From: a virus
Length of the DNA: 63,746 nucleotides
Direction: 5' to 3' (one strand)
IMG/VR virus record: IMGVR_UViG_3300007734_000746
Coordinates: 1-63,746 of that record
The position numbers and the translations under genes were made by a program. This document shows positions 1-63,746 of this stretch, piece by piece. Within the stretch, counting starts at the first letter, position 1. Every line of letters starts with the position of its first letter. The notes beneath the pieces are model-generated. The model made no database searches. It saw only the letters and a list, made by a program, of their open reading frames with translations, and was not told where the DNA came from.

Positions 1-80
1 TCAGACAATTCTTCCGCTGTGCCATTAAAAATGTACACAACGTCAGTGCCAAAATAGGTTTGAATTTGTTCTGGTGTCAT
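1..80 (-). CDS. 5' part of the 65-aa fibre-region protein (duplicate of 63502-63699)
   Basis: The first 26 codons of a minus-strand gene run off the left edge; its ATG is at 78-80. Because of the 127-bp overlap this is the same gene as the complete copy at 63502-63699, and should be counted once. Confidence 0.85.
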   Translation of the reverse strand, partial: MTPEQIQTYFGTDVVYIFNGTAEELS

Positions 81-127
81 GGCTATGTTGAAGTGTATGT
101 ATACGATACTTGAACTTTTAATCCTGA
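1..127. repeat. Terminal direct repeat, left copy (circular contig overlap)
   Basis: Bases 1-127 are identical to 63620-63746. The length of 127 equals a common maximum assembly k-mer, so this is best read as the overlap of a circular or circularly permuted genome rather than a physical terminal repeat. Confidence 0.95.
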
Positions 128-784
128 GCCGGGCTTAATAGTTCCTACGTTAGTAATATCTAAATATATAGAAGTATTTGCAGCTAACGCATGCGATGTC
201 GATACAGAGTAGCTTGTTCCATTGTTTGGTATTACCAAAGTGCGTAATAATGTGGCACTGCTGTATCCAGATAATCCTGCTTTTACCGGTATACTAATAC
301 CTGACCCGCCGCTTGGGGCAGACGTTACAGTTGCTTTAAAACTTGTTATAGTAACCGCTTGTGGAAAAAGCCAACCACCACTATCGACTATTCCTAACGT
401 GCCGTTAATATTAGACTGCTTAAACAGTATTGCAGTGCCGTTACTAATTACAAGCGCCTGTGCTACAAGTAGTTTTGATAAAATTGCTGTAGGGGAAGTA
501 ACAAAAATGTTTTTTGTTCCCGCAGAAAAATTTACTTTTGCGGTAGTATCAAGACTGTTGGAGTACACCGCATCTCTGGTAAGAGTGGGGCCAACGGTAC
601 TATATGTTCCAAGACCTATTTCCCACTCACCCGGATTAACAGCGGAAATACAGTAATAAGTTGAATTACCGTTACCAACAGCAGAAAAGGCTTTGTAACC
701 AGATACTGCGCCTAAAAGCACAGCATCCCCCGTACCCGTTACAGCGGTAGTCTCTTGAACTCTGTCAACTATAAAAGTCGGCAT
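83..784 (-). CDS. Tail fibre-associated structural protein (233 aa)
   Basis: The N-terminal ~100 residues have the pattern RVxETT-GTG-xxLxGAVxGYxxFxAVGxGN-YY followed by a WExGxGTY motif, known to me as a recurring N-terminal module of phage tail/fibre proteins. The remaining ~130 residues are Ser/Thr/Gly-rich beta-type sequence. It lies between the 65-aa and the 363-aa fibre-like genes in the same minus-strand run, with a GAGG ribosome site before the ATG at 784. It is probably a virion appendage; the exact role is not determinable. Confidence 0.7.
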   Translation of the reverse strand: MPTFIVDRVQETTAVTGTGDAVLLGAVSGYKAFSAVGNGNSTYYCISAVNPGEWEIGLGTYSTVGPTLTRDAVYSNSLDTTAKVNFSAGTKNIFVTSPTAILSKLLVAQALVISNGTAILFKQSNINGTLGIVDSGGWLFPQAVTITSFKATVTSAPSGGSGISIPVKAGLSGYSSATLLRTLVIPNNGTSYSVSTSHALAANTSIYLDITNVGTIKPGSGLKVQVSYTYTST

Positions 785-792
785 TTGTGCCT

Positions 793-1884
793 CTACGGTA
801 TTGTGTTACTGACCAAAACCCAATCAGCGACCTGATCGTCAGCAATTGTAGACCAACCCGGCGTTTGTGTGCTACTTACTGCTTGCCAACTTGACGCTTG
901 TGCATTGGATATTACCTGCCAAGCGGCCAATTGAGCGTCGTTGATGGCCTGCCAATTTGCTGTCTGACTGTCATCAATGGGTCTCCAATACACAGGGAAT
1001 ATGTTTCCTACGGCACCATTTGCCGTAACCCCAGATAGCGCAACAACAACATTTTGCCCAACAGAGCCAACTGCTCCAGTAGCAGCATTGTTTGTTAACG
1101 CTAACCCAAAATCAGGTGTTGGTGCTTGTGCTGCTCCTGTAGCGCTTGTTCCAGATGCTTCAGTAGTAGTGACTACTTCCGTGTTTCCTACGTTACCTGT
1201 AGCAGAATTACCTGTGTTTTCTACTAACTCATCTGGCAGTACTGCGCCAACAAAACCTGCAACTATGTTTCCCGTAATAGCTACTGCGGCACCGCCGTGA
1301 GTTACCGTGCCAACTTCTCCGTAAGCGGATACCCCGGTAAGGTTTACTGCAAGTGAAACACCGACTAAACCAACGTTTCCAGTTGCGGCATCTCCGGTTT
1401 CTGCGTCTGAATTGTTTGGGGTCAATACCCCTGCACTACCATTAGCAGATGCTCCAGTGAGTGCTACGGCAAACGAAACACTAACTGAACCAACAACGCC
1501 TATTGCTGCATCGCCTGTCTGGCTGTTTGAACTGTTTGGGGTCAATACCCCTGCGCTACCATTAGCAGATGCTCCAGTAAGTGCTACAGCAAACGAAACG
1601 CCAACTGAACCAACAACGCCTATTGCTGCATCGCCTGTTTGGCTGTTTGAACTGTTTGGAACAACGGTTCCAACAGTACTTGAAGCTGTTACCCCAGATA
1701 AATCTACTGATACATTTATACCAGCAGTTCCAACATTACCTGAAGCTGTTACCCCAGTAAAAGGGATACCACCACCCCAAAAATTAGAACCCCAAGTGTT
1801 GTACCCCCAATCGCCAGAATCAACTGGGTCTGATAGCGCACTTGCGGCTATTGGAGCCGCGCCTACAGGACTCGACCCAATCAT
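793..1884 (-). CDS. Repeat-rich fibre-like structural protein (363 aa)
   Basis: A low-complexity protein with many Gly-Val/Ala-Thr-Gly-x-Val-Gly units of about 20 residues, as in elongated beta fibres. Two successive 40-residue units are almost identical, from a 120-bp tandem DNA repeat. The last ~65 residues carry five or six W-x-x-I/V-x-x-x-Q repeats, a pattern seen at the ends of fibre or baseplate proteins. The N-terminus has a W-G-rich segment. An AAGGTAG ribosome site precedes the ATG at 1884. Probable tail or capsid fibre. Confidence 0.65.
   Translation of the reverse strand: MIGSSPVGAAPIAASALSDPVDSGDWGYNTWGSNFWGGGIPFTGVTASGNVGTAGINVSVDLSGVTASSTVGTVVPNSSNSQTGDAAIGVVGSVGVSFAVALTGASANGSAGVLTPNSSNSQTGDAAIGVVGSVSVSFAVALTGASANGSAGVLTPNNSDAETGDAATGNVGLVGVSLAVNLTGVSAYGEVGTVTHGGAAVAITGNIVAGFVGAVLPDELVENTGNSATGNVGNTEVVTTTEASGTSATGAAQAPTPDFGLALTNNAATGAVGSVGQNVVVALSGVTANGAVGNIFPVYWRPIDDSQTANWQAINDAQLAAWQVISNAQASSWQAVSSTQTPGWSTIADDQVADWVLVSNTIP
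1411..1650 (-). repeat. Two tandem 120-bp repeats inside the 363-aa gene
   Basis: 1411-1530 and 1531-1650 are near-identical units differing at a few positions, each coding 40 residues in frame. A recent duplication is the simplest explanation. Confidence 0.9.
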
Positions 1885-1893
1885 GGGCTACCT

Positions 1894-2370
1894 TTATGTT
1901 GTTGCTAGGCGCAACAAAGCAGTAGTAGTGGTGTTAGCAGGCATTGTCAACGTAAAAGTGCCCGCTGTAATTGACTGCGAACCAAAGGTATGAACGCTTA
2001 CCGCCTTATTACTCTGCGTCGAGTTATAGATCAAAACACAATCAAATGCTGTTGTCAGTGTAACTGCGGTGTACACAATAGAAGCCGATGGCGTCCAATA
2101 CCCTACGCCCGCTGTTGCAGACGAGTTTGTAGAAGTAGGAGCCGTTGCGTTTGTTACTGTTACACCGCCAGCGGTATAGTTTGTACCCGTCACCTCACCA
2201 GTTGCAGAGTAAGCAGTGGTCGATGCGTTAATTGTTGCAGTGGTCAGGTACAAAGCTGCCTTAAAAGTGTCAGCAGTCGATGCGGCACGAATAGGGGCGG
2301 TACCAAAATTGTGGGTGGCGGTCATCAGTTCACCAAGGAACGATGTAGCCATTGATTGCGTGTTAGCCAT
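1894..2370 (-). CDS. Small structural protein, paralogue A (158 aa)
   Basis: A beta-rich virion-type protein. Its layout matches that of the 138-aa protein at 2568-2984: a short N-terminal helix (SFLGELM versus SFKKELY), a KAALYL/KIALYT strand, an EVTGT-YTAGG motif, a CxLIYN-xxxNKAVxV strand and a conserved C-terminal TxTMPANTTTTALxR. The two are paralogues separated by one short gene. A TAAGGA ribosome site lies directly upstream of ATG 2370. Probably a tail-tip, fibre-base or head-completion component; function unknown. Confidence 0.65.
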   Translation of the reverse strand: MANTQSMATSFLGELMTATHNFGTAPIRAASTADTFKAALYLTTATINASTTAYSATGEVTGTNYTAGGVTVTNATAPTSTNSSATAGVGYWTPSASIVYTAVTLTTAFDCVLIYNSTQSNKAVSVHTFGSQSITAGTFTLTMPANTTTTALLRLATT

Positions 2371-2379
2371 GATATTTCC

Positions 2380-2571
2380 TTAAAAAGAAGCAGCTTCGCC
2401 ACCGGCAAAACTAGGTATTTTCTTCAACGTAACATGAGCAGATCGGTGGACTAACTCTCCCTCCAACCAGTACTCAACCCATGTGGTTAGCTCATTGTCA
2501 TTATCGACTGTGCCTTCCCGCTTCTCAAGCAAGGAATCATCCATCTCGCCTTTAGTGGTAGTAACAATCAA
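2380..2571 (-). CDS. Hypothetical protein between the two structural paralogues (63 aa)
   Basis: An acidic, charged small protein of no recognised family. The first possible start is TTG at 2571, overlapping the stop of the preceding gene (TTGA), which suggests translational coupling; an in-frame ATG nine codons later (2544) is the alternative. Confidence 0.55.
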   Translation of the reverse strand: MIVTTTKGEMDDSLLEKREGTVDNDNELTTWVEYWLEGELVHRSAHVTLKKIPSFAGGEAASF

Positions 2572-2984
2572 TTTGAACTCCTGATAAGTGCAGTAGTTGA
2601 TGTATTAGCGGGCATGGTGATTGTAAACGTGGTAGTTGACGTTTTATCAGAGCCAAAGTCCAAAACTGCAATCGACCTGTTTGCCTTGGAGGCGTTGTAA
2701 ATCAGGGCACATCTGGCGGTTAATGCTGCTGTCCACGACACGTTATTCCAATTTACATAAGCCACAGAACCAGACGAGTTTATTGATGCACCAGTCATAA
2801 CCTCACCACCAGCTGTGTAGCCCGTACCTGTTACTTCATTGGTGCTGCTGTAAACAGTTGTGGCTTCATTTAAGTCAGCATTACCCGTATACAGTGCAAT
2901 CTTGATAGTATCCGTGGACAAATCATGGATGCCTTGATAAAGCTCCTTTTTGAAGCTGGTAGTCTGGGTTTGGACTATAGACAT
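2568..2984 (-). CDS. Small structural protein, paralogue B (138 aa)
   Basis: Paralogue of the 158-aa protein at 1894-2370. The two share the N-terminal helix, EVTGTGYTAGGE, the ALIYNASKANRS strand, FGSDKT and a TITMPANTSTTALIR ending. The ATG overlaps the stop of the 234-aa adaptor gene by one base (TAATG). It lies in the head-tail joining/tail region, so it is probably a virion component. Confidence 0.65.
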   Translation of the reverse strand: MSIVQTQTTSFKKELYQGIHDLSTDTIKIALYTGNADLNEATTVYSSTNEVTGTGYTAGGEVMTGASINSSGSVAYVNWNNVSWTAALTARCALIYNASKANRSIAVLDFGSDKTSTTTFTITMPANTSTTALIRSSN

Positions 2985-3688
2985 TAGTTAACCTCAACCC
3001 TAAGCTGGCCACTGCGATAGGCATCCTGGCGCTCCATACCATCACCCAAGCGCTTAGCAAGAGCTAATGCCTCAGCATACTTTTTGGCATAAAGAGTAAC
3101 CAAATCTGGTTCGCCCTTCATAAATGTATAAGCCTCTACCAAAGCGCCATAAAGCAAAACTGTATCAAAGTTATCTCCAAGCCAGGTTTGGCCGCTTGCC
3201 GCTACAGTAATTGACTCTGGATAATAGTAATAGTGAAGCTCTGCTGAATAAGCTGTATCTGGCGTTGGGCCAAGAATAAAACTTAACTCATTGGAGATAG
3301 TAGCTCCTGATACAGTTGGCCCAAACAAAGCGTAATACTTTGGCTTGCCAGTGTTTGTTGGACTAGGATAAGCTTCACGCATGAAGTTAACATCCTTGTT
3401 TAAAAGGTATGTGTATTCACCGCCACCATAAGGAAACACTGCCAAAGAATACGGAGCCAGGAAATCATCAGGGCAAGACAGGTACTTATTACTTGCCGTA
3501 ATAGTCCCAGTCACGTTTTTGCGCAATGATGGGAATTGCACCGAGTTGTAGATACGCTGTTCCGCTTGCTCAATAAAGCGGTTAATCTGAGCCGTCGAAG
3601 ATACAGTAGACGAATCCGCAAGGGTAATCGTCGGAAATTTATTTTCCGTGTAGGTCTGTATAGCCGACGAAAGCTCAGAGTAGTTCAT
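2984..3688 (-). CDS. Head-tail adaptor-like protein (234 aa)
   Basis: A mostly helical N-terminus (LSSAIQTYTENKFP...INRFIEQAEQRIYNSVQFPSLRK), a central beta part with CPDDFLAPYSLAV, and a helical C-terminus with LLYGALVEAYTFMKGEPDLVTLYAKKYAEAL. This matches the helical 'phage adaptor' proteins (SU10-type adaptor, T7 gp11-like role) that sit below the portal. A second candidate adaptor is encoded at 5060-5992. It is translationally coupled to the next gene. Confidence 0.65.
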   Translation of the reverse strand: MNYSELSSAIQTYTENKFPTITLADSSTVSSTAQINRFIEQAEQRIYNSVQFPSLRKNVTGTITASNKYLSCPDDFLAPYSLAVFPYGGGEYTYLLNKDVNFMREAYPSPTNTGKPKYYALFGPTVSGATISNELSFILGPTPDTAYSAELHYYYYPESITVAASGQTWLGDNFDTVLLYGALVEAYTFMKGEPDLVTLYAKKYAEALALAKRLGDGMERQDAYRSGQLRVEVN

Positions 3689-3939
3689 GCCATCGGGCCT
3701 CGTGCCATCACGCCTTTGGTAGCTGCGCCAGTACCACGGATTTTAATTCCGCTGGTTTTTGCAGGAGCAGGACGTTTGTTGCTCAAACCATTTACAACCA
3801 TATCCAAGTTAGCAGGATCACTCATGTTAGGAGGAATCTCGCTGGTAAATTTGGCTGCCGTACCAGACATGGTATGGGGCTTTGCGTAAACACTAGCAGG
3901 GCCAACTTCTTTGCCGCCCTTTTTCATGGTGTATGCCAT
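3685..3939 (-). CDS. Small basic KGG-type protein (84 aa)
   Basis: A Lys/Gly/Pro-rich protein starting MAYTMKKGGK with no recognisable fold. It overlaps the adaptor gene by an ATGA junction. It is one of seven small basic proteins in this part of the virion block; several share the K-G-G motif. Function unknown; an internal virion or DNA-compacting role is only a guess. Confidence 0.6.
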   Translation of the reverse strand: MAYTMKKGGKEVGPASVYAKPHTMSGTAAKFTSEIPPNMSDPANLDMVVNGLSNKRPAPAKTSGIKIRGTGAATKGVMARGPMA

Positions 3940-3942
3940 AAA

Positions 3943-4140
3943 TTACCCCTTTTGGTTCATAGCACGGGACATGTTTTTGCCGTACTTTTTACGATCCAGG
4001 CTAGTAGGGCCACCCTTTTTTAACTTAAGAGTAGTGCCTTTTCCGCCTTTGTGTTCTTGCGCATCATGCTGCTTGAACGCCTTTTTGATCATTGCTTTGT
4101 CTTGCGCCTTGTCACTTTTCATGTCTTCTTTAGCCATCAT
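3943..4140 (-). CDS. Small basic KGG-type protein (65 aa)
   Basis: A Lys-rich (about one quarter Lys) protein with an N-terminal amphipathic helix (KSDKAQDKAMIKKAFKQHD) and a KLKKGGPTS motif. No family recognised. It belongs to the cluster of small basic proteins between the capsid and adaptor genes. Confidence 0.55.
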   Translation of the reverse strand: MMAKEDMKSDKAQDKAMIKKAFKQHDAQEHKGGKGTTLKLKKGGPTSLDRKKYGKNMSRAMNQKG

Positions 4141-4146
4141 AAACTC

Positions 4147-4656
4147 CTATGTTACTTGAAATTGGTTGGATTTTTGCATGTTAGTAGTACCGGGAATTAC
4201 TTGTAGATTATGAGGCACATGCAAGCCAGATACAAGTTTTCCTTGAAGCGGAATGATGTGGTCCACATGCCAAGGAAATTTAAAAATTTTAGTCCTTAAT
4301 TGAGCTAATTCATAGGCTTGCTCCACCATCCAATGATCCTCATCGGTAAACCAAATTGGCTTGCGTAAATTTAACGCCGCTCTACGCCTAGCATCTATAG
4401 CTAAAACTTTACTTGGATTATTAATTTTCCAATTTTTATTTTTTTGTTGAACTTTAATTTTGTGATTGGTATATCTATTGATGTCAGAAGTTTTGCGATA
4501 CGCCACAGACAATTCAGGATTTTTTAATGCCCAATTTTTTTTTCGTTCGTTGTCACAGGTTTTGCAATGGGCTTGATATCCATCTTTACTGTTTACGGCT
4601 TGTTTATAAAAAAACTCGTAAGACTTAACAACTTTGCAGCGAGAGCAAGTTTTCAT
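4147..4656 (-). CDS. HNH homing-type endonuclease (169 aa)
   Basis: The N-terminus has a CSRC-x(~30)-CKTC pair resembling the zinc-binding start of many phage HNH proteins, followed by a basic linker. The nuclease core near residues 130-165 reads WHVDHIIPL...HVPHNLQVI...N-x2-KSN, the His-Asn-His arrangement. The gene is visibly more AT-rich than its neighbours and sits between virion genes. This fits a free-standing homing endonuclease that entered the block. It overlaps the 135-aa gene upstream by four bases. Confidence 0.85.
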   Translation of the reverse strand: MKTCSRCKVVKSYEFFYKQAVNSKDGYQAHCKTCDNERKKNWALKNPELSVAYRKTSDINRYTNHKIKVQQKNKNWKINNPSKVLAIDARRRAALNLRKPIWFTDEDHWMVEQAYELAQLRTKIFKFPWHVDHIIPLQGKLVSGLHVPHNLQVIPGTTNMQKSNQFQVT

Positions 4657-5060
4657 GATATTGTTACTGTTCCTACTAAAGTTGTAGCCACAAGGTAGTT
4701 AGGTGTTAATCTTACATCAAACCCACTTGATCCGCCTACTGGGAACCAGCCCCACTGTATATCCCTTGACCCGCCTGTTGGCGTTCCTTGATCCCCGGTC
4801 GCAGTTAACTGCAATCCGTTTAATCCAGCTGCAACATAGGTTGTATCTGGGCGAGGCTGATACACAGCCTGTGGATCGTTAACCGGATACATGCCAAGCT
4901 GTAACTGAGGCTGATCAGGATCCCAACATTCTTCACAAACTTTCAATTGATATAGTTTAGTCTTAATAACCTCAACTTTCAATTGTTTTAATTTAAAACG
5001 CTGGCCACACCGATCACATTCGGCAATTGAATATTTGCCAGATGCATACGGTGAAGTCAT
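4653..5060 (-). CDS. Zinc-ribbon-like virion-region protein (135 aa)
   Basis: Two Cys pairs (CDRC near residue 15 and CEEC near 42) suggest a small zinc ribbon, followed by a YQPRPDTTY segment and a beta-rich C-terminus with Gly/Thr repeats. It is encoded with a one-base overlap after the 310-aa adaptor-like gene. Proteins of this layout recur next to adaptor genes in phages; the precise role is unknown to me. Confidence 0.5.
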   Translation of the reverse strand: MTSPYASGKYSIAECDRCGQRFKLKQLKVEVIKTKLYQLKVCEECWDPDQPQLQLGMYPVNDPQAVYQPRPDTTYVAAGLNGLQLTATGDQGTPTGGSRDIQWGWFPVGGSSGFDVRLTPNYLVATTLVGTVTIS

Positions 5061-5992
5061 TACATGCCACCTCCACCAATGAATGATTGGCGAGGAACTA
5101 GGCGTAGCGTAGCTTTTTCGTGATCTTCACCAGCTGCAAGCTTGTACTGCTCTTCATAAACAGCTTTAAGCATATCTAACCGTCCTTGTAGCTCTGGCAC
5201 TTTCATGGCTATATAGTACGCCAAACCAGCAGTCACAGCGGGCAAAAACCTAAAATTCATGTCGGCAGTCTCAACACCTTTACCAGCATCTTGAATACGT
5301 CGCAGTCTGTAATAGACAAACTGGTATGTTTGTGATCCATCAGGTGTTGGCCAGACAGTAATTGCAGGCAGCTGTGGAACATTAACAGCAGTTAAAGTTG
5401 TATGTGAAGTAGCGGTTGTGTTGTTTTGGCCACGAAATACGCCGCCTAGGGTATTGCCTGATATATAGGTGTAATAAATGTCTTCACTGTCCAGGCGAAT
5501 GTAACCAGATCCAGCCAAGCCAACAACTGTGCTTAACGTGATGGATTCTGAAGTAGCAGTAATACTACCGCTTAAAGTTGCAGAGGTAGGATTAACTTCG
5601 CCAGACAAACGTTGAATCCATACCTGGATTGGCCGGCCTTGGACCAGTTTATTTGGAATGGTGGCGTATGTTGATACGCTGATCCTGGTGATGCTTAGAT
5701 CAGCCTGGGTAGATGCTACGTTTGGCTGGGTGCGAATCACATGGTCCAACAGGTCAATGGTATCTGTAGGTAAAGCGTAAGTGTTAAGCCCCTGCGTCAG
5801 GGTAATGGTGCCAGTCTCAATGGTCCACATGTTTAGGCCGCGATTAGCCCACTCTATGGTCATCAAGTTAAGTGACCTGCGCGCTGTACGCAAATCATAG
5901 CCAGAGCGCATCTCGCGCCCAGCCCGTTCCCAAGCCTCTTCAGCAAGTTCCGTAAACTCTAAGTTAAAGGCAGTGGTACCGGTAGTAGACAT
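5060..5992 (-). CDS. Head-tail joining/adaptor-like protein (310 aa)
   Basis: Residues 1-110 are helical with EFTELAEEAWERAG-x-RSGYDLRTARRSLNLMTIEWANRGLNMWTIE, a conserved start in phage head-tail joining proteins. A beta insert (Ser/Thr-rich, ~120-210) follows, then a helical C-terminus (AGLAYYIAMKVPELQGRLDMLKAVYEEQYKLAAGEDHEKA). Probably binds under the portal or stabilises packaged DNA. It ends with a one-base overlap into the zinc-ribbon gene. Confidence 0.65.
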   Translation of the reverse strand: MSTTGTTAFNLEFTELAEEAWERAGREMRSGYDLRTARRSLNLMTIEWANRGLNMWTIETGTITLTQGLNTYALPTDTIDLLDHVIRTQPNVASTQADLSITRISVSTYATIPNKLVQGRPIQVWIQRLSGEVNPTSATLSGSITATSESITLSTVVGLAGSGYIRLDSEDIYYTYISGNTLGGVFRGQNNTTATSHTTLTAVNVPQLPAITVWPTPDGSQTYQFVYYRLRRIQDAGKGVETADMNFRFLPAVTAGLAYYIAMKVPELQGRLDMLKAVYEEQYKLAAGEDHEKATLRLVPRQSFIGGGGM

Positions 5993-6004
5993 AAATTATC
6001 CAGT

Positions 6005-6181
6005 TTATTTCATGCCTTTGAGGGTTTCAGCAAGACGCGCTCTTTTGCCCATTAAACCAGGTTTTTTAGCTGCTGACTTTAGTTTAGACGCTGGGATTGT
6101 TTCGCCCTTTTTAACGCCTAAACTTTTACGCAAAGATCCTGGTTTTTTTATAGCGCCCGCGATCCAATTTTTAGTGGTCAT
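6005..6181 (-). CDS. Short basic protein (58 aa)
   Basis: A short gene with ATG at 6181 and TAA at 6005, filling the gap between the HNH gene and the adaptor gene. The product begins MTTKNWIAGAIKKPGSLRK and continues with KKGETIPASKLKSAAKK and a KRARLAETL helix. Proteins with this signature (a low-complexity Lys/Gly start, then RARLAETLK) are familiar in phage virion blocks. Function unknown. Confidence 0.7.
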   Translation of the reverse strand: MTTKNWIAGAIKKPGSLRKSLGVKKGETIPASKLKSAAKKPGLMGKRARLAETLKGMK

Positions 6182-6578
6182 ATTTACGGCTCCGTGTCAT
6201 GTTGCAATGTTTATGCGCAATCTGCAAATTTTCTGCGCTGTCGTCTTTACTGTACCAGTACGGAACTTTGTGGTCGATATGTAAATCCGTCAAATTTGTA
6301 AAATCTAGCCTAACGCCGCACAAAGCACAATTATCGCCGTCTCTTTGCCGCAACAGCGAAATCACCATGCCACGCCATGTCTGCGGTGTAACCCTGTTTT
6401 TTATCCCAGCAGCTTCGCGTTCCTTGCGTTGCTGTTTATTTCTTTCAAGAATACGTTCTTTGTTTTTTGCGTAATATTCTTTGAAATACTCTGGGTTTTG
6501 CTGTCCTTCGACACGGCTTTTCCCGTGCTTCGTATAAGAAGCTCTTGGTTGCTTGTCCGTGCCTCTAACTTCAGCCAT
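6171..6578 (-). CDS. HNH endonuclease (135 aa)
   Basis: The N-terminal basic helix (YFKEYYAKNKERILERNKQQRKERE) is the linker typical of phage HNH proteins. The core has a CALC pair at about residues 95-98, then HIDHKVPYWYSK-x4-NLQIAHKHCN-MTR, giving the H-N-H residues and the second Cys/His pair of a zinc-supported HNH domain. It is the second free-standing HNH gene within the virion block. Probably a homing endonuclease; it is not a terminase-associated HNH by position. Confidence 0.85.
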   Translation of the reverse strand: MAEVRGTDKQPRASYTKHGKSRVEGQQNPEYFKEYYAKNKERILERNKQQRKEREAAGIKNRVTPQTWRGMVISLLRQRDGDNCALCGVRLDFTNLTDLHIDHKVPYWYSKDDSAENLQIAHKHCNMTRSRKYDH

Positions 6579-6822
6579 TTTTTGCCATTCTCATATTATC
6601 TATTAAATTTGGATATGGGCGACCAGCAGCTTTAGCCGCAGCTTTTGCTTTGGCTTTTTTTGCTGGTGATAGCTTAGTGTGTTTTTTAGCCGGGTTTGGC
6701 GTATCCCATACTTCACCACCTTTAGCATATTCTGTAAAGTCAGTGTTGTCTCGGCGTGCTTTACGCACACCTTTGGCCATTTTGGACGGGGAAATAGCGC
6801 CCATCCCCCGGCTGGCCATCAT
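6571..6822 (-). CDS. Small basic KGG-type protein (83 aa)
   Basis: Starts MMASRGMGAISPSKMAKGVRK and has YAKGGEVWDTPNPAKK and a LSPAKKAKAKAAAKAAGRPYPN segment that I recognise as recurrent in phage small proteins. I chose the ATG at 6822 because it overlaps the upstream stop (ATGA) and is preceded by GAGG; the longer form to 6852 would overlap more and lacks a site. No known function. Confidence 0.65.
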   Translation of the reverse strand: MMASRGMGAISPSKMAKGVRKARRDNTDFTEYAKGGEVWDTPNPAKKHTKLSPAKKAKAKAAAKAAGRPYPNLIDNMRMAKNG

Positions 6823-7073
6823 CGTTTGCCTCGCGCCATTCCGCCGCCACACATAACAATTGTGCCGCGAGTTTTACCGCGCTGGGCAATCCCATCAGCA
6901 CGAGAAGATGCAGAACCGCCTTTAGCCATGCGTTTAACCGGCTCATCTACAGGGACTGAATCCGGGTAGATTGGCGGCTTTGGCGCTGGTTTTGGTGCAG
7001 GCTTTTGTTTTGCCTTTTTGGCAACAGGCTCATCTACTGGAGTTGAGTCTGTGTAATCGTAATCTTTAGCCAT
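6819..7073 (-). CDS. Small basic KGG-type protein with duplicated PVDEPV motif (84 aa)
   Basis: Contains D-S-x-PVDEPV twice (about residues 9-17 and 38-46) separated by a KPAPKPAPKPP stretch. It ends with MAKGGSASSRADGIAQRGKTRG-IVM, closely matching the end of the 132-aa neighbour (SADGIASKGKTK-QIVMKKGG). This points to shared ancestry of the C-terminal segments. Confidence 0.6.
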   Translation of the reverse strand: MAKDYDYTDSTPVDEPVAKKAKQKPAPKPAPKPPIYPDSVPVDEPVKRMAKGGSASSRADGIAQRGKTRGTIVMCGGGMARGKR

Positions 7074-7082
7074 GATTGTTCC

Positions 7083-7481
7083 TTAGCAGACTTTGCCACC
7101 TTTTTTCATAACAATTTGTTTTGCCTTAGTTTTGCCTTTAGAGGCAATGCCATCAGCACTTTTATGGCCAGCAGACAGACCACCAGCAGCCATTTTCTTA
7201 ACTCCGCCGCCTTTTTTCATGCCCATCATTTGCATTCGGTCCATAGCCATATCTTTAGCGGAGCCTTCTTTCATGCCACGCTTTTCAACATCTTTGCCCA
7301 TTTTTTCAAACTTGCTCATTTTTGTAGCCATAGTATCACCACCTTTAGAAAATTTGCGGCCTTTATCCGCTTTTGCAAAATCTTGCCCCACGGACTGTGG
7401 AACGCCTACTTTCTTGGCAAACGATGGCGAATGAGCTATCGCTTCCATGAAATTGTGTTGTTTCTTACTACTTGATGGCAC
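7083..7481 (-). CDS. Conserved small phage protein, PSKS-QHNFM family-like (132 aa)
   Basis: The N-terminus reads MPSSSKKQHNFMEAIAH...VGVPQSVGQDFAKADKGRKF, a pattern I know from many phage genomes (DUF3008-like). The rest is Met/Lys/Gly-rich with FSKGGD, MKKGGGVKKMAAGG and KSADGIASKGKTK, ending KGGKVC. It is the largest of the basic KGG proteins. Virion association is inferred from position. Confidence 0.65.
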   Translation of the reverse strand: MPSSSKKQHNFMEAIAHSPSFAKKVGVPQSVGQDFAKADKGRKFSKGGDTMATKMSKFEKMGKDVEKRGMKEGSAKDMAMDRMQMMGMKKGGGVKKMAAGGLSAGHKSADGIASKGKTKAKQIVMKKGGKVC

Positions 7482-7716
7482 TGCGTTGTTCCCTCATAAA
7501 GGTATCAAGCTTTTCATCCATCCGATCAAGACGGGCTATCACTCGGTTAATGTCTGCGTGCATATCTGCTTTAGTGACAAATTTATCTGCATGCTCTTCG
7601 CGTGTTTTACTCAAGAGAATTCCAAGGCGCTTAACCTCATCGTGCGAAATCTTCACCCACAACAGCAAAGCTGTTGATAGGAAAGATAAAACGACGTTCC
7701 AAATTGGCAGTTCCAT
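7468..7716 (-). CDS. Single-span membrane protein with coiled coil (82 aa)
   Basis: Residues 4-20 form one hydrophobic segment (IWNVVLSFLSTALLLWV), followed by a long charged helix with heptad character (VKRLGILLSKTREEHADKF...INRVIARLDRMDEKLDTFMREQRS). This anchor-plus-coil design fits a small holin-like, antiholin or spanin-accessory protein, but neighbours are not lysis genes. It overlaps the 132-aa gene by 14 bases. Confidence 0.55.
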   Translation of the reverse strand: MELPIWNVVLSFLSTALLLWVKISHDEVKRLGILLSKTREEHADKFVTKADMHADINRVIARLDRMDEKLDTFMREQRSAIK

Positions 7717-7717
7717 T

Positions 7718-7963
7718 TCAGCAATTCCATGCCCGCAGGCTCTTATTGATACGGGAATTTGGGTCTTTCGCCGTCTTCTCGCTGGTAAGTTTTTTCTTCA
7801 TCCCAGTCATCCTTGCACAGAAGGAGTCGCGCCTGCTGCCGCCTTCTGGCTGGGGAGGTTTCAAATTCATGCCTTGCTTTTTGGCCGAGGCGCGCCCCTT
7901 GGCGTTCAAGCCACCATTGGGGTTCTTGCCTTCCTTGCGCTGCCATGCTGGTGACTTAGCCAT
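7718..7963 (-). CDS. Conserved small basic protein, DUF6321-like (81 aa)
   Basis: Starts MAKSPAWQRKEGKNPNGGLNAKGRASAK and continues with NLKPPQPEGGSRRDSFCARM. The AW-RKEGKNP-GGLNAKGRASA and R-x-SFxARM signature is common in phage structural regions and, from memory, matches DUF6321. The ATG at 7963 is preferred over a longer form to 8017, because the extension reads into the upstream gene and has no family similarity. Confidence 0.65.
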   Translation of the reverse strand: MAKSPAWQRKEGKNPNGGLNAKGRASAKKQGMNLKPPQPEGGSRRDSFCARMTGMKKKLTSEKTAKDPNSRINKSLRAWNC

Positions 7964-8252
7964 AGAACACCGTAATACCAAGAGGTGCAGTAACTGTAGA
8001 TGTGTACCAAACTCCATCCGGAAATAAGATACCTTCTCCTGGCAATATTACGTTGGTCATGTTGGAGTTAGACCCAGTGTCCAATTCCAAAAGTACATTA
8101 CCGCCTGAAGCATCTAAAAATTTACCCGTGCCAGCAGCAGCACCTCCAGTAATAGCTACGCCTTTAATGCGTACACGCCCAGAAATAAGTGCTTGGTTAG
8201 TTTGCGTACCGCCAGTGTGTACTGACTTAATGTCCGTCTGCATCATAATCAA
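7956..8252 (-). CDS. Small beta-rich virion protein (98 aa)
   Basis: A short all-beta sequence (SGRVRIKGVAITGGAAAGTGKFLDAS...VLLELDTG...ILFPDGVWYTSTVTAPLGITVFYG) of a type common beside capsid genes. Two or three Met codons at the start leave the exact start uncertain (8252 or up to three codons later). Possibly a decoration or head-associated protein. Confidence 0.55.
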   Translation of the reverse strand: MIMMQTDIKSVHTGGTQTNQALISGRVRIKGVAITGGAAAGTGKFLDASGGNVLLELDTGSNSNMTNVILPGEGILFPDGVWYTSTVTAPLGITVFYG

Positions 8253-8289
8253 TCTCCTAGAAAGTGAGGGCCGAAGCCCCCAAGATTAA

Positions 8290-8763
8290 TTAAGCAGAAG
8301 CTGGGTTTGCCGCACCATCCGAGCCGCGTACAGCGTAAGCAATTACCAAGCTACCAGCGCCAGCAGACAGAGAACCGCTGCTTGCCATCGTGTAGGTAAT
8401 GATGCCGTCAGTAGAACCGGTGTTTAGCCAAGTAGCCATCTGCGCAGCGGTACCGGTGAAGGTAATTACACCAGCCGTGCCGCCAGTAATAGCAGAGCAA
8501 GTGGCAATAGCAGTTCCGTTCAAGTAAACGGTGATAACGCCAGATGTACCGGTAAACGTGGTTGACTGGGGTAACTGAATTGAAGTAATCAGTGAACCAG
8601 CAGGGATGGTAAATGCCGAAGAAGTTGCGGCGTCAGAATAGGTTACTGCTGCGCTTTGGCAAACAATAGTAGCACCCATATTACGAATGGTGCCAGCAGT
8701 AGTGCCAGTGGTGTTTTTAACCGTGCCAAGCAGCCACGGGCCAAGATGGGAAGCGAATGCCAT
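8290..8763 (-). CDS. Capsid-proximal structural protein (157 aa)
   Basis: Thr/Ser/Gly/Ala-rich beta protein (SAFTIPAGSLITSIQLPQST...GVITVYLNGTAIATCSAITGGTAG) followed by AVRGSDGAANPASA. It is the first gene after the terminator downstream of the capsid gene, and a 162-base gap precedes it that could hold a promoter. Decoration or head fibre role is possible. Confidence 0.55.
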   Translation of the reverse strand: MAFASHLGPWLLGTVKNTTGTTAGTIRNMGATIVCQSAAVTYSDAATSSAFTIPAGSLITSIQLPQSTTFTGTSGVITVYLNGTAIATCSAITGGTAGVITFTGTAAQMATWLNTGSTDGIITYTMASSGSLSAGAGSLVIAYAVRGSDGAANPASA

Positions 8764-8880
8764 GATGATTCCTTACATACAAGTTAGGTGTATCAATTGG
8801 TATGTCATCTGCCGGGGCAGTTTGATACACCGGAAAGCCCGGATTAACTGCAATATATCACAAATTTTAGTTTGTGCAAC

Positions 8881-8910
8881 AAATAAAAAAGGCCCCCGAA
8901 GGAGCCTTTC
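8881..8910 (-). terminator. Rho-independent terminator after the capsid gene
   Basis: In minus-strand RNA, GGCUCC-UUCG-GGGGCC forms a six-pair stem (one U-G pair) with a UUCG tetraloop, flanked by AAA and followed by UUUUUUAUUU. It lies 16 bases past the capsid stop, so it limits capsid transcript read-through into the gene at 8290-8763. Confidence 0.88.
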
Positions 8911-8925
8911 TCAAAGCCCTAAGGC

Positions 8926-9837
8926 TTAGGACGCGCCGGGAGAACCGTACATGCCCAGAGGGTCAGACCAGCCGAAGCTGTAACGCTCACGAGCTTTATA
9001 ACGGACGTTGCCGGTATCAAAGTCACCGTCCATGCCGGTAGACAGAGGCGTACGAACAAAGTGCTTCATGCCGTTAGGAACATCGGTAGTCAGATACCAA
9101 CCGTTCGTATCGGTCAAGAAGTGGTTGATCGTGTAGCCACCAGGGATCGAACCGTTGTTCTTCAAAGCGTTGACATCATTGTCAGTGGTGCCGACGCGGA
9201 GTTCGGTTTCCAACAGACGGGTGGCAACGAATTGCAGAGTAGGCGGAACAATCAGCTTCTTGGGCTTGGCAGCAATCAACAGACCGCGCTCATCCGTCCA
9301 CAAGGAGATTTGAATAACTGCGTTTTCCAACGAAGTCTCATTCAAGTCAGCTGCGGTAGAAGGAACGTTGCTGTTGGTTCCACCAGACACCAGCGGGTGA
9401 GCGCTGTTGAACAACGATACGCCGTCGCCGCCGGGATAGGCAGACGAGAAGCCGTTATTCAGCACAGCAGCAGCTTTAACCTGCTTGGTGTACGCCATAG
9501 CACGAGCCAAGCCTTTGGTATAACGAGCGGACAAGCTGTCATACAGGTTGTCTTCAATTGCCTCTTCCGTCAGGGAGAAGCCCAAAGCAATGGTTTCGTG
9601 GTTGTAGCGGGCGGTCCAAGCTTCTTGAGCATTGTCATAAGCGATGGCAGAGCCTTCGTTTTTGACCGGTGCAGCGGAGAAGCCAGACAGTTTTGTTTCC
9701 TCTTCAAAAGAACGCTCAGAAGTCTCGGTTTCGTAGATTTCTTCATGTTCTTGATCGTAGGTTTTGTACTGTAGACCAAACAAGGCATTCAGCCCTGGGA
9801 GCAACTCTTTAAGTAGTTGTGCGCGTGAAATAGCCAT
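8926..9837 (-). CDS. Major capsid protein, gpT-like HK97 fold (303 aa)
   Basis: The N-terminus LLKELLPGLNALFG-x-YKTYDQEHEEIYETETSERSFEEETKLSGF matches the Mu gpT-like major head subunit family. Further family features are NEGSAIAYDNAQEAWTARYNHETIALGFSLTEEAIEDNLYDSLS, a long spine-helix region, LFNSAHPL near the middle and a GNVRYKARERYSFGWSDPLGMYG ending. The length is normal for the family and no cleaved pro-domain is obvious. An AAGGAG site precedes ATG 9837, and the gene has its own terminator, as expected for a highly expressed capsid gene. Confidence 0.92.
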   Translation of the reverse strand: MAISRAQLLKELLPGLNALFGLQYKTYDQEHEEIYETETSERSFEEETKLSGFSAAPVKNEGSAIAYDNAQEAWTARYNHETIALGFSLTEEAIEDNLYDSLSARYTKGLARAMAYTKQVKAAAVLNNGFSSAYPGGDGVSLFNSAHPLVSGGTNSNVPSTAADLNETSLENAVIQISLWTDERGLLIAAKPKKLIVPPTLQFVATRLLETELRVGTTDNDVNALKNNGSIPGGYTINHFLTDTNGWYLTTDVPNGMKHFVRTPLSTGMDGDFDTGNVRYKARERYSFGWSDPLGMYGSPGAS

Positions 9838-9850
9838 TTTGAGTTACTCC

Positions 9851-10675
9851 TTAAGCAACGTAGTAACGATGAGCGCCAAAGTTGAACTTAACCAACACTT
9901 CAGGGCTTTGAACCAACACAACGGTGCCAGCAACTTGGGTCGTAACCGCAGTCACAGTCAGGGTCGTGCTACCAGTGGTAGTTACAGTCGATGCAGCACT
10001 CAGCGTAGCGCCAGTGAATTGCAATTGACCATTTACCAAGTTAAACACATCAGTGCCGATAGGCAGAACTTGTCCAACAGTCAGGCCAGACACAACAACC
10101 GAAGTTGCCGCAGGAGCGCCACCAGACACATAGGTCGAGGAGGTGCTGATTTGGGTGTCAGGAACCAGATTGAGAACACGGAAGCCGCCGCCAGAAGTCG
10201 TAGCCGAAGCATTGACAACTGCGCCTGCACTGTTACCAGTGGAAGCAGAACCGGTCAGAGTATTACCAGCCATGTTTTGACCAACCAGAATTGACGAAGC
10301 CGATCCAATGGTAGTAGCAGAAGCGCCAGTAGTAACTGCGACTCGCATAACTTGGTCTGGATCATCGCCAACAATAGCAGTAATGTCACCAGCCAGCACA
10401 TTGCCGGGGTAATACTGGGCAAATTGACGTTGCTTGGTGGTTGGGTTGGTGTAATAGCAGCCCAGGAACACGCCAACAGTGGTGTTGGTGGTGCTAACAG
10501 GGTAAGTTGCAATTACAACATAACCAGCCGAAAGGGTGACTAGGTCACCGTAGTACAAGGCGGTACCGTAGTTGTACTGGACCGGTAGATTCCGGGTAGA
10601 TCCAGCAAACACCTGACCGCCGATCAGGTTTACGGGTTTGTAACCGTAAGCTGCCGAGACAGTTGGATAAGCCAT
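9851..10675 (-). CDS. Putative capsid decoration/head-fibre protein (274 aa)
   Basis: An Ala/Thr/Gly/Ser/Val-rich protein. The N-terminus reads YGYKPVNLIGGQVFAGSTRNLPVQYNYGTALYYGDLV, followed by GVFLGCYYTNPTTKQ, and it ends VLVKFNFGAHRYYVA. It immediately precedes the capsid gene in the same operon with only 13 bases between. Composition and position fit a decoration protein exposed on the head; this is inferred, not shown by a motif. Confidence 0.65.
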   Translation of the reverse strand: MAYPTVSAAYGYKPVNLIGGQVFAGSTRNLPVQYNYGTALYYGDLVTLSAGYVVIATYPVSTTNTTVGVFLGCYYTNPTTKQRQFAQYYPGNVLAGDITAIVGDDPDQVMRVAVTTGASATTIGSASSILVGQNMAGNTLTGSASTGNSAGAVVNASATTSGGGFRVLNLVPDTQISTSSTYVSGGAPAATSVVVSGLTVGQVLPIGTDVFNLVNGQLQFTGATLSAASTVTTTGSTTLTVTAVTTQVAGTVVLVQSPEVLVKFNFGAHRYYVA

Positions 10676-10693
10676 TTAAGGACTCCTAAAAAA

Positions 10694-11143
10694 TTAAATA
10701 CCTTTTCCAAAGCTACTCGTAGACTTACTCTCCCTAAAGAGAGGCATCCGCGCATCGCTTTGACGCATAAGAGTATTGTCCACAGCCTCCATTTGAGCAA
10801 CATTTTGTTTTGCAAAGTAAGAATTACGTTGGTCAACAAGTTCCTCTGGAGTCTTGCAAAGCAATAATCCGCCAATCTCAATGTTGTCTTTGTATTGACT
10901 TGTTGGATCAGCTAACAGTCTAAATTTGGGTTGTTCTTCAATTGGAACAGGCTCCCAATGCTCGCGGAGTTTGGCCGAGAGATTGCGGGGGTCTGCTTTG
11001 TTCAAAGTTGAAACACGCACCCAACGATATTTGTACCCAGGTTGCTTGTCTGGTTCAGGAAGTAGTTCTGCTGGTGCCCACTGCTTAGGGCGCTCAGTCA
11101 TCAATCGTTCCTCAAGCTCACGCGGTTTTCTGTTTTCAGCCAT
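10694..11143 (-). CDS. Conserved head-region protein (149 aa)
   Basis: Starts MAENRKPRELEERLMTERPKQWAPAELLPEPDKQPGYKYRWVRVS and contains KLREHWEPVPIEEQP and IEIGGLLLCKTPEELVDQRNSYF. Proteins with this W-P-LLP-P-x-GY-RWVR start and a GGL-LCK-PEE segment recur between scaffold and capsid genes in podovirus-like phages; function unknown. The ATG at 11143 was chosen over the upstream frame because GGAGG lies seven bases before it. Confidence 0.7.
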   Translation of the reverse strand: MAENRKPRELEERLMTERPKQWAPAELLPEPDKQPGYKYRWVRVSTLNKADPRNLSAKLREHWEPVPIEEQPKFRLLADPTSQYKDNIEIGGLLLCKTPEELVDQRNSYFAKQNVAQMEAVDNTLMRQSDARMPLFRESKSTSSFGKGI

Positions 11144-12062
11144 TTGAGGCCTCCAATTTGATTTTTTCCGCAGCAAATTGCTCCGGTGTTAAGTTAAATT
11201 TCTTTGCCAAATTAAGTTCACCAGTGGTTAACTTAACTCGTTTTGCGGACGTTGTCCGTGTAGCTGGTGCTACCACCAAGCTTTTCCGGCTGGGCCGGTC
11301 ATCTTGTTCCTCTGCATTCTCAAATTTCTCTGGGAACCGCTTGCGGATTGTGTTATTTAAACGGGAGTAATACTCCGGCGACGAAATTCTAACCCCTTCG
11401 CGTCGCATCTTCTCGTGAAGACCCAAAGCCAAACTGGTCATCTCTTCATCTTCCCCAAACCAAGGATTATCTTGTTGCCAAGCAACCGCTGACGGATCTT
11501 TTGGAGCCGCCTGGACACGGGGTTGGGGCGTTTGTACCACATTTTCTTCAACTTCTTCGACCGGAGGACGGAAATTTCTTACTTTATCAACCTTTAATGT
11601 TGCCTCTGTAAGACGCTCCTGGGCCTCCATTACCTTATCAGTATCGCCCGAATCATAGGCTTCCCTATAGGCTTTCTTGGCCTGCTCCAGCTCCATTTCC
11701 ACGGTCTTGGTGACAGACAAAAGCACATTTTTTTCGCTGCTGGACAAGTTGGATTTGAGCCTTTTGTTCTCATCCATCAGTCGTTTAGCAAACTCAATGG
11801 CTTCATTTTGCTCACGCAAAGCCGCTTCTTTTTCCCTGCGCTCGTCATGCGCAAGTTTCTTCATTTGAAGAAGTTTCTTTTTGACTTTTGTAGAGTAATC
11901 CTCTAGCTCGTCGTTATAAAGTTCTTCCTTAATCTTTTCAGGAAGCGGTGCTTTATTGCGATCTTCAGGAGGTGTTTTATCCTCTACCTCAACGATGATT
12001 TCATCATCAAGCTCATCATCCTTTGGATCATCAATTTCATCTGGGAATTTAAAATCAGACAT
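11136..12062 (-). CDS. Scaffolding-like protein (308 aa)
   Basis: The N-terminus is strongly acidic (FPDEIDDPKDDELDDEIIVEVED). A long coiled coil spans about residues 55-160 (KVKKKLLQMKKLAHDERR..., then VTKTVEMELEQAKKAYREAYDSG). A linker and a more basic C-terminus follow (TTSAKRVKLTTGELNLAKKF). Acidic-helical-basic layout, and position between portal and capsid genes, fit a capsid scaffold. No protease domain is evident. Confidence 0.7.
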   Translation of the reverse strand: MSDFKFPDEIDDPKDDELDDEIIVEVEDKTPPEDRNKAPLPEKIKEELYNDELEDYSTKVKKKLLQMKKLAHDERREKEAALREQNEAIEFAKRLMDENKRLKSNLSSSEKNVLLSVTKTVEMELEQAKKAYREAYDSGDTDKVMEAQERLTEATLKVDKVRNFRPPVEEVEENVVQTPQPRVQAAPKDPSAVAWQQDNPWFGEDEEMTSLALGLHEKMRREGVRISSPEYYSRLNNTIRKRFPEKFENAEEQDDRPSRKSLVVAPATRTTSAKRVKLTTGELNLAKKFNLTPEQFAAEKIKLEASNG

Positions 12063-12071
12063 ATTTGCTCC

Positions 12072-12491
12072 TTATTTGCGGCGGATACCGCGTGGATCTT
12101 CAACCACACCCTCAACGGAGTCATCGTTAATTACACGAAACTCTTTGCCGTGGATGATTAGTCGGGTTCCTGCATGTGGCCTAACCAAAATAAAATCGCC
12201 TGCTTTGCAATATGGTCCAGACGGGAAACGAGTTGTGTCTTTATAACAATCGGGTCCCAGGTCCACAACAAACAATACTGTGGTTAATAGCTCTTCGTTA
12301 CGAATTGCTTCATCAGACTTGATAAGCCCAATTTCGCTTTCGTATTCTTTTTCCACTTCTGGAATTGCGCACAAAATGCGGTAACCAGACGGCTTTGGTA
12401 GCTGCTTGGCTTTTTGTTCTGCGGGTTTGTTCAGTATCTGAGACAAATCCACAGCTTTAACTAGGTCTACGTTTCCTTCACTCATCGTCAT
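12072..12491 (-). CDS. GroES-like co-chaperonin (139 aa)
   Basis: After a ~30-residue leader, the sequence follows the Cpn10 pattern: PSGYRILCAIPEVEKEYESEIGLIKSDE, then VLFVVDLGPDCYKD, KAGDFILVRPHAGTRL and GKEFRVINDDSVEGVVED. The mobile-loop equivalent is the EIGLIKSDE-x-RNEELL stretch. Phage GroES-like proteins (T4 gp31 is the classical case) let host GroEL fold the capsid protein; here it lies in the head operon two genes before the scaffold. The leader and divergent loop mean activity is not certain. Confidence 0.72.
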   Translation of the reverse strand: MTMSEGNVDLVKAVDLSQILNKPAEQKAKQLPKPSGYRILCAIPEVEKEYESEIGLIKSDEAIRNEELLTTVLFVVDLGPDCYKDTTRFPSGPYCKAGDFILVRPHAGTRLIIHGKEFRVINDDSVEGVVEDPRGIRRK

Positions 12492-12675
12492 GTGTTTTCA
12501 ATCTTTCCTGTAGGTCTGAAATAAATAAACGCGCAGTGAGCAGACCTTTAACCTCGCCACACGCCTTCTTGTACTCCGCATAATCTCCAGCGTTGCCATC
12601 CGCTAGAAACTCTTGGAGTTGGGATACTTTGTCATCTATTTTTTTTGATAGATGTTCTAGATACTTATCAATCAT
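12478..12675 (-). CDS. Small helical protein next to the portal (65 aa)
   Basis: A helical, charged protein: LEHLSKKIDDKVSQLQEFLADG, then YKKACGEVKGLLTARLFISDLQERL. The G-x-GLLTAR-x-IxDLxERL pattern is common in a small gene beside portal genes. It overlaps both neighbours by a few bases (portal stop upstream, GroES-like start downstream). Confidence 0.6.
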   Translation of the reverse strand: MIDKYLEHLSKKIDDKVSQLQEFLADGNAGDYAEYKKACGEVKGLLTARLFISDLQERLKTHDDE

Positions 12676-15083
12676 TGTTTAGGTCCAACAAGGGTGCTTA
12701 ATATACGCTGGCGCTCAAGTTCATTATGAGCATCCAGTTCTTTTTGTGATTTAACAAAATCAGTTTGAATCCTGGTCATGTCAATTTGTTTTTGCGTTTG
12801 GATTCGGTCACGCTCAATTTGCTGCTGTGCTGCTTTTAGCTGAGCATCAACCTGATCTTTCTGTTGTTTTCGCTGTTGCTCTGCGCCCTTGATCTGAAGC
12901 TCTTGTTGCTGAATTTGCACAAGTGGGTCTTGGGCCATTTGCTGAGCTTGCTGCTGTTGATCTTGTGCAGTGTTGGCCTGAAGGACCTGGGCACTTGCCT
13001 GAGCAACCAGCCGAGAAAGTTGCACTTCAACATCCTCTGGCAGATGCTCATTGGGTGGCGGCAATGGGACGCCCATCTGCTTTTCAATCATTGTGCGATA
13101 GTAAAAGCCAAGGTGGTCTGCAATGTGCGACTGCAAAGCCGCCATGATCATTCCGGCCTGCGGGTTCTGGCCAATTGTCTTCATCACAAGAGGATCTTGC
13201 ATGAACATTTGGTGCGCTGCAATATGAGCTTGCTGGTCCTGCGTGATAAACGCCTTGAGCGGTTTTCCATTCAAAGCATTCATGTTCTCGCTAATTGGGT
13301 CCAAAGGCATTTCATCATCAGGCAAGGGAACCAGCTTCTCAGGGTTCTTAATACCCAACACATCTAGCATCTGGCGGTGCAGTTGTGGCAAGTCATAAAT
13401 CTGAGGGGCTTGTTGAGCCAATTGGATGACGGCCTGGTACTGAACGATTTTTTGCGCCATCGTTGCAGCGTTAGGGTCCGATACAGGGATGACGGCCACT
13501 AGGTCATAGTCAGACTTCTTGGCTTTGGGCGATCCTTCTTCTGGCTCGTAGCTGTATTCATCAGGCGTGTAATCACGAATGATGTCACGCAACAAAATTA
13601 GCTCTTGCTTAAAGGAGTAATGGATGCGCGCCTGGACGGCAGTCATTACTTTAAGCGTGCGCTCAAGAATGGCCAACGTAGTACCAACGGGAGAGTTGGC
13701 CGACATATCTGCAACTTGAATATCAGCAGCAGACGCAAACTTTCGGCCCTCATCTACGATTTTGTCAAGGAGCATTGCCAGCACTTGGCTTGGTTCCTTA
13801 TAGGGAAGAGCCATAATGTTCTCAGCAATAGTCCCGCTGGGTACGTCAACATCTCTCCACTCGGCTGGTCCGATGGGTGTATCGTCGCCTTTGACACGAA
13901 GACCGCGTGTTTTGAAGCCTCCGGGGAGATTTGCAAGAGTGCCAGCGTCTACCAACTGGCGAAGGATGGAAGTTCCCGACTTGGCAAACGCGCCAACAAG
14001 GTGAATTAGTCCAAAACAGTAGAAACCAAAGCCAGGAACGTAGCCGTAATGGACAAAATGCTGGCGTTTGGACTTAAGTTTGTCGCCTTTATCCCAGTTT
14101 CGTCGGATTGCCAGGCATTTATTGCTGCCTTTTTCAATCGTGACAATATAAGGCAGTGCAATTCCTGTTGGTTCGCCGTGTTTATCGGTATCTTCAAACC
14201 CTTTCAGGTCCAAATTGACGTTCATCTCAAGGATTTTGTAGCGATCATCCGTCTGGGCGCGAAATCCCATCTTCTCGGCTATCTTTTTCTCTACTTCATC
14301 CAACGTATTGTTGGGTTCGCCCAGGTCAACGTCAGCATAAAAGCCGGCAACCTGTAGTTTGCGCAGTTCATTTTCTGTTTTACGCATGATGTGCGTAATG
14401 CGGGGAGAAGTTTCCAGGTCTGATGCGCCGTATGGAACAACAAGGTCTTCAGCCGTAACAAAAATAGACGTCTGGCGATCCAGGCTGGGGTCAAAATAGA
14501 CCTTCTTAAACGCATTACCGGCCAGTCCCAAGCCCCACAACATGCGCTCATGCTCAGGACGGAACTCTGTCATCACATCCGTCAGCTCATAATTCATATC
14601 AGCGGCCACACGAGTAGCGGCCTGCTTCTTCTCAGGGGTTTCTTTGCCAATAATTTGAGTCTTCACCGGGCCTGCTGCCGGAAAAGTACTCATCATTATC
14701 TCGGCTTGGAACTTAACTACCGCCTCAGATAACAGAGGATGGTATACGCCACACGCCCCAATCCAAGGATCAGCGCGCTCCTCAATCTTCATTCCCAGAA
14801 GTTCAAGGCCATCGACGTAAGTCTGCATCCAGTCTTTACGAGAGTTAATGTCGTCATCAAAATCGCTAAGCAGATCGCTGACCAACTCAGTAACAACATC
14901 GTCAGGAAGATGCTCAACAAGGTTAGCCTCAAAGTCATCCTCAACGCTCCCAATCTGAATTTCAATACCGTCTGTTTTAATGCTTACAGACTCAGGATCT
15001 TCAATCTCAATCTCAATGTCCGGCTCTGGAGCTAGTGACTCAATGCCTTGAGGGGCGGCGTATAGTGATTTTTCAATGGACAT
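12672..15083 (-). CDS. Portal protein, P22-like long form (803 aa)
   Basis: The long N-terminal part has an acidic start, then DDFDDDINSRKDWMQTYVDGLELLGMK and DPWIGACGVYHPLLSEAVVKFQAEIMMSTFPAAGPVK, features of podovirus portals that include a large stem region. The centre contains FGLIHLVGAFAKSGTSILRQLVDAGTLANLPGGFK and SANSPVGTTLAILER. The last ~120 residues form a Gln-rich coiled coil (TAQDQQQQAQQMAQDP...), as in the barrel of P22-type portals. It forms the DNA entry vertex and motor dock for TerL, encoded just upstream. Confidence 0.9.
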   Translation of the reverse strand: MSIEKSLYAAPQGIESLAPEPDIEIEIEDPESVSIKTDGIEIQIGSVEDDFEANLVEHLPDDVVTELVSDLLSDFDDDINSRKDWMQTYVDGLELLGMKIEERADPWIGACGVYHPLLSEAVVKFQAEIMMSTFPAAGPVKTQIIGKETPEKKQAATRVAADMNYELTDVMTEFRPEHERMLWGLGLAGNAFKKVYFDPSLDRQTSIFVTAEDLVVPYGASDLETSPRITHIMRKTENELRKLQVAGFYADVDLGEPNNTLDEVEKKIAEKMGFRAQTDDRYKILEMNVNLDLKGFEDTDKHGEPTGIALPYIVTIEKGSNKCLAIRRNWDKGDKLKSKRQHFVHYGYVPGFGFYCFGLIHLVGAFAKSGTSILRQLVDAGTLANLPGGFKTRGLRVKGDDTPIGPAEWRDVDVPSGTIAENIMALPYKEPSQVLAMLLDKIVDEGRKFASAADIQVADMSANSPVGTTLAILERTLKVMTAVQARIHYSFKQELILLRDIIRDYTPDEYSYEPEEGSPKAKKSDYDLVAVIPVSDPNAATMAQKIVQYQAVIQLAQQAPQIYDLPQLHRQMLDVLGIKNPEKLVPLPDDEMPLDPISENMNALNGKPLKAFITQDQQAHIAAHQMFMQDPLVMKTIGQNPQAGMIMAALQSHIADHLGFYYRTMIEKQMGVPLPPPNEHLPEDVEVQLSRLVAQASAQVLQANTAQDQQQQAQQMAQDPLVQIQQQELQIKGAEQQRKQQKDQVDAQLKAAQQQIERDRIQTQKQIDMTRIQTDFVKSQKELDAHNELERQRILSTLVGPKQ

Positions 15084-15091
15084 ATAAATCC

Positions 15092-16591
15092 TTAGTAATA
15101 AGATACCTTGCGCCTAAACGCACGAAGTTCGTCTTGCTCATCTGTCTGCAAACGAATAAAGCCGCCTTTTCTGAACCTGATTAATGCCTGGGTGGCGGAG
15201 TCAACCAAGTCATCATTCTCTGAATTAGGGAAAGCAGCCATTTCTTCTATTAGCTCGTCGGCCCACCTTGTAGCAGGAGCCCAGACCTTTCCACTTGCAA
15301 ACAGATCAGATACAGAGTTAATCCTCACCATCTTATCATTACCCCTGCTGGGCGTAAACTCTTGTACCGGTATGCCCATCGCCCGCAATTCAAAAATAAG
15401 CGGCGCTCCCGACGCTTTTGCCTCTACGATAAACGCATCTGGCTCCCACTGTTTATAGTGGTTAAAGGCTTTTTCCTTCAATTCTGGAAACTCCATCCGG
15501 CGTTTAAAAGAATCCAGCAAAATAATATTTGCGTCGTTGGGGTTTTCATTTATATAGAAAACACCCCAGGTAGTACATGCAGAGTAGTCGGACCGCTCTG
15601 TCTTTAAGAATGCCGTATCCCAGCTTTGGATAATGAACTCGCACCTGGGTGGGTCTTCGCTCTTCCACTCCTTCCACCACTCGCGCTTAACAATTGCCCC
15701 TTGTTCAGAGGTGGGGCTTTGCTGATACTGGGCGTTCCATTTTGCGACTGGCAGTTCTGAGCGTAGCGCCTCTAGCTCCTCTAAGCTCCAGAATTCAGGC
15801 CATAAAGGTTTTTCACTAGGCAAGATGGCGGGGAAGTCGATTACCTCCCACTCGTCGTTCCCATCTTTCTCAATAGATGATTGGAGAATCCTGCCTGTAA
15901 GATCTCTTTTTGCCCAGCGAGTCATTACCACTACTATGGACCCCCCTGGCTGAAGACGTTGGCGCGGGCCAGATGTGTACCACTCGTAGACTTTATCAAA
16001 GACAGAAGGATCACCAGCCGCTAGGGCAGCTTCTTGCTCGGAATGTGGGTCATCAATAATAAGCAGGTCCGCGCCCTTACCGGTCACAGTTCCCCCAACG
16101 CCAATAGCAAAATACTCCCCATCCTTATTAGTAGACCACCGCCCCGCAGCCTTACTGTCCTGGCGCAAATTCACATTAGGAAAGATCTTGGCGTACTGCT
16201 CACTACCTACAAGGTTCCTTACCTTACGGCCAAACCCAACAGCAAGCTCAGCCGTATTAGATGTCTGGATGATCTTCTTATTAGGGTACTTCCCCAGGAA
16301 CCAAGCCGGTAGCATGTAGCTGGCAAATTCTGACTTTGTGTGCCGGGGAGGCATGTTAATGATCAGCCTCTTAATCTTCCCAGACGCAATTTCTTCAAAC
16401 TTCCTGGCCATCACCTTATGGTGCCGCCCGTCAATAAAGCCCGGCCACATCGTATGCACAAACTTTAAAAAGTTAGCCTGCGCCTCTTCCCTGGCCAAAG
16501 AAGCCCGGTACTCATCCAACTCATCAAAAAAAGCCTCCTGCTCATTAATAGGCAGGCGACCTATAGCCTCGCTGATAGCGTCAATATTCAT
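15092..16591 (-). CDS. terL: Terminase large subunit (499 aa)
   Basis: The ATPase domain carries a Walker A-like MPPRHTKSE (80-88), Walker B LLIIDDP (176-182) and the coupling motif VVVMTRW (220-226). The C-terminal RNase H-like nuclease has SWDTAF (Asp325), IVEAKASG (Glu390) and NDDLVDS (Asp461/464). The protein is full length and cuts and pumps DNA into the prohead through the portal. Its start overlaps the end of the wHTH gene by four bases (ATGA type), so the two are co-expressed under the two 22-bp palindromes upstream. Confidence 0.95.
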   Translation of the reverse strand: MNIDAISEAIGRLPINEQEAFFDELDEYRASLAREEAQANFLKFVHTMWPGFIDGRHHKVMARKFEEIASGKIKRLIINMPPRHTKSEFASYMLPAWFLGKYPNKKIIQTSNTAELAVGFGRKVRNLVGSEQYAKIFPNVNLRQDSKAAGRWSTNKDGEYFAIGVGGTVTGKGADLLIIDDPHSEQEAALAAGDPSVFDKVYEWYTSGPRQRLQPGGSIVVVMTRWAKRDLTGRILQSSIEKDGNDEWEVIDFPAILPSEKPLWPEFWSLEELEALRSELPVAKWNAQYQQSPTSEQGAIVKREWWKEWKSEDPPRCEFIIQSWDTAFLKTERSDYSACTTWGVFYINENPNDANIILLDSFKRRMEFPELKEKAFNHYKQWEPDAFIVEAKASGAPLIFELRAMGIPVQEFTPSRGNDKMVRINSVSDLFASGKVWAPATRWADELIEEMAAFPNSENDDLVDSATQALIRFRKGGFIRLQTDEQDELRAFRRKVSYY

Positions 16592-16857
16592 ATATTGCGC
16601 ATAGACAGGTAACTTGGCCGAACACTACGGGCGCTCTTACTCACCCGCTTACATATCCCTAAATCACAAAGCTTCTTAACCACCCTGTGAACATTACCGC
16701 GCCCCTTATCCCCAGTCTGGTACATGATGTCATCTATCGACGGCCCATACCCAAAGTTTTTCCAATACTCATCTATCACAAGAAAAACCGTCCTCTGCTT
16801 CTCCGTCATAAGGTACTCCCTATTCCTCACTACATATGGCTCTTTAGGATACAACAA
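16588..16857 (-). CDS. Winged-helix DNA-binding protein (89 aa; or 73 aa from ATG)
   Basis: The core (MTEKQRTVFLVIDEYWKNFGYGPSIDDIMYQTGDKGRGNVHRVVKKLCDLGICKR) resembles the LexA N-terminal winged helix: helix 1 for packing, helices 2-3 as HTH, then a basic wing. The start is TTG at 16857, six bases after AGGAG inside a 22-bp palindrome, or ATG at 16809 after GGGAG. It is coupled to terL and separated from terS by a terminator and two palindromes. It is a candidate autoregulator of that signal, or a terminase accessory factor. Confidence 0.75.
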   Translation of the reverse strand: MLYPKEPYVVRNREYLMTEKQRTVFLVIDEYWKNFGYGPSIDDIMYQTGDKGRGNVHRVVKKLCDLGICKRVSKSARSVRPSYLSMRNI

Positions 16858-16877
16858 CTTTAACTCCTGTTAATGTT
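16856..16877 (-). promoter_or_regulatory. 22-bp near-palindrome, copy 1 (overlaps wHTH start)
   Basis: Minus strand reads AACATTAAC-AGGA-GTTAAAGTT, arms of nine with one mismatch. The spacer supplies the Shine-Dalgarno AGGAG and the right arm ends in the TTG start codon of the wHTH gene. Either a repressor operator or an RNA hairpin that displays the ribosome site in its loop. Confidence 0.75.
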
Positions 16878-16882
16878 TATCT

Positions 16883-16904
16883 AACTTTAACATCTGTTAA
16901 TGTT
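16883..16904 (-). promoter_or_regulatory. 22-bp near-palindrome, copy 2
   Basis: Minus strand reads AACATTAAC-AGAT-GTTAAAGTT, 27 bp upstream of copy 1. Tandem operator-like spacing in front of the wHTH-terL transcript. Confidence 0.75.
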
Positions 16905-16909
16905 CCTTA

Positions 16910-16956
16910 AAAAATATATACCCCCCACCCTTTTTTGTACAAAAACACAAGGGGGG
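16910..16956 (-). terminator. Terminator-like hairpin after terS
   Basis: Immediately after the terS stop, six C (16951-16956 complement) pair with six G (16921-16926 complement) around a perfect TTTTTGTACAAAAA palindrome. In the minus direction the stem is followed by TATATATTTTTT. This would end the terS transcript before the terL operon; the U run starts late, so efficiency is uncertain. Confidence 0.6.
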
Positions 16957-17775
16957 CTATTTGTCAAAATCATCCACTATCTCTGATTCTGTTAATGTTG
17001 AGGGGTGGCCCTGTTTTGACTCTGATCGTTTGAGTTCTATTGATGATCGTTTGAGTGGAATAGTATGTGTACGCGCAGCCCCGACGCCCACGCCCGAATG
17101 CGGGGGTGCCCCCTCGGTGGGGTCGCTGGTGGCGTCGTCGTTGGCCGGTGGCTGGGTTTCCGGCTCTGTCTGTCCGGCAGCTGGCGAGCTGGGAGCCTGG
17201 GCGCCGCGTATCTCGGCCAGTAAATCTAGTGCATCATCCGGCTTAACTTCGGTGGCGTCTACCGCTATGGTCTGGAGCCTGGACAATAGGCGCGTGCGTA
17301 TATCTTCGGACCGGCTAACAGTCGTTATCTCTTTTCGCTCCACGAACGCGCCCACTTCGAATAGGCTACCCAGTAGCTTGAGACATTGGACGCGGGACGC
17401 TGGGGGAAAATCATCATCTAGCGAGTGCTGGACCAGCTGCTGCACTAACAAAGCCTTCAATTGTGCAGGGGTTCGGTGTTTCTCCGCCTCTATTGCCAGC
17501 TTATAAGCCTCTATCTCACGCTTTACCCTAGCATCCGCTGCTAGCTTATATGGTGCCGTCACTATCGTGCTGGGTGCTGGGTTGGCGTTGTATACATCCC
17601 TATACGCTTTAGCCTTACTAGTACCCATCGCTACCGACTCTGCGAATTTACGCTGCTTAGTGGTCAATGCGGGTTTTTTCCCTGCGCCGCTGCTCAGTAG
17701 TGACTCTATGGGGATTGTGTCCAACCCCTGCCGGATTTGCGCCCTTGTTAGTTTCTGTGTGGACTGTCTTGCCAT
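16957..17775 (-). CDS. terS: Terminase small subunit (272 aa)
   Basis: Residues 36-65 (ALTTKQRKFAESVAMGTSKAKAYRDVYN) match the DNA-binding helices of Terminase_2-type small subunits, followed by a helical oligomerisation region. The C-terminal ~90 residues are Pro/Ser/Thr/Glu-rich and probably disordered, making it longer than typical. It recognises the packaging site and loads TerL. The gene is more GC-rich than terL and is separated from it by a terminator-like hairpin, two palindromes and the wHTH gene. Confidence 0.8.
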   Translation of the reverse strand: MARQSTQKLTRAQIRQGLDTIPIESLLSSGAGKKPALTTKQRKFAESVAMGTSKAKAYRDVYNANPAPSTIVTAPYKLAADARVKREIEAYKLAIEAEKHRTPAQLKALLVQQLVQHSLDDDFPPASRVQCLKLLGSLFEVGAFVERKEITTVSRSEDIRTRLLSRLQTIAVDATEVKPDDALDLLAEIRGAQAPSSPAAGQTEPETQPPANDDATSDPTEGAPPHSGVGVGAARTHTIPLKRSSIELKRSESKQGHPSTLTESEIVDDFDK

Positions 17776-18047
17776 TTTTGTTACTGCCTGTGCCTATTGT
17801 GACCATGCGGTATGAATGAAGAACGCGCCGACTGTATCACAACCTATGCGACCATGCAATAAACCACGCGGTAATGCTTTGTACTGGTAAGCCCAACAAT
17901 TGAACCGCCCAGGCTATTTTGTGACCGCCCGTAGAAGTCAATTCTGTATATTGTTCCCGTATAAAAACCCCTTGACAACGTGTTATCAGACATGAGAGCA
18001 TAACGACTCGACTGTTTTATTGACCCGCTTACTTAGGAGCCCTCCCA
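17776..18047. promoter_or_regulatory. Divergent intergenic region terS / plus-strand block
   Basis: 272 bp without a gene; transcription must start in both directions here. A TTGACA at 17972-17977 faces the plus-strand genes and a TTGACT faces terS, but neither has a convincing -10 at the right distance. GACCATGC occurs at least twice within it. Packaging or promoter sites are plausible here; no site can be fixed by eye. Confidence 0.45.
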
Positions 18048-18449
18048 GTGAAACCCTTATATCTAATTGCTTGCAGCGCTGCAAAGCTCGACCATGCGGC
18101 CCCAGCTGCCCAGCTATACACCGGCCAGGCTTTCAGGCTTGCAATGGCCGCAGCCGCCCGCGCTGATGCTGACGTTTTAATCCTTAGTGGCTTATATGGC
18201 CCCATATCTCCCGACGCCATCATTGAGCCCTATAACTGCGCCCTTTCAAAGCTCACTAGACGCGGACGCCTTACATGGGAAATTACAACCGCTGGGAAAC
18301 TGATGCAGCACCACGGCCGCGATATCGTTGTTCTAGCGGGTAAACACTACGCCGCCGCCCTAGCGGGTTTCCCTAACGTTTCCTATCCCCTTCACGGCCA
18401 GGGTATTGGCCGGCAACTCCAAACCCTGAAAGGTCTTACCCATGCTTAA
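18048..18449 (+). CDS. DUF6884-like protein (133 aa)
   Basis: Starts KPLYLIACSAAKLDHAAPAAQLYTGQAFRLAMAAAARADADVLILSGLYGPISPDAIIEPYN. The LIxCSxxK, A-LYTGQAF and LILSxxYG-xxPDxxIxPYN motifs are those of the DUF6884 family, small alpha/beta proteins frequent in phages and plasmids; biochemical role unknown. First gene of the GC-rich plus-strand block. The ending overlaps the next gene by eight bases. Confidence 0.75.
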   Translation: MKPLYLIACSAAKLDHAAPAAQLYTGQAFRLAMAAAARADADVLILSGLYGPISPDAIIEPYNCALSKLTRRGRLTWEITTAGKLMQHHGRDIVVLAGKHYAAALAGFPNVSYPLHGQGIGRQLQTLKGLTHA

Positions 18450-18714
18450 AACAATGCCCGCCAAATTCGCCGGAACTTGCAGCCGGACCGGCCAGCGCAT
18501 CTCCCGCGGTCAAATGATTGTCTACAACACGGCCACCAAAACCGCCAGCCTATTAAATTTCGACGGGTTCGAGGGACGCCATAACGAAACCGGCGATTAC
18601 ATCCGGCCGGACTATGTAAGCCACGTTATCGACTTTGGCAGCGGGCGCCAGTACTACCGCAACAAAGCCGGACGCTGCGAAGATGCCCCATGTTGCGGAT
18701 GCTGCACGATATGA
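18442..18714 (+). CDS. Cys-containing small protein (90 aa)
   Basis: Has GTCSRTGQRISRGQMIVYN (resembling a treble-clef or HIRAN-neighbour zinc segment) near residue 11 and a Cys cluster CEDAPCCGCCTI at the end. A metal-binding role is likely but unproven. An in-frame second ATG (codon 5) is a possible start. Coupled to both neighbours. Confidence 0.6.
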   Translation: MLKTMPAKFAGTCSRTGQRISRGQMIVYNTATKTASLLNFDGFEGRHNETGDYIRPDYVSHVIDFGSGRQYYRNKAGRCEDAPCCGCCTI

Positions 18715-18824
18715 ACCGCGAACATTACCAGCAACGCAGCCGGACGCCGGACATTATCGGCGCCATAGTCGCCGCCCTTATTTGGACCATTGTTTTTTAT
18801 TTTTTTTGGAGCTTGCCCCTATGA
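18711..18824 (+). CDS. Mini membrane protein (37 aa)
   Basis: The ATG overlaps the previous stop (ATGA) and the TGA overlaps the next ATG. The product starts MNREHYQQRSRTPDIIGAIV and is one basic head plus one transmembrane segment (IVAALIWTIVFYFFW). Coupling on both sides makes it a probable real gene. Confidence 0.65.
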   Translation: MNREHYQQRSRTPDIIGAIVAALIWTIVFYFFWSLPL

Positions 18825-19069
18825 AATACGTCTACCACACAGACCCTGGCCACGGCTGGATTGAAGTGCCGATTGTGGAGCTGGCCCGCTTGCAGCTCAA
18901 ACCTAGCCCCTATTCCTACTGCAAAGGGACCACGGCATACCTAGAGGAAGACTGCGACGCCAGCGCATGGGCTGAAGCAAAACGCGCAGCCGGTGAACCC
19001 TTCGAGCTGGTAACAAAAAACGTAAACCATGACCACCCTATCCGCAATTACTCACGCTTTGGAGGCTAA
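18821..19069 (+). CDS. Hypothetical protein (82 aa)
   Basis: A soluble alpha/beta small protein beginning MKYVYHTDPGHGWIEVPIVE, with YSYCKGTTAYLEEDCDASAW. The HTDPGHGWIEVP start is familiar from plasmid and phage accessory genes, function unknown. The open frame extends farther upstream, but the ATG at 18821, coupled to the membrane peptide, is the sensible start. Confidence 0.65.
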   Translation: MKYVYHTDPGHGWIEVPIVELARLQLKPSPYSYCKGTTAYLEEDCDASAWAEAKRAAGEPFELVTKNVNHDHPIRNYSRFGG

Positions 19070-19072
19070 GCA

Positions 19073-19282
19073 ATGACGAACCAAAAACAAATTCGCGCCG
19101 CATTTTGGGCCGCGCACCCTACCCTAATTCGCCGCCGCCACCGATACGCTTGGAGCGCGAGCGATAAAACTGCCGAGCTTGTTCACCATGTCGATGCGCG
19201 TTGCGCTTTTGCCGATTACATCGACCAGCTGGCCCGCGATGGCATTATCTCCAACGAACTAGCCCAAAGGGTAACGCTATGA
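19073..19282 (+). CDS. Hypothetical protein (69 aa)
   Basis: A basic helical small protein (KQIRAAFWAAHPTLIRRRHRYAWSASDKTAELVHHVDARCAFADYIDQLARDG). No family recognised with certainty; similar short ORFs occur in plasmids and phages. Coupled to the next gene by ATGA. Confidence 0.6.
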   Translation: MTNQKQIRAAFWAAHPTLIRRRHRYAWSASDKTAELVHHVDARCAFADYIDQLARDGIISNELAQRVTL

Positions 19283-19449
19283 ACGAATTACACCCACTAT
19301 TTGCGGCCATCCTGAGGCCCTACACGCCGCCCGAACCTACGCCTGAGGCCATAGACGCCGCGATGCTGGCCGACAAACTGGCCGACGGATACAACCGGCG
19401 GAACATCGAGCGCGCAATCAAGCTCGAATTAAAAAACCCGAGGGATTAA
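19279..19449 (+). CDS. Hypothetical protein (56 aa)
   Basis: Starts MNELHPLFAAILRPYTPPEP and continues with AMLADKLADGYNRRNIERAI. The ATG overlaps the preceding stop. Function unknown. Confidence 0.6.
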   Translation: MNELHPLFAAILRPYTPPEPTPEAIDAAMLADKLADGYNRRNIERAIKLELKNPRD

Positions 19450-19453
19450 AACC

Positions 19454-20143
19454 ATGCAATACACTTTTATCCGCGCATCTAACAACCGCAAAACCGGCCC
19501 TATTCCCCAAACCTATAGCCCGCGTGCCAGCTGCCCGCCCAGCTGCGCCCACTATGGCGACGACTGTTATGGGGAGGATTTCTACACCCGTATGCAATGG
19601 GACAAAGTCCCAGCGCGAGGCGTGCCCATCGACCAGCTGGCCGGACATATTCGCAGCCTGCCGCCGCGTACGCTATGGCGTCACAATGTAGCGGGCGACC
19701 TTCCAGGCTTAGGGGAGGACGTCGACGCCTACGAGCTGGGGCAAATAGTGGCCGCCAATATTGGCCGCCGAGGGTTCACCTATACCCATAAGCAAAGCGC
19801 CCAGGCTATCAATTGGGCTCGCCATGCTACCGCTTGGGGATTTACTGTAAACCTAAGCGCCGACGACGCCGGACACGCCGACGCGCTAAGCGGGCAGGGT
19901 TTGCCGGTAGTGTGCATAGTCCCCAGCGATACGCCGAAGCTCTCATATACGCCAGCTGGACGCCGCATTGTCGTATGCGAGGCCCAAACCCGCGACGAGG
20001 CAACGTGCGAAAACTGCGGCAATTGGGATGCATGGTGCGCGCGCCCCGAGCGTGATTTTATCGTTGGGTTTCGCGCCCACGGAACCAAAGCAAAACGCAC
20101 CGACCAGTTGGCGCGCAAAGTAATCCCCATCCTGAAAGGCTAA
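19454..20143 (+). CDS. Gp88/DUF7227-like Cys protein (229 aa)
   Basis: Near residue 25 it has CPPSCAHYGDDCYGEDFYT, a C-x3-C-x6-C cluster, then RGVPIDQLAGHIRSLPPRTLWRHNVAGDLPG and FTYTHKQ. Later comes TVNLSADDAGHADAL, and near residue 180 CENCGNWDAWC. This layout matches phage Gp88-like/DUF7227 proteins, thought to resemble radical-SAM barrels, but substrate and activity are unknown. It is the largest product of the GC-rich block. Confidence 0.65.
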   Translation: MQYTFIRASNNRKTGPIPQTYSPRASCPPSCAHYGDDCYGEDFYTRMQWDKVPARGVPIDQLAGHIRSLPPRTLWRHNVAGDLPGLGEDVDAYELGQIVAANIGRRGFTYTHKQSAQAINWARHATAWGFTVNLSADDAGHADALSGQGLPVVCIVPSDTPKLSYTPAGRRIVVCEAQTRDEATCENCGNWDAWCARPERDFIVGFRAHGTKAKRTDQLARKVIPILKG

Positions 20144-20146
20144 ACC

Positions 20147-20362
20147 ATGCTACACCTAACCCACACCGGATTTTATGCTGGGCGCCCTATTTGCGGCGCC
20201 GAGCGCAGCCCTCAGGATACCCACTTGCACGCGGTATACGCGCCGCTAAACAATGCCGAGCTGCGCGGCCAAGTATGCCCCGATTGTCTAAAAATATGGG
20301 CTAACTCATACGACGACGAACCGGCGCCCGATTGGGTCCAAGCCTTGAAGGCGGCAGCGTGA
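20147..20362 (+). CDS. Small putative zinc-ribbon protein (71 aa)
   Basis: H-T-G-x4-GRPICGAERS near the start and VCPDCLKIW near residue 42 give a likely two-part metal site (His/Cys plus C-x2-C). No partner is evident. Its stop overlaps a GTG start of the next gene. Confidence 0.6.
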   Translation: MLHLTHTGFYAGRPICGAERSPQDTHLHAVYAPLNNAELRGQVCPDCLKIWANSYDDEPAPDWVQALKAAA

Positions 20363-20550
20363 ACCACCCCGAAGCCTACTACATCGACGCGGGTTACCGA
20401 TACGAACGTATATCGGCGCCCGCCAATCGAATCAAAAGGGCAAAGGAGCTGCAAGCCCTAATCGCCGCCGAAACGCCCGATAACCGCACCCTGGCCCGCG
20501 AGCTCATCCAGCGAGGCCGGAAAGAATTCCAACTTAACGCAAAAGGCTAA
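20359..20550 (+). CDS. Hypothetical protein, GTG start (63 aa)
   Basis: Starts with GTG overlapping the upstream stop (GTGA). Sequence includes HPEAYYIDAGYRYERISAPANRIKRAKELQ and RELIQRGRKEFQLNAKG. Helical; no family known. Confidence 0.55.
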   Translation: MNHPEAYYIDAGYRYERISAPANRIKRAKELQALIAAETPDNRTLARELIQRGRKEFQLNAKG

Positions 20551-20553
20551 AAA

Positions 20554-20739
20554 ATGAAAACATCCACCGACCTATTGACCCAGCTCAGATTCCAAATGAT
20601 TCAAATGGAAGAGTTACGCGAGGCGCTCGACCGCTTGGCATATTGGGCGGGAATGAACACCCAGCACCTACCCGACGCCGCCATGACCGAGGAGCTGATA
20701 GACGCCACGCACGCCGCCCGCCAATTGCTCGACCAGTAA
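20554..20739 (+). CDS. Small helical protein (61 aa)
   Basis: Helical protein (TDLLTQLRFQMIQMEELREALDRLAYWAG...ELIDATHAARQLLD). Last gene of the GC-rich stretch, followed by a double-hairpin element. Function unknown. Confidence 0.55.
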   Translation: MKTSTDLLTQLRFQMIQMEELREALDRLAYWAGMNTQHLPDAAMTEELIDATHAARQLLDQ

Positions 20740-20745
20740 ACCCTT

Positions 20746-20783
20746 AAAGCCTCACGCGTGGGGCTTTGGGGGCGATATTGCCC
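20746..20783 (+). promoter_or_regulatory. Composite double hairpin, copy A
   Basis: Hairpin 1 (20746-20767) is an 11-pair stem AAAGCCTCACG/CGTGGGGCTTT with a U-G pair; hairpin 2 (20770-20783) is GGGC-GATATT-GCCC. No U run follows, so it is not a standard terminator. The same two-part layout recurs at 21389-21426. Confidence 0.75.
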
Positions 20784-20805
20784 AACATTAACAGGAGTTA
20801 AAGTT
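20784..20805 (+). promoter_or_regulatory. 22-bp near-palindrome, copy 3
   Basis: AACATTAAC-AGGA-GTTAAAGTT, identical to copy 1. AGGAG in the spacer is the ribosome site of the gene whose ATG follows directly at 20806. Confidence 0.75.
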
Positions 20806-21018
20806 ATGGATACCCACAAGCTGGTCCGCACAGACGGAACGCCCGCCACGATAGGCGACATCTACATCACTAACCGGCTGGAGAGTTACGAGCTAACCGG
20901 CGGTCGGCCACCGCAGCACCCAGCCAGCACCGGCAGGGTTTATGTAAGGGAAGCAAAAGACGGGTTTACACGGGAATTCTTTCCCTCTGTGATTGGACTC
21001 AAGTGGGAGGAAGTATGA
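20806..21018 (+). CDS. Hypothetical protein behind the palindrome (70 aa)
   Basis: Small beta-type protein: MDTHKLVRTDGTPATIGDIY, then VYVREAKDGFTREFFPSVIGLKWEEV. The ATG follows the palindrome without a gap. Such 'V-TRDGxxATIGD' proteins are common in phage accessory operons, function unknown. Coupled to the next gene. Confidence 0.65.
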   Translation: MDTHKLVRTDGTPATIGDIYITNRLESYELTGGRPPQHPASTGRVYVREAKDGFTREFFPSVIGLKWEEV

Positions 21019-21194
21019 AACGCTGCGACCATCTATTAGCTGATAGCTGGTGGGAACATGATGGCCGAGGCATTCCCTTGGCCAGGGTTTGCGATAAGTG
21101 CTATGACGCCGTTATGGCCCGCTATGACCCAAAAATATTTGAGGTCTACAACCAATCCGATGTTGACGAACCAATTGAGGGGGACGAATGGTAA
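21015..21194 (+). CDS. Conserved small Cys protein (59 aa)
   Basis: Starts MKRCDHLLADSWWEHDGRGI and continues LARVCDKCYDAVMARYDPKIF and QSDVDEPIEGDEW. The DSWWE-D-RGIPL-RVC-KC and SDVDEPIE motifs recur in phage accessory proteins; a single zinc site from C4/H6 and C-x2-C is likely. Role unknown. Confidence 0.7.
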   Translation: MKRCDHLLADSWWEHDGRGIPLARVCDKCYDAVMARYDPKIFEVYNQSDVDEPIEGDEW

Positions 21195-21382
21195 TAACAA
21201 AACCCCAAGATATAGCACTCTACCGGCTTTTGACGCTGCGAACAGGGTTAAAGCTGGAGATACGCGGCCTAAAGGTAAGCAAAGGGCGCTCGTGCTATGC
21301 AATCATAAAACAGGAATTCGGATTCAAAGGCGATAAAGCCAGCGTGCTAGAGCAATTCGAAAATTACCTATCCGGCCAGTAA
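21188..21382 (+). CDS. Conserved small phage protein (64 aa)
   Basis: ALYRLLTLRTGLKLEIRGLKVSKGRSCYAIIKQEFGFKGDKASVLEQF: a small alpha/beta protein of a recurrent phage accessory type (KLEI-G-K-S-GRS-YA-IK-EFG-KG). Function unknown. Overlaps the previous gene by seven bases. Confidence 0.65.
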   Translation: MVITKPQDIALYRLLTLRTGLKLEIRGLKVSKGRSCYAIIKQEFGFKGDKASVLEQFENYLSGQ

Positions 21383-21388
21383 GCACTT

Positions 21389-21426
21389 CAAGCCCAGCGT
21401 GCTGGGTTTGAGGGGCGCTATTGCCC
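21389..21426 (+). promoter_or_regulatory. Composite double hairpin, copy B
   Basis: Hairpin 1 CAAGCCCAGC-GT-GCTGGGTTTG (21389-21410, one G-U pair) and hairpin 2 GGGC-GCTATT-GCCC (21413-21426). The second hairpin shares GGGGCG-N-TATTGCCC with copy A. It sits in the leader of the gene at 21447. Confidence 0.75.
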
Positions 21427-21446
21427 TATAAAAGAAGGAGTAAGCC

Positions 21447-22004
21447 ATGCCAAACTGGTGTGCAAATTCGTGCCGCATGACGGCTTCGCAAGACAACCCC
21501 ATGATGGGGAAGATACTGGACGAACTAAAAAAAGGCAAAGATGCCCAGTGGTTTCAGGCAGTTAAGCCTGTGCCGCAGCCGCTGATGGATGCCCTCGCAA
21601 CCCACGGAGAAATGTCAGACGAACAAAAGAAACTGGTGGAGGAATTTGGGCATCGTAGCTGGTATGACTACTGCATCGCAGAGTGGGGCACCAAGTGGGA
21701 TGCGTCAATAGAACGCTATGTGCAAGATGGCGACTCTATCATTGTTTACTTTGACACGGCATGGGCACCGCCCGAAGGAATCTACGCTGCAATGGAGGCC
21801 GCGGGAATTGAGGTAGAAGCCACCTACATTGAGCAAGGCGTAGGTTTTATGGGATACCGCAAAGATGGCATCGACCATATGTGCGATACGCCTGATTACG
21901 AAGAAAATGAGGACGGCGAACCAACCGAAGCCTACTACGAAGCAATCAACGAGGTTTGGGAAGATGCTGGCATGAACCACGCACCCAGCAACATGGGAGG
22001 CTGA
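21447..22004 (+). CDS. DUF1281/Api92-like ferredoxin-fold protein (185 aa)
   Basis: Starts MPNWCANSCRMTA and contains W-x-AVKPVPQPL, HRSWYDYCIAEWGTKWDA, VYFDTAWAPPEGI and EQGVGFMGY. These are the signature blocks of the DUF1281 (Api92-like, ferredoxin-like domain) proteins found on phages and plasmids. The family's biochemical role is unknown. A strong AGAAGGAG site precedes the ATG. Confidence 0.8.
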   Translation: MPNWCANSCRMTASQDNPMMGKILDELKKGKDAQWFQAVKPVPQPLMDALATHGEMSDEQKKLVEEFGHRSWYDYCIAEWGTKWDASIERYVQDGDSIIVYFDTAWAPPEGIYAAMEAAGIEVEATYIEQGVGFMGYRKDGIDHMCDTPDYEENEDGEPTEAYYEAINEVWEDAGMNHAPSNMGG

Positions 22005-22005
22005 T

Positions 22006-22239
22006 ATGAACCTAGATTACAACGTATTCGCAGTTGACTACCGCCGTAACGTCGGCAGCGCATCGCCCCAAACTGTATCGCAGTTTATCGAGAGACTGAA
22101 GGACGATATGGAGGGAGAAGTAGACCATGACGCCCTTTATGAAGAGTTTTCTGAAAACTACACCAGCATCATGGACGCATTGGGAATGTGGGAAGCCGGT
22201 GCGGCCCACGCTCGCAAACTTATGAAAGAACAGAAATGA
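22006..22239 (+). CDS. Hypothetical protein (77 aa)
   Basis: A small acidic helical protein (SASPQTVSQFIERLKDDMEGEVDHDALYEEFSENYTSIMDALGMWEAG). No family recognised. Coupled to the next gene by ATGA. Confidence 0.6.
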   Translation: MNLDYNVFAVDYRRNVGSASPQTVSQFIERLKDDMEGEVDHDALYEEFSENYTSIMDALGMWEAGAAHARKLMKEQK

Positions 22240-22415
22240 AAACATTTAATTTTTCAGCCAATGGGCTAGATTTTGGAAAATGGGTGGCACAGACTCAAAA
22301 AGACGCGCAAGACGCATTCGCGTCCGATGCGGGTTATAAATCGTGGACCGATATGTGCGAGCGCGCTGAAGAATTCGGCGGAAACAATGTAGAAATTAAA
22401 GAGGTGAGAGCATGA
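22236..22415 (+). CDS. Hypothetical protein (59 aa)
   Basis: MKTFNFSANGLDFGKWVAQT followed by QDAFASDAGYKSWTDMCERAEEFGG. Begins and ends in four-base overlaps, so it is part of a coupled run. Function unknown. Confidence 0.6.
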   Translation: MKTFNFSANGLDFGKWVAQTQKDAQDAFASDAGYKSWTDMCERAEEFGGNNVEIKEVRA

Positions 22416-22546
22416 TTTACCGCATTTACAACCACAACCATACCCTGCTGGGGGAATTCAAGACGCAGAAAGAGGCCAATAAAGAGGCCATGCTCTATAT
22501 GCGCGAAACAGGCAATGCCGCCTATGTAATGAAAGAGAAGCTATGA
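22412..22546 (+). CDS. Short hypothetical protein (44 aa)
   Basis: ATG overlaps the upstream stop and TGA overlaps the next ATG. Product begins MIYRIYNHNHTLLGEFKTQK and is soluble. Coupling at both ends supports translation. Confidence 0.65.
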   Translation: MIYRIYNHNHTLLGEFKTQKEANKEAMLYMRETGNAAYVMKEKL

Positions 22547-22713
22547 AAGTCACTTTTACCTACAAACAAATGGAAGCATTCGCGCTGGGCTACTACCACG
22601 CCCGCAGCGGCCAGCATGAGCAAAACGACTTTATGACGCCGCTAGAGATATGGTCCTACCACCGAGGCTACGATACTGGCGTCCAGGCGCTGAAGCTGGA
22701 GGTATCGCCATGA
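22543..22713 (+). CDS. Short hypothetical protein (56 aa)
   Basis: Starts MKVTFTYKQMEAFALGYYHA and ends YHRGYDTGVQALKLEVSP. The AFALGYYxARSG and YxRGYDxGV motifs are widespread in tiny phage proteins. Coupled at both ends. Confidence 0.65.
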   Translation: MKVTFTYKQMEAFALGYYHARSGQHEQNDFMTPLEIWSYHRGYDTGVQALKLEVSP

Positions 22714-22904
22714 AAACGAGAGAAGAAATGGTCTACGAACTGACAAAGCACGAACTGGAGTACCTGTTTGACATGAATGGGGATTTTGATGATGTTGTGC
22801 AATTTTTTGCCGTTGGTGGATTTAACGCCTACAAAGACAAAGAGTTACAAAAAAAATGGGAATTCCTATTTACCGACACTTTTCCACAAGGAGCGCAAGC
22901 ATGA
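22710..22904 (+). CDS. Hypothetical protein (64 aa)
   Basis: Acidic small protein MKTREEMVYELTKHELEYLF followed by DFDDVVQFFAVGGFNAYKDKE. The REEMV-ELTxxEL-YL start recurs in phage accessory ORFs. ATGA junctions on both sides. Confidence 0.6.
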   Translation: MKTREEMVYELTKHELEYLFDMNGDFDDVVQFFAVGGFNAYKDKELQKKWEFLFTDTFPQGAQA

Positions 22905-23086
22905 CACTCGAAGATGGTGATTACGAACTGGTGGACGGCGCAGCTTGGCTTGCCGTCAGAGGCTTTTCGGTGCGTATCTTTAGCACCGATAACGGCATTG
23001 ATGTACGCATCTACAAGAATGGAGCGGAGGACGAAGGCGCTATCGCAGCCACCTTTGCCGCAGATTCTGAATTGGAGGGACTATGA
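22901..23086 (+). CDS. Hypothetical protein (61 aa)
   Basis: MTLEDGDYELVDGAAWLAVR then FSVRIFSTDNGIDVRIYKNGAEDEG: an all-beta small protein. An AAGGAG site lies 8-14 bases before the ATG. Coupled to the following gene. Confidence 0.6.
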   Translation: MTLEDGDYELVDGAAWLAVRGFSVRIFSTDNGIDVRIYKNGAEDEGAIAATFAADSELEGL

Positions 23087-23451
23087 ACCCACGAATCAAA
23101 CAAAGATGGCTGGAAGCTCTCCGCAGCGGAGAGTACAAGCAGACCACGGAAAACCTACGCGATATCAATGGATTTTGCTGCCTAGGTGTTTTGTGCGACC
23201 TTCATGCAAAAGAACGCGGCACGAACTGGGAGCAACTCATTGACTCCTATCAACTGTACGGAGAAACCCAAACACTTCCGCTATCAGTACAGGAATGGGC
23301 TGGGCTAGACAATGATATAGGCGGCATGGTCGATTTTGAGTACGAAAGTGATGGTGTTATGTACGTTAAATCGGATTCTTTGCCTGAGCTAAACGACAGT
23401 TGGAACAAAAACTTTAACGAGATTGCAGATCTAATTGAAGCTCAGCTTTAG
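23083..23451 (+). CDS. Conserved phage accessory protein (122 aa)
   Basis: Contains RWLEALRSGEYKQT, GFCCLGVLCDLH and LPLSVQEWAGLD, blocks I know from small phage and prophage proteins of unknown function (W-x-ALRSG-Y-Q, FCCLGVLCDL). Its stop codon overlaps the stop of the convergent Toprim gene with no terminator between, so the two transcripts must overlap. Confidence 0.7.
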   Translation: MNPRIKQRWLEALRSGEYKQTTENLRDINGFCCLGVLCDLHAKERGTNWEQLIDSYQLYGETQTLPLSVQEWAGLDNDIGGMVDFEYESDGVMYVKSDSLPELNDSWNKNFNEIADLIEAQL

Positions 23452-24233
23452 AAAAACGGACGGAGGGATTCGGCAGCGGCCATGCTGCCTACCCTCTGCT
23501 CAAAATCGTTGAAATCTTCCCCAGCCTCTCCTAGCCAGTAGCGAGAGGCTATTTTTTTAGCAGTCCCTACGCCCATCGGGTCGTTATCGGCCACCACAAT
23601 CGGGTTATTCAACCCTTTGGCTATCTCCAGCATATTCCCAGCCGAGAAACAAACGTGGATTGTGTACCGCTGCCGCGCCAGCTTCAGCGCTCGACGCACC
23701 GATAAACCCGTCGCCAGCCCCTCAACTAGAACGTCCGGCCCCTTGTTGTCAATGACCAGGCTCGCCCCTTTGGTCTGCTGCCCTGACAAAAAGCGTTTCG
23801 TTCCGTCTGTGTGTATTAGCTGGAGGCCAACTAGGTTGCCAGCCACCCGCATGGGGACAGTCAGCAGCCCCTTCCAAACTTTAGCTGGCTCTGGAAATCC
23901 TTTTCGGACCAAGTAAGGGTGCTGCTCGACTTTAACATTGTTAAAGATGAAAGCCGCCTTTTTAGCCGCCTCGGCCTGTTGTTTTACCCTATCCTCGCGC
24001 TGCTTTTGGCGCTTGGCCGCAGCCTGTGGGTCCGGCACGAATGGTTTATCAGAAACGTACCTAATTGGAGACTGGTGGACTGCGTGGTTCTGTATGAGGC
24101 CATTTCTGCCGTCAAATATGTACGCGCCGTTCTTCTTCCGTGGGTGGTCCTCTGTTGGGACTCTCACCCAGCGGCCCTCAATCACATGGTCTATTAAAAG
24201 GCCATTTTCTCTAGCAAAATCTTCAAAGCTCAT
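23448..24233 (-). CDS. Toprim-domain primase-like protein (261 aa)
   Basis: The N-terminus (RWVRVPTEDHPRKKNGAYIFDG) resembles a degenerate zinc-binding start, followed by a charged helix (70-95). The Toprim core shows VLVEGLATGLSVRRAL (Glu171) and PIVVADNDPMG (Asp216/Asp218), then GEDFNDF, as in phage and plasmid Toprim primases (TraC/DUF7146 style). No helicase domain is fused. It is encoded downstream of a helicase and probably primes replication; substrate not shown. Confidence 0.78.
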   Translation of the reverse strand: MSFEDFARENGLLIDHVIEGRWVRVPTEDHPRKKNGAYIFDGRNGLIQNHAVHQSPIRYVSDKPFVPDPQAAAKRQKQREDRVKQQAEAAKKAAFIFNNVKVEQHPYLVRKGFPEPAKVWKGLLTVPMRVAGNLVGLQLIHTDGTKRFLSGQQTKGASLVIDNKGPDVLVEGLATGLSVRRALKLARQRYTIHVCFSAGNMLEIAKGLNNPIVVADNDPMGVGTAKKIASRYWLGEAGEDFNDFEQRVGSMAAAESLRPFF

Positions 24234-25693
24234 GCTCTAGCCTTTGCCCAAGCGATGTTGCGACTCTTAATCCATTGCAATGTCTTGAAGCTGGGAGTCT
24301 TTATAGCCGCCTCAAGGCCGCGAGGAAACGCGCCATACTTTTCTTTGTACTTGTGTGCAGCCCAGCCGTCTTTGTAGCCACGCATACGACTGTAGTACAG
24401 AATTTCTGAATAGAACCTTTGATTTTCTGCAATGAAATTCTTTTGTCCCGTATCCAACTCTATCATTTGGCCTGGTACGTTTAGCACCTCTTTCATGGGA
24501 CGAGTCCAGCCACACTGGCCGCAAACTCGGTCCGGCCATATCCAAAGCGCACCGCAGCCGCCGCACTTGGATTCTTTTTTTACCTTCTCGGTAGGCTCTT
24601 TCTTGGCTGATTCAGCGCCGTCATGCAGTTCTTTGACGCCTTCCTCAAACAATCCGTCCCACTCTTTCCTGAAGCGCAAATAGTTTCCTGAATGGTCTAG
24701 CCAGACGCCATGCGTTTTACCCTCGCAAGGCCGCATGATTCGGCCCATCTGTTGTACATGGGAGGAAAAGGACTTGGAAAACGGCCTCGCTGACACGCCT
24801 ATCAGCACATCAGGGACGTCAAAACCTCTAGTTAGTATGTCGGTGGCAATCAGCCCATGAATTTTTGTGTCAGGGGCGCTGAAGTCCTCAATTGTCTCCC
24901 TTTTGAAGTCATCATCTTCCTTGTAAGAGATAGAAACGAAGTTATACCCGCGCTCGTTAAACTGCCTAACAAGGTCGCGTCCATGCTCTACGCCGGAGGC
25001 AAACACCACAGTCTTTTTAGGACCGCCAAACAGTTGGTTGGTCTTGTTTATCCACTCTTCAACTATGTCGCCTGTAATCTTCATGCCGCGCTCTGTTGCC
25101 TCGTTCTGCGACCATTCTCCGGCCACTTTCTTAGCCCCGCTCATGTCGATTTCTTTGGCTATAAAAATCTTAAGAGGAACCAACCACTTCTCTTCTATCA
25201 ATTCCCCTGTTGGCTTTGCTCCGACTACATTGGTGTATGTAGAGCCCAGGCCATTTGTGAAGGGTGTAGCGGTAAGGCCAATCACCCGAATTTCAGAGTG
25301 TTCCTTGATGAATTCAATTACCTGTTTGCGCTGGACATGGCACTCATCAATGATGATGAGTCCAACATTGGGGAAGTCATCCCTACGTTCCAATGTCTGC
25401 GCGCTGCACACTTGGATTCTTTCATAGGGACGATAACGCCAATGGCCAGATTGCATCACGCCGTGGTTGATGCCGTACTTGGATAGGCGCGTGCTGGTTT
25501 GGTTAACCAACACAATCCTATCTAACACCATCGCAACCCTGACGCCTTTTTTAGCCTCTTGAACCATGATGTGCATGGCTACTTCTGTTTTGCCAAAACC
25601 TGTCGGGGCGTACAACAGTTGGCAGCGGTGCTGGGAGAAGCCCTGTTCGAGCTTCTCCACCACATCCGCTTGATGTGGTCTTAAATTAATCAT
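24230..25693 (-). CDS. Superfamily-2 DEAH/DECH helicase (487 aa)
   Basis: Motifs in order: LRPHQ (Q-like), Walker A APTGFGKT (29-36), DECH (116-119), TATP (141-144), then a C-terminal domain with VVFASGVEH, ATDILTRGFDVP and QQMGRIMRP (314-322). A zinc knuckle C-x2-C...C-x2-C lies at 377-394. This is a UvrB/RecQ-type SF2 helicase as used in phage replication or recombination. The ATG at 25693 has AGGAG upstream; a longer frame to 25759 overlaps the ParB-like gene and is less likely. Confidence 0.85.
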   Translation of the reverse strand: MINLRPHQADVVEKLEQGFSQHRCQLLYAPTGFGKTEVAMHIMVQEAKKGVRVAMVLDRIVLVNQTSTRLSKYGINHGVMQSGHWRYRPYERIQVCSAQTLERRDDFPNVGLIIIDECHVQRKQVIEFIKEHSEIRVIGLTATPFTNGLGSTYTNVVGAKPTGELIEEKWLVPLKIFIAKEIDMSGAKKVAGEWSQNEATERGMKITGDIVEEWINKTNQLFGGPKKTVVFASGVEHGRDLVRQFNERGYNFVSISYKEDDDFKRETIEDFSAPDTKIHGLIATDILTRGFDVPDVLIGVSARPFSKSFSSHVQQMGRIMRPCEGKTHGVWLDHSGNYLRFRKEWDGLFEEGVKELHDGAESAKKEPTEKVKKESKCGGCGALWIWPDRVCGQCGWTRPMKEVLNVPGQMIELDTGQKNFIAENQRFYSEILYYSRMRGYKDGWAAHKYKEKYGAFPRGLEAAIKTPSFKTLQWIKSRNIAWAKARA

Positions 25694-25728
25694 GCTTTCT
25701 CCTGCTGGGAAACCGCCCAGCTTCGGTG

Positions 25729-26544
25729 TTATGCGGCCTTTTCGGCTCTGCGCTTCCAATAGTTTATCTGCTTTAGCATCTCTGCGTTTTTAGCCATGAA
25801 CTCATCCCTGCTATGTGTCACGGATTTGAGTTTAGCCTCCAACTCTTTGACTTGCTCGCGCAACGACTCAATGGTTTCTTGGACCTCAGCTCGCGCCTCT
25901 TCTGAAACAGGCAAGGACCGCACGGCCAGCATATCTTTGAGCTTTGTGTTCTCTTCAGATACCGCGCTGATTTCTGTAGCCAGCTCATTGAGCTTATCTT
26001 CTTCTTCAAATTCAGGCTCGGGATAAGCCGCAGGAAGGGCGGCGGGCTTGCGGCCAATGTTGGAAGTGTCACGGCGTTTGCCATCTTTACCAACAGAGGT
26101 TTCCTTCTTCAACCCCAAGGCTTTGCGTACACGGCCAACAGTCATGTTGCTGACCAGGCAAATCTGAGCAATCTGTGTGTCGGATAAATCACCCAACTCA
26201 ATGTCTTCAAGCGCAAGCTGGACAACGTAGCGGCGCTCTTCAGGCGTCCTAGCTTTGCCATGTTGTGCGTTAGCTTTGAGCGAGGCAATAAAGGCGTCAC
26301 GCTTTGTGCCTTGAATGACGTTGGAGTCAATGTCTTTGTGGCCTGCACGTTTGTGTGCGTGCCAGCGGTGAAAGCCATCGGAAAGCCAATAATGTTTGCC
26401 GTCAAAATGCAAATCGACTGGAGGGAACTCTTGCCCTTCAAGTATCTCTTCGGTGTAGTGCTGGACCAGGGTTTCGTCTAGCTCTTTGCGGGGCTGTGTT
26501 CCACCATCAAGGCGGATTTTTGTAAGCAAGATTTTTTCAGTCAT
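25729..26544 (-). CDS. ParB-like nuclease-domain protein (271 aa)
   Basis: Residues 1-100 carry the ParB/Srx core: QPRKELDETLVQHYTEEI, then YWLSDGFHRWHAHKRAG. An HTH-like region follows (LSDTQIAQICLVSNMTVGRVRKALG, ~118-145), then a linker and a C-terminal coiled coil (~185-270). No partner ParA is seen, so this is more likely a phage ParB-family regulator or DNA-binding/CTPase protein than a partition protein. Placed upstream of the helicase. Confidence 0.8.
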   Translation of the reverse strand: MTEKILLTKIRLDGGTQPRKELDETLVQHYTEEILEGQEFPPVDLHFDGKHYWLSDGFHRWHAHKRAGHKDIDSNVIQGTKRDAFIASLKANAQHGKARTPEERRYVVQLALEDIELGDLSDTQIAQICLVSNMTVGRVRKALGLKKETSVGKDGKRRDTSNIGRKPAALPAAYPEPEFEEEDKLNELATEISAVSEENTKLKDMLAVRSLPVSEEARAEVQETIESLREQVKELEAKLKSVTHSRDEFMAKNAEMLKQINYWKRRAEKAA

Positions 26545-26704
26545 TTTTTTCCTTCAGTAGTTGGCGCAGTTGCACCATTGCGTCTTTGAGGTCGCCCTGC
26601 AATTGCATGATGGCCTCTTGTTGTGCCTGCATCCTCTTGTAAGAATCAGATGCAAACTTTGCTAGGTTTTCATTGGACCAAGCTGCGAAATTCGGCATGT
26701 CCAT
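26537..26704 (-). CDS. Short coiled-coil protein (55 aa)
   Basis: ATG at 26704 has AGGAG upstream and the stop overlaps the ParB-like start by eight bases. Product begins MDMPNFAAWSNENLAKFASD and ends in a heptad-like QQEAIMQLQGDLKDAMVQL helix followed by KEKND, whose codons contain the next gene's ribosome site. Confidence 0.7.
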   Translation of the reverse strand: MDMPNFAAWSNENLAKFASDSYKRMQAQQEAIMQLQGDLKDAMVQLRQLLKEKND

Positions 26705-26962
26705 TCATCTCCTTTCGTTTAACGGTTTTTTAACTGGTTTGGGGCAATTCTTTGGGGGTACGATAGCACGCCAAACAGCCTGCGCTGGCTCGCTTTGCTT
26801 TGCTTCTGTCCACCTATCAATGTATGTGTCAGGCATATTTCGCAGAGCTTGGTACGCAGAACCTTTTTTGATGCCAAGGGTTTCCGCTATAGATCTTACT
26901 GTGAGGCCATCACTATGTCGGCGCAGCAACCGCCGAATATTTGGATGATTTGGGGGGATCAT
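26705..26962 (-). CDS. Small HTH protein (85 aa)
   Basis: Residues 8-40 (IRRLLRRHSDGLTVRSIAETLGIKKGSAYQALRNM) form a plausible helix-turn-helix of the resolvase/sigma-70 region 4 style. The C-terminus is basic and Pro-rich. Possible regulator of this minus-strand block; target unknown. Confidence 0.65.
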   Translation of the reverse strand: MIPPNHPNIRRLLRRHSDGLTVRSIAETLGIKKGSAYQALRNMPDTYIDRWTEAKQSEPAQAVWRAIVPPKNCPKPVKKPLNERR

Positions 26963-27144
26963 TTATCATTTGCCTTCATTTCTTTTATGGCTGACATCAT
27001 GTCGGAAATGGCGGTAATCGCCATCGCGCACTCATCAAGGGCGTCATCATACTGCTTGTCTAACATCTTCAAATGCACTTCTTTTAAGGCTTGCTCGGCC
27101 CTCATACATGGAAGTGCGTAGTCAATTACTTTTTCAATTTTCAT
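26959..27144 (-). CDS. Small helical protein (61 aa)
   Basis: MKIEKVIDYALPCMRAEQAL, then DKQYDDALDECAMAITAISDMMSAIKEM: helical bundle-like. The ATG at 27144 overlaps the upstream stop (ATGA), so the longer frame to 27189 is rejected. Function unknown. Confidence 0.6.
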   Translation of the reverse strand: MKIEKVIDYALPCMRAEQALKEVHLKMLDKQYDDALDECAMAITAISDMMSAIKEMKANDK

Positions 27145-27341
27145 TTGCTTTTTACTTTCTTGTGGTCCATAGCTCCTGGTCGGGAACAATCGTTTTTTGG
27201 CGGCTCATACACGGGCCTATCCCAAATGCTAAACGTGGGCGGCAGCGCCTCATTTTCTGCGCGTTGCCTTGGCTCCCAAGGGTCTTTTAACCCAAGGTCT
27301 TTGCGATGGATGGAGTTATCATTTCTAGGTATAAAGGTCAT
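27141..27341 (-). CDS. Hypothetical protein (66 aa)
   Basis: Charged, Pro-containing small protein: MTFIPRNDNSIHRKDLGLKD then PWEPRQRAENEALPPTFSIWDRPVYEPP. No domain recognised; part of the coupled run. Confidence 0.5.
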   Translation of the reverse strand: MTFIPRNDNSIHRKDLGLKDPWEPRQRAENEALPPTFSIWDRPVYEPPKNDCSRPGAMDHKKVKSK

Positions 27342-27627
27342 TAGTTTTTCTCCAGTTTTTATTGTTCTTCTCTTTCAACTTGTTTTTGAGGGATTGGTTT
27401 TGGCGCAGCAGTTCACCGATTACACCTAAGTGATCGCTTCTGCGGGCTTCCAGTGTGTCAATGGTGCGCAAGATCAGGCGCTGAAGTTCATCCATGCGCC
27501 GCTTAACCATTTCCTTTTGGTACTCCGCATAGGGGGGGGTCACACCGTCCACAATAACTTTGTCAGGCGCGTGGAAGTTGTCTTTTAGTTCAAACTGTTC
27601 GAACTGTTTAAGTAGGTCTTGTGTCAT
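27325..27627 (-). CDS. Helical hypothetical protein (100 aa)
   Basis: MTQDLLKQFEQFELKDNFHA then YQKEMVKRRMDELQRLILRTIDTLEARRS and a basic helix ending in KLKEKNNKNW. The ATG at 27627 has AGGAGAAAG about ten bases upstream; the longer form is unsupported. Function unknown. Confidence 0.6.
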   Translation of the reverse strand: MTQDLLKQFEQFELKDNFHAPDKVIVDGVTPPYAEYQKEMVKRRMDELQRLILRTIDTLEARRSDHLGVIGELLRQNQSLKNKLKEKNNKNWRKTNDLYT

Positions 27628-27943
27628 GTGTCTCTTTCTCCTTTGGTTTAAATAAGCCCATTGCAAGGAACCAGTCTTGGAACACATCAGCAGGGCGACA
27701 CGCTAGGTATATGCCTCTGCTATCACGCGCTTTGGATATGGCGGCAACTATGTCTTTCCAATCGTCTTGGTTCATGCCGTAGTGCATGTTAGGTTGCGGC
27801 CCAAAGTTAGGGTACTTCTTATCCCAAGAACCGTTTGCCTTGGCCCCTGCAACAATTGCTTCAAATGTTTCATCCGGCATGTCATACTGGCGGCTAGCGT
27901 AGACCATTTTGTCGGGGTCGGTGGGATGTGGTTTAAGCGGCAT
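27608..27943 (-). CDS. Hypothetical protein (111 aa)
   Basis: Starts MPLKPHPTDPDKMVYASRQY after AAGGAGAAGAACA. Contains YGMNQDDWKDIVAAISKARDSRGI and a C-terminal VFQDWFLAMGLF helix. The N-terminal MPLKPHP-DPxKMVYA is a recurrent motif of small phage proteins; role unknown. Confidence 0.6.
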   Translation of the reverse strand: MPLKPHPTDPDKMVYASRQYDMPDETFEAIVAGAKANGSWDKKYPNFGPQPNMHYGMNQDDWKDIVAAISKARDSRGIYLACRPADVFQDWFLAMGLFKPKEKETHDTRPT

Positions 27944-28187
27944 TGTTCTTCTCCTTGAGAATTGACTCTGCACTGGTTGCAGCTTGAAGTTTAGTAAAGC
28001 AAGATTGATTGATTGCTGAAAAATCTTCCTCTGTTAGCCCTACCCATTTAAGTTTTACGCCTGACAGTTTTAAGTCTGCCCTCATCAGGTCTTTTAATAC
28101 CTGCTCGTCTTCGTCATGCCAGTTTTCAGGATATGCTTGTTTAAATGTGTCTAGCGTATCCCACGCTCGGCGCAGTAAGTTAATCAT
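27933..28187 (-). CDS. Hypothetical protein with KEKNN tail (84 aa)
   Basis: Helical N-terminus (INLLRRAWDTLDTFKQAYPENW), then VGLTEEDFSAINQSC, a version of the WVGLTDEEI motif of neighbouring genes. The tail LKEKNNAA encodes AAGGAGAAGAACAATG, i.e. the ribosome site and start of the following gene. Confidence 0.65.
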   Translation of the reverse strand: MINLLRRAWDTLDTFKQAYPENWHDEDEQVLKDLMRADLKLSGVKLKWVGLTEEDFSAINQSCFTKLQAATSAESILKEKNNAA

Positions 28188-28573
28188 GTGTTCTTCTCCT
28201 TGAGTACGGCTTCAATTGCACGGGCAAATTCAAATCTGTCTGCGTATGGCATAGTATTGCTGATAGCAAATATTTCCGCATCATCCTTCAACCCAACCCA
28301 CGGGCGTTTGATGCTAAGTGGTAGTAGGTCATGTAGGTCTTTTACATATTGTGGTACATCGCCAACGTGAAGGTTGTTGTCCTTTAAGTTTATGCGTAGC
28401 TTGACTTCGTTGCTGCTGTACAGCTTGCCGTCTTTGTCGTAATACCAGTATGTAGCGTCTTTGAGTCGGGCGTCGTTAAATAACTGTGCAAACTTGTATA
28501 TCTCAGGCGTCATCTGCTTGATGCCAGCTTCAGCGCCAAGCCTATCCAGCTTTTCTATTAGTCGTTCAGTCAT
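28184..28573 (-). CDS. Hypothetical protein with WVGL motif (129 aa)
   Basis: MTERLIEKLDRLGAEAGIKQ then KFAQLFNDARLKDATYWYYDKDGKLY and RPWVGLKDDAEIF...FARAIEAVLKEKNT. The RPWVGL-D-EI ... AIEAxLKEKN ending is shared with the proteins at 29428 and 29711. AGGAG precedes the ATG at 28573. Confidence 0.65.
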   Translation of the reverse strand: MTERLIEKLDRLGAEAGIKQMTPEIYKFAQLFNDARLKDATYWYYDKDGKLYSSNEVKLRINLKDNNLHVGDVPQYVKDLHDLLPLSIKRPWVGLKDDAEIFAISNTMPYADRFEFARAIEAVLKEKNT

Positions 28574-28584
28574 TGTTTTTCTCC

Positions 28585-28899
28585 TTACCATTTTGGGTTT
28601 GTTACACGCTCATTCGCTTGCTCCCAAGTCCACTCAGGTCGCATGTGTCGAGTCCATTCGACTCTCGCATGTAGGGCTTGAAGGTACAAGAATTGAGGGT
28701 CTTTTTTCCAAGGTTCCCAGTCTTTCCTTTCTATCATGCCCGCACGAACATCTGCGCAGATGTTGGCATGGCAAGCGCCTCTCCACCAGTTGTCTCCGTC
28801 TCGCTTCTTCAATCCCGATTTGACGTACAACCAATACTTGATTCGGTGTGTGTATGATGCCAGCCTCCGCGCCAGCGTTGCTATTAGTCGTTCAGCCAT
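28585..28899 (-). CDS. Hypothetical protein (104 aa)
   Basis: Basic N-terminus (AERLIATLARRLASYTHRIKYW), then GDNWWRGACHANICADVRAGM and a Trp-rich end. The ATG at 28899 is preceded by AGGAGGTGAAC; a GTG two codons earlier overlaps the site and is unlikely. Confidence 0.6.
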   Translation of the reverse strand: MAERLIATLARRLASYTHRIKYWLYVKSGLKKRDGDNWWRGACHANICADVRAGMIERKDWEPWKKDPQFLYLQALHARVEWTRHMRPEWTWEQANERVTNPKW

Positions 28900-29074
28900 G
28901 TTCACCTCCTAATACGGCTACTATATTTTTCCAATCTTCTGATGTTGGCTTCCTACCAAACTCGCGCTCAAAATGTCTGGCGGTTTGGCCGATCCATATC
29001 AAGCGGTTCATAACTTCTTCAGCACCAAGTTCAGCTTCGAGTCGTTTAAATTCCGGTTGGTCTGTGAGTCTCAT
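28892..29074 (-). CDS. Hypothetical protein (60 aa)
   Basis: MRLTDQPEFKRLEAELGAEE then VMNRLIWIGQTARHFEREFGRKPTSEDW. The ATG at 29074 has AGGAGAAGAACGC directly upstream, so a 36-codon upstream extension is rejected. Function unknown. Confidence 0.6.
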   Translation of the reverse strand: MRLTDQPEFKRLEAELGAEEVMNRLIWIGQTARHFEREFGRKPTSEDWKNIVAVLGGEHG

Positions 29075-29253
29075 GCGTTCTTCTCCTTTTCTAAAAAACT
29101 GTCCAGCACATTTTGTTGGTACTTTGCTTGATGTGCCGCTGCTTCCCAAAAACCTATTAGGGCTTGCTGCTCTACTAACCAAGCAAATACGCGCAGTTCA
29201 GGCGTTAACTCGACCCGCGCTTCCTTTGCAAGTTCTTCTACTGGTTTTTTCAT
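29071..29253 (-). CDS. Hypothetical protein with EKEKN tail (60 aa)
   Basis: MKKPVEELAKEARVELTPEL then RVFAWLVEQQALIGFWEAAAHQAKY: helical. Tail FLEKEKNA encodes the next ribosome site. ATG 29253 follows AGGAG. Confidence 0.6.
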   Translation of the reverse strand: MKKPVEELAKEARVELTPELRVFAWLVEQQALIGFWEAAAHQAKYQQNVLDSFLEKEKNA

Positions 29254-29435
29254 GTGTTCTCCTGTGGTGGTGTGCAAGTGTGAATGTTCCATGTGCGTTT
29301 GCCGCATAGGGGACATAAGTTTTGCTTTAGACTAGCTATTGCTGCTTTCTTGCCATCGTAGTAGCCTGACTGGTATGCAATCAGCAGCGCATTGCCATCG
29401 TCTTTGTAGACCTGTGTATCGTCATCTTCATCCAT
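29250..29435 (-). CDS. Small zinc-ribbon-like protein (61 aa)
   Basis: An acidic start (DEDDDTQVYKDDGNA), YQSGYYDGKKAA, then CPLCGKRTWNIHTC, a probable metal site. ATGA coupling to the next gene. Function unknown. Confidence 0.6.
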   Translation of the reverse strand: MDEDDDTQVYKDDGNALLIAYQSGYYDGKKAAIASLKQNLCPLCGKRTWNIHTCTPPQENT

Positions 29436-29721
29436 TGTTCTTATCCTTTAATATGGCTTCAATGTTTCTTGCGTAAACTGCAATACTTTGTGTTGGCAAA
29501 CCGTTTAAGCGGGGTTGTATTTCCTCGTCCGTCAGCCCTACCCACGGGCGCTGTGGTGGGGTGGTGTTGATGTCAAAGTCAACTCCAGCCCACGCCACAG
29601 GCTCCAGCGCTGGCTGTGCCAAGACTTCTTTAATGGCGGCGATGGCATTGTCAATATCTGCTCTAAATCCTGGCAAATCTTCCAATACCTCCAGCGCCAG
29701 CTTCAATGTTTCACGTTCCAT
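29428..29721 (-). CDS. Protein with AQPALEPVAW and WVGLTDEEI segments (97 aa)
   Basis: A helical start (ETLKLALEVLEDLPGFRADIDNAIAAIKEVL), then AQPALEPVAW, PPQRPWVGLTDEEIQ and a final AIEAILKDKNNG. The PVAW...PPQRPWVGLTDEE module is one I associate with Burkholderiales phage accessory proteins. Its DNA carries one of the dispersed Ala-Gln-Pro-rich repeats. Role unknown. Confidence 0.7.
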   Translation of the reverse strand: MERETLKLALEVLEDLPGFRADIDNAIAAIKEVLAQPALEPVAWAGVDFDINTTPPQRPWVGLTDEEIQPRLNGLPTQSIAVYARNIEAILKDKNNG

Positions 29722-30409
29722 TGTTCTTCTCCTTCAACTTAGCCACCACAGCTTGAGCAATAATTAAGAAGTCAGCAAAATCAATTTCCGCTTCCGTTTC
29801 ATCTGCTACTTTTGATACACGCCACCATTCAAACCATTCATTATCTGTTGGCTTTAACCACGGGCGCTGTTGTGGGGCGGTGCAGAGCATTTGAACGCGC
29901 TGTCCAGATTTCTCTGGCACAAATTCCAAATCCTCTAATTTGACGATTGACCCATCTTGAAATAGTACAGCCACCGGCTCCTGCGCTGGCTGTGGTGGGG
30001 TGGTGTAAAGGGGAATGCCTCTCGCATATGCTGTTGGGTCTGTTGTTACGCAGGTTTTATTTACGGGATGCAACCAAGCCACAGGCTTCTGCGCTGGCTG
30101 TGGTGGGGCGGTGGCGCACTCTGGAAACTGTGTAAACGCTTTGGTGCATGCATACAAACAAGCCCTGTCGCATAGTGCATCTGGATACATCCACGCCACA
30201 GGCTCCTGCGCTGGCTGCGTTGTTATTTTTGCGGCGAGAAAACATCGCCATGCAATTTCCCTAATTGTGATTTGCTGCCTGCCTATTGCCTCATAAACAA
30301 CGGAAAATTCTTGCCAAAAAGGCCCGACTTTGCTTGCAGCATCTTGGGTACTTGGAATTGCAAGCTCCTGCGCTGGCTGTGCCAAGGCTTCTTTAAGTTT
30401 TTTGCTCAT
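29711..30409 (-). CDS. Multi-copy QPAQEPVAW protein (232 aa)
   Basis: Has four (Q)PAQ-x-(P)VAW-like segments (near residues 9, 67, 103, 140) linking short unique stretches, plus APQQRPWLKPTDNEW near the end, and the LKEKNNGT tail that carries the next ribosome site. It looks like a string of short modules joined by the same linker. No enzymatic motif seen. Confidence 0.65.
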   Translation of the reverse strand: MSKKLKEALAQPAQELAIPSTQDAASKVGPFWQEFSVVYEAIGRQQITIREIAWRCFLAAKITTQPAQEPVAWMYPDALCDRACLYACTKAFTQFPECATAPPQPAQKPVAWLHPVNKTCVTTDPTAYARGIPLYTTPPQPAQEPVAVLFQDGSIVKLEDLEFVPEKSGQRVQMLCTAPQQRPWLKPTDNEWFEWWRVSKVADETEAEIDFADFLIIAQAVVAKLKEKNNGT

Positions 30410-30746
30410 ATATTTCCTTTAGTGTGGCAACGCACACTGCGACTTTGTGTTCGATTAACGCCCAAGGATTGTCTGCACGAAGCAATTGCGCATGCGTCAA
30501 GAATCCTTCGACGAACTTATTGTTCACTTGTATTCGAATCCTCGCAAACTCCATATCCTGCGCCAAGGCTTCTTTGTGAAATTCGTCGCCCCCACAATTT
30601 GAACACGCAAGATAGTCAAGGTCAGCTTCAGACAGCGCTGCTGTAAATTCCTGCGCTCCGCATTCGTTACAAATCCAATTAGGCTCTTGCGCTGGCTGCG
30701 CTAACTTGTCCTGCGCTGCTGCGCGTTTTGATTTGTAGCCTGTCAT
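30393..30746 (-). CDS. Zinc-ribbon protein with MTGY start (117 aa)
   Basis: Starts MTGYKSKRAAAQDKLAQPAQEP, then CNECGAQEF and CSNCGGDEF, two C-x2-C knuckles about 26 residues apart that should bind zinc. The MTGY-S-K-AA head is shared with the proteins at 31502 and 32146. Function unknown. Confidence 0.7.
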   Translation of the reverse strand: MTGYKSKRAAAQDKLAQPAQEPNWICNECGAQEFTAALSEADLDYLACSNCGGDEFHKEALAQDMEFARIRIQVNNKFVEGFLTHAQLLRADNPWALIEHKVAVCVATLKEIYEQKT

Positions 30747-30967
30747 GTTGTTCCCCTTGCGCGGATTGTTTCAGCCGCTAGTCTTGGTGTAAATCCACAA
30801 ACCAAACACCCGCCTTTGTCATTTTGTGCAAACTGCACCAATGCAGGCGCGCCTTCAAACATCTGCGCTATTGCCTCACGCTCCTGTGCTGCTACCAATT
30901 CGGCAAAGTGTTCTATATCACCATGCAAGGTTAGCCCGTTAGCTTCAATTAGTTCTTTGTATTTCAT
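30743..30967 (-). CDS. Small protein of the AAxERE-RGTT family (74 aa)
   Basis: KELIEANGLTLHGDIEHFAELVAAQEREAIAQMFEG, GGCLVCGF, and the ending AETIRARGTT. Related in layout to the proteins at 32226 and 32480 (helix with EREAC, RGTT tail). The tail codons hold the AGGGGAACAAC ribosome site of the next gene. Confidence 0.65.
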   Translation of the reverse strand: MKYKELIEANGLTLHGDIEHFAELVAAQEREAIAQMFEGAPALVQFAQNDKGGCLVCGFTPRLAAETIRARGTT

Positions 30968-31188
30968 GGTCTGCTCCTTGCAATTCTGTGTAACGTATCT
31001 TCAAACGGCTCGGCTGCTACGCCCTTGCCTTCCCACGATTGCCACAGCCCGTTGCGGCGGTCATCAATAGTTAGATTGCCATCAGGACTGTTCGAGAGCA
31101 GTATCCCCATCTCTTTGCAGCTTGCGGTAAACCGCTTGGGTTCTTCCTGCGGCGGGCAGATTGTGTATGTGTATGGTAGTTGTGCCAT
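30964..31188 (-). CDS. Hypothetical protein (74 aa)
   Basis: Starts MAQLPYTYTICPPQEEPKRF, has SCKEMGILLSNSPDGNLTIDDRR and ends FEDTLHRIARSRP. ATG 31188 follows GGAGTTGTG; a GTG one codon earlier is the alternative. Function unknown. Confidence 0.55.
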   Translation of the reverse strand: MAQLPYTYTICPPQEEPKRFTASCKEMGILLSNSPDGNLTIDDRRNGLWQSWEGKGVAAEPFEDTLHRIARSRP

Positions 31189-31502
31189 CACAACTCCAAC
31201 ATATCAAGTTGCATAGCAATACGGCGGTCAAGTTCCTCAAGCCCGTTTATAATTGCGTTAAGCCGTTGCGATAATTCAGAGTTGCCTTCACGCTTGGGCA
31301 TGGCTTGGTTGTCTTCTTGCGCCAACTTTGGGTCACGCGATACCACACGCAGCCGGTGTAAAAGCACATCAAATTTCCCGCCGCACTGCTCAACTTGGTT
31401 CTCTATGTGCTGCATAGCGTAAAAAATGTGCGACTGCTTTACTTCGGTTTGCTGGGCAACAGAACCACGCGTATCAAAATATGTTTGTCCAATAATACTC
31501 AT
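31188..31502 (-). CDS. Helical hypothetical protein (104 aa)
   Basis: MSIIGQTYFDTRGSVAQQTE then IFYAMQHIENQVEQCGGKFDVLLHRLRVVS and SQRLNAIINGLEELDRRIAMQLD, two likely coiled helices. AAGGAG lies seven bases before ATG 31502. Function unknown. Confidence 0.6.
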   Translation of the reverse strand: MSIIGQTYFDTRGSVAQQTEVKQSHIFYAMQHIENQVEQCGGKFDVLLHRLRVVSRDPKLAQEDNQAMPKREGNSELSQRLNAIINGLEELDRRIAMQLDMLEL

Positions 31503-32149
31503 CACTCTTCTCCTTCAAGGTTTTCAATGTGTGTCTTCAAGTCAACGATGCGCATTGCTTGTCGTTGGGTAACCTGTTGCTCTGCTGCAAGCTCATCACG
31601 CACCTTGATATACATAGCGCGGTAGTCTTTGCAGTGAGGGCACTCGCGTCCTATGCCGTCCAAGTAGCCGCGCTGGTATGCTGATTCTGGGTCAGTTTCT
31701 TGCTCTTTGGGCAACAACTCAAACAGTTCTGCAACTTGCTCATTTGTAAAAACACCAATGTGTAAGTCAGGAAACTTAACCCATTGGCGGTCTGTGCCGG
31801 AAATATGAATGACGCAGTATTCCTCCGTTTCAAGGCATAGCAACCGATCACCACGGCGGTACTTTTGTGCCACTGGTTGTGGTGTGGTGTACAACGGTTT
31901 GAACGTCCAACCTTCAAGCAAATGCCCTTCTGGGTTTTCGTAATGGATGTCGTCCTCTTCCCCGTACTCGTTGATGGTCATCCACGCAACTGGCTCCTGC
32001 GCTGGCTGTGCCAAATTGTCTTGCCATTCGCCTGGGTGCAGCTTAGGCACATAGCCATAACGCTTACTAACTTTTTTATTTTCTGCTTCAATAAATTCGT
32101 CTATTGTCTTTGCACTTGCCGCTTTCTTTTTGCTTGGATAGCCTGTCAT
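31502..32149 (-). CDS. MTGY-start accessory protein with Cys pair (215 aa)
   Basis: Starts MTGYPSKKKAASAKTIDEFI, carries AQPAQEPVAWMTINEYGEEDD, then GDRLLCLETEEYCVI, YQRGYLDGIGRECPHCKDYRAMY and a C-terminal helix. The ATG at 32149 is coupled by ATGA to the 27-aa gene upstream; a TTG three codons earlier sits too close to the ribosome site. Function unknown. Confidence 0.65.
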   Translation of the reverse strand: MTGYPSKKKAASAKTIDEFIEAENKKVSKRYGYVPKLHPGEWQDNLAQPAQEPVAWMTINEYGEEDDIHYENPEGHLLEGWTFKPLYTTPQPVAQKYRRGDRLLCLETEEYCVIHISGTDRQWVKFPDLHIGVFTNEQVAELFELLPKEQETDPESAYQRGYLDGIGRECPHCKDYRAMYIKVRDELAAEQQVTQRQAMRIVDLKTHIENLEGEE

Positions 32150-32229
32150 TTTCCGCAACTCCTACACTTAATTAGTATTGTGTACACGGGACGCTTGCAG
32201 TACACGCAATAAGATTGATAGCCTGTCAT
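32146..32229 (-). CDS. 27-residue zinc-knuckle mini-protein
   Basis: Product MTGYQSYCVYCKRPVYTILI ending KCRSCGK: two C-x2-C pairs 14 residues apart make a minimal zinc ribbon. The ATG overlaps the previous stop and the stop overlaps the next ATG, and AAGGGG precedes the start. The MTGY head matches the genes at 30393 and 31502. Confidence 0.75.
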   Translation of the reverse strand: MTGYQSYCVYCKRPVYTILIKCRSCGK

Positions 32230-32483
32230 GTTGTTCCCCTTTCTATGATTTTTTTAGCTAAAGAAAAACAGCACACATCCCACAGGCCCTCAGTGCCATC
32301 ATCGGCTGCATCGTTGCACAACTTGGCACACGCCTCACGCTCGGCTTCTACTGCTCGGCGTATTTCAGCTTCTATCCCAGCCTTAGACCACAGAGACAAT
32401 GGGCCTAATGCAGCCGCCACTTGCGGTAAGTAATGAGGCTTTGCAGCCAATTCACGCAGTGCCATTTCTTCTTGCTCGTTCAT
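32226..32483 (-). CDS. AAxERE-RGTT family protein (85 aa)
   Basis: MNEQEEMALRELAAKPHYLP, then AEIRRAVEAEREACAKLCNDAADDGTEGLWDVCCFSLAKKIIERGTT. Shares the EREACA helix and RGTT tail with the proteins at 30743 and 32480. Function unknown. Confidence 0.65.
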   Translation of the reverse strand: MNEQEEMALRELAAKPHYLPQVAAALGPLSLWSKAGIEAEIRRAVEAEREACAKLCNDAADDGTEGLWDVCCFSLAKKIIERGTT

Positions 32484-32746
32484 GTTGTTCCCCTTGCGCG
32501 GATGGCGGCTGCGAGTCCATCTAACAACTCAACTCCCTCAGTTCCACCGATATATCCCCACAATGCGTCACGCCGATGTTCTTCAGTTGGCTCAATAAAC
32601 TTAGCGCATTCCTCACGCTCATCAGCACGGGCTGCTGCTGCTACCAAGTTGGCAAAGGTTTCAAATCGGTTTGGCTCATCATCTTCTAATGTCCAGCCGC
32701 TGGCCCAATCCAAGTCAGCTTGCTTTGCTAGTTCAATAATGTTCAT
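32480..32746 (-). CDS. AAxERE-RGTT family protein (88 aa)
   Basis: Starts MNIIELAKQADLDWASGWTL, then FETFANLVAAAARADEREECAKFIE and LLDGLAAAIRARGTT. ATG 32746 follows AAGGGGAACAAC; longer frame rejected. Third member of the local family. Confidence 0.65.
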   Translation of the reverse strand: MNIIELAKQADLDWASGWTLEDDEPNRFETFANLVAAAARADEREECAKFIEPTEEHRRDALWGYIGGTEGVELLDGLAAAIRARGTT

Positions 32747-32756
32747 GTTGTTCCCC

Positions 32757-33011
32757 TTAGTGTTCATACCAAACAGTAACCTGACCATTTTTTTCAATAG
32801 CATTTATCAATTGTGTAAAGGGATTTTTTGTTCCTTCTTCCATAGTTGCCGCCATGCCACGTAGTGTTGAAATGTTGTCAATTCCAAACGTATTTGGTAA
32901 AGGCATATCAGCACGTTCTAAGCACGCTATAAACCACGAAGGCGCAAGGACATGCAAACTTTTTTGTTTTACATTTACTTTAACCGGTTCCCAAAAAATT
33001 GTTGCGCTCAT
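32757..33011 (-). CDS. Conserved small phage protein (84 aa)
   Basis: MSATIFWEPVKVNVKQKSLH, LAPSWFIACLERADMPLPNTFGIDNISTLRGMAATME and a C-terminal HVTVWYEH-like strand. An alpha/beta protein of a type that recurs in phage accessory regions; function unknown. Confidence 0.6.
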   Translation of the reverse strand: MSATIFWEPVKVNVKQKSLHVLAPSWFIACLERADMPLPNTFGIDNISTLRGMAATMEEGTKNPFTQLINAIEKNGQVTVWYEH

Positions 33012-33175
33012 AAAATCTCCTCTATCTGCGGGTGTTTAAGCGCCTGTGCATAAACTTTTGCGCGTTCGTATGCGTTGTCGCCCATAAACAATTCTGCGTA
33101 TTCCCAATCAAAAAACCAAGATTTAGTTTCAACAACCCAATATTGTTTTGGGTGTAGTCGTAGTCGTACTCTCAT
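33008..33175 (-). CDS. Hypothetical protein (55 aa)
   Basis: MRVRLRLHPKQYWVVETKSW then FFDWEYAELFMGDNAYERAKVYAQAL. The ATG at 33175 overlaps the previous stop by one base. Function unknown. Confidence 0.6.
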   Translation of the reverse strand: MRVRLRLHPKQYWVVETKSWFFDWEYAELFMGDNAYERAKVYAQALKHPQIEEIL

Positions 33176-33396
33176 CACTTCCCCCAAATAAGTAAGCACA
33201 CAACCCACACACAAAGCACCACCGTCATCACGGTTAGCAAACCCTTGAACGTGTCGGCAATGTCCTCGTAAGGGTCATCCAGTTGTGCGTCTTTGTAGCC
33301 GTTGGCGTAGGCATCATTGACCTCTTTAATACGCTGCTTGCGTACAGGGCAGTCTTTACCTTGTTCGCATTGACCGTTTGCGTTACAGCAGTTCAT
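33175..33396 (-). CDS. Cys-rich, membrane-anchored small protein (73 aa)
   Basis: The N-terminus CCNANGQCEQGKDCPVRKQR is a tight Cys cluster. A charged helix follows and then a transmembrane end (LLTVMTVVLCVWVVCLLIW). Proteins with a 'NC-x-NCNQGR-C' head and one membrane span are frequent in phages of Burkholderiales and related bacteria; role unknown. Confidence 0.65.
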   Translation of the reverse strand: MNCCNANGQCEQGKDCPVRKQRIKEVNDAYANGYKDAQLDDPYEDIADTFKGLLTVMTVVLCVWVVCLLIWGK

Positions 33397-33488
33397 AGTG
33401 GTGCATCCTCGTAGTTATCGGGGTTAACGGGTATCCGCTTGTAGGGCTTGTCAGGTAATGGCGTGGTGGGAAAGGGCCATGTGTTCAT
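33393..33488 (-). CDS. Short Pro-rich protein (31 aa)
   Basis: MNTWPFPTTPLPDKPYKRIP followed by VNPDNYEDAPL. The ATG directly follows the RtcB stop, AAGGA lies before it, and the stop overlaps the next ATG (ATGA). Probably translated; function unknown. Confidence 0.6.
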   Translation of the reverse strand: MNTWPFPTTPLPDKPYKRIPVNPDNYEDAPL

Positions 33489-34679
33489 TTAGTTTCCTTT
33501 CACGCAGAGTACCTGCTTTAGTTGGTGGACAACTTCAACAAGGTCGGTTTGGTTTGCCATTACTTGGTCGATGTCTTTGTAGCTGGCTGGGATTTCGTCG
33601 ATGACGCCCTCGTCTTTGCGGCACTCAACTCCCACTGTTTGTGCCACCAGATCACTGAGGCTAAACCTTCTCTTCGCTTCGGCACGCGACATGCTGCGAC
33701 CTGCGCCATGTGAGCAAGAGCAGTAAGACTGAAGGTCTCCCTTGCCTCGGACGATGTAGCTTCTTTGTCCCATGCTGCCCGGAATAATTCCCAGATCACC
33801 TTCTCGGGCTCGTATGGCTCCCTTACGAGTAACCCACATATTGCGCCCAAAGTGATTTTCTCTTTCGACATAGTTGTGGTGGCAGTTGATTGCTTCCTGT
33901 GTGATGGTGAACGGTTTGTCGATGCGCTGCTTCATAGCTTCAAGCACTTCAGACATCATGCGGCGGCGGTTTTCAAGCGCATAGTTCTGCGCCCAGCCCA
34001 CAGCGTACATGTAGTCATCAAAGTCCTCGGTGTTCTCAGGGAAGTACGCAAGGTTGTCATCGGGTAGCGTGATAAAGAACTGCTCCATCTGGCGCTTGGC
34101 CTTGGCAATGTAGTGCGTACCAATCATGTTGCCGATACCACGGGAGCCCGAGTGCAACATTATCCAAACGTCTTGGTTCTCGTCGATGCACACCTCAATG
34201 AAGTGGTTGCCCGAACCGAGGGAGCCCATCTGACTTGCTGCCTTGGCGTGGAATTTATCGTAGTCGCCCTTGTACAGTGGGTCGATGACTGTGCGCGTCA
34301 AGTCGGGGGTTAGCTCCCCAATGTCCGTGCTGTCATCGTGCGCTCCACCTACGCCCAGCGGTACGCGCCGTTCAATCTCATCGCGCAAAGGCTTCAAGTT
34401 ATCAGGCAAATCACTGGCCTTGAGGGATAAGCGCACAGCGTTCATGCCGCACCCTATATCGACACCCACAGCGGCGGGAATGACTGCACTTTCCGTGGCG
34501 ATTACTGTGCCCACAGTGGAGCCAATGCCCGCGTGTACGTCAGGCATACAGGCCACCCCATTGCTATTGATAAACGGCAGGCGGGCAAGGTTCTTTAGCT
34601 GGGTTAGGGCTGATGCTTCCACCTCGTCCGTCCAGATTTTGATAGGGCGTGCGCCCTCGTCTTGGATTACTTGTTTCAT
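33489..34679 (-). CDS. rtcB: RtcB-type RNA ligase (396 aa)
   Basis: All RtcB motifs are visible: DVHAGIG (47-53), DIGCGMN (74-80, metal Cys), GSGNHFIE (155-162), HSGSRGIG (176-183), CHHNY (267-270), and SHGAGRSMSR (323-332) whose His is the guanylylation residue; it ends QLKQVLCVKGN. RtcB joins 2',3'-cyclic phosphate or 3'-phosphate RNA ends to 5'-OH ends with GTP and Mn2+, and in phages could reverse host anticodon-nuclease cuts. It lies between a lipoprotein and a mini-gene, 1.5 kb from the structured region at 36.2 kb. Confidence 0.95.
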   Translation of the reverse strand: MKQVIQDEGARPIKIWTDEVEASALTQLKNLARLPFINSNGVACMPDVHAGIGSTVGTVIATESAVIPAAVGVDIGCGMNAVRLSLKASDLPDNLKPLRDEIERRVPLGVGGAHDDSTDIGELTPDLTRTVIDPLYKGDYDKFHAKAASQMGSLGSGNHFIEVCIDENQDVWIMLHSGSRGIGNMIGTHYIAKAKRQMEQFFITLPDDNLAYFPENTEDFDDYMYAVGWAQNYALENRRRMMSEVLEAMKQRIDKPFTITQEAINCHHNYVERENHFGRNMWVTRKGAIRAREGDLGIIPGSMGQRSYIVRGKGDLQSYCSCSHGAGRSMSRAEAKRRFSLSDLVAQTVGVECRKDEGVIDEIPASYKDIDQVMANQTDLVEVVHQLKQVLCVKGN

Positions 34680-35053
34680 TTGACCTCCACATCAGGGATG
34701 ATTGCTGACGGTTTGAATACCACGCGATAGTGGTACACACTGGCTGGCTTGGCTTCCAACTGCTCAACAAAATACGTCACGTTGTCGGACAGGCCAAGGA
34801 AGTGCTTCTTGTAGCTATTCGGCCCCACCTTGCAAGTGATGGAAAGTTCCCTGCTTTTGTCCCAGTTGCCCAACGCACACAAGCCCTCGACAGTCAACAT
34901 GTAGTCGCCAGTGATTCCGTTGTAGAACACCACACGGCGTGTGATTTCAAATTGGTCTGCTGCCTTGGACATGTTTTTCGAGGCAATATCTGCATCCGTG
35001 GAACAACCCGCAAGTGCTGCTACGGCAGCGGTAATAGCAATAAATTTTTTCAT
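34676..35053 (-). CDS. Beta-sandwich-type lipoprotein (125 aa)
   Basis: A signal peptide with lipobox LAGC (14-17), then a ~108-residue mature domain with RRVVFYNGITGDYMLTVEGLCALGN, CKVGPNSYKKHFLGLSDNVTYFVEQL and YHYRVVFKPSAIIPDV. I know this as the 'beta-sandwich lipoprotein' of many phages. A lipid-anchored periplasmic protein could act in superinfection exclusion, but that is inferred. Coupled to rtcB. Confidence 0.8.
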   Translation of the reverse strand: MKKFIAITAAVAALAGCSTDADIASKNMSKAADQFEITRRVVFYNGITGDYMLTVEGLCALGNWDKSRELSITCKVGPNSYKKHFLGLSDNVTYFVEQLEAKPASVYHYRVVFKPSAIIPDVEVK

Positions 35054-35295
35054 TTGGCACGCTCCTTAAGCATGGCATCTGCCATCTTGAACGCAAACCT
35101 CGCAACCGCCAAGCAGTCTAGGTCTTCGTCTGTGCGTATTGACTCCATGATTGCCGGGTAAAACATGGTCGTCATCGCTTGCCCCGCAAAGTGGTCACGC
35201 AAGGTCATGTCCCTTGCAAAGCCGCCTGTCTTGATGTGCCAGTCGGTGTACTGTTTGGCGTATGCGCCTTCCATAACTATCGGTTCGTCTTTCAT
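35050..35295 (-). CDS. Hypothetical protein (81 aa)
   Basis: MKDEPIVMEGAYAKQYTDWH, then GFARDMTLRDHFAGQAMTTMFYPAIMES and LAVARFAFKMADAMLKERAK. The MTLRDxFAxQAM motif is common in phage accessory proteins; function unknown. Confidence 0.6.
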   Translation of the reverse strand: MKDEPIVMEGAYAKQYTDWHIKTGGFARDMTLRDHFAGQAMTTMFYPAIMESIRTDEDLDCLAVARFAFKMADAMLKERAK

Positions 35296-35660
35296 TTCAG
35301 TTCTCCTTTAGGTTTGCTTACGGGGTAACCATCATCCCACTCTTGCGCAAAGGGGTCAAAGTCAGGCTTCGGGTAAATAAAATTGCTGTCGGTTATGTTT
35401 TTCTCTTTCAGATAAAACTCCATTGCAATAAGGTACGGGTCAAATAAAGGCAGTGGAGAAGTGTCGTTATAGTAGTACGTTGGCTTACTCTCATCCACCG
35501 AGGTAACTGTCCTACCACCAACAACGTGGTGAAACTTTGTTTGTTGCATTTTTATTTTGTAGCCCTCTGCCTGCGCCACTGCCAGCTTCAATTCTATGGA
35601 ACCAATAGGTATATGCCTTACACCCATAGTTTCTCCTTGGGTAATTAGCTTGTGTCTCAC
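35292..35660 (-). CDS. Hypothetical protein (122 aa; or 111 aa)
   Basis: VAQAEGYKIKMQQTKFHHVVGG, DTSPLPLFDPYLIAMEFYLKEKN and FDPFAQEWDDGYPVSKPKG. Two starts are credible: GTG at 35660 (GTGA overlap with the previous gene and GGAGGAG five bases before) and ATG at 35627 (AGGAG six bases before). The first fits the operon's coupling style. Confidence 0.6.
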   Translation of the reverse strand: MRHKLITQGETMGVRHIPIGSIELKLAVAQAEGYKIKMQQTKFHHVVGGRTVTSVDESKPTYYYNDTSPLPLFDPYLIAMEFYLKEKNITDSNFIYPKPDFDPFAQEWDDGYPVSKPKGELK

Positions 35661-35851
35661 TTGTACTCCTCCACACGCGCATTAAGCCGCGCAATCCGGT
35701 TGACGTTGTAGTCCACGATGCTTTGCGCATACTCGACTGCTGTCTCGGCTTCCAATTTTTCCAGGTGGGCGTGTGCCAGTTCAGCGGCAATCACTTCCAA
35801 AGGGGTTGGCCTTTTGAATGGCTCTTTAAGTAGCGCTAATAGTTTTTTCAT
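35657..35851 (-). CDS. Small helical protein (64 aa)
   Basis: MKKLLALLKEPFKRPTPLEV then ELAHAHLEKLEAETAVEYAQSIVDYNVNRIARLNARVEEY. The RPTPLEV-A-EL ... ET-x-EYA-x-Y-x-RI-RL pattern is a known small phage protein; a helical hairpin is likely. Function unknown. Confidence 0.65.
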   Translation of the reverse strand: MKKLLALLKEPFKRPTPLEVIAAELAHAHLEKLEAETAVEYAQSIVDYNVNRIARLNARVEEYK

Positions 35852-36192
35852 TTGCTTTGCTCCTTATTGCGTTTGTAATAATTTTTTGAGTAGGCTGCTC
35901 TTTTTGCGCGCAAAACATTTTTGTTTTTTGCGTACCACTCACGTTGGTACTTGCGCTTTTTTTCCTTGGCCGCGATTTCTTCCGCGCTTACCTCTTTTCT
36001 GGTAAACACAGGTTCACCCTCCCCGCGAATAGGTGCGGCGGCATATTTGTTAAGCGCAAACGTTGTTGCCTCTAGATTTTTTATCCGTCTTTCCAGCTTA
36101 TCAACTTTATCAACCAACCATCTGATGGTCTGACCCTGGGCTTTCAAATCATCACTCATCTCTTTTGCTATCTTGAAAATGTTCCAACTCAT
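35848..36192 (-). CDS. Coiled-coil protein with HNH-like basic tail (114 aa)
   Basis: Residues 1-55 form a coiled coil (DDLKAQGQTIRWLVDKVDKLERRIKNLEATT). The end is very basic with KRKYQREWYAKNKNVLRAKRAAY, like the linker region of HNH nucleases but without any HNH core, so it may be a remnant or a nucleic-acid-binding protein. It is the first gene of the minus-strand accessory block and lies directly beside the large structured region. Confidence 0.6.
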   Translation of the reverse strand: MSWNIFKIAKEMSDDLKAQGQTIRWLVDKVDKLERRIKNLEATTFALNKYAAAPIRGEGEPVFTRKEVSAEEIAAKEKKRKYQREWYAKNKNVLRAKRAAYSKNYYKRNKEQSK

Positions 36193-36682
36193 TTGCTTTC
36201 TCCTAAGTTAAAAAGGTGAGGGTACTCGCTGCACTAGCGCTGCGTTTTAGGATGTTGGACCGGTTTCGCAACACTAGCATCCGCTTTCCCCTCGTAAACA
36301 TCATACCACATGAATTCCAAGCATATCAACTGTTGCATCATCAATGCTAAGCCCTCTTACCCGTTGACCCTCCCTCCCCCGGTTTTTGGGTGTTGGATGG
36401 CTAACGACTCTTTATCAAGGTGTTTTGACTGGTTTTTAAGCAGCCTAACGGCAGACCGGACTGCCGCCCTCCCCTGGAATCCCGATAAAGCCAGTTCTCA
36501 CCGGCTTGTCGATCATCTCCCAGCGTACTAGGGTATGTGTCTTTACGACAACCTTGTTTATTCCTTTTGGCTTGCGCTACTTCGGAGGTGCGGGTCACAC
36601 CGAGTTTTTTGTCTTTTCTTCCACGCTGGCGATACAACCACTTGCTAACGGATGGAGTCCGGTCGCAGCCGCAAACGAAAAA

Positions 36683-36743
36683 AGCCGTTACTACTGCACT
36701 GGGTCGTTCCCTCCTAATGGAGGCCAATGCATGAGTAACGGCT
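36683..36743. repeat. Long composite hairpin within the structured region
   Basis: Perfect ten-pair outer stem (36683-36692 with 36734-36743), inner TGCA/TGCA, TGG/CCA across one C-A mismatch, and a terminal CCTCC-TAAT-GGAGG hairpin. It is the strongest single inverted repeat of the region. Confidence 0.9.
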
Positions 36744-36823
36744 CTAAACCTGTTGTGAACGACTACAACGGTTATCACTATAACGCACTTTTTGCTTTTC
36801 GGCAATAAGTACTAAAAAATATT

Positions 36824-36886
36824 TGTTGGTGTCCTGCCTTGAACTTTACCGCAGGTTGAAAGTCTCAGGCTTTCGCCACACCAACA
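36824..36886. repeat. Three-way junction element 1
   Basis: Outer nine-pair stem TGTTGGTGT/ACACCAACA encloses two five-pair hairpins, CCTGC/GCAGG (13-base loop) and GAAAG/CTTTC (7-base loop), with two- and three-base joining strands. Confidence 0.85.
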
Positions 36887-36965
36887 CGGCTGGGGACTGG
36901 TTTGTCAGACGATGTGTCTGCTGGTCACCGGCAGCTTTCCCGATAAGACCAATCCCCATGCGTGT
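36884..36965. repeat. Three-way junction element 2
   Basis: Stems ACACG/CGTGT, TGGGGA/TCCCCA and TGGTTT/AGACCA stack around single mismatches and enclose CAGAC-GATGT-GTCTG and CTGG-TCA-CCGG hairpins. Its first three bases are shared with element 1, so the two may be alternative or coaxial. Confidence 0.8.
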
Positions 36966-36973
36966 TAGCTTTC

Positions 36974-36995
36974 AACTCTAACATCTGTTAATGTT
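36974..36995 (-). promoter_or_regulatory. 22-bp near-palindrome, copy 4
   Basis: Minus strand reads AACATTAAC-AGAT-GTTAGAGTT, one further change in the right arm. It lies between the terminator of the 37057 gene and the structured region, so it may control the minus-strand transcript that starts here. Confidence 0.75.
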
Positions 36996-37023
36996 AAAAG
37001 AACCCCCCAGTCTCCTAGGGGGT
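36996..37023 (-). terminator. Terminator-like hairpin after the 37057 gene
   Basis: In minus-strand RNA, ACCCCC...GGGGGU (six pairs, ten-base loop) is followed by UCUUUU. It would end the transcript of the nuclease-like gene just before the palindrome copy 4. Confidence 0.6.
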
Positions 37024-37056
37024 AAGGGTCTTTTTAGGACCAAGGAGAAAGCAAGT

Positions 37057-37371
37057 TTATTCTACATGAATAATTTTTACTTGCCAACGGTTGTCCTTTT
37101 TCTGCCAGCCGTGGACCTCTATCTTGATGCCTGACTCCCTGACTATGTCCAGGTTCTCATGCTCTAGGATCTTCTTTAGCCGGGAAGATGTGTTGTTCCA
37201 GCTGGTGGTCTGCACGCCGATTACCGCCCCCTGGCCAAGGCACAGGATGTCAATGAAACCGGCGAAGTCATTTTTACGTTTTGTAAAAGAGTTGTACCGC
37301 TCCACTACCTCGGCATAGAAGCCGTTGTCCCTCATGTACTTGAGACTGCGCTGCGTTGTAGTGACTGCCAT
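37057..37371 (-). CDS. Restriction-endonuclease-fold-like protein (104 aa)
   Basis: MAVTTTQRSLKYMRDNGFYA then EVVERYN, KNDFAGFIDILCLGQGAVIGVQTTSWNNTSSRLKKI and a C-terminal VHGWQKKDNRWQVKII strand. The E...GFIDIL-x7-IGVQTT run is the layout of small PD-(D/E)XK-fold (VRR-NUC/HJR-like) proteins, with Gln replacing the usual E-x-K. Activity is uncertain. ATG 37371 preferred; a frame to 37434 is possible. It points away from the plus-strand exonuclease genes. Confidence 0.6.
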   Translation of the reverse strand: MAVTTTQRSLKYMRDNGFYAEVVERYNSFTKRKNDFAGFIDILCLGQGAVIGVQTTSWNNTSSRLKKILEHENLDIVRESGIKIEVHGWQKKDNRWQVKIIHVE

Positions 37372-37455
37372 AAATATTTTCCCAAGTTGTTGCAAGACAT
37401 GATACACTGTGGGTACAATGTGTTGCCCCACCACCTAATTCTACAGGAGAGACAT

Positions 37456-37503
37456 ATGCGTTGCTTTACATATGACACTAGGCCAATCAAGGAAAAAGCA
37501 TGA
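37456..37503 (+). CDS. 15-residue leader peptide before the exonuclease
   Basis: AGGAGAG precedes an ATG at 37456; the frame encodes MRCFTYDTRPIKEKA and its TGA overlaps the exonuclease ATG (ATGA). Probably couples or controls translation of the exonuclease. Confidence 0.6.
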   Translation: MRCFTYDTRPIKEKA

Positions 37504-38378
37504 TCATCACTAACAGGTACAACCTACCGCAGACGTTTGTGAACGTCTTAAAGCGCCCGTCTTACTCTAAGGGAAAGTCCAACATCTCGGCAACCGAGTT
37601 GATCTCTTCCCCAAGGATTGTCCAGCTACGCAAGCTGCACGCCGACGAAATTGAGCAGGACGTTAGCGAGATGGTCTGGTCCATCTTTGGCACGGCCATT
37701 CACGGCGTACTGGAACACGGCAAGGATGACCACCACCTGGTCGAGGAGCGGCTGCACACCAATGTTGACGGCTGGGCCATTTCCGGCGCCATAGACTTAC
37801 AGATCATTAATGAGGATGGCACCATCACTGTTAATGATTACAAGACTGTAGGCGCATGGTCGGTGATGAACGAGAAGATAGACTGGGAACTCCAGCTAAA
37901 CATCTATGCCTGGCTTGTCCGCAGGGTAAAGAACGTCGATGTAAGCAAGCTGGAGATCGTGGCCATCATCCGCGATTGGAGCCGCAGGGATGCCGCAATC
38001 AAGCCATCCTACCCCGATGCCCCTGTGAAGGTTATACCCATCCAATTATGGCCATACGAGCGCCAGCAGGAGTTTATCCAGCAGCGCATTGAGATCCACT
38101 CCAACGCCCTGTTTGATCTTGATACGGGCGATGAGTTACCCCACTGCACATCTGAGGAGATGTGGGAAAAACAAACAACCTACGCGGTAAAAAAGATTGG
38201 TGGCGTCAAGGCACGCAATGTCTGTGACACCAATGAGGAAGCTCTAGCCAAGGTGGCGGAGTATGGGAAAGAGTACGAGATAGAAGTGCGTCCAGGGGAA
38301 CGGACGCGCTGCGCTAACTTTTGCTCTGTCAGTAAGTACTGCAATCAGTATCAGGACTATTTAAAAACTAAGGAGTAA
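37500..38378 (+). CDS. PD-(D/E)XK exonuclease, Cas4/RecB-like (292 aa)
   Basis: Motifs: GTAIHGVLEHG (64-74), EERL (82-85), SGAIDLQ (95-101), VNDYKT (111-116) and LQLNIYAWL (Q-x3-Y, 131-139), the RecB-type nuclease order. A Cys cluster near the C-terminus (RCANFCSVSKYC) with an upstream Cys could hold an iron-sulfur site as in Cas4. Paired with the ERF annealing protein two genes on, it probably forms the phage recombination system that processes DNA ends. Confidence 0.85.
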   Translation: MIITNRYNLPQTFVNVLKRPSYSKGKSNISATELISSPRIVQLRKLHADEIEQDVSEMVWSIFGTAIHGVLEHGKDDHHLVEERLHTNVDGWAISGAIDLQIINEDGTITVNDYKTVGAWSVMNEKIDWELQLNIYAWLVRRVKNVDVSKLEIVAIIRDWSRRDAAIKPSYPDAPVKVIPIQLWPYERQQEFIQQRIEIHSNALFDLDTGDELPHCTSEEMWEKQTTYAVKKIGGVKARNVCDTNEEALAKVAEYGKEYEIEVRPGERTRCANFCSVSKYCNQYQDYLKTKE

Positions 38379-38380
38379 GC

Positions 38381-38551
38381 ATGAAAGACGACCTATTGAC
38401 AACGGCCATACTTGGCTGGGTTATCGCGTCATGGTTGACGCACGTTATTGTTTGTTTGTCGGCTGGCAAATGGGGATTCCTCATTGCTGGCGCAATCATT
38501 TTCCCAATCGCATGGATTCATGGAACCGGCGTTTGGTTTGGATTTTTTTAA
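38381..38551 (+). CDS. Two-span membrane protein (56 aa)
   Basis: Starts MKDDLLTTAILGWVIASWLT, then GKWGFLIAGAIIFPIAWIHG and ends WFGFF: two hydrophobic segments with a short basic turn. Nearly identical small proteins recur beside recombination genes in phages of Burkholderiales and related hosts. AGGAG precedes the ATG. Role unknown. Confidence 0.75.
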   Translation: MKDDLLTTAILGWVIASWLTHVIVCLSAGKWGFLIAGAIIFPIAWIHGTGVWFGFF

Positions 38552-38560
38552 AGGAAAAGC

Positions 38561-39256
38561 ATGGTACATAAAAAACTAATGACTGCGCGGGTACGCCTGC
38601 TACACACAAAGCTACAAAAAAGCGGGCTTAACAAGTTCGCTGGGTACAAGTATTTTGAATTGGGCGACTTTTTGCCTGAGGTTCAAATGATCTTTAACGA
38701 TCTAGGTCTGTGCGGCGTTGTGTCTTATGACGCAGGCTACGCAACCCTAACCATCACTGATACGGATGACGGCACAGTAATCGTCATTACTAGCCCTATG
38801 GCTGGTGCTGAACTCAAGGGAGCGCACCCCATCCAGAATCTAGGTGCTGTTGAAACCTACCAACGACGCTACCTATGGATGACGGCTATGGAGATTGTCG
38901 AGAACGACATCATTGACTCTTCCCCTCAAAAGGTAGAAGAGCCTAAGCCAAAAACAGAGCCAAAAACAGAGCTTAAAACAGAGCCGAAGAAGCCTGTTAA
39001 GGGAGATAAGCTTCCCAGTGAATGGTCAGAGCCTAACCCAAAGTGGACCATTGAGATTGATGCGCCCAACGAAGAGCAGTGGAACAAGTTGTTGCTGGAC
39101 TGCACCAAGCTCAACATAAGCATGGCCAAGAGCGAAGACGATGTGAAAGAAATGTACAAGGTCAACCGCCAGCACTACGACAAAGTGAAAACAGAGTCAC
39201 CCGATGTTCATGCCACCATCATGGACTTGTTTAAAGAAGCGAAAGGAAAGTTTTAA
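38561..39256 (+). CDS. erf: ERF-family single-strand annealing protein (231 aa)
   Basis: Residues 1-115 follow the ERF core: NKFAGYKYFELGDFLPEVQMIFNDLGLCGVVS, TLTITDTDDG, and GAVETYQRRYLWMTAMEIVENDIID. A Lys/Pro/Glu/Thr linker repeat (TEPKTELKTEPKKP) precedes a helical C-terminal domain (~150-231). ERF proteins anneal complementary single strands in phage recombination. It works with the exonuclease upstream and the small acidic-tailed protein downstream, whose ATG overlaps its stop. Confidence 0.85.
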   Translation: MVHKKLMTARVRLLHTKLQKSGLNKFAGYKYFELGDFLPEVQMIFNDLGLCGVVSYDAGYATLTITDTDDGTVIVITSPMAGAELKGAHPIQNLGAVETYQRRYLWMTAMEIVENDIIDSSPQKVEEPKPKTEPKTELKTEPKKPVKGDKLPSEWSEPNPKWTIEIDAPNEEQWNKLLLDCTKLNISMAKSEDDVKEMYKVNRQHYDKVKTESPDVHATIMDLFKEAKGKF

Positions 39257-39516
39257 TGGATTACCCAAACACAGGTGTGCTATTCACCTCAACAAACAAA
39301 CGCAATGAACGTGCGCCGGATATGAACGGCAACATAAAGTTTGACAAAGCCTATCTCATTGAGATGATTGGGGCGGCAAAAGGCCGGGATGAAGTAACCA
39401 TCAAGTTAGATGGCTGGGTCAAGCGCGACAAGAACAATAACCGCATGGTTTCAATAAAGGTGAACACCTACGTTAAGCCCGCAGCAATACAAGAAAGGGA
39501 TCCTTGGGATGAATAA
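39256..39516 (+). CDS. SSB-like/DUF736-like small protein (86 aa)
   Basis: TGVLFTSTNKRNERAPDMNGNIKFDKAYL, TIKLDGWVKRDKNNNRMVSIKV, ending QERDPWDE. The GxLFxxxNKRxxxxPDxxG-start is a small OB-like phage/plasmid family. The acidic, aromatic DPWDE tail resembles the C-terminal tip of single-strand-binding proteins. Position after erf supports a DNA-binding partner; not proven. Confidence 0.65.
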   Translation: MDYPNTGVLFTSTNKRNERAPDMNGNIKFDKAYLIEMIGAAKGRDEVTIKLDGWVKRDKNNNRMVSIKVNTYVKPAAIQERDPWDE

Positions 39517-39703
39517 GAAGAAACCAACCACAGTTAAAGAGTGGGAAAAGGTTTGCGAGAACCTTAACTCTGCACTTCAGTCCATGATGAAAGATGAAGT
39601 AAAACTTCAGAATAAGATTGAGAAACTTGAGGAGCAGTTGACCATGTCTGTTGGCGTGATCAAATACTTGGAGATGAAACTTGAGCGACCCAATCCAGTT
39701 TGA
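39509..39703 (+). CDS. Coiled-coil small protein (64 aa)
   Basis: KEWEKVCENLNSALQSMMKDEVKLQNKIEKLEEQLTMSVGVIKYLEMKL is a continuous heptad helix. Overlaps both neighbours. Possible dimeric accessory factor of the recombination block; function unknown. Confidence 0.6.
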   Translation: MNKKKPTTVKEWEKVCENLNSALQSMMKDEVKLQNKIEKLEEQLTMSVGVIKYLEMKLERPNPV

Positions 39704-40103
39704 GGGCATTAAGACTGGGCTGAAACAGTCCAAGGACGGCTATGTCTTAACCATAGCTGTCCATCCTGATGACCTTCCTGATGACTTAATGCGGGACTTT
39801 GTTGGCTCGCGTTATGTTGTTGTGATGGTGCGGCTGGGCGACGATGAGCAGCCCATGAGCCGTGAACATGAGTTTCCAGGCGACCATGCCGTTAAGATGG
39901 CTGGAATACTCTGCCGCGACCCTGAGTTCTGGGAATGGCTACACAAGAAAGAGTGGCTGATGGAGAAGAACGAAAAGGCTTGCGCCTCTTGGCTAATTTC
40001 TTATCTGGACATAGAGTCCCGCAAGGAACTAAAGACAAACGAAGAGGCCCGTGATTTATTTAACCGTCTTAAAGCAAGCTTTGAGGCATGGAGGAAACAA
40101 TGA
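39681..40103 (+). CDS. Conserved phage protein, TTG start (140 aa)
   Basis: Begins with TTG as MSDPIQFEGIKTGLKQSKDG and has VLTIAVHPDDLPDDLMRDFVGSRYVVVMVRLG, then SREHEFPGDHAVKMAGILCRDPEFWEWLHKK. The QFEGIK-xxLKQ-K-GYxLTxxxHPDDxP start and the AVK-AGILCRDPxFW block are shared by phage and prophage proteins of unknown function. The N-terminal codons overlap the coiled-coil gene by 23 bases. Confidence 0.65.
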   Translation: MSDPIQFEGIKTGLKQSKDGYVLTIAVHPDDLPDDLMRDFVGSRYVVVMVRLGDDEQPMSREHEFPGDHAVKMAGILCRDPEFWEWLHKKEWLMEKNEKACASWLISYLDIESRKELKTNEEARDLFNRLKASFEAWRKQ

Positions 40104-40372
40104 AGAAACTAATCCCCTACAGCGTTTATCTGCCTGTAGAGTACCACGACAAGATAAAAGTATTGGCTGCGCAGCGCAAAGCATCAGCAATGGTGCGTGA
40201 CGCCATCTGCATGATTCTTGACGGCAATGACGCCTACAAAGCTGGCTACAACAAAGCTTTGAAAGACTGCGTCCGGCAGATTGATGAGGTAAAAGAGATT
40301 GAGCATATCGCCATCAAGGGCAAGTACCTTAACGATCTTCTGTCCCAAAAAATTGAAGCGCTGGAGATGTGA
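40100..40372 (+). CDS. Ribbon-helix-helix-like protein (90 aa)
   Basis: Starts MKKLIPYSVYLPVEYHDKIK and has VLAAQRKASAMVRDAICMIL, i.e. strand-helix-helix as in MetJ/Arc-type RHH regulators, followed by a helical C-terminus. GGAGG lies five bases before ATG 40100, which also overlaps the previous stop. Candidate repressor of the plus-strand block or of the 22-bp palindrome; partner not shown. Confidence 0.65.
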   Translation: MKKLIPYSVYLPVEYHDKIKVLAAQRKASAMVRDAICMILDGNDAYKAGYNKALKDCVRQIDEVKEIEHIAIKGKYLNDLLSQKIEALEM

Positions 40373-40584
40373 TGGATGAATTCGACAACATGCAGAATGC
40401 TATTTATCAAGCAATAGCAAATACGGATTGCAGAGAACCAATGAACGCTGTTATGGCGCTCTGTGCTGTGATGTGTGACCTAATGGTCCAACTCAAGATG
40501 GATGACGAAAGACATGCCGTTAACGCTGTTATACGTACCCTGCGCTTAGCAAAAGAAACGCGCCAGAACACGGAGATCCATTAA
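40372..40584 (+). CDS. Small helical protein (70 aa)
   Basis: MDEFDNMQNAIYQAIANTDC then EPMNAVMALCAVMCDLMVQLKMDDERHAVNAVIRTL: helical, Met/Cys-rich. The ATG overlaps the RHH stop (TGATG). Function unknown. Confidence 0.6.
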   Translation: MDEFDNMQNAIYQAIANTDCREPMNAVMALCAVMCDLMVQLKMDDERHAVNAVIRTLRLAKETRQNTEIH

Positions 40585-40781
40585 TGACCGAGCATGAAGA
40601 AAACCTACGCGACTTGGCGGCTATGTTTGCTATGACCGGTTTGATCATCAGGAACAGAGAGAGGGATCAAATTATCCCTACCGCCTTTGCATTTGCCGAC
40701 TACTTCATGGAGGCGCGCAAACCTGAAGAGGGCATTGCGGCCATCAAGAAGCAGCGCAAGAAAAATGTACAGGAATCGTAA
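40584..40781 (+). CDS. Small helical protein (65 aa)
   Basis: EENLRDLAAMFAMTGLIIRNRERDQIIPTAFAFADYFMEARK: helical; the M-F-A-M-T-G-L...IP-x-A-A-DY-M pattern is familiar in phage accessory genes. TAATG junction with the previous gene. Function unknown. Confidence 0.6.
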   Translation: MTEHEENLRDLAAMFAMTGLIIRNRERDQIIPTAFAFADYFMEARKPEEGIAAIKKQRKKNVQES

Positions 40782-41052
40782 GTTGCTGGATGCTGCGCGT
40801 GAGTTGCCCTGCCAACATTGTGGTACGCAAAATGGTACGGTGGTGGCGGCTCACAGCAATCAACTGCGGGACGGCAAAGGCCGAGGCCTCAAGGCGCACG
40901 ACTACAGGATTGCATCACTCTGTTACAAGTGCCACTCTGACCTGGACCAGGGCACCCACATGAGCAAGGCCGAAAGAATTGAGCTGTGGGAGGATGCACA
41001 CCGCAAGACTATCGGACTTATGTTTGAACGCGAGATTATTGGGCTGCTTTAA
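40765..41052 (+). CDS. HNH-type nuclease, DUF1364-like (95 aa)
   Basis: Starts MYRNRKLLDAARELPCQHCG, then VVAAHSNQLRDGKGRGLKAHDYRIASLCYKCHSDLDQG. The CxxC ... AHxN ... KA-D ... C-x2-CH layout is the small recombination-type HNH family (DUF1364-like). Probably resolves or nicks recombination intermediates. The longer frame from 40687 lies inside the previous gene. Its end overlaps the giant gene's stop tail-to-tail by 17 bases. Confidence 0.75.
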   Translation: MYRNRKLLDAARELPCQHCGTQNGTVVAAHSNQLRDGKGRGLKAHDYRIASLCYKCHSDLDQGTHMSKAERIELWEDAHRKTIGLMFEREIIGLL

Positions 41053-44000
41053 CCTTATCGTTAAAGTCTTTCATGGCTTTAATCCTCATCTCTTCAATAC
41101 GCCGAGCATTCTTTGTATCGTTTTTATCAAGATACATTTTCTTCTCTTTGTTAAGTTTAGAAATTCTGTTTTCTACGTTATTGGCTTGTTGCCATAACTT
41201 AGATTCAGGATTTGCTTTTTTGTACTCTTCAACAGGCTCTTTGTTTTGTATGCGCTTTTTGATTTCATGCTCATACTCAGCCATTTGAGATATGTTGTCG
41301 TAAAACTTAGCTGAGATGGCAGCCGGTGTTTTAGTTTCCCCGTACAGTTTTCCAACCACTGGGATCTTGTACGCGGGAACTTCTTCTCCCTCGGCTGCGG
41401 CTTTAATAGATCCAACACCCTTAATTACTTCTCTGCCTACGCCGCCAAAGTACTGTCCAGCCAAGTAATCTATTTCATCAGCTGTTGGGCTAACTAATCC
41501 CTTGGTGTGTTTTGTCCCCATTGGAGATGTAATGAAGTTTAAAAACTCAGCTATTCCTTGGCTAATGAATGTAGCTGTAGGACGAGAGCGCTCATATCCA
41601 GGCGTTGGCTGGGTGGCCATATCCTTCTTATAGATCGGACGACCAAACGCATCTTTGTTTGCTGAGATTGCAAATAGTGGATCAAACGCGGTTGGCGCAA
41701 TCATTTGGGTAAAGCTACCAGCACCCAACGGATTAAATGAATCAAGAATTAATGATCCAATGCTTAGAGCTTTATCCCCAAGACCTTGATTGCTCTTAAG
41801 CAGCCCGCCTTTGATAAGCACAGCCTCAGTCAAGATGCGGCCAATTCCTGGGAACACATTGAGTCCTGGGGGCATTGGCAAGATGATGTAGTTGTTTCCT
41901 GCAAATGGGATTGGAATGATCAGGTTCTTGTCCTTCAAAAACTCCGGAGGATCTCCATCATCGTACCCATTTAACGCCAACGCAATTGCTTGAATGACGC
42001 CCAGGGCGATACCGCCAGCAATGATCTTTTTGCCCATTGGCCCGTTTAGGGTTTGTATTAAGCGAGCAGTTCCTTGGACGGATGCATTGATAAAAGCATA
42101 CAAAGCCTGGAAGGTTGGGGAAGCAGCTCCTTTGCGGTTAAAGTTAACGGTCAACTCTTTAGCAATAGACGCAGCCTTTTGTTCACTCAGACCTTTCTCA
42201 AGCGCAACTTTAAACGCCGACAAGCGCACAGCGTTTTCCATTGCATCGTTGTAGTCAGAGAGCCAATCAAAAAGCTTTTGTGTGGCTTTTTTAACATTAC
42301 CCCTGTTGAGCCGCTTCATTTCCTGCTCAACAATATTTACCTTTTCTTTTGGCGCGCCAGTCCTCATGCGCTCAACAAACTTATCAAATGACTCGCTTTG
42401 ACCGCTGAACTGCTTAGCAAATCCAGTGGTGCCTCCGGCAAGTCGCATTTGATCAAACAAATCTATTAAAGCTTGTTCTTCTGGAGATGAGGCTGGCTTT
42501 TTCCTCAAGCTTTTCCAGATAGCAAACATTGCTGGCAGGGTGCCTTTTAAAACTTCTTTTTCTTTCCCGGCAATTTCTGTCGTTGAAAGATTGAAGGCAG
42601 CGCTTTGTACGTCACGGGTCATGTTCCATGCGCCAAACACTGGGTTGAACTGCGTATTGATAGATGCAATCCAACGTGTTACCGCGCCGATATTACCCAA
42701 GACAAAGCCAAGTTGGTCAGAGTCCAGATTCTTCAGCGACATAGCCATGCGCATGGCACGCTCATCTTTAGGATTAAAGATGATGAATCGGTCTTCCCCA
42801 TTGATACGAACAGGGAACACGTTCTTGCTGTTGTATTGCGCTGGGTTAACGTCATAACGCACAAGTCCCGTGGTCTTGTCAATCGACGGGGTTTGCAGCG
42901 GGCGAATAAGGCTTTCTGCATCCTGAATAGTCAAGCCAAGGCTAACCATCTCTTGAATGAGTTTGGCCTTATTCTTAATCGCATTAGGATTAATCGGCAA
43001 CCAGAACTTTGGATTAGGGTTGGTGATGGCCAATGCATACAAAGCCCTGCCAACTTTTGCCTGCTCAGATCTGCGAATTGCTTTCTCGCGCTGCATTGCA
43101 ATGTTGGCCAGGATATCTTTAACTGGTTTAACGGAACCTACCGCACGCTTAGATGCACCGCCTTTTGTTCCTACTCCGCCAACATATCCAGAACCGGTGT
43201 GTACAAAGTCTAGGTCATCACGCTGTAGTGGGACGTAGTGCTTATAAGTTTTGTTCCATTGGTCAATAGTGTCCTGAGTCTCAAGACCACCATCAACCAA
43301 CATCTTCTGCGTTCCATCAATGATGTCATCAATCTTGGCAGCAAAGCGCTCCAGCTTGGCTTTCTCAGCGGCTGGTAAGTTGGACAAGTAATCCTGGGCG
43401 TCAGTTGTTTTAATTCCTGAGCCGGTATCCTGAACATCAGGAGAAAGATTAATCTTGTTAATCTGTTCGTTGCGCTCTTGTGCATGGCGGTTGTGCAAGT
43501 ACGTTTCGAGCGCCTCTACACTTATGCCCTCACGCTTCATTTGCTCAAGCAGCGGACGGAAATCATCTTTCAAGAAATCCAAAATGCGCTCAGCAGAACG
43601 CCCGTGATAAAGAGTTTCTTTTGTATAGGCGTCCAGGCGCTCATCAATCTGGCCAACCTTTTCATTGATCCTCTCAATTACACGCTTGGTGTCTATCTGT
43701 TTATCTGCGCCTTGATAGATAAGTCCATCTGTAAAAGATGGCTCAACCGTATCCCAAAGGGCTGTTGGTGCTGCATTGCCTTTATAGTTTTGGATGGAGA
43801 GATAGTATCCTTCGCCCAACATCTCTCTCGTTACAAACTTGCCGTCAGACTTAGCTAGGCTATCTAGCGCACGGATGATGGAGGCATCAGACTTCAATCC
43901 AAACAGCGACTTGATCTTCTGGCCAAACTCTTTGAGCCAATTCTTCAGACGCGCCAGCAAGCCGCCTTGTACAGCGTCATAGCGGGCTTTAACAATGTCA

Positions 44001-47000
44001 GAACCATTTACAGCCCAGAACTCAGATGGGTTGAAGTACTCATAATTAGCTACTGGAACCATGCCAAGCTTAAGCATTTCCATTGCAAAATCTTCGCTGG
44101 AACCGCGTTTTTGCAGAGCTTCCAGTAAAGACTTTATTTGCTCATAAGTTTTTTCTGCACCCTTGGGAACCTCTATGTTGGCTATATTGCCGTCGCCATA
44201 GTGGGCATCCATGAGTGCAGCAAAGTAAAGCTTTTCATTTGGCGTCTTGGCTGCTTTGGCAGCTTTTGCAAGCTGAGACGCCCAGGCTTTACGAATGGCT
44301 TGACGTATTTTGGTAGGCATCATTCTCTCAAGATGATGCAATATCTCGTGTGTAGCTGTTAAATTAGAGGACGCATTTTTAATAATTGTTGCGATGCGGT
44401 AAAAGGAATCATATTGACCGCCTTGGCCAGCCTGACCTTTTCCAATAATGGATATACCTAAGTCGCTGACAAGATCCTCGTTCTGCCCCATAAACCAGAC
44501 AGCCAGATCACGAGCTTCGCGCGACATATCTCCAGCCATAACAGCTTCATTCAATCTCTTTTGAATGTGCAAGAACCCACGCTTGCGCTCGCTCGGTTCT
44601 TTCTCAAGACGCTGCTCTTCATCAGCGGCAATAGCAGCATCAGCCTCCTCAACAAATTTTTCATCTGTTATGCGGCCATCTTTGCGCATCCTGTTAAGAG
44701 TCTTAATGGTGCGCTTCAAAGAAGTAGAGCGCTTCTCTCTTTCTTCATCGGTGTAGCCTTGAATGTCGTAGAAGGTTGGCTCTTTTGGTTCTTTGGGTTC
44801 TTTCCCTGGAGCCTCTTCTTCAGTCTTAACCTCAAGCTTGGCCAACTCTGTTTCACGGCCAGTTTGCTTGCGTTCAACACCAGGCTTTGGAGCTGGGACT
44901 TGCTTCTCTGTCACGGTTGTCTTGGTGACTGGCTCAACCTTTTGGCGGATGATGTCATCGCTGTACATAGCTTTACCATTGATAAAGTCCATGACGTTTG
45001 CGCCGTTCTCGGGAACGATAAATATCTTGGCGCCATCCATCTGGTTAAGGTGGTTGGTGATTAGGTACTTGAAGGTTTCCTTGTTGACGTTAATACAGCC
45101 AAAGGAATAGCGCGAGTCTTCTGCTCCAGGCTTCTCTAGCGCAGCCAGGCGTTGCTTGGCGTCAGTCTCATGCGTCCATACAGAGTGCATGATGGTGTTG
45201 GAGTACGGGCCGTTGCTTCCCATGTGGGACTTGTCCAGCACAAACACTTTGCCAAAGTCATAGTCGCCAGCGGTATAAGCCTCACCAGCGCTACGCTTAG
45301 CATCACGCAGGCCCAGATCAAACACGCCAGCCGGAGTAATCCTATTGGCTTCAATCTCATTGTCGCCATGCATGTAGTCGCCGATAGCCTTGCCAAACAA
45401 AGTTTTGCTTTGGAGCAATAACGATCCGTCAGGGTTGAATAGGTAAGTGTTACCGCTTCGCTTGTCGGCAACAATAAACAGCTTGTCCTTTTCTTTAAGC
45501 TGCTTTTCCAGGGCCGGGTAGATGACGCCATACGCACGCTTAGCGGCATCAGACATCGACTGCGCTTCTTTCGGCAGGTCTTTTATCACCTCGCTGGTCT
45601 TGATGTCGTACTGGGGAACTGCAATTGTGTACGGCTTGCTGACAAACTGAGGGTTAAATACGATGGCCACAGACAGCACGCCGTTAGCAATCTGCTTGAT
45701 GATTGCGCGGATCTTGCCGTTAACAGCTTTAGCGCCCTGTGTAATGAAGGCAATGACATCCTTGCGTAGGCTGTCCAGGAACTCAGTAGAGTCACGCTTG
45801 GCGCCGTACTGTGACTCAAGGCTCTTCTTCTGGTCTTCGCTTAGCTTGGAGGTCTGGTCAGTCAGCAAGGCGTGCTGCTTCTCTTCGCCTATCTCTGTGA
45901 ATTCACCCTCAATGGTGTATGGCTCATTTGTCAAGCGAGGCGCAGCTGGCTTTTCTGCTGGCCCAAGCACCTCTACCTCTGGCTCACGAACCATAACTTT
46001 GTTGGAGTCTTCTGCAAAGTCAAAGCCAAACTTTTTGTACAGATCTTCCAACTGCTGGCGGTCAAGGCCAAAATTCTTTTCTTTAATGTTTACAAGCGGT
46101 ACCGGCTCAATGTACAGAGTAACTCCATACTGGTCAGCAGCATCAACAATGTTTTGAAGCGCCTCATTGGCTTTGCCTTGGTTGCGCTTGGCCTGGTCCA
46201 CCAATAGAGCATTGATCACCAGATCGGTAGATTCACCTTGGCCGGTTAAGACGGCATTCTTATCCTGGAACAATACAAGCTGGGGTGTAAGAGATACGCG
46301 CACGCCATCTTTCTCAAACGTGCGGTGAGGATCGCCACCCTTGTCAACATAGGTGCGTGGATCTTTAAGTGCCAATACCTCATAGCCGTCATTAAATAGA
46401 ACAGCGGCCATAGGGTAGCGCAGGCTTCGGCCCTCTGGCGTTTCTACTGGCTCAAGCTTAACTCCTTCTTGTTTGCCTATGTACCCAAACTTTTCAGCAT
46501 TTTTTACTGACTCTGCGTCCATTGATAAAGGAATATTTTTAACCCCAGAATCACGCAGATATGCATATCTATGTCGCCCATCTCCAAAAACGATAGCTCC
46601 ATCTTTGTCTACAGAAACATTTGGGGCCTCTATAGATTTTGCATCTTTAATAAATTCTGCAAATTTTTTATACCGGCCTTCTATTCCACCTTCTCCACCT
46701 TCGCCAACATATTGCCATGTTGTTTTGGAAAAGGCTTTATCAAAAGCATCAGTGTTAACTTTAACTAATTGATTTTCTTTTTCCAGCCGGTGCATTGTTA
46801 CTGGAACATCTTTTCCATTAACTTGAATAACATCTTCAAGTTTTGCCGGAGCTTTTTCTTCCTGCTCCTCCTGCTGCCCACCAATGATGTCGCGGGCTAT
46901 ATTAGCAGCCTCTTCTAAGTCACCGTCATAGTACTTGTCTTGGAACAAAGAGCTGTCAATGGCCTCTTCATCAGCTTCTGTAGCGCCCTCAAAAGCTTTA

Positions 47001-50000
47001 GGATCAACGCCATAGTAAGTGCGAGTAAGGCGCTCAGCCGGAGTCATGCTCTCGGCATTGTTAGCCATGAAGAATGCGTAGGCAAAACCTTCAGGCGTCA
47101 GAGAACGGGCGTATTTATTCTTGCCGCTAATCTTGTGGATTTTTGAACCTTCAGTTGGCTCAACTGGAGCCATAGGAAGATCATTTTGAAAGTTACCCCA
47201 CAGCAGGGTTTTCTTTGTGTATGGATCGCCGTAGAAGTTAGGATCAAACGTCAGGTGGGCTGGCGGCAAATTGTTTAGCTTTGCGATTCGCCCAACAGGA
47301 TTTTCCATTGCCCAAATTTTTGGCTGGAGAAATTCCACTGTGCGCAATACTTGTTTTACCAACTCATTGCTTAATTCAGTTTGTCCTTTAGCATCTTTTG
47401 CCGCCCAAAACTGAGCGCCGGATGACGCAAAGTCTGTGCATGGTGGGGCCGCAAGGATGCCCCAAATATTCATATCGCCAAAGCCCTCATTAAGAAGATA
47501 CTCTGCGCTAAAGTCGTTAATATCTTCGCCGGTCTGTATATCAAAAGTCCATACGTTATAGCCAGCCTCACGCCACGGCTTAGACCACTCACCAGAAGCG
47601 TCAAACAGGCTCATAATGGTCCTGTCAAAATTCTTATTGGTCTTACCCTGGCGTGCGGCTTCCGCCTTCCATTCTTCAATCTGAGCCTTGGCCTCTTCAG
47701 GCGCCATCATTTCAGTTGGCTTTGGCTTAGCTGGCTTTTCAGCCGGATGCATTAGCGCGTTATAGCGAGTATCGTAGGGATTTTCTTCTTTTGGAGTTTC
47801 GCTTAAAAGCTTTCCAACAGTATCAGAGTCAGCTTCAAAAGGAACAACCTTAACACCGTCTTCTGTAATGTCTAGCTCTTCCTCAACCTTCTCTTCCTCT
47901 TGAGCAAAGATATCCTTCTGCCCACGCGCAGCCGCGACATCGGCAGCACGATCACTGCCGGTTAAAGTAAATTCACCAACCTCTTTGTCGGCTTTGGCTT
48001 TTTCTTCAGACTCTTTTTTGGCTTTAGCTTCGGCGGCTTCCGCTTCCTCTGCCTTCTTGCGATACTCTTCTTTGGCCCTTAATCCTTCTGGGGTTGGGCG
48101 AGTAAGCGCTTTTCCTTCATCTGGCTCAGTAGATGGAATCTCGCTTTCGGGCTCAACGCTGCGAGCATTGATTTCACTCTGTCTTTTTTCGTCGGCTGCT
48201 TCTTGAAGTTCAAGGTTCTGCTCCTCAATAGTTAGGTAGTCGTTAATTAATTTCTCAGCCTCTTCAACAGAGCCAAAGATTTGCTCAATCTCTACCTGTG
48301 ATTCGTAGGGAATGTAGTTCTGGTTGCGTACTTGATCTTTGATGTACTCTTCCGCCTCCTGGCCGTCAAAGCCTGGAACGTTAGAGCGCATTTGGAACGG
48401 CAGGAAATCATCTAAGTCTCCATCCGAAACCATGTCTGCGATTGACTTGCCACTAGATCCTTTTTTGGCTTGGAGCTTCTTCTGGTAAACCTGTGGGCTC
48501 TTACCAAATAACTCAGCTATATCACTAGAGCCAAGCTTTCCAACCAAAGCAGTCCATAGGCTACCCCCAGGCTTTCCTTTGATTTTGCTAACAGCCTTCT
48601 CACCTTCGCTAACCCTTTGCTCCGCCTCGGTAATTTCCTGCGGCCGTGGAACAGCCTTGCGGATTACTTGTTGGGCTTGGGTAGCAGAGTCGTTGGCGCG
48701 CTTGATGGAAAGATTAAATTTATCTGCATCAGCACGCTTGTATTCGTTTTGAATGGCGTAGTGATCTCGCAAAAGCTTCAATCCATCAGACAATAAATTG
48801 CTGTATTGAGTTTTTAAATTACCCAACCCTAGAGGAAGTTTTGTATCGTTAACTTGATAGCCAAGATTATTAAGGGCTGTAATTACATCCTGTATGGACG
48901 CACTTACATTATCAAAAGCAGTCTTTGCCTCGGGTGAGGCTGTTTTTTGAAATGTATCGTAATACTTTTGCTCATTAGCCTCCAAGAAGTCAGACCACTT
49001 AAAGCCCTCTTCTTTGGCCTCTGCTTTGCCTTGCTTTGCTTGAAACTCTTGCAGCTTTTCTTTGTAAAAAGGAATAGATTCTTTTTTAAACATTCCTCTT
49101 TTAACACTATTGCGCACCGTATCTGCAAAATCTTTTTGCCCAGCAGCCTCTATTTGTTCAGCCAAATCTAAAGCTTCTTGTTGGTCCGGCGTAGGATTGC
49201 TTAAAGTTTTTTCACCAATCTCTCCTATTATGCGATCTCTCTCAGCTTGGATTTTGTCCAACTGATCTTGGCTAATACGCCCTTCCCTGAAAGCTTTCTT
49301 TGCATTAAAGCTAACAGTATTAATGATGGTGTATTGCTCTTCAATAGGGCGGTCTTTAAGATTGCCAAGCGTCAATCTTTCAGCAGGGGCTGCGGGCGCT
49401 TGTTCTCCTTGCGCTTCTGCTTGCTTGGCTTTAGGGGTTTCAATGCCACTTAGGGCTCCTTCAATAGAAACAGGGGTTGGGGTAGTTGGAGCTTGTTCCT
49501 CCACTTGCTTGCGAACAAATGGGCCGGCCTCCGCTACTGTTGGCTGGATTCCGGCGGCTTTAGGCTCTTCAACATTAACAGGTGGTAAAGTTGCGACTCC
49601 AACAGGAGCTTGTCCCAATGCCTCACGCAGCATTGCCTCTGTATCCATAGATTCAGACGGCGCAGCGGTAAGGCCAGCAATACCAGCCGGAGGAGTAATA
49701 GGAGCACCGCCACTTGGAGGGGTTGGAGGCTCATTTGGACGGGCTGTAGGAGGGGTTATTTCTAGACCAGGAACATTAGCTCGGACGTTTGTTCCTTGAC
49801 GGACGCCTGCGTCTGGGCTTAGTGATTGGCGTACTAATTGATCTATCGCTTCTTGATTGACAGTGGCGCCTTTTGCACCCTCTTCTAATGCCTTTGCAAG
49901 CACCTCAGCGCGGGTTTGTTCGCCTGTTTTGGCACCATAAACCCTGGCCCCAGTAGTAACAGCACCGCCACCTAGCGCTCCAGCAGCCTCCGCCGCAGCA

Positions 50001-51226
50001 GCATTCAAAATGTCTTTAAGATTCTTTTCTGTTAAGAATTCTTCCTGTTCTTTTTCACGAACTTGGCCGGCAATCTGTGTGGCTTGTTGAGCGCCGCCGG
50101 TAAGGAATTCTTCAGCCATTTGCTTGGGAACTTCTTTGACGCCAGCTTTAAAGGCTTGCTTCTTAGTCTCTCCAGCAACAACTTCTTTAAGCCCGCGCTT
50201 AGCCAATGCAGCATCAGGACCAAGTACGCTGTCCAACATGCCATTGATGATGCCAACAGCCAGGGTGGTATCGCCAGTCTTTGTAATGTAATCAATGACA
50301 GTATCAGCCCGCTTGTTCCGAGGCATGTCTTTGATTTGATCTTTCAATGCGCTAAGGCGGTCATCCACAGCCTGGGCCGTGCCCATGCCAGCCCCAAGTA
50401 AAGCAACTCCGCCAGGCCCGGTGGTTACCGCTGCCAGCATGATAGGAGCCATTTGAACTGCGCCAGAGCCTACGTTGTAAGCGAGCCAGTTGGCAAAGTC
50501 TTTGACGTTTTCTACGTCTGTTAGGTCAGTTGTACGTCCTTTGTACTTAACTGAGTCTTTTTGGTATTGGTCTAAAGTCTCCAAAGAGGCAGAGACAAAA
50601 TCCTTGCGCCTGCCAATCTCATCGACTGTGCGGTTACGAATCTTCTCGCGCATAGCTGGATCAGCGCCCAAATACGCACGCGCTTGCGATGTAGAAATAT
50701 CCAATCCGCGCAACTGGTCTGGGTTGGTAATCTCACCAGTCTCAATCTTGTTAAAGAGGTCAAGCCTTTTTTGCACAGTGCCAAGCGCGCCAACATCTTT
50801 GTAGATGCCAGCTTGCTCCCACATGGATGGCAGGGCAATTTTTGCAGCGCTTTCCACGCCTTTGCCAAGCTCTTCCATAGGGCGAGCTTTCGATGGCGGA
50901 CGAGGTGCTTTGGGCGCAGCTGCCACAGGCTCGGCGCCTGGAGCGCCAATAGCGCCCATTACTTGATCCTCTGGGGAAAATATGGGCTCAGCTTGCGGCG
51001 CAGTAAATGGTTTGGCTAGAAGGCTTCTTATGCCAGCACTTGATGGAGTGGCTGTAGCGTAGGCTTGCTCTTGAGGAGACATAGCCGTATTGCCTGCAAA
51101 ATCAGGAACCTTTGGCGCAGGAGTAGGCGGCTGCTTTTCAAGGTAACTTAGGATTTTTGCCTTAGCTTCAGCCGGGTCCTCAGTGGTAATGTCGTACTGC
51201 TGACCCTTGTACTCATAAATGGGCAT
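41036..51226 (-). CDS. Giant internal 'polyvalent' virion protein (3396 aa)
   Basis: Approximate layout: residues 1-35 YEYKGQQYDIT head; 255-285 hydrophobic Ala/Gly segment; ~450-640 Pro-rich linker; ~640-1130 helices; ~1200-1340 C5-methyltransferase-like domain (SLFDASG..., APPCTDFASSG ~1261, MENPVGR ~1307); ~1470-1580 ParB-like segment (GDGRHRYAYLRDSG); ~1600-1740 GNAT-like (RNQGKANEAL); ~1860-2070 L,D-transpeptidase (HSVWTHE, YSFGCINV with Cys ~2041); ~2230-2310 zincin (HEILHHLE ~2292); then long helices and a C-terminal membrane-active segment ~2830-3150 (large-polyvalent-protein type). Such proteins are packed in the virion and ejected; domains may cut the wall or protect DNA. Occupies 16% of the genome. 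Confidence 0.85.
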   Translation of the reverse strand: MPIYEYKGQQYDITTEDPAEAKAKILSYLEKQPPTPAPKVPDFAGNTAMSPQEQAYATATPSSAGIRSLLAKPFTAPQAEPIFSPEDQVMGAIGAPGAEPVAAAPKAPRPPSKARPMEELGKGVESAAKIALPSMWEQAGIYKDVGALGTVQKRLDLFNKIETGEITNPDQLRGLDISTSQARAYLGADPAMREKIRNRTVDEIGRRKDFVSASLETLDQYQKDSVKYKGRTTDLTDVENVKDFANWLAYNVGSGAVQMAPIMLAAVTTGPGGVALLGAGMGTAQAVDDRLSALKDQIKDMPRNKRADTVIDYITKTGDTTLAVGIINGMLDSVLGPDAALAKRGLKEVVAGETKKQAFKAGVKEVPKQMAEEFLTGGAQQATQIAGQVREKEQEEFLTEKNLKDILNAAAAEAAGALGGGAVTTGARVYGAKTGEQTRAEVLAKALEEGAKGATVNQEAIDQLVRQSLSPDAGVRQGTNVRANVPGLEITPPTARPNEPPTPPSGGAPITPPAGIAGLTAAPSESMDTEAMLREALGQAPVGVATLPPVNVEEPKAAGIQPTVAEAGPFVRKQVEEQAPTTPTPVSIEGALSGIETPKAKQAEAQGEQAPAAPAERLTLGNLKDRPIEEQYTIINTVSFNAKKAFREGRISQDQLDKIQAERDRIIGEIGEKTLSNPTPDQQEALDLAEQIEAAGQKDFADTVRNSVKRGMFKKESIPFYKEKLQEFQAKQGKAEAKEEGFKWSDFLEANEQKYYDTFQKTASPEAKTAFDNVSASIQDVITALNNLGYQVNDTKLPLGLGNLKTQYSNLLSDGLKLLRDHYAIQNEYKRADADKFNLSIKRANDSATQAQQVIRKAVPRPQEITEAEQRVSEGEKAVSKIKGKPGGSLWTALVGKLGSSDIAELFGKSPQVYQKKLQAKKGSSGKSIADMVSDGDLDDFLPFQMRSNVPGFDGQEAEEYIKDQVRNQNYIPYESQVEIEQIFGSVEEAEKLINDYLTIEEQNLELQEAADEKRQSEINARSVEPESEIPSTEPDEGKALTRPTPEGLRAKEEYRKKAEEAEAAEAKAKKESEEKAKADKEVGEFTLTGSDRAADVAAARGQKDIFAQEEEKVEEELDITEDGVKVVPFEADSDTVGKLLSETPKEENPYDTRYNALMHPAEKPAKPKPTEMMAPEEAKAQIEEWKAEAARQGKTNKNFDRTIMSLFDASGEWSKPWREAGYNVWTFDIQTGEDINDFSAEYLLNEGFGDMNIWGILAAPPCTDFASSGAQFWAAKDAKGQTELSNELVKQVLRTVEFLQPKIWAMENPVGRIAKLNNLPPAHLTFDPNFYGDPYTKKTLLWGNFQNDLPMAPVEPTEGSKIHKISGKNKYARSLTPEGFAYAFFMANNAESMTPAERLTRTYYGVDPKAFEGATEADEEAIDSSLFQDKYYDGDLEEAANIARDIIGGQQEEQEEKAPAKLEDVIQVNGKDVPVTMHRLEKENQLVKVNTDAFDKAFSKTTWQYVGEGGEGGIEGRYKKFAEFIKDAKSIEAPNVSVDKDGAIVFGDGRHRYAYLRDSGVKNIPLSMDAESVKNAEKFGYIGKQEGVKLEPVETPEGRSLRYPMAAVLFNDGYEVLALKDPRTYVDKGGDPHRTFEKDGVRVSLTPQLVLFQDKNAVLTGQGESTDLVINALLVDQAKRNQGKANEALQNIVDAADQYGVTLYIEPVPLVNIKEKNFGLDRQQLEDLYKKFGFDFAEDSNKVMVREPEVEVLGPAEKPAAPRLTNEPYTIEGEFTEIGEEKQHALLTDQTSKLSEDQKKSLESQYGAKRDSTEFLDSLRKDVIAFITQGAKAVNGKIRAIIKQIANGVLSVAIVFNPQFVSKPYTIAVPQYDIKTSEVIKDLPKEAQSMSDAAKRAYGVIYPALEKQLKEKDKLFIVADKRSGNTYLFNPDGSLLLQSKTLFGKAIGDYMHGDNEIEANRITPAGVFDLGLRDAKRSAGEAYTAGDYDFGKVFVLDKSHMGSNGPYSNTIMHSVWTHETDAKQRLAALEKPGAEDSRYSFGCINVNKETFKYLITNHLNQMDGAKIFIVPENGANVMDFINGKAMYSDDIIRQKVEPVTKTTVTEKQVPAPKPGVERKQTGRETELAKLEVKTEEEAPGKEPKEPKEPTFYDIQGYTDEEREKRSTSLKRTIKTLNRMRKDGRITDEKFVEEADAAIAADEEQRLEKEPSERKRGFLHIQKRLNEAVMAGDMSREARDLAVWFMGQNEDLVSDLGISIIGKGQAGQGGQYDSFYRIATIIKNASSNLTATHEILHHLERMMPTKIRQAIRKAWASQLAKAAKAAKTPNEKLYFAALMDAHYGDGNIANIEVPKGAEKTYEQIKSLLEALQKRGSSEDFAMEMLKLGMVPVANYEYFNPSEFWAVNGSDIVKARYDAVQGGLLARLKNWLKEFGQKIKSLFGLKSDASIIRALDSLAKSDGKFVTREMLGEGYYLSIQNYKGNAAPTALWDTVEPSFTDGLIYQGADKQIDTKRVIERINEKVGQIDERLDAYTKETLYHGRSAERILDFLKDDFRPLLEQMKREGISVEALETYLHNRHAQERNEQINKINLSPDVQDTGSGIKTTDAQDYLSNLPAAEKAKLERFAAKIDDIIDGTQKMLVDGGLETQDTIDQWNKTYKHYVPLQRDDLDFVHTGSGYVGGVGTKGGASKRAVGSVKPVKDILANIAMQREKAIRRSEQAKVGRALYALAITNPNPKFWLPINPNAIKNKAKLIQEMVSLGLTIQDAESLIRPLQTPSIDKTTGLVRYDVNPAQYNSKNVFPVRINGEDRFIIFNPKDERAMRMAMSLKNLDSDQLGFVLGNIGAVTRWIASINTQFNPVFGAWNMTRDVQSAAFNLSTTEIAGKEKEVLKGTLPAMFAIWKSLRKKPASSPEEQALIDLFDQMRLAGGTTGFAKQFSGQSESFDKFVERMRTGAPKEKVNIVEQEMKRLNRGNVKKATQKLFDWLSDYNDAMENAVRLSAFKVALEKGLSEQKAASIAKELTVNFNRKGAASPTFQALYAFINASVQGTARLIQTLNGPMGKKIIAGGIALGVIQAIALALNGYDDGDPPEFLKDKNLIIPIPFAGNNYIILPMPPGLNVFPGIGRILTEAVLIKGGLLKSNQGLGDKALSIGSLILDSFNPLGAGSFTQMIAPTAFDPLFAISANKDAFGRPIYKKDMATQPTPGYERSRPTATFISQGIAEFLNFITSPMGTKHTKGLVSPTADEIDYLAGQYFGGVGREVIKGVGSIKAAAEGEEVPAYKIPVVGKLYGETKTPAAISAKFYDNISQMAEYEHEIKKRIQNKEPVEEYKKANPESKLWQQANNVENRISKLNKEKKMYLDKNDTKNARRIEEMRIKAMKDFNDKVKAAQ

Positions 51227-51234
51227 GGCAAGCC

Positions 51235-52845
51235 TTAATCAAGTTTAATTACTTTTGGCGCAGAAGACCCGCCTCCAAAGAAGGTTCCCATCTTACTAAA
51301 AAATCCTGGCTCTTCTTTTGGCTTATCTTGGAAAGACTCGTAGGTTGGCAATGCACTTGGCTGCGGAACAGGTAGTCCAGCTGCCTTGTAAGCATCCGCA
51401 CGATACTTGTCTCTAATAGCCCGGTAATACTTGCCAACTGGGGAATCCAACTCTTCAGCAGAAAGGCCCGCAATTCTTTTTGTCACCTCTGAAAAATCTG
51501 ATCCCGGCTTGCTTAAGTTTGCCTCAACTCTTCCAATTACTTTTTGCTCAGCGGTGGGCCGAGATTCTCTAAGAGCCTCTAATTGTTCTTGACGAAGAGC
51601 TAGCTCAGAATTTTTTGTAGCTTCTTGATACTTTAATCTCTGACGCTCAATATCTCTTTGGCTTGCATGATTGGCAATCATCTCTTTCAAAGTAAGAGCC
51701 GCATTATTTTCAAGCTGCTTGTAATGATCAAGAGTGCCTTTTGTCTGCATTTCTGTATTAGCAGCGGTAAGTGCATCTTTAGAGGCGGTAACTGCAAGAG
51801 ATTCGCGTTTTGCAATTCTGTCGGCAAGCGCTTTTTGATAGGCAATAGCATCAGCAACACGCCCTTCAATTTGCGCTTTTGCATAGGCCTGGCGCAGCGT
51901 TTCAATGTCAGCATCCAACTTGCCAACTTCAATCATTTGCTGACGCTCAAGAGCCTGTTGAGCCTGCTGTCGTTTAATGTCTTCAGCGGTGTAATTGCTG
52001 TATGACTTACCAAACCCAGCAAATGCAGCGCCAAGGCCTTTTTGGCCACGAGTAGCTTCACCAGCTGCAATTAATGCATCACCAAGCGCGCCTAGTCCCA
52101 TGCGCTTTTGGTTTTCTTGGAATTGCGCTTTACTGGCTTTATTTTGCTCATCAAGCTTGGCAGACAATGCAGACAACGCAGAGCCTGGGATTACGCTCAC
52201 CAGCCTAGCCAACTCTGGATTTTTTTCCAATATTGCCTGACGGATAGCTTCTGGATCTTTAGGCATAGGCTCATCAGTATCACCCCTAATAGCCTTGGCC
52301 AAAGCAGCAGTTGCTGGGCCTGTCAAAGATGCAACTCCGGCTTGCGGCATTGCAGACGCAGGAGGACCTTGCATTTCCATGTTAGCGCGGGCTTCAGCTT
52401 CACCAGCAGTTTCTTCATCTGCCTCACCACCTCCACCAAACGCAACAATACCTCCAGGCGCGTAATGAAACATATCATCACGGACCGGAAGCTCGGCCAC
52501 TCCGCCTCCAGCCATAGCTGGCATTTCTTGAGGAGCGCCCTGAGGCATCCCTTGCGGCATACCTTGTGCAAGCTGCGCTATTCCTTGTGGTGCTTGTTGA
52601 GGCATTTGAGCTACACCCTGAGGCATACCCTGAGGCATTGCACGAGGAGCGCCTACTTCAGCCTCTAGCTTATCTTTAACAGACTGCGTTGGCATTTCTG
52701 TTTTTCGCTTTTCTGCTCTGCTGCGGCGCTCAAGCTCACCCAAAGCCATATAAGGAGGTACCTCTGGGTTCTGGGCATTTGCGTAGGATTTAACTACGTC
52801 AGTAGGAAGATCTTTAAGATGTTCCTGAATTTGTATCAGATTCAT
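51235..52845 (-). CDS. Internal virion protein with MPQG repeats (536 aa)
   Basis: Starts MNLIQIQEHLKDLPTDVVKS and YANAQNPEVPPYMALGELERR, a conserved start of virion proteins encoded beside polyvalent proteins. Residues ~65-115 are (MPQG)n-rich, followed by GGGxAELPVRxDMFHYAPGGIVAFGGGG. A long helical, coiled-coil region (~260-450) and a Gly/Pro end follow. Probably part of the ejected internal core; six bases separate it from the giant gene. Confidence 0.7.
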   Translation of the reverse strand: MNLIQIQEHLKDLPTDVVKSYANAQNPEVPPYMALGELERRSRAEKRKTEMPTQSVKDKLEAEVGAPRAMPQGMPQGVAQMPQQAPQGIAQLAQGMPQGMPQGAPQEMPAMAGGGVAELPVRDDMFHYAPGGIVAFGGGGEADEETAGEAEARANMEMQGPPASAMPQAGVASLTGPATAALAKAIRGDTDEPMPKDPEAIRQAILEKNPELARLVSVIPGSALSALSAKLDEQNKASKAQFQENQKRMGLGALGDALIAAGEATRGQKGLGAAFAGFGKSYSNYTAEDIKRQQAQQALERQQMIEVGKLDADIETLRQAYAKAQIEGRVADAIAYQKALADRIAKRESLAVTASKDALTAANTEMQTKGTLDHYKQLENNAALTLKEMIANHASQRDIERQRLKYQEATKNSELALRQEQLEALRESRPTAEQKVIGRVEANLSKPGSDFSEVTKRIAGLSAEELDSPVGKYYRAIRDKYRADAYKAAGLPVPQPSALPTYESFQDKPKEEPGFFSKMGTFFGGGSSAPKVIKLD

Positions 52846-52856
52846 TTTCTTTATCC

Positions 52857-53744
52857 TTATGGACCTAAATCAATACCCAGTTTCTGTAAGAGTGAATTAA
52901 TATCTTTAAAGCCTAAAGCTTCTGCAACTTTGGTTCCGCCACCAAGCATAGCCAAAATATTACCTATATCGCTCATTTGGGCTGGAGTATTTGAAACAGA
53001 AGAAACGGGTAAACCTGTTATCGCATTGCGCATGTAATCCACTTGCTGGTAAGGGAACTGGCGTTGTTTTTCAAATTCAGCCAAATCAGCAGCAACGCCC
53101 TCAGACTCAATGTTGCGCTGAGTTGCACCTGTGCTTGACATCAAATCAGCTAGGGTTTTTGCCTGATTTTGTTCAGTATTAAACTGCCCCATTGCTCTGT
53201 CATAAGCATTAGCGTAGCCCGCACCAACAGTTTTGTTTTGCTCTTGCATCAAGTTACGCTGTGTTTCAGCATCCATAATGGCTTGCCTGCTTCCTCCAAA
53301 CGCACCAGCATTTGCCATCTTCCCGGCGTTTTGCATTTGCGTTATTTGAGATTGCCTGCGCAGTTCTTCTAGTTGCGGGTTTAGAACGGACTGCAAATAT
53401 GGATTCATGTACTGAGCAGCTAATCCTGGCGTACCAGTTGCGTCGCCAACAAGCTTTCCATCATCACCGTAAGTTGGAAGTTTATAAGCGTCAGCAGAAC
53501 TAAAACTTTTACCCAGATTGCTTGGGAAGTTAAGTGACTCTATGCCTTTGAATACTTTATTCTGTATATCAGACGCTCCTGCGGTAAGAGGTCCTTTATA
53601 CGTTTCATAAGGAGTACCAGCTAAAGCTTTGGCTTTACCCAAATAATCCGTAATGTAAGGAGCGGCCCAGTCTGATAAACCTTGAGCGTTTGTGCCGCCA
53701 GCGGTTAAGTTGTTGTCAAGTGTAGAAGGAGAATTGATAGGCAT
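52857..53744 (-). CDS. Internal virion/tail protein (295 aa)
   Basis: Contains WAAPYITDYLGKAKALAGTPYETYKGPLTAG, YMNPYLQSVLNPQLEELRRQSQI, and NAGKMANAGAFGGSRQAIMDAETQRNLMQEQ, helical blocks typical of podovirus internal or tail-tube proteins. It lies between two other internal-type proteins. Role inferred from context. Confidence 0.65.
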   Translation of the reverse strand: MPINSPSTLDNNLTAGGTNAQGLSDWAAPYITDYLGKAKALAGTPYETYKGPLTAGASDIQNKVFKGIESLNFPSNLGKSFSSADAYKLPTYGDDGKLVGDATGTPGLAAQYMNPYLQSVLNPQLEELRRQSQITQMQNAGKMANAGAFGGSRQAIMDAETQRNLMQEQNKTVGAGYANAYDRAMGQFNTEQNQAKTLADLMSSTGATQRNIESEGVAADLAEFEKQRQFPYQQVDYMRNAITGLPVSSVSNTPAQMSDIGNILAMLGGGTKVAEALGFKDINSLLQKLGIDLGP

Positions 53745-53753
53745 GATTATTCC

Positions 53754-55610
53754 TTATGCTGGCAAGTACTTTGCTGCCTTTGTATTGGCTGCAACGTTTT
53801 TGGTTTTACGGCGGACTTTTTGGACTCGGTCCATCATCTCATACAAACGCTTAGCGCCTGCATCTGTAGAACCGTTTCCAAGCTCAGAAACAATTCTTGC
53901 TGGTATAACAAACTCGCCGTTAGCTAAACGGGCAGGTTGTTTTTTACCAATTATGGCAGGAATTGAGTCAGAAACACCATCCCCTGGTCCTTGAAGCAAC
54001 CTTCCGCCATCGGAGTAACTTCCTAAGCCGCCAAGCGACATTAGGCCGCCGCCAGCAGCTTTTGGGGTATAGGTGGTGGGAGAGAAGTAGGTAACCCCAC
54101 CCTGCCCAGGCCGGTAAGGCGTATTTGGGTTTATCCCTTTTTTATTTACATCGTATGGAAGTTGAGTCCTTGTGGCTGTAAGCTCTGGGATGGTGGCCGT
54201 GCTGGCCGCTGGCGCGTTGCTTCCCTTGTTCATCATGGACATTAAAGCCAGCAAACCTAATGTTCCGCCAAAGCCTATTCCTGATCCTGTGCTAGATTTA
54301 CCAGTTAACGCACCTTTTGCCTTATCCAGTAAATCTGTTATACCACTCTTTGAGCCAGCAACAGTAGTTCCAGCAGCGGCAGCTAGCTCTGCTGGAGTTA
54401 ACATGCCTTCAGCCGCCGCTTTTGCGCCAGCAGAACCAGGGCCAAGTCCAGAAGCAATAGCTTCTTTTAAAGATGTTGATTTAATAACATCTGTTCCACC
54501 TGGACCGTTACCTGCCCCGGCTTTTGCAGATCCTCCAGCATCAATGTAATCTTGCGCCCCTTGTTTGGCCATTTCTACCAAAGCTGGAGTAGCGCCTTCT
54601 GTTACTACACCCGAAGCAGCGGCCAATTCAGCAGGTGTTAAAGCTCCGGTAGCGGCACCAGTAGCACCAGCAGATCCCGGAGTAAATGTGCCAGAAGCTA
54701 CCATTTCGTTTAAAGAAGTAGTAGCGCCTGGCAAAGAAGCTACTTCTGAAGCCGGTAATGCTGCGAGTTCAGTACCCAATGATCCAATCCCACCAGCAGC
54801 AGCCAATTCTGCTCCCGTCAATGCGCCTGATGCAGCCCCTAGGGCACCAGCAGATCCCGGAGTAAATGTACCAGCGGCAATCATTTCCGGGGAAAATGCA
54901 GCCGCAGTACCCAACGAGCCAATCCCAGTTGCCGCACCTGGCAATGACGCCAATTGAGCGCCAGTCAAAGCTCCTTCTGCTGCGCCTAATGTGCCAGCTC
55001 CAGCGGCAGTAGCACCTGCACCACCAGCCAACATTGGCAAAAGATAATTTGCACCAAAAGCAGTTAACGCTAATGGCGCAAGGTCTTTGATTAGAGTGCC
55101 TAAATTTTGCCTGTCAACAATAGACGTTTGTTTTCCGCTAGTATCAAAATTAACGTACTGGCTTTTCCCGTTATCGTAACGGTAACCGATTGGTGCGCCG
55201 TATTCTTGCGTAACTGTTCCTCGACCATGAGCTGTTTCTCCAACTGCATAAACAGGCTCAAGTTCTCCGCCTACTTGTTTTTCAATTGCAAGAATTTCTG
55301 GGGGTTTTGGAACCGATATTTTTCCAGCTCTAACAGTTTCTGGATCTGGCTCGTACCCAATAATTTTATTGTTTCCTTGTCTATCAATCGAATAAATTGG
55401 TTTTCCTAAATCTTTAACTTTAGGAACTTTTGCAGAGATGCCAGCGCCCACTGATTCAGCGTTTATAGCAGAAGCAACGTTGGCAGGTAAATCAGCAATT
55501 CCGCCACTAATAGAAGTAGGCGTTAATTGTTTTTCTCTAATAAATTGTTTGCCGTCACTTTTTTCATCTATAAGATCTAAATCATTTTGATCAATGTATT
55601 TTTTTGTCAT
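53754..55610 (-). CDS. Ala/Gly-rich internal virion protein with internal repeats (618 aa)
   Basis: The N-terminal ~160 residues are globular-looking (YSIDRQGNNKIIGYEPDPETV). About 175-430 are repeats of the ASGTFTPGSAGA-x-GAATGALTxAELAAA type, at ~60-residue spacing, with a matching 180-bp DNA period (identical 26-base stretches at 54664 and 54844). The C-terminal ~120 residues carry PAAGGGLMSLGGLGSYSDGGRLLQGPGDGVSDSIPA and a basic end. Such repeats suit a flexible or membrane-inserting internal protein. Confidence 0.65.
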   Translation of the reverse strand: MTKKYIDQNDLDLIDEKSDGKQFIREKQLTPTSISGGIADLPANVASAINAESVGAGISAKVPKVKDLGKPIYSIDRQGNNKIIGYEPDPETVRAGKISVPKPPEILAIEKQVGGELEPVYAVGETAHGRGTVTQEYGAPIGYRYDNGKSQYVNFDTSGKQTSIVDRQNLGTLIKDLAPLALTAFGANYLLPMLAGGAGATAAGAGTLGAAEGALTGAQLASLPGAATGIGSLGTAAAFSPEMIAAGTFTPGSAGALGAASGALTGAELAAAGGIGSLGTELAALPASEVASLPGATTSLNEMVASGTFTPGSAGATGAATGALTPAELAAASGVVTEGATPALVEMAKQGAQDYIDAGGSAKAGAGNGPGGTDVIKSTSLKEAIASGLGPGSAGAKAAAEGMLTPAELAAAAGTTVAGSKSGITDLLDKAKGALTGKSSTGSGIGFGGTLGLLALMSMMNKGSNAPAASTATIPELTATRTQLPYDVNKKGINPNTPYRPGQGGVTYFSPTTYTPKAAGGGLMSLGGLGSYSDGGRLLQGPGDGVSDSIPAIIGKKQPARLANGEFVIPARIVSELGNGSTDAGAKRLYEMMDRVQKVRRKTKNVAANTKAAKYLPA

Positions 55611-55622
55611 AATTAAAATTCC

Positions 55623-56282
55623 TTAAGGTAAGGCTGATACAAATGTCATTGTGGCTACCACAGACTGTGTTGCCGGTCGTGTTGGGCCGGTTGAAGCTGG
55701 GTAATATTGAATGGTCACAGAATTAAGCGTGGTTGACCAGTAAATTTCTATGTAGTCGTTAGCCGCCATACTGACATAGTAGTTCCACCCAATAATCTCA
55801 TGGGCTTCTTCACCGGCTGACGCGCTTTTTCTTGCTGGAATAGAAACAAAGCCCGTTGAACCTGTAATGTCTGTTCCATTTTGGCGCAACCAAATGCTGA
55901 TGTCTTGAATGGCGTTATCTGTGTTTTGGAACTGGGCACTAAATTGCAGGTTGTATATACCGGCATTAGCTACCGTTATCTTGGAAGAGTTAATTGACAC
56001 GCCATTGGCAAAATCCGTTGTGTTCAACGTCATCAGCGTGGCTGTATTTGCCGTAGTGCTTTGATCTTGATCGCTGGAAAAAGCGCCATATGGAAACCGT
56101 ACCCCAGCAATACCGCCCGAAGTTGATAACTGCCCAAGAATATTGTCAAGCTGGTTAAAGTACAGGCGCAGGACGTTATTCAACTGGTTGATGTAGTTCT
56201 CGTCGTACTGCTTGGTAGCCGCAGGCAAGCGCGGCGCAACCACCCGGTTAAGCTCGTACTGGGAAGTAACAACGTAGCTCAT
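55623..56282 (-). CDS. C1q/jelly-roll-like tail protein (219 aa)
   Basis: A helical stem (ELNRVVAPRLPAATKQYDENYINQLNNVLRLYFNQLDNIL) is followed by a beta domain with TAIYNL, MTLNTTDFANGVSINSSKITVANAGIYNLQFSAQF and WLRQNGTDITGSTG-like strands of the C1q/TNF-type jelly roll. This suits a trimeric tail spike or fibre head. Coupled to the nozzle gene. Confidence 0.65.
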   Translation of the reverse strand: MSYVVTSQYELNRVVAPRLPAATKQYDENYINQLNNVLRLYFNQLDNILGQLSTSGGIAGVRFPYGAFSSDQDQSTTANTATLMTLNTTDFANGVSINSSKITVANAGIYNLQFSAQFQNTDNAIQDISIWLRQNGTDITGSTGFVSIPARKSASAGEEAHEIIGWNYYVSMAANDYIEIYWSTTLNSVTIQYYPASTGPTRPATQSVVATMTFVSALP

Positions 56283-58360
56283 CGACGCCCATCCGGTCGA
56301 ATGTCAATACGGGGCGCACCAAGCTGCCACTGCGTACCAATAGTGTTAGATGTGATTTTCATCTGCATCTGGCGACCACGAATCCTGATGTAAACCTGAC
56401 CTGTGTACTCATCAACATTGATGACTGAAGGAGCGGTTCCGTTATACGTTACTCCCGCATTACCAGACTGCGTAATACCAGAACCGGAGTTATTTAGCCC
56501 TTGCAAGTACATAGTGACCGCTGGTGTTGTTCCCCCCGTTGATCCCCGGAAAGTCAAGTCTGGAATCATGCGGTACACAAAGGCAAAATTGTGGCCGTCC
56601 CCGATGTCGTACTGGGCCGAAGTTATGCTTGCCTCAATGGGTAACGTGGTTGCTGTTTCGTTGTCATCCACGCCGTACTCATGCTGTACGATGTTGTAGC
56701 TGTAAGTGGCAGCAAGTGGATATTGCCGCAAACCTGTATCCAGCCAAGCTGTACGAGCCATTGAGCCATACTGCCAAATATCTTCAGCGTAGTTGTAAAT
56801 AACGTATTTGTCTATTGTGTTGCTGTTTGCTGAACAGTAAAAAAACCAGACTTCGTTAAAGCCTTCGTTAGTGCTTGCAAATATTTGGTCATACTGCAAA
56901 GGATTAATATCGCTGTAAATATACTGACGCAAGTCACAGCGAAGCGTTTGAACCCTACCATCGTATTTGTAGAACTTGTCTACGCCCATCCAGTAAGTAA
57001 TACCCGAAGCCATAGCCGCCGCATTAGGGCCAGCAATAGATATGTTGTCTGCAAGAAGTTGCGTACTCCAAACATACGGAGGCCCGAGGTACTGCAACGA
57101 GTACAACGCTTGGTCAGTCCAGACCACGATTTCTTGACGGCTTTGCAATGTTGTGACAATTTTGGAGCCATGCGATAAACGCACGCTGCCTGCTTGATTG
57201 GTAACCGCCGGGTACCACGTAGTCAATGACTCCTGATCTGACCAGCGGATCAGCATTGGGTCAAGCGTGGTGCTTCCATAATCATTTGTACCAAACACAA
57301 GCAAAAACCGACTTGCGTCAGACACAGTAAGGGTGTTTTGGTACAGCGGGCAGTAACCATCAGAACCGGGAAGCTGCGACAACAACATCCCGCGTTGAGA
57401 AATATACTGTACGCCCGATTGAGTACCGGATGTGTTAATTGACGCCCCGCCGGAAGTGGCGGCAAGGTTGTAAGTCGTAGCAGTAATGTACTTGACGTAG
57501 TAAGTAACACCCGGCAATAAACCAGTAGGTAGTGCGCCCGTGGTAGTGAATGTAATAGGTGTTCCGTCTGCAAGGGTTGTTGTAGTTGTCATTACGCAAG
57601 GAGAAGCAATGGATAGCGTAACAACTATTCCTCCAGCGTTACTTATACCAATGGTTGCATCCCAGTAATACATAGGCCCGCCGCGAGGGCCATACACCAA
57701 GTTTTGCCCCCAGTTAATTTGGCTCCAAATACGAAGAGCATCCGTAGAAGAAGTTCCAATACCCCACGCACCCGACCCCCACATACTTGCCCCCCAGCCA
57801 GAAAGAGGGACTGTGTAGGACGGCCCAGTATTAATTTGATAAACAGCATAGACTGTCCCGCCCCCAGTAGCGGCGGTGGCGGCTGCGGAAATAGTGATGT
57901 TGTATGTATTTACCGTTAAAAGCGTTATTTGGTACTCACCAACAATAGTCTGCCCGCCAACAGAAGTACCGCCATAGAAGGTTACAAAATCCCCATTAAG
58001 AGCGCCATGCCCCGCATCAGTAACAAGCACTGTTGTGGTGCCGTTAGTAGTAAATGGGTTAGTCAGCGTGTGTTCTGCGCGAATTGGGGTAATGTCGTAA
58101 TAAGCACCGCCGTTTTCAATATAAAACTTGTAGTTCGTGCCAACGCCAAGTAGGTTTTGTGCGCTAAGCGTTACCCAGTTCCATAGTGATCGACATAAAC
58201 CTAAAAACGTATTGGCAGAAATACGTTGCCAGCCACCAATTTTTTCGGGCGTGCCTTGGCGAAACCGAACTTTGTCGGACTCATACCAGCCCCCCTCGTT
58301 GGTGTACCGAGTGTTTTCCCGGTTAACCCCCGGCTTGAGCAGCAGTTTTTGTAGAGGCAT
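56279..58360 (-). CDS. Tail tube/nozzle-like protein (693 aa)
   Basis: Starts MPLQKLLLKPGVNRENTRYT then GGWYESDKVRFRQGTPEKIGGWQR, the highly conserved beginning of a large tail protein of many podovirus-like phages. The middle is beta-rich with DAGHGALNGDFVTFYGG and repeated GVTYYVK blocks. The C-terminal half (LVFGTNDYGSTTLDPMLIRWSDQESLTTWYPA...) looks propeller-like. By position and family it should form the nozzle below the adaptor. Confidence 0.8.
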   Translation of the reverse strand: MPLQKLLLKPGVNRENTRYTNEGGWYESDKVRFRQGTPEKIGGWQRISANTFLGLCRSLWNWVTLSAQNLLGVGTNYKFYIENGGAYYDITPIRAEHTLTNPFTTNGTTTVLVTDAGHGALNGDFVTFYGGTSVGGQTIVGEYQITLLTVNTYNITISAAATAATGGGTVYAVYQINTGPSYTVPLSGWGASMWGSGAWGIGTSSTDALRIWSQINWGQNLVYGPRGGPMYYWDATIGISNAGGIVVTLSIASPCVMTTTTTLADGTPITFTTTGALPTGLLPGVTYYVKYITATTYNLAATSGGASINTSGTQSGVQYISQRGMLLSQLPGSDGYCPLYQNTLTVSDASRFLLVFGTNDYGSTTLDPMLIRWSDQESLTTWYPAVTNQAGSVRLSHGSKIVTTLQSRQEIVVWTDQALYSLQYLGPPYVWSTQLLADNISIAGPNAAAMASGITYWMGVDKFYKYDGRVQTLRCDLRQYIYSDINPLQYDQIFASTNEGFNEVWFFYCSANSNTIDKYVIYNYAEDIWQYGSMARTAWLDTGLRQYPLAATYSYNIVQHEYGVDDNETATTLPIEASITSAQYDIGDGHNFAFVYRMIPDLTFRGSTGGTTPAVTMYLQGLNNSGSGITQSGNAGVTYNGTAPSVINVDEYTGQVYIRIRGRQMQMKITSNTIGTQWQLGAPRIDIRPDGRR

Positions 58361-58369
58361 TGTGTGTCC

Positions 58370-58708
58370 TTACACATTTCTTTCAAAATGCGGGCAATCG
58401 ACCAGCGACTTGAAGTTGCCGCCCCATCGGTTTTTGGGGTTTAATGACTCCCAGTACGCGCCCAAGAGGGCCAAAACCCCCTTATCCCAAATTATCTTCC
58501 CGTCTTTAAAGAAGTTCAAGTCAATGGCGCACCTTTTAAGGTGGATGGACTGCATGGTTTTGGAACGCCCGGTTTTGAAGTAGATGGCTTGCTGCTCAGG
58601 CGTGCGGGCTAGTTCCCCACCAGTGACCACAAAACCCTGCTCTGTGGCGTATTGGATGAGTTTGCACATGTCCAGCAAGAATGCTGCCTGCTCTTGATTT
58701 AGGCTCAT
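58370..58708 (-). CDS. M15-type peptidoglycan endopeptidase (112 aa)
   Basis: A small lysin: SIHLKRCAIDLNFF (His56, Asp63) and DCPHFE (His107) form the zinc triad of the M15 D-Ala-D-Ala carboxypeptidase/L-alanoyl-D-glutamate peptidase family. No signal peptide, so release needs the holin encoded next. It is the endolysin of the phage. Confidence 0.88.
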   Translation of the reverse strand: MSLNQEQAAFLLDMCKLIQYATEQGFVVTGGELARTPEQQAIYFKTGRSKTMQSIHLKRCAIDLNFFKDGKIIWDKGVLALLGAYWESLNPKNRWGGNFKSLVDCPHFERNV

Positions 58709-59217
58709 TTTGCACTCCTTATGTCTGCCAGCTTCTCAATCGTCCTGCCACCAAAATAAGCGCCCATGATAAGCATACCCCAGTTTCCAAGCAGGGTCAC
58801 ATAAGACTGGTTGGCGTTCAAGCCAAAGGCGGACATCATGGCGAAAAGGAAGTAGCCCATGAAAATGGCTACAAGGCTCAAGGGACGAATGTTTTTGGAT
58901 AGCCAAGAGTCAGCCCCCATGTCGGCCTTCCACCGCTCAGACACGTTATTGTCCTCGTTTTGCGCAGCCGCAGCAAATACCTTGAGGGTTTCCAAATCCT
59001 GTTTGGCTTTTTCAATCCCTAGTTCCAACAAACGTTCCTCGTGGTCGTACTGAAGCTGGCGCAGCTTGGCCACATCTTCAGGGGTAGGAGCATCGGGGAT
59101 TTTTATGCCAAGGGTGTTTTCAACAACTTCCTTGCCTTTGGCTTGCAGCGCAGAGGACAAAAGACCAAGGCCGTTTTCAGCAAGAGTGCCAAGCAGCGAA
59201 GCGACAATCGGTATCAT
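58705..59217 (-). CDS. 3TM holin-like protein (170 aa)
   Basis: Starts MIPIVASLLGTLAENGLGLL; GGAG lies upstream of ATG 59217, so the 26-codon N-terminal extension is rejected. A long charged helix (~40-100) is followed by two C-terminal membrane segments (LSLVAIFMGYFLFAMMSAF and LLGNWGMLIMGAYFGG), matching the 'holin of 3TMs' family. It lets the M15 endolysin reach the wall; the two genes are coupled by ATGA. Confidence 0.8.
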   Translation of the reverse strand: MIPIVASLLGTLAENGLGLLSSALQAKGKEVVENTLGIKIPDAPTPEDVAKLRQLQYDHEERLLELGIEKAKQDLETLKVFAAAAQNEDNNVSERWKADMGADSWLSKNIRPLSLVAIFMGYFLFAMMSAFGLNANQSYVTLLGNWGMLIMGAYFGGRTIEKLADIRSAK

Positions 59218-59687
59218 GTTTTCTCCATTAAAAGCGTTAACCACCAAGCGGACATGCCGAGCAAAAGAAGGACAAGTGCTGCGGCAATAAGCCAAGTAAT
59301 CAGGTCTTCAATTTCTTCCTTGCGTTTTTGCGCGTTTTTTTCTGCCAGTATCTCTTCTGTCTTGCGCTTTTGGATAATGTTATTGCGCTCTACCAAAAGC
59401 TGCTGCCACAAATCCGCATGCCCACTCATTACCATCCAGTTGTTTAACTCCCGCTCGGCATCGTTAAGCGCCTTGGCGTGCATCACTATCTCAAATGCCG
59501 CCGCCGTATCTGATTTTGCAAAACTGGACTTAGGCTTGGATGCGGCTTTCTGCACCACATCTTTTGCCTCAAAAAACTTCATCATCTCCCCGCCAATGGC
59601 GTGGATGTCTTTGCCCATTTTGATTGCTGCCTGCACCCCTTTTATCGCGGCTTGGGCAGTCGCAAAGGCGGTTACAGGGTCAATCAT
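59214..59687 (-). CDS. Membrane-anchored coiled-coil protein, spanin-like position (157 aa)
   Basis: Residues 1-120 are helical with AAIKMGKDIHAIGGEMMKFFEAKDVVQ, then a charged coil (ERNNIIQKRKTEEILAEKNAQKRKEEIEDL) and a C-terminal membrane span (WLIAAALVLLLLGMSAWWL). It is coupled to the holin gene. A similar small protein precedes holins in several phages; spanin or head-to-tail accessory roles are possible, none proven. Confidence 0.55.
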   Translation of the reverse strand: MIDPVTAFATAQAAIKGVQAAIKMGKDIHAIGGEMMKFFEAKDVVQKAASKPKSSFAKSDTAAAFEIVMHAKALNDAERELNNWMVMSGHADLWQQLLVERNNIIQKRKTEEILAEKNAQKRKEEIEDLITWLIAAALVLLLLGMSAWWLTLLMEKT

Positions 59688-59704
59688 TTTTATTTAGGTT
59701 AACG

Positions 59705-59956
59705 TTACCCCAAAACTGCGCGTAAGGGGGATAAATCCTCAACAGTCCAAAAAGGCTTATCAAGCATTATTTTGATGTGAGCCTTGTTGCGCTCAACAGC
59801 ATCTGCCCAATCCGCATCGGTCATTTGCTCTGACTTTCCGTTGTTGATGTAGGCAACAGACGCCATTGCACCTTCGTATAGACGCGCAATTTCCTCGACA
59901 GAAGGCGTCGGTATTTCTTGCTGTACTGGGTTTGGTACTCTTAAATCTTCAGTCAT
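59705..59956 (-). CDS. Small fibre-associated protein (83 aa)
   Basis: PTPSVEEIARLYEGAMASVAYINN, then DADWADAVERNKAHIKIMLDKPFWTVEDLSPL. The DWxDxVxRNKxHIxIML...FWTxEDLxPL pattern is common just after fibre genes and may be a fibre-assembly or structural accessory protein. Confidence 0.6.
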   Translation of the reverse strand: MTEDLRVPNPVQQEIPTPSVEEIARLYEGAMASVAYINNGKSEQMTDADWADAVERNKAHIKIMLDKPFWTVEDLSPLRAVLG

Positions 59957-59970
59957 GTTTAATCCTTTAA

Positions 59971-62253
59971 TTAGATACGGTACATCACAAAAGTGTTTGC
60001 TGCGGTCTTTCTTACCCTGTATGTAGCCGAAGTTCCAGTGCTTATCCCCATAGACCCAAGGGATGTAATACCGGTGTTAACTGTTATACCAATCGTCCCA
60101 GACGCAGTATTTACAATGCTAAAGTTAAACGCAAAATCTGTGGGGCAACCTACCAGAGCCGTATCCAAAGAAGTGCCAAGTGGCATTGTCACGTTGTAAG
60201 TGGTTCCAGTAGTGTTTATCAACCCACCTAGCACTTGTGCGCCCGTTAAAGTAACGGCAGAGCTAATGCTTGCTGGAGCGCCTTGAGCAGTAAGGCTGAC
60301 ACCAGAAGAATTAAACACTTGGCGTATGTTGCTCTGCCCGTCAGCAAAAACAACAAAGTTACTGGCGGTGCGGATATCTAAACCGCCGCTATTGCCTGTG
60401 TATGGCCCTATAACAACATTGTACTGACCGGTTGTTATGGCGTATCCAGCAGCGGTAGATGCGGTGCTACTAGACCCAATCAATACGTTTTGAGAACCAG
60501 TAGTAAGACTGTAACCAGCACTTGCACCAATAACAGTGTTGTACGCACCAGTAGTAAGAGTATTAAAAACGGCTCGATAACCAATGACGGTGTTGTACCC
60601 ACCAGTGTTGCTTGCTGGAGTAGCAGAACCATACAAAGACTGATAGCCAATAGAAGTATTCCCGTCAGCCCTCATATAATATTGAGCTTGAGAGCCAATA
60701 GACGTGATGTTTGAATTTGTTTGGTTGTTATATAGACTGTTTAACCCAAGCGCAGTATTATCGCTGCCTGTCGTACCGCTATAAGCTGCGCCGGAACCAA
60801 TAAACGTATTATTTGTTCCACTAGTAGTGCTGTATCCAGCTACAGTACCGACCGCTGTATTATAACTGGCTGTATTGGAAAACAGGGATTGGTGCCCTAC
60901 AGCGGTAATATTAAAGCTGTTACTGTTAACAGCATTTCCGTAATTTGCTTGATAACCAATAACGGTGTTTTGAGAACCGTAGTTATATTGTGATGCCTGA
61001 TACCCAATCGCCACGGTGCTGTTAGTTTGATAAAAACCACCGAATGCACCTGCTTGGTAGCCAATAACTACGCTGTAGTCCGCATTTTTTAAGTAGTACC
61101 CTGCTGAATACCCTACTGCAACCGCCCCCGTAGGGCCAACGCTTGCTGACGCATTTAAGGCGTAAGCACCAAGGACTGTGTTGTAAGATGCTGAACTCTG
61201 TAACCCGTACCCTGTATCAGGCCCTAAAAAAGTATTACTAATTCCCGTTGTAATAGGATTACCAGCCCTGTATCCTATTGCTGTGTTACTACTACCTGTT
61301 GAGTTAGACGGTAATACGCTATTGCCTAAAACTGTATTAGTCGATATAGCACCTGCGCCACGACCCACGCGAACACCATAGACTTGTGCATCGCTATTAG
61401 CCACATCCAGCTTGTAACTCGGCGCACTTGTCCCAATCCCCACGTTGCCGCTGGAGTCGATACGCATACGCTCGGTGCCGCTAGTGGCAAAGCCAACTGG
61501 GTATGCGCTGACAGTACCAAATACTGCCTCATAAGCCGCTGTACCCGTAAACAAAGACCCGCCAGCGCTACTTTCAACACCAAGATAAGTAAAGCCACCA
61601 GTGTTGTTTAAGAAATGTGCAACGTAGTTTGTCCCCGTGGTAGATTTCAGTTGTGTGGATGCAGTTGCGCCCTGCACATCCAGCTTGTAACTCGGCGAAC
61701 TTGTTCCTATTCCCACGTTGCCGCTGGAGTCTTTGTAAATTTGGTTTGTGCCAATGGCAATAACACCAGTGGAGCCTGTTAATGTCCCGGTGTATGTCAG
61801 GTTTGTGAACGTGCCTGCGCCACCCGGTGCGTTTGATAGCTTGGCGTAGTCTGAGCCATTCCAATAAATATGGGCGCTCTCGCCGTTGACCATCGTAACG
61901 CCGGTGGTTGCTGCGCCCTTGACAGTCAACGCAAATCCGCCAGTGGTATTGTTGTTGATGACGTATTGACGGCTGCTGCTAGGCAAAATCAAGTTACGCG
62001 CTGCGGTCATTGCCCCACTAATGTTTAATATGGCGTACTGCGCAGTAGTCGAGCCGATGTTAGTGGCGGAACTTGTTCCTTGTGTAAGCGATAGCGTAAC
62101 GTCAGTCGTAGTAATAGTTATTGCCAAACCGCCCGCAATAGCAATGTCCAAGTAAGATGTAACGCTGTTGTTTACATCATCGCCCCATGTACCGGACTCC
62201 GTGCCGGTTACCGGCTGCCCAAGAGCTAGATTGGTGGTGTAATTGACTGTCAT
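59971..62253 (-). CDS. Tail fibre with YadA-head-like repeats (760 aa)
   Basis: The N-terminus MTVNYTTNLALGQPVTGTES is the virion-anchoring type. GNVGIGTSSPSYKLDV repeats (two) lead into ~350 residues of NTAIGYRAG-, NTVLGAYAL-, VAVGYSAG-, VVIGYQAG-like 14-residue units, the left-handed coil of YadA heads, common in phage receptor-binding fibres. The end (from ~640) is beta-rich. It probably recognises the host surface; hypervariable repeats may allow host-range change. Confidence 0.8.
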   Translation of the reverse strand: MTVNYTTNLALGQPVTGTESGTWGDDVNNSVTSYLDIAIAGGLAITITTTDVTLSLTQGTSSATNIGSTTAQYAILNISGAMTAARNLILPSSSRQYVINNNTTGGFALTVKGAATTGVTMVNGESAHIYWNGSDYAKLSNAPGGAGTFTNLTYTGTLTGSTGVIAIGTNQIYKDSSGNVGIGTSSPSYKLDVQGATASTQLKSTTGTNYVAHFLNNTGGFTYLGVESSAGGSLFTGTAAYEAVFGTVSAYPVGFATSGTERMRIDSSGNVGIGTSAPSYKLDVANSDAQVYGVRVGRGAGAISTNTVLGNSVLPSNSTGSSNTAIGYRAGNPITTGISNTFLGPDTGYGLQSSASYNTVLGAYALNASASVGPTGAVAVGYSAGYYLKNADYSVVIGYQAGAFGGFYQTNSTVAIGYQASQYNYGSQNTVIGYQANYGNAVNSNSFNITAVGHQSLFSNTASYNTAVGTVAGYSTTSGTNNTFIGSGAAYSGTTGSDNTALGLNSLYNNQTNSNITSIGSQAQYYMRADGNTSIGYQSLYGSATPASNTGGYNTVIGYRAVFNTLTTGAYNTVIGASAGYSLTTGSQNVLIGSSSTASTAAGYAITTGQYNVVIGPYTGNSGGLDIRTASNFVVFADGQSNIRQVFNSSGVSLTAQGAPASISSAVTLTGAQVLGGLINTTGTTYNVTMPLGTSLDTALVGCPTDFAFNFSIVNTASGTIGITVNTGITSLGSMGISTGTSATYRVRKTAANTFVMYRI

Positions 62254-62262
62254 TTTTTACCC

Positions 62263-62433
62263 CTAAGTGGTAGTCGAAAACCAAGAATATGCCGGATAAG
62301 CAACCCCGTAATTTATAACTGGATCAATTGCAACTTGCAAAAATTTTTGCACAGTAACAGTGTTGTACGCAATTACTTGCACTGGATTGTTATTGGTTGG
62401 GTCATTGTAGACCCCGTATGTTAGAGCAGCCAT
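62263..62433 (-). CDS. Short fibre-operon protein (56 aa)
   Basis: Starts MAALTYGVYNDPTNNNPVQV, then IAYNTVTVQKFLQVAID and ends WFSTTT. It fills the gap between the fibre and the 354-aa gene on the same strand. Function unknown. Confidence 0.65.
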   Translation of the reverse strand: MAALTYGVYNDPTNNNPVQVIAYNTVTVQKFLQVAIDPVINYGVAYPAYSWFSTTT

Positions 62434-62434
62434 A

Positions 62435-63499
62435 TTAAGAAGTTTGTGCTAAAAAACCCACCATTGGGCCACTGTTAAAAAACAAGTAAGTGTTACCGTT
62501 TACTAACACTGTATCTCCAGAATTTCCAAGTCCAGCTTTTGTCCAGTATGCGTTATACACGCCAGTCACATACATTGTTGGGTAACCATATTGTCCGGGT
62601 TGAACATAGATTGGACTTACCTGATATTTGGGAAGACCTGCTGCATCAATACTATTTGCACGCATAAGTGTGCCGCCAGAACACAACCAGTTTTGTGAGT
62701 TGGTGTTTGTAACGCCACCACCGTTAACCGCTTCAACTGGCCCATAGACTGTTCCTGTATTTACATCAGTAATGTTCATCACACAACTTGCAAATACATT
62801 CGCGGTTTGCGTTGAGCCTGTTTGTGGGATCACGGATGTGTATACACCCGTTTTTCCACTGGAAGCACCGGAGCAATCTCCATTTTGCCAAACAACTACT
62901 GGCGCGGTTCCATAAAAACGATGTGGGTCGGTCATAGACGTTTCCCAAACACCCATCAATCCTAGATTTTCGGCAATTAACGTGATGCCTCTTGCCGTAG
63001 CAACCAAATGGATTGTTGCACCTGCACCAAACAGCATTGCTGTTCTGTTGACAGTTGTAAGAACCGTGTTAGCTGAGTAAATGCGTATTCCCTCATTTGT
63101 AGCTACACCAAGCGAAGTAACAGACCTTGCAGCGGTCATGTTTATGTATTGATTCGTGGTAGTAGCGGCTCCACCATTAGGAACAGCAGGAGAAAAAGTT
63201 GCGTATTTAAGCGTAGCGCCTTCAATGCAAGGTGCAGAAATTGCCCATAAAGATGGTGTAGCTAAACCACCGTTGTAATCAGATACAGACGTTGATGGTG
63301 CAGCGCCTTGGTCAGCCGCTACGGTACTTCCGACATAAGTCCAACCAGCAGGAGTTGCATCTACAACAACTGATGTAGATGCGTTAAACGCGGTCAACAA
63401 AGATGTCGATGGAGTAGCAGAAGTAAGCAAGCGAATAATGTCGCGTATGTAGTACCAAGACGCGGATGCTGTTGCAGGGGTGACAAGTTTTACGTACAT
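62435..63499 (-). CDS. Structural protein of the fibre module (354 aa)
   Basis: Starts MYVKLVTPATASASWYYIRD, then IIRLLTSATPSTSLLTAFN and Ala/Thr/Ser/Gly-rich beta sequence (VATARGITLIAENLGLMGVWETSMTDPHRFYG). It lies between the short fibre-region genes and the main fibre, so a minor tail or fibre component is likely. No enzymatic motif visible. Confidence 0.6.
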   Translation of the reverse strand: MYVKLVTPATASASWYYIRDIIRLLTSATPSTSLLTAFNASTSVVVDATPAGWTYVGSTVAADQGAAPSTSVSDYNGGLATPSLWAISAPCIEGATLKYATFSPAVPNGGAATTTNQYINMTAARSVTSLGVATNEGIRIYSANTVLTTVNRTAMLFGAGATIHLVATARGITLIAENLGLMGVWETSMTDPHRFYGTAPVVVWQNGDCSGASSGKTGVYTSVIPQTGSTQTANVFASCVMNITDVNTGTVYGPVEAVNGGGVTNTNSQNWLCSGGTLMRANSIDAAGLPKYQVSPIYVQPGQYGYPTMYVTGVYNAYWTKAGLGNSGDTVLVNGNTYLFFNSGPMVGFLAQTS

Positions 63500-63501
63500 T
63501 T

Positions 63502-63699
63502 TTACATCCTTGAAATACGGCTGTCTTGCGGCACAGTGCCATCCGTAGTGACAAAGTACACGGTTTGAGTAGTACCGTCAACAATGTAGTTAAAACTGAT
63601 GCCATTGGCAATCATAAGGTCAGACAATTCTTCCGCTGTGCCATTAAAAATGTACACAACGTCAGTGCCAAAATAGGTTTGAATTTGTTCTGGTGTCAT
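63502..63699 (-). CDS. Small fibre-region protein (65 aa)
   Basis: MTPEQIQTYFGTDVVYIFNG then AEELSDLMIANGISFNYIVDGTTQTVYFVTTDGT. Begins four bases after the stop of the 233-aa gene on the circular map. Its 5' part is duplicated at 1-80 by the contig overlap. Confidence 0.7.
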   Translation of the reverse strand: MTPEQIQTYFGTDVVYIFNGTAEELSDLMIANGISFNYIVDGTTQTVYFVTTDGTVPQDSRISRM

Positions 63700-63746
63700 G
63701 GCTATGTTGAAGTGTATGTATACGATACTTGAACTTTTAATCCTGA
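63620..63746. repeat. Terminal direct repeat, right copy (circular contig overlap)
   Basis: Identical to 1-127; count once. The unit genome is 63619 bp. Confidence 0.95.

Follow-up and report, generated by a model that had tools for sequence, protein, structure and literature searches.

A conserved structured RNA with a variable loop-bulge pairing and exchangeable cores in lake phage sequences

Introduction

The IMG/VR record IMGVR_UViG_3300007734_000746 is a 63.7-kb virus sequence, referred to here over its full length of 63,746 nt as the window. Its region 36193-37056 is situated between two minus-strand ORFs (Table 1). An earlier note on this DNA had described the region as lacking credible genes and rich in strong hairpins, and had proposed a large structured RNA of the GOLLD or ROOL type or of a new class. 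This raises the question of whether the region encodes an RNA and, if so, of what kind.

In the opposite direction, from 37500, there are genes for a Cas4-like exonuclease and an Erf-like annealing protein. Further on along the minus strand are RDF-like and RtcB genes, followed by ParB-like, helicase and primase genes. The RtcB RNA ligase, of the tRNA splicing ligase family, is encoded at 33489-34679 (minus strand) in the operon after promoter P2, ~1.5 kb downstream of the RNA described below. No tRNA genes were found in the window. An ORF of 3396 aa (41036-51226, minus strand) is very large for a 64-kb phage.

Table 1. Features of the locus in window coordinates, in 5' to 3' order of the minus strand
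Feature	Position	Strand	Remarks
Conserved 125-aa gene, no family	37057-37434	-	Upstream of RNA locus
Hairpins/junctions ending in ACACCAACAAATATTTTTT, terminator-like	36824-36965	-	Outside conserved RNA
Promoter P1, TTGCCG-17-TATAGT, sigma70-like	36777-36805	-	Position conserved among leaders
Hairpin H1 (GTTGTAGTCGTTCACAAC)	36752-36769	-	Loop 7-mer GUCGUUC at 36757-36763
T1, long hairpin shaped like an intrinsic terminator	36684-36743	-	
T1 bulge GAACGAC	36703-36709	-	7 bp complementary to H1 loop (pseudoknot or kissing pair)
U6 run directly 3' of T1	36678-36683	-	T5-T8 after T1 in the leaders collected from relatives
Site S3	36662-36668	-	Second stretch complementary to H1 loop in many relatives
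Module M1 (CTCC..GTTAGCAA..GTGGAAGA)	36616-36664	-	Common to core types A, C and E
Core A, RNA domain of several helices, closed by CTC/GAG	36352-36614	-	~300-nt core
Long-range helix of core A, CAAGGU/ACCUUG	36551-36556 with 36416-36421	-	Covarying
GGGGGAGGGAGGGTCAACGGG, G-rich, nearly invariant	36360-36380	-	Fits G-quadruplex pattern
Promoter P2, TTGATA-18-TATGAT	36300-36329	-	Core 3' end, ahead of downstream operon; conserved
First gene after P2	35848-36192	-	114 aa, hypothetical protein; gene start 36192

Folding strength and absence of coding

The minus strand of the region folds to -325 kcal/mol (z = -10.2) and the plus strand gives z = -4.8; none of 20 shuffles reaches so low an energy. 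When composition is corrected for by regression over 1016 folding segments across the whole record, the region supplies the three best, with 36876-37125 ranked first and 36751-37000 second, both on the minus strand. The strong hairpins of the earlier note are real.

The absence of credible genes was likewise borne out. ORFs of the region are not conserved, for example that at 36401-36805 (minus strand, 134 aa, TTG start). Of the indels among homologous cores, 85% have a length that is no multiple of 3, and the longest stretch without a stop ranges between 44 and 105 codons. Protein coding is ruled out by these frame-breaking indels and varying stop-free runs.

Relatives of the locus

The two flanking proteins, used as queries, led to 24 and 80 loci, and iterated nhmmer places the RNA in 76 of 106 loci (duplicates included), with 36 distinct full-length copies; pattern scans added further relatives. 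All relatives carrying the RNA are IMG/VR contigs, dozens of which keep a structured RNA at the same place. The collections of isolated phages and of plasmids that were searched yielded no relative of the RNA. The bacterial genomes searched gave five pattern matches; nhmmer found short, motif-confined local matches in two and none in the other three. Host or prophage copies are rejected for these genomes, the bacterial matches carrying at most short local similarity. By exonuclease, the nearest isolates (39% identity) are Planktothrix phage Pag-Yong1 and others, and the Pag-Yong1 region that was compared has neither the divergent layout nor a match to the leader.

Of the 44 relatives scanned for tRNA genes, four have them (Pro and His, or Met) just upstream of P1: L090 (3723-3888), L084 (2575-2740), L162 (8156-8230) and L003 (1689-1763). 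This is the place where the window has hairpin junctions.

The leader and its loop-bulge pairing

The conserved RNA extends from about 36770 to 36352 on the minus strand. The junctions to which the earlier note drew attention, 36824-36886 and 36884-36965, are real as hairpins, but lie outside this RNA, upstream of its promoter, and only the closest relatives retain them. In relatives P1 is TTGACA/TATAAT-like with a spacing of 16-19. The leader that follows consists of H1 and T1. T1 is a stable hairpin with a U-run, conserved with compensatory changes, and has the sequence features of an intrinsic terminator or attenuator. With the structure read by eye from the alignment, pseudoknot included, 98.5% of cells are paired in 21 leaders (slid controls, 32-45%), and 22 of 42 pairs have changed on both sides. 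A leader covariance model trained without the window's sequence finds the window at 54.7 bits (E 8e-12).

Every one of the 54 distinct leaders matches its own bulge with its own loop over 6-10 bp, and 25 different loop sequences are represented; mismatched partners have a mean match of 4.6. In a tree-based covariation test (our own implementation) the pseudoknot pairs are the top matches. The variable loop and bulge columns include ranks 2-5 of 528 for number of changes, counted on a tree built without the pseudoknot columns, and stem columns, with about 5 changes each, change less than these fast columns. Pairing in the variable pseudoknot columns is strictly Watson-Crick. Loop and bulge change fast, yet stay complementary. 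The pair could be purely structural and intramolecular.

Around the leader, further exact occurrences of the loop 7-mer are no commoner than in the control, but bulge-like copies are about twofold more frequent, which led to S3. This site is just upstream of M1, past the terminator, and is complementary to the loop in many phages, by up to 9 bp in L058. When loops are reassigned among types, S3 fits them less well than its own: none of 5000 permutations scores as high, in a test that corrects only partly for relatedness. In the window 4 of 7 positions match the H1 loop, and S3 is therefore regarded as a family-level feature; a putative third site in the window's own phage is a weak suggestion.

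Three repeated or neighbouring elements are recorded here as separate observations. CTGTTAATGTT occurs 11 times in the window (at most 1 mismatch; 1.7 expected), at sites that include 16867-16999, 36985-36995, 5378, 20784 and 49571; its surroundings near P1 look palindromic, and there it is possibly an operator. At 37087-37002 (minus strand) a hairpin resembling a terminator, ACCCCCTAGGAGACTGGGGGGT TCTTTT, follows a promoter-like TTGGCA-17-TAGAAT, and the two may mark a further small RNA. AACACTGCTNNATGTGAGC recurs within module X after T1 in L095 and L106 and within the terminator-like element before P1 in several loci.

Core A and the exchange of cores

Core A has high sequence conservation. 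In 22 cores, 91.3% of cells pair, a figure that includes one mis-registered helix (hand-made, columns 83-88) which is to be disregarded. Its helices have 79 double-changed cells against 22.8 in shuffles, and most of them were recovered independently by RNAalifold. The long-range helix is 98.5% paired, with four of its six pairs changed on both sides. Read on the minus strand, the helices hold 437 G-U against 61 A-C, and counts based on alifold lean towards the predicted strand; the hairpin GGUGUGACCCGCACC holds an invariant U-G pair. Helix covariation and the excess of G-U over A-C thus argue for an RNA transcribed from the minus strand.

The same leader is followed by different cores. Of 66 distinct loci, 48 have core A, nine B, three D, and two each C, E and F. 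Cores other than A thus form at least five types (B-F); cores are unrelated in sequence between phages, and the leader is shared. In locus L015, whose neighbouring protein has 85% identity to that of the window, the core is B. Among the core types only A has the G-rich motif. No Rfam family is matched by those loci with other cores that were searched. In L015 an ORF directly 3' of core B (6170-6508) reads by eye as a small HNH endonuclease, which may help the exchange of cores.

Comparison with known RNA families

Rfam searches of the window and 23 relatives at the gathering score matched neither GOLLD, ROOL nor any other family, with nothing sensible below that score; over 35900-37300, GOLLD and ROOL also gave no match at E up to 10. 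tRNA matches were obtained, which shows that the search works. The earlier proposal therefore divides: membership of GOLLD or ROOL is not supported, and a large structured RNA, perhaps of a new class, stands on covariation, wobble asymmetry, the covariance-model match and conservation across dozens of contigs. That note had also named absent covariation, ordinary folding energy and protein homologues as signs against such an RNA; all three were looked into and none was seen. The locus is almost certainly a real, unclassified structured RNA.

GOLLD and the present RNA are both large structured phage RNAs with kissing-loop-like covariation (PMC12286853). Neighbouring tRNA genes, a feature of GOLLD, are absent from the window and present in four of the 44 relatives scanned. 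GOLLD is conserved 3' and variable 5'; the present RNA has the reverse arrangement, a constant 5' leader with a variable 3' core. GOLLD forms a 14-mer RNA cage. ROOL is likewise a phage RNA of comparable length with pseudoknots, but its model does not match, and an internal terminator-like hairpin and exchangeable cores are found here. The phi29 pRNA resembles the present RNA in being roughly 100 nt long and in having two loops that complement each other and vary in sequence from phage to phage; the present locus differs in fold and gene context and has no Rfam match. HK022 put RNA, which suppresses termination, is by description also a folded nascent transcript close behind an early promoter of a phage (PMC9378689), but the leader here itself carries a terminator-like hairpin.

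The nearest known systems in logic are the P4 CI RNA and Gifsy-1 IsrK, although the C4 and IsrK Rfam covariance models do not match. P4 CI RNA causes termination by pairing with seqA and seqC in the transcript to which it belongs, and IsrK is a short RNA that targets a read-through RNA (PMC4825925). The likeness consists of a short phage RNA that shares its locus with a longer transcript, either read-through or precursor (both predicted here), an element complementary to other sites of its transcript, and termination as the control point (likewise predicted here). The differences are that loop and bulge covary here within one leader, and that the leader is followed by a large structured core instead of mRNA. 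The short RNA acts in trans in the C4/IsrK systems and putatively so here. An extra target site in the transcript, as in those systems, has a possible counterpart in S3, significant over the family and weak in the window.

Proposed mechanism

From these features and the analogy with P4 CI RNA and IsrK, an attenuation switch made of phage RNA, in which the loop carries a self-specific code, is proposed, to which we assign a probability of roughly 0.4. We infer transcription, termination at T1, action in trans, an effect on the operon and the core's role as follows. P1 would start the leader on the minus strand, the leader would fold into H1 and T1, and the H1 loop would pair with the 7-nt T1 bulge. 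T1 would halt most transcripts, leaving a small RNA of about 90-130 nt with a pseudoknot. Some transcripts would continue past T1 and add the structured core, which ends at P2, and P2 would serve the downstream operon, including RtcB, the ParB-like protein, helicase and primase. For the core itself no separate promoter was seen, and read-through from P1 is the simplest route by which it would be transcribed; a fully efficient T1 would keep transcription from P1 out of the core. The loop 7-mer would act as a self-specific code, its partners being the bulge of T1 and, for many phages, also S3 just past the terminator. Acting in cis or in trans, the short RNA may adjust how the long RNA terminates, is read through or folds, with an attenuation or superinfection switch as the outcome.

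Alternative explanations

A stand-alone structural RNA, either a ribonucleoprotein or an RNA-only oligomer and in logic like GOLLD/ROOL or phi29 pRNA, is a possible though somewhat doubtful reading. The core would be its working part, and the loop-bulge pairing would hold one molecule or neighbouring molecules together; the loop would change because co-infecting relatives must not cross-assemble. Strong covariation, the strict Watson-Crick pairing of the variable pseudoknot columns and the large size with the core included agree with this, as do the tRNA genes that four relatives have beside the locus; GOLLD and ROOL are reported from such a setting (PMC12286853). A terminator-like hairpin with a U-run midway in the presumed long RNA is, however, difficult to reconcile with it, as are core sequences that are unrelated between phages.

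An origin of replication, which the earlier note had considered for the divergence point, or a primer RNA is unlikely. Here the P1 transcript would form an R-loop at GGGGGAGGGAGGGTCAACGGG and prime replication, with T1 as the control point, a ColE1-like logic. The motif is nearly invariant, the divergence point adjoins recombination genes and none of 30 window proteins scanned matches a DNA polymerase family, but the confinement of the motif to core A speaks against an origin, and the GC skew of the window follows gene direction with no origin signal beyond it. It is very improbable that the locus is a conserved DNA element, with single-strand hairpins or protein-binding sites, rather than an RNA. 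Promoters and hairpins are present and the sequence of core A is highly conserved, as such an element would have them; the excess of G-U over A-C in minus-strand helices and the invariant U-G pair tell against it. Chance hairpins or an unrecognised protein gene, for which open frames of up to 134 aa might be cited, have practically no probability, being already contradicted by frame-breaking indels, covariation and the covariance-model match.

Significance

Very few classes of large structured phage RNA are known and their functions are open. The handles offered by the present locus are unusually direct: 25 natural loop-bulge variants, a constant leader, and at least six cores swapped in otherwise related phages. 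Function is therefore testable by simple swaps. Perhaps the attenuation switch extends to RNA-based self-recognition of phages, a new system in which a terminated small RNA would carry a fast-diversifying 7-nt code, matched to its own T1 bulge and to a site past T1, that would pick the co-infecting relatives to be regulated and control read-through into exchangeable structured cores; this is speculative and on the whole unlikely. If the code does act in trans, it would constitute an RNA-only specificity system between competing phages.

Follow-up and report, generated by a model that had tools for sequence, protein, structure and literature searches.

A 3396-residue phage polyvalent protein combines five enzyme modules, among them an L,D-transpeptidase (YkuD) module

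Results

Five enzyme modules in one reading frame

The window, a stretch of DNA of 63,746 nucleotides, is a complete phage genome with 127-bp terminal repeats and encodes a 3396-residue protein that combines five enzyme modules: methyltransferase-like, ParB-like, GNAT, L,D-transpeptidase (YkuD), and zincin-like metallopeptidase (Table 1). A sequence-only reading had placed these modules in one reading frame, and all five passed tests by profile search, residue conservation, and predicted fold; they are real. Folds unlike those of the families, or key residues without conservation, had been set beforehand as grounds for refutation; the predicted folds matched, that of the zincin weakly, the key residues are conserved, and the proposed segment boundaries were correct to within tens of residues. 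Judged against the main text of the polyvalent-protein survey by Iyer et al. (2017, PMC5512222), only the L,D-transpeptidase departs from the known set, perhaps together with the methylase, which is of the C5 rather than the N6 type.

The reading frame starts with ATG and contains no internal stop codons. The independent contig L003 carries a near-identical full-length frame of 3455 residues, the core of which is 92% identical, with a dN/dS of 0.05. Near-identical full-length frames in independent contigs rule out an assembly fusion, and these relatives, together with purifying selection, led us to reject both a chimera and a frame artefact. The profile scores of the window copy for YkuD, ParB, and GNAT are each modest, as would be expected of chance motifs in a long low-complexity protein or of a chimeric assembly, but the module orders are repeated in independent contigs, the active sites are conserved, and five fold matches and purifying selection were found, which leaves the artefact explanation with a practically negligible probability. 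The N-terminal 460 residues are conserved in some relatives only.

Table 1. Features of the 3396-residue protein and its upstream genes in the window
Feature	Position	Strand	Evidence
Polyvalent (ejection-type) protein, 3396 residues	41036..51226	-	single open frame; PHROG and Pfam matches; homologous full-length ORFs
N-terminal region, residues 1-460, without known domain	49847..51226	-	blastp to L003/L004/L048/L050/L051/L053
C5-cytosine methyltransferase-like module, residues ~1195-1400 (APPC, ENP)	47027..47644	-	PF00145, phrog_757, VIA
ParB/Srx (Osa-like) module, residues ~1460-1586, GDGRHR box	46469..46849	-	VIA, motif conservation, Pfam PFIN
GNAT acetyltransferase module, residues ~1594-1757	45956..46447	-	Acetyltransf_7, VIA
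Helical piece, residues ~1781-1860, hydrophobic helix 1839-1857	45647..45886	-	found ahead of every fully covered L,D-transpeptidase copy
YkuD L,D-transpeptidase module, residues ~1905-2075; His2014-Ser2015, Ser2041-x-Gly2043-Cys2044-x-Asn2046	45002..45514	-	Pfam, AF2 and VIA, invariance, dN/dS
Zincin-like metallopeptidase (gluzincin type), residues ~2216-2410; HEILHHLE 2293-2300	43997..44581	-	invariant residues, AF2, Foldseek
C-terminal polyvalent core, residues ~2495-3384, LPD38 at 3093-3291	41075..43744	-	phrog_14770, PF18857, BcepMigl/DC1-type homologs
Upstream virion genes, conserved order	51235..58360	-	blastp/phmmer to DSL-LC04 orthologs; PHROG virion structural protein
Stabilization protein	56279-58360	-	DSL-LC04 ortholog
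Tape-measure-like gene	53754-55610	-	DSL-LC04 ortholog
Further upstream genes	52857-53744 and 51235-52845	-	DSL-LC04 orthologs

The L,D-transpeptidase module

The YkuD module was predicted by AF2 with a pLDDT of about 95, and its best 50 VIA rows are all L,D-transpeptidases or YkuD-fold L,D-carboxypeptidases, with Z up to 10.9 and rmsd values of 2.1–3.6 over 114–141 residues. The fold (VIA Z 10–10.9) and the SxGCxN and His motifs are shared with the transpeptidases LdtMt2, Ldtfm, and YkuD and the carboxypeptidases Csd6 and Pgp2, from which the phage module differs by an identity of only about 12–22%, by its position inside 3396 residues, by having no signal peptide of its own, and by a Phe or Tyr before Gly-Cys. 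The Pfam profile YkuD (PF03734) matched 19 of 23 members, with a lowest E value of 3.1e-5; the copy in the window scored 3e-4 and 21.8 bits, just below the cut-off of 23.4. No member was matched in a search of NCBIfam. A search of PDB sequences with the whole protein and the YkuD profile returned chance matches only (a beta-propeller strand motif), which were rejected.

Residues His2014, Ser2041, Gly2043, Cys2044, and Asn2046 are invariant in all 42 non-redundant sequences of the module, the TPAG, H, SxGC, and N positions are invariant down to 28% identity, and purifying selection is strongest here (dN/dS 0.014–0.058). The position that is His in the [S/T]HGC of many enzymes is Phe or Tyr in the phage module, and the activity could therefore differ. 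This aromatic residue in S-[F/Y]-G-C, in place of the His of many wall enzymes, and the expectation that all other modules would function in the cytoplasm are consistent with a module that is not directed at peptidoglycan, being instead a cysteine acyltransferase on proteins, for example in the processing or crosslinking of virion proteins, or a structural bead. We regard this as very unlikely: wall enzymes fill all of the best 50 VIA rows, and a structural bead would not need the invariance of the active-site motifs.

The module is preceded by a conserved helical piece of about 80 residues, which was absent from the sequence-only reading, and is flanked by linkers at residues ~1856–1871 and ~2111–2166 that are disordered in the AF2 prediction.

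The other enzyme modules and the C-terminal core

The methyltransferase module matched PF00145 above the cut-off (4.9e-5) and phrog_757 (3.8e-40) in profile searches, and a VIA Z of about 10 relates it to the C5-methyltransferases 3g7u, HaeIII, and HhaI, with an underlying model of low confidence. It contains APPC at residues 1260–1263 and ENP within MENPVG. The full motif set and a target-recognition domain were sought; the module comprises only about 205 residues, and its model is of low confidence beyond the core. The ParB-like module superposes on Osa (4o7k/4ovb), which has the ParB/Srx fold, with a VIA Z of 12.1 and an rmsd of 2.8 over 124 residues; its GDGRHR box is invariant in the 15 aligned sequences, and Pfam PFIN matches the module in 12 members. 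The GNAT segment is carried by about 11 members, nine of which are matched by Acetyltransf_7 of Pfam (best 3e-7). The module is similar to RimI (VIA Z of about 9), and Arg1681 and Gly1684 of the acetyl-CoA loop R-x-x-G-x-A are invariant in 11 sequences.

The zincin module extends to residue ~2410, beyond the segment proposed for it in the sequence-only reading. His2293, Glu2294, His2297, and Glu2402, the last within NPSEFWAVN, are invariant in 61 aligned sequences, and judging from this alignment Glu2402 is probably the third metal ligand. The AF2 model has a pLDDT above 90, and its Foldseek matches to IrrE and minigluzincins are weak (E 0.04–1).

The C-terminal core of about 890 residues matched phrog_14770 at 3e-167, and LPD38 (PF18857) was identified within it at 3e-34, with a score of 119 bits against a cut-off of 27. 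This core, overlooked in the sequence-only reading, is what places the protein among the polyvalent proteins.

Virion context

The gene follows the stabilization and tape-measure-like genes, as among the late and virion genes of phage DSL-LC04, and occupies the position of the DSL-LC04 'DNA transfer protein' behind the same upstream genes, in agreement with the internal-virion or ejection-protein position proposed earlier. The correspondence is one of position only, and sequence homology to the DSL-LC04 protein or to HTVC027P gp85 was rejected. The LPD38 core is related to that of the DarB-like giant protein of the Burkholderia phages DC1 and BcepMigl (24–25% identity over ~750 residues, E 1e-42 to 6e-40). 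The DarB-like proteins of Bcep22-like phages (JC1 gp69, DC1, BcepMigl) share with the window protein the C-terminal core, the size class, and the place as last big late gene, but they are annotated with a lytic transglycosylase, helicase, and methylase set in which no YkuD was seen, and the identity of the core is low. JC1 gp69, a DarB-like protein of 4515 residues, was detected by mass spectrometry with 51 unique peptides in CsCl-purified virions (PMC9144972). These relatives and the gene position suggest that the 3396-residue protein is carried in the virion and ejected. By terminase and portal, its closest host-linked relatives infect Gram-negative bacteria.

Distribution of the module and other wall enzymes

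Sixty further distinct copies of the YkuD module were found, all in giant reading frames of uncultivated phages. Among relatives the module is gained and lost cleanly as a cassette: it is present in about 5 of 35 core-bearing loci and absent from the sister phage L064, the other modules of which are 75–93% identical. The module is thus accessory and not required for entry in general. A tblastn search with the module against 50,697 annotated phage records gave no relative and one chance match, and the YkuD profile, run against GTDB genomes, likewise gave no confirmed relative. A whole-genome search with PF03734 did not recover the window copy itself, and a negative result from such a search therefore carries little weight.

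The SLT family had no match in 26 related records, and matches to phage lysozyme in related records were confined to short reading frames of 150–200 residues, apart from one weak partial match; no other wall-active domain was therefore seen in the giant proteins. Profile searches also rejected a hidden lytic transglycosylase or lysozyme domain within the 3396-residue protein. In lysozyme's stead, the YkuD module could be a hydrolase, an L,D-carboxypeptidase or L,D-endopeptidase of the Csd6/Pgp2 or DpaA kind, rather than a crosslinker, and would then loosen the wall or free outer-membrane lipoprotein for the passage of DNA. The lack of SLT in related records is consistent with this, as are the L,D-carboxypeptidases Csd6 and Pgp2, which score equal to transpeptidases (VIA Z 10.8), the presence of DpaA among the Foldseek matches, and the frequency of wall-cutting domains in the polyvalent proteins described in the survey's main text (PMC5512222). 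However, the fold does not distinguish cutting from crosslinking, and L064 has neither the YkuD module nor another identified wall enzyme in its protein, and we consider a hydrolase possible but not probable.

The Foldseek matches also include the type VI secretion system effector Tlde1a, an injected YkuD enzyme that works on the wall of the target cell (PMC9638812). Tlde1a shares with the window protein the YkuD fold, the Cys active site, and, if the phage protein is ejected, injection; it differs in that it is a small effector of bacteria, belongs to a toxin/immunity pair, and is not part of a multi-enzyme virion protein, and the match is structural only (E 0.04). This precedent and the accessory, cassette-like distribution would fit a conflict module that alters stem peptides wall-wide after injection, blocking host wall synthesis or later phages. 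Such an anti-host or superinfection role is unlikely, since the few copies ejected per cell would need to alter the whole wall.

Discussion

We think it fairly probable that the protein is a phage polyvalent ejection protein, the YkuD module of which remodels the stem peptides where the phage enters. The protein would be made late, packed in the capsid, and sent through the short tail at infection, and its modules would be split over two compartments. The methyltransferase, ParB-like, and GNAT modules depend on DNA, S-adenosylmethionine, or acetyl-CoA; they should therefore be active in the cytoplasm, with incoming DNA and host proteins as their targets. The YkuD module applies Cys2044/His2014 chemistry to the stem peptides of peptidoglycan and should for that reason work in the periplasm, as the protein passes the wall. 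The zincin probably cleaves the protein within the disordered linkers, which would free the modules for their compartments. At the entry site, the YkuD chemistry may be L,D-transpeptidation, exchange of D-Ala, or trimming by L,D-carboxypeptidase or endopeptidase activity. A wall-active module in such proteins has a precedent in the soluble lytic transglycosylase annotated in the DC1 protein. The more specific proposal of an injected wall-building enzyme, released from the giant protein by its built-in zincin and performing 3-3 re-crosslinking or covalent securing of the host wall around the DNA conduit instead of degradation alone, is doubtful.

Polyvalent proteins contain 2 to 15 domains per polypeptide, and zincin, GNAT, ParB-like, and methylase domains are all known among them (PMC5512222). 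The set of modules is therefore not 'unusually broad', as had been suggested: in number of domains and in four of the five module types it lies within what the survey's main text already describes. With the LPD38-class proteins in that text, the window protein shares the character of a giant late protein, an LPD domain, a single chain that holds zincin, GNAT, ParB-like, and methylase modules together, and the shuffling of modules between relatives; it differs in the addition of YkuD and in a methylase that is C5-like, compared with the mostly EcoKI/TaqI-like methylases there. A 5145-residue protein of Pseudomonas phage 8P (8P_023), annotated as structural, resembles the window protein in its methyltransferase region (54% identity across ~310 residues), but neither the YkuD module nor the core has a match in it.

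A peptidoglycan transpeptidase in a virion had been called odd, and this holds for the sources covered: the module is absent from the annotated phages searched, and neither 'YkuD' nor 'transpeptidase' occurs in the main text of PMC5512222. A literature search that covered few subscription journals found no report of a transpeptidase within polyvalent proteins or internal proteins of the virion. From these sources, an L,D-transpeptidase module in polyvalent proteins appears not to have been described before. A BFVD entry from Podoviridae sp. ct53O25 bears the UniProt-derived name 'L,D-TPase catalytic domain-containing protein', so a similar case has already been flagged by automatic annotation.

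Virions are known to carry wall-degrading enzymes. If the virion L,D-transpeptidase is confirmed, the entry of some phages would also involve remodelling or resealing of the wall, or the use of D-amino-acid chemistry. The module extends the known repertoire of polyvalent-protein domains by one, and the presence in one chain of modules for two compartments and of a candidate self-processing protease makes this protein a test case for a long-standing question, the cleavage and sorting of giant proteins after ejection.

Genome and giant gene

The record carries an exact direct terminal repeat of 127 bp (positions 1–127 and 63620–63746), and these identical ends make it probable that the 63,746-base IMG/VR virus record is a complete genome, in which the late genes continue across the record's ends. 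The giant open reading frame starts with an ATG 8 bases past the stop of the upstream gene and encodes 3,396 residues. It is a real gene, since it forms a single frame, recurs in independent contigs with the modules in the same or shuffled order, and has low dN/dS in the parts common to relatives. The five enzyme-like modules that the sequence-only reading placed in this frame were all matched by profile, conserved residues, or fold. Elsewhere, the genome encodes an RtcB-type RNA ligase, and ARAGORN detected no tRNA genes in it. A second, separate ParB-like protein adjoins the helicase and primase genes. The very short M15 peptidase endolysin (112 aa) is also present in the sister phage L064, and a phage lysozyme takes its place in relatives.

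Features of the genome (window positions) and of the giant protein (residues)
Feature	Location	Evidence
Giant-protein ORF	window 41036–51226 (-)	
Second ParB-like protein	window 25729–26544	phrog_1033, 1.8e-14
RtcB-type RNA ligase	window 33489–34679	phrog_1075, 8e-150
M15 peptidase endolysin	window 58370–58708	
C5-methyltransferase-like module	residues ~1195–1400	PF00145 E 4.9e-5, over cut-off; phrog_757 E 3.8e-40
ParB/Srx-fold module	residues ~1460–1586	GDGRHR box; Z 12.1 to Osa
GNAT module	residues ~1594–1757	Pfam acetyltransferase families in 9 members; Z ~9 to RimI
Helical piece, ~80 aa	residues ~1781–1860 (window 45647–45886)	
Hydrophobic helix	residues 1839–1857	conserved
YkuD L,D-transpeptidase module	residues ~1905–2075	Pfam YkuD, AlphaFold2, conserved active site
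Zincin module	residues ~2216–2410	HE[I/M/L]xHHLE and NPSExWAVN
C-terminal core	~890 residues	phrog_14770 3e-167; includes LPD38

Modules of a polyvalent protein

Each predicted model covered two domains or more. That of the methyltransferase module, much of which is of low confidence, resembles the prophage C5 methylase 3g7u, M.HaeIII, and M.HhaI (Z ~10). The methyltransferase region is 54% identical to that of a 5145-aa 'structural protein' of Pseudomonas phage 8P (MT152150.1, 26390–41827); this cultured phage could serve for tests of giant virion proteins that carry a methylase. The GDGRHR box of the ParB-like module is invariant in 15 sequences, and Osa, a plasmid fertility inhibition factor with the ParB/Srx fold, was the top match of the whole model; in other phages this domain lies within short ORFs of about 200–520 aa. 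The methyltransferase-, ParB- and GNAT-like assignments are thereby supported. The HEILHHLE zincin is likewise retained on its conserved motif, with weak fold support, and Glu2402 of the accompanying invariant NPSExWAVN is probably the third zinc ligand. The same ligand pattern, two histidines of HExxH and a glutamate of a later helix, is described for polyvalent-protein zincins in the survey defining that class (PMC5512222).

The closest annotated relative of the core (39.5%) is from Methanosarcina virus MetMV (MK170447.1, 40096–42675); its assignment to an archaeal host looks odd, whereas other core relatives infect bacteria. Judged by its defining sequence features, the giant protein is a phage polyvalent protein, because it combines an LPD domain, several enzymes, and a late position. 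The module set had been considered unusually broad, but five modules fall within the 2–15 domains reported in the survey, which already includes zincin, GNAT, and ParB-like domains (PMC5512222).

The L,D-transpeptidase module

Two successive scans of viral contigs, seeded with the YkuD segment, yielded 27 and 70 loci, respectively, and gave 60 distinct domain sequences in addition to the window copy; all copies in complete ORFs lie within ORFs of >2,000 aa. Clustering at 90% identity gave 42 sequences, whose pairwise identities have a median of 47% and reach as low as 28%; in these, TPAG (1964–1967), His2014, Ser2041, Gly2043, Cys2044, and Asn2046 are invariant. The histidine conservation is partly built in, as the patterns of the second scan contained its motif; SxGC was in no pattern. 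A divergent copy from the related contig L076, found via its zincin, keeps both the histidine (VHAAY) and SxGC (SYGCINT). Of 23 members, 19 were matched by Pfam YkuD, with a best E of 3.1e-5; the score of the window copy is slightly below the cut-off. The block was predicted with a pLDDT of ~95, and its best 50 structural matches (Z 8.8–10.9) comprise only L,D-transpeptidases and YkuD-fold L,D-carboxypeptidases, including LdtMt1/2, Ldtfm, YkuD, Csd6, Pgp2, and YcbB. Its dN/dS against near relatives, 0.014–0.058, is among the lowest of the modules. These data agree with the initial proposal of an L,D-transpeptidase with an intact active site. Since transpeptidases and carboxypeptidases score alike, the action of the module (crosslinking, D-amino-acid exchange, trimming, or cutting) is beyond what the predicted fold can tell.

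Compared with the window protein, that of L064 is 92–93% identical in its methyltransferase, ParB, and GNAT modules, 75% identical in the zincin, and without the whole ~330-residue stretch in which the helical piece is followed by the L,D-transpeptidase; the joint falls in the linkers (AAPRLTNEP... / ...KPGVERK). In the related contig L007 the ParB module follows the L,D-transpeptidase instead of preceding it, in other relatives the enzyme adjoins an ADP-ribosyltransferase, and it occurs in about 5 of 35 loci found via the core. Because of this distribution, the L,D-transpeptidase is best described, from sequence comparison, as an accessory module, passed between giant proteins and maintained in functional form in those that have it.

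In all copies examined, the conserved helical piece is N-terminal to the L,D-transpeptidase, and no instance of the piece turned up without the enzyme; its profile finds an additional tandem copy in two contigs (L177 and L203). In L076 (1074–1396 aa of the ORF at 3–8513), the piece is 71% identical to that of the window, but the L,D-transpeptidase that follows shows only 34% identity, which would fit the exchange of a YkuD domain for a divergent one with its conserved neighbours left in place. The hydrophobic helix directly before the YkuD module may be amphipathic instead of membrane-spanning.

Probable virion location and host

Indirect evidence suggests that the giant protein is a virion or ejected protein. 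Its core shares homology (24–25%, E 1e-42 to 6e-40) with the giant DarB-like proteins of the Burkholderia phages DC1 and BcepMigl; for a protein of this type, gp69 of phage JC1 (4515 aa), 51 unique peptides were detected in virions purified on CsCl (PMC9144972). In phage DSL-LC04, the orthologs of the upstream genes (52857–58360) are the stabilization and tape-measure genes and those adjacent to them; the giant gene holds the position of the DSL-LC04 'DNA transfer protein', to which it has no sequence similarity, the likeness being one of position alone. PHROG virion and lysis families also mark the region. The proposed internal-virion position thus agrees with gene order, and presence in the virion is suggested by homology to the JC1 gp69 type. 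The host is likely Gram-negative, because the nearest terminase and portal relatives belong to Pelagibacter phages HTVC027P/HTVC023P, DSL-LC04, and cyanophages.

Novelty and proposed function

The terms 'YkuD' and 'transpeptidase' are absent from the main text of the polyvalent-protein survey, where the wall enzymes are all cutters: lysozyme, SpoIID-like transglycosylase, and DD-peptidase (PMC5512222). YkuD is rarely counted among phage lytic proteins (PMC8310338; PMC13284279). One UniProt-derived name in BFVD flags YkuD in a podovirus protein, and the module was not found in 50,697 annotated phage genome records. A peptidoglycan transpeptidase in this setting is therefore as odd as first suspected, and what appears new is a YkuD L,D-transpeptidase in an otherwise known kind of protein.

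The methyltransferase, ParB-like, and GNAT modules require DNA or cytoplasmic cofactors, and a YkuD enzyme requires the peptidoglycan stem peptides of the periplasm. No wall enzyme besides the YkuD module was identified in the giant proteins, as no lytic transglycosylase turned up in the 26 related records and their phage lysozyme is essentially a separate short gene. In the model, disordered linkers flank the YkuD module on both sides (residues ~1856–1871 and ~2111–2166). The type VI secretion effector Tlde1a is an injected YkuD enzyme that acts on the target cell wall by L,D-carboxypeptidase activity and D-amino-acid exchange (PMC9638812). In the most economical account, the giant protein would be threaded through the envelope, the wall at the site of entry would be the target of the YkuD module, and the zincin would cut the linkers to free the modules, as the survey proposes for polyvalent proteins generally (PMC5512222).
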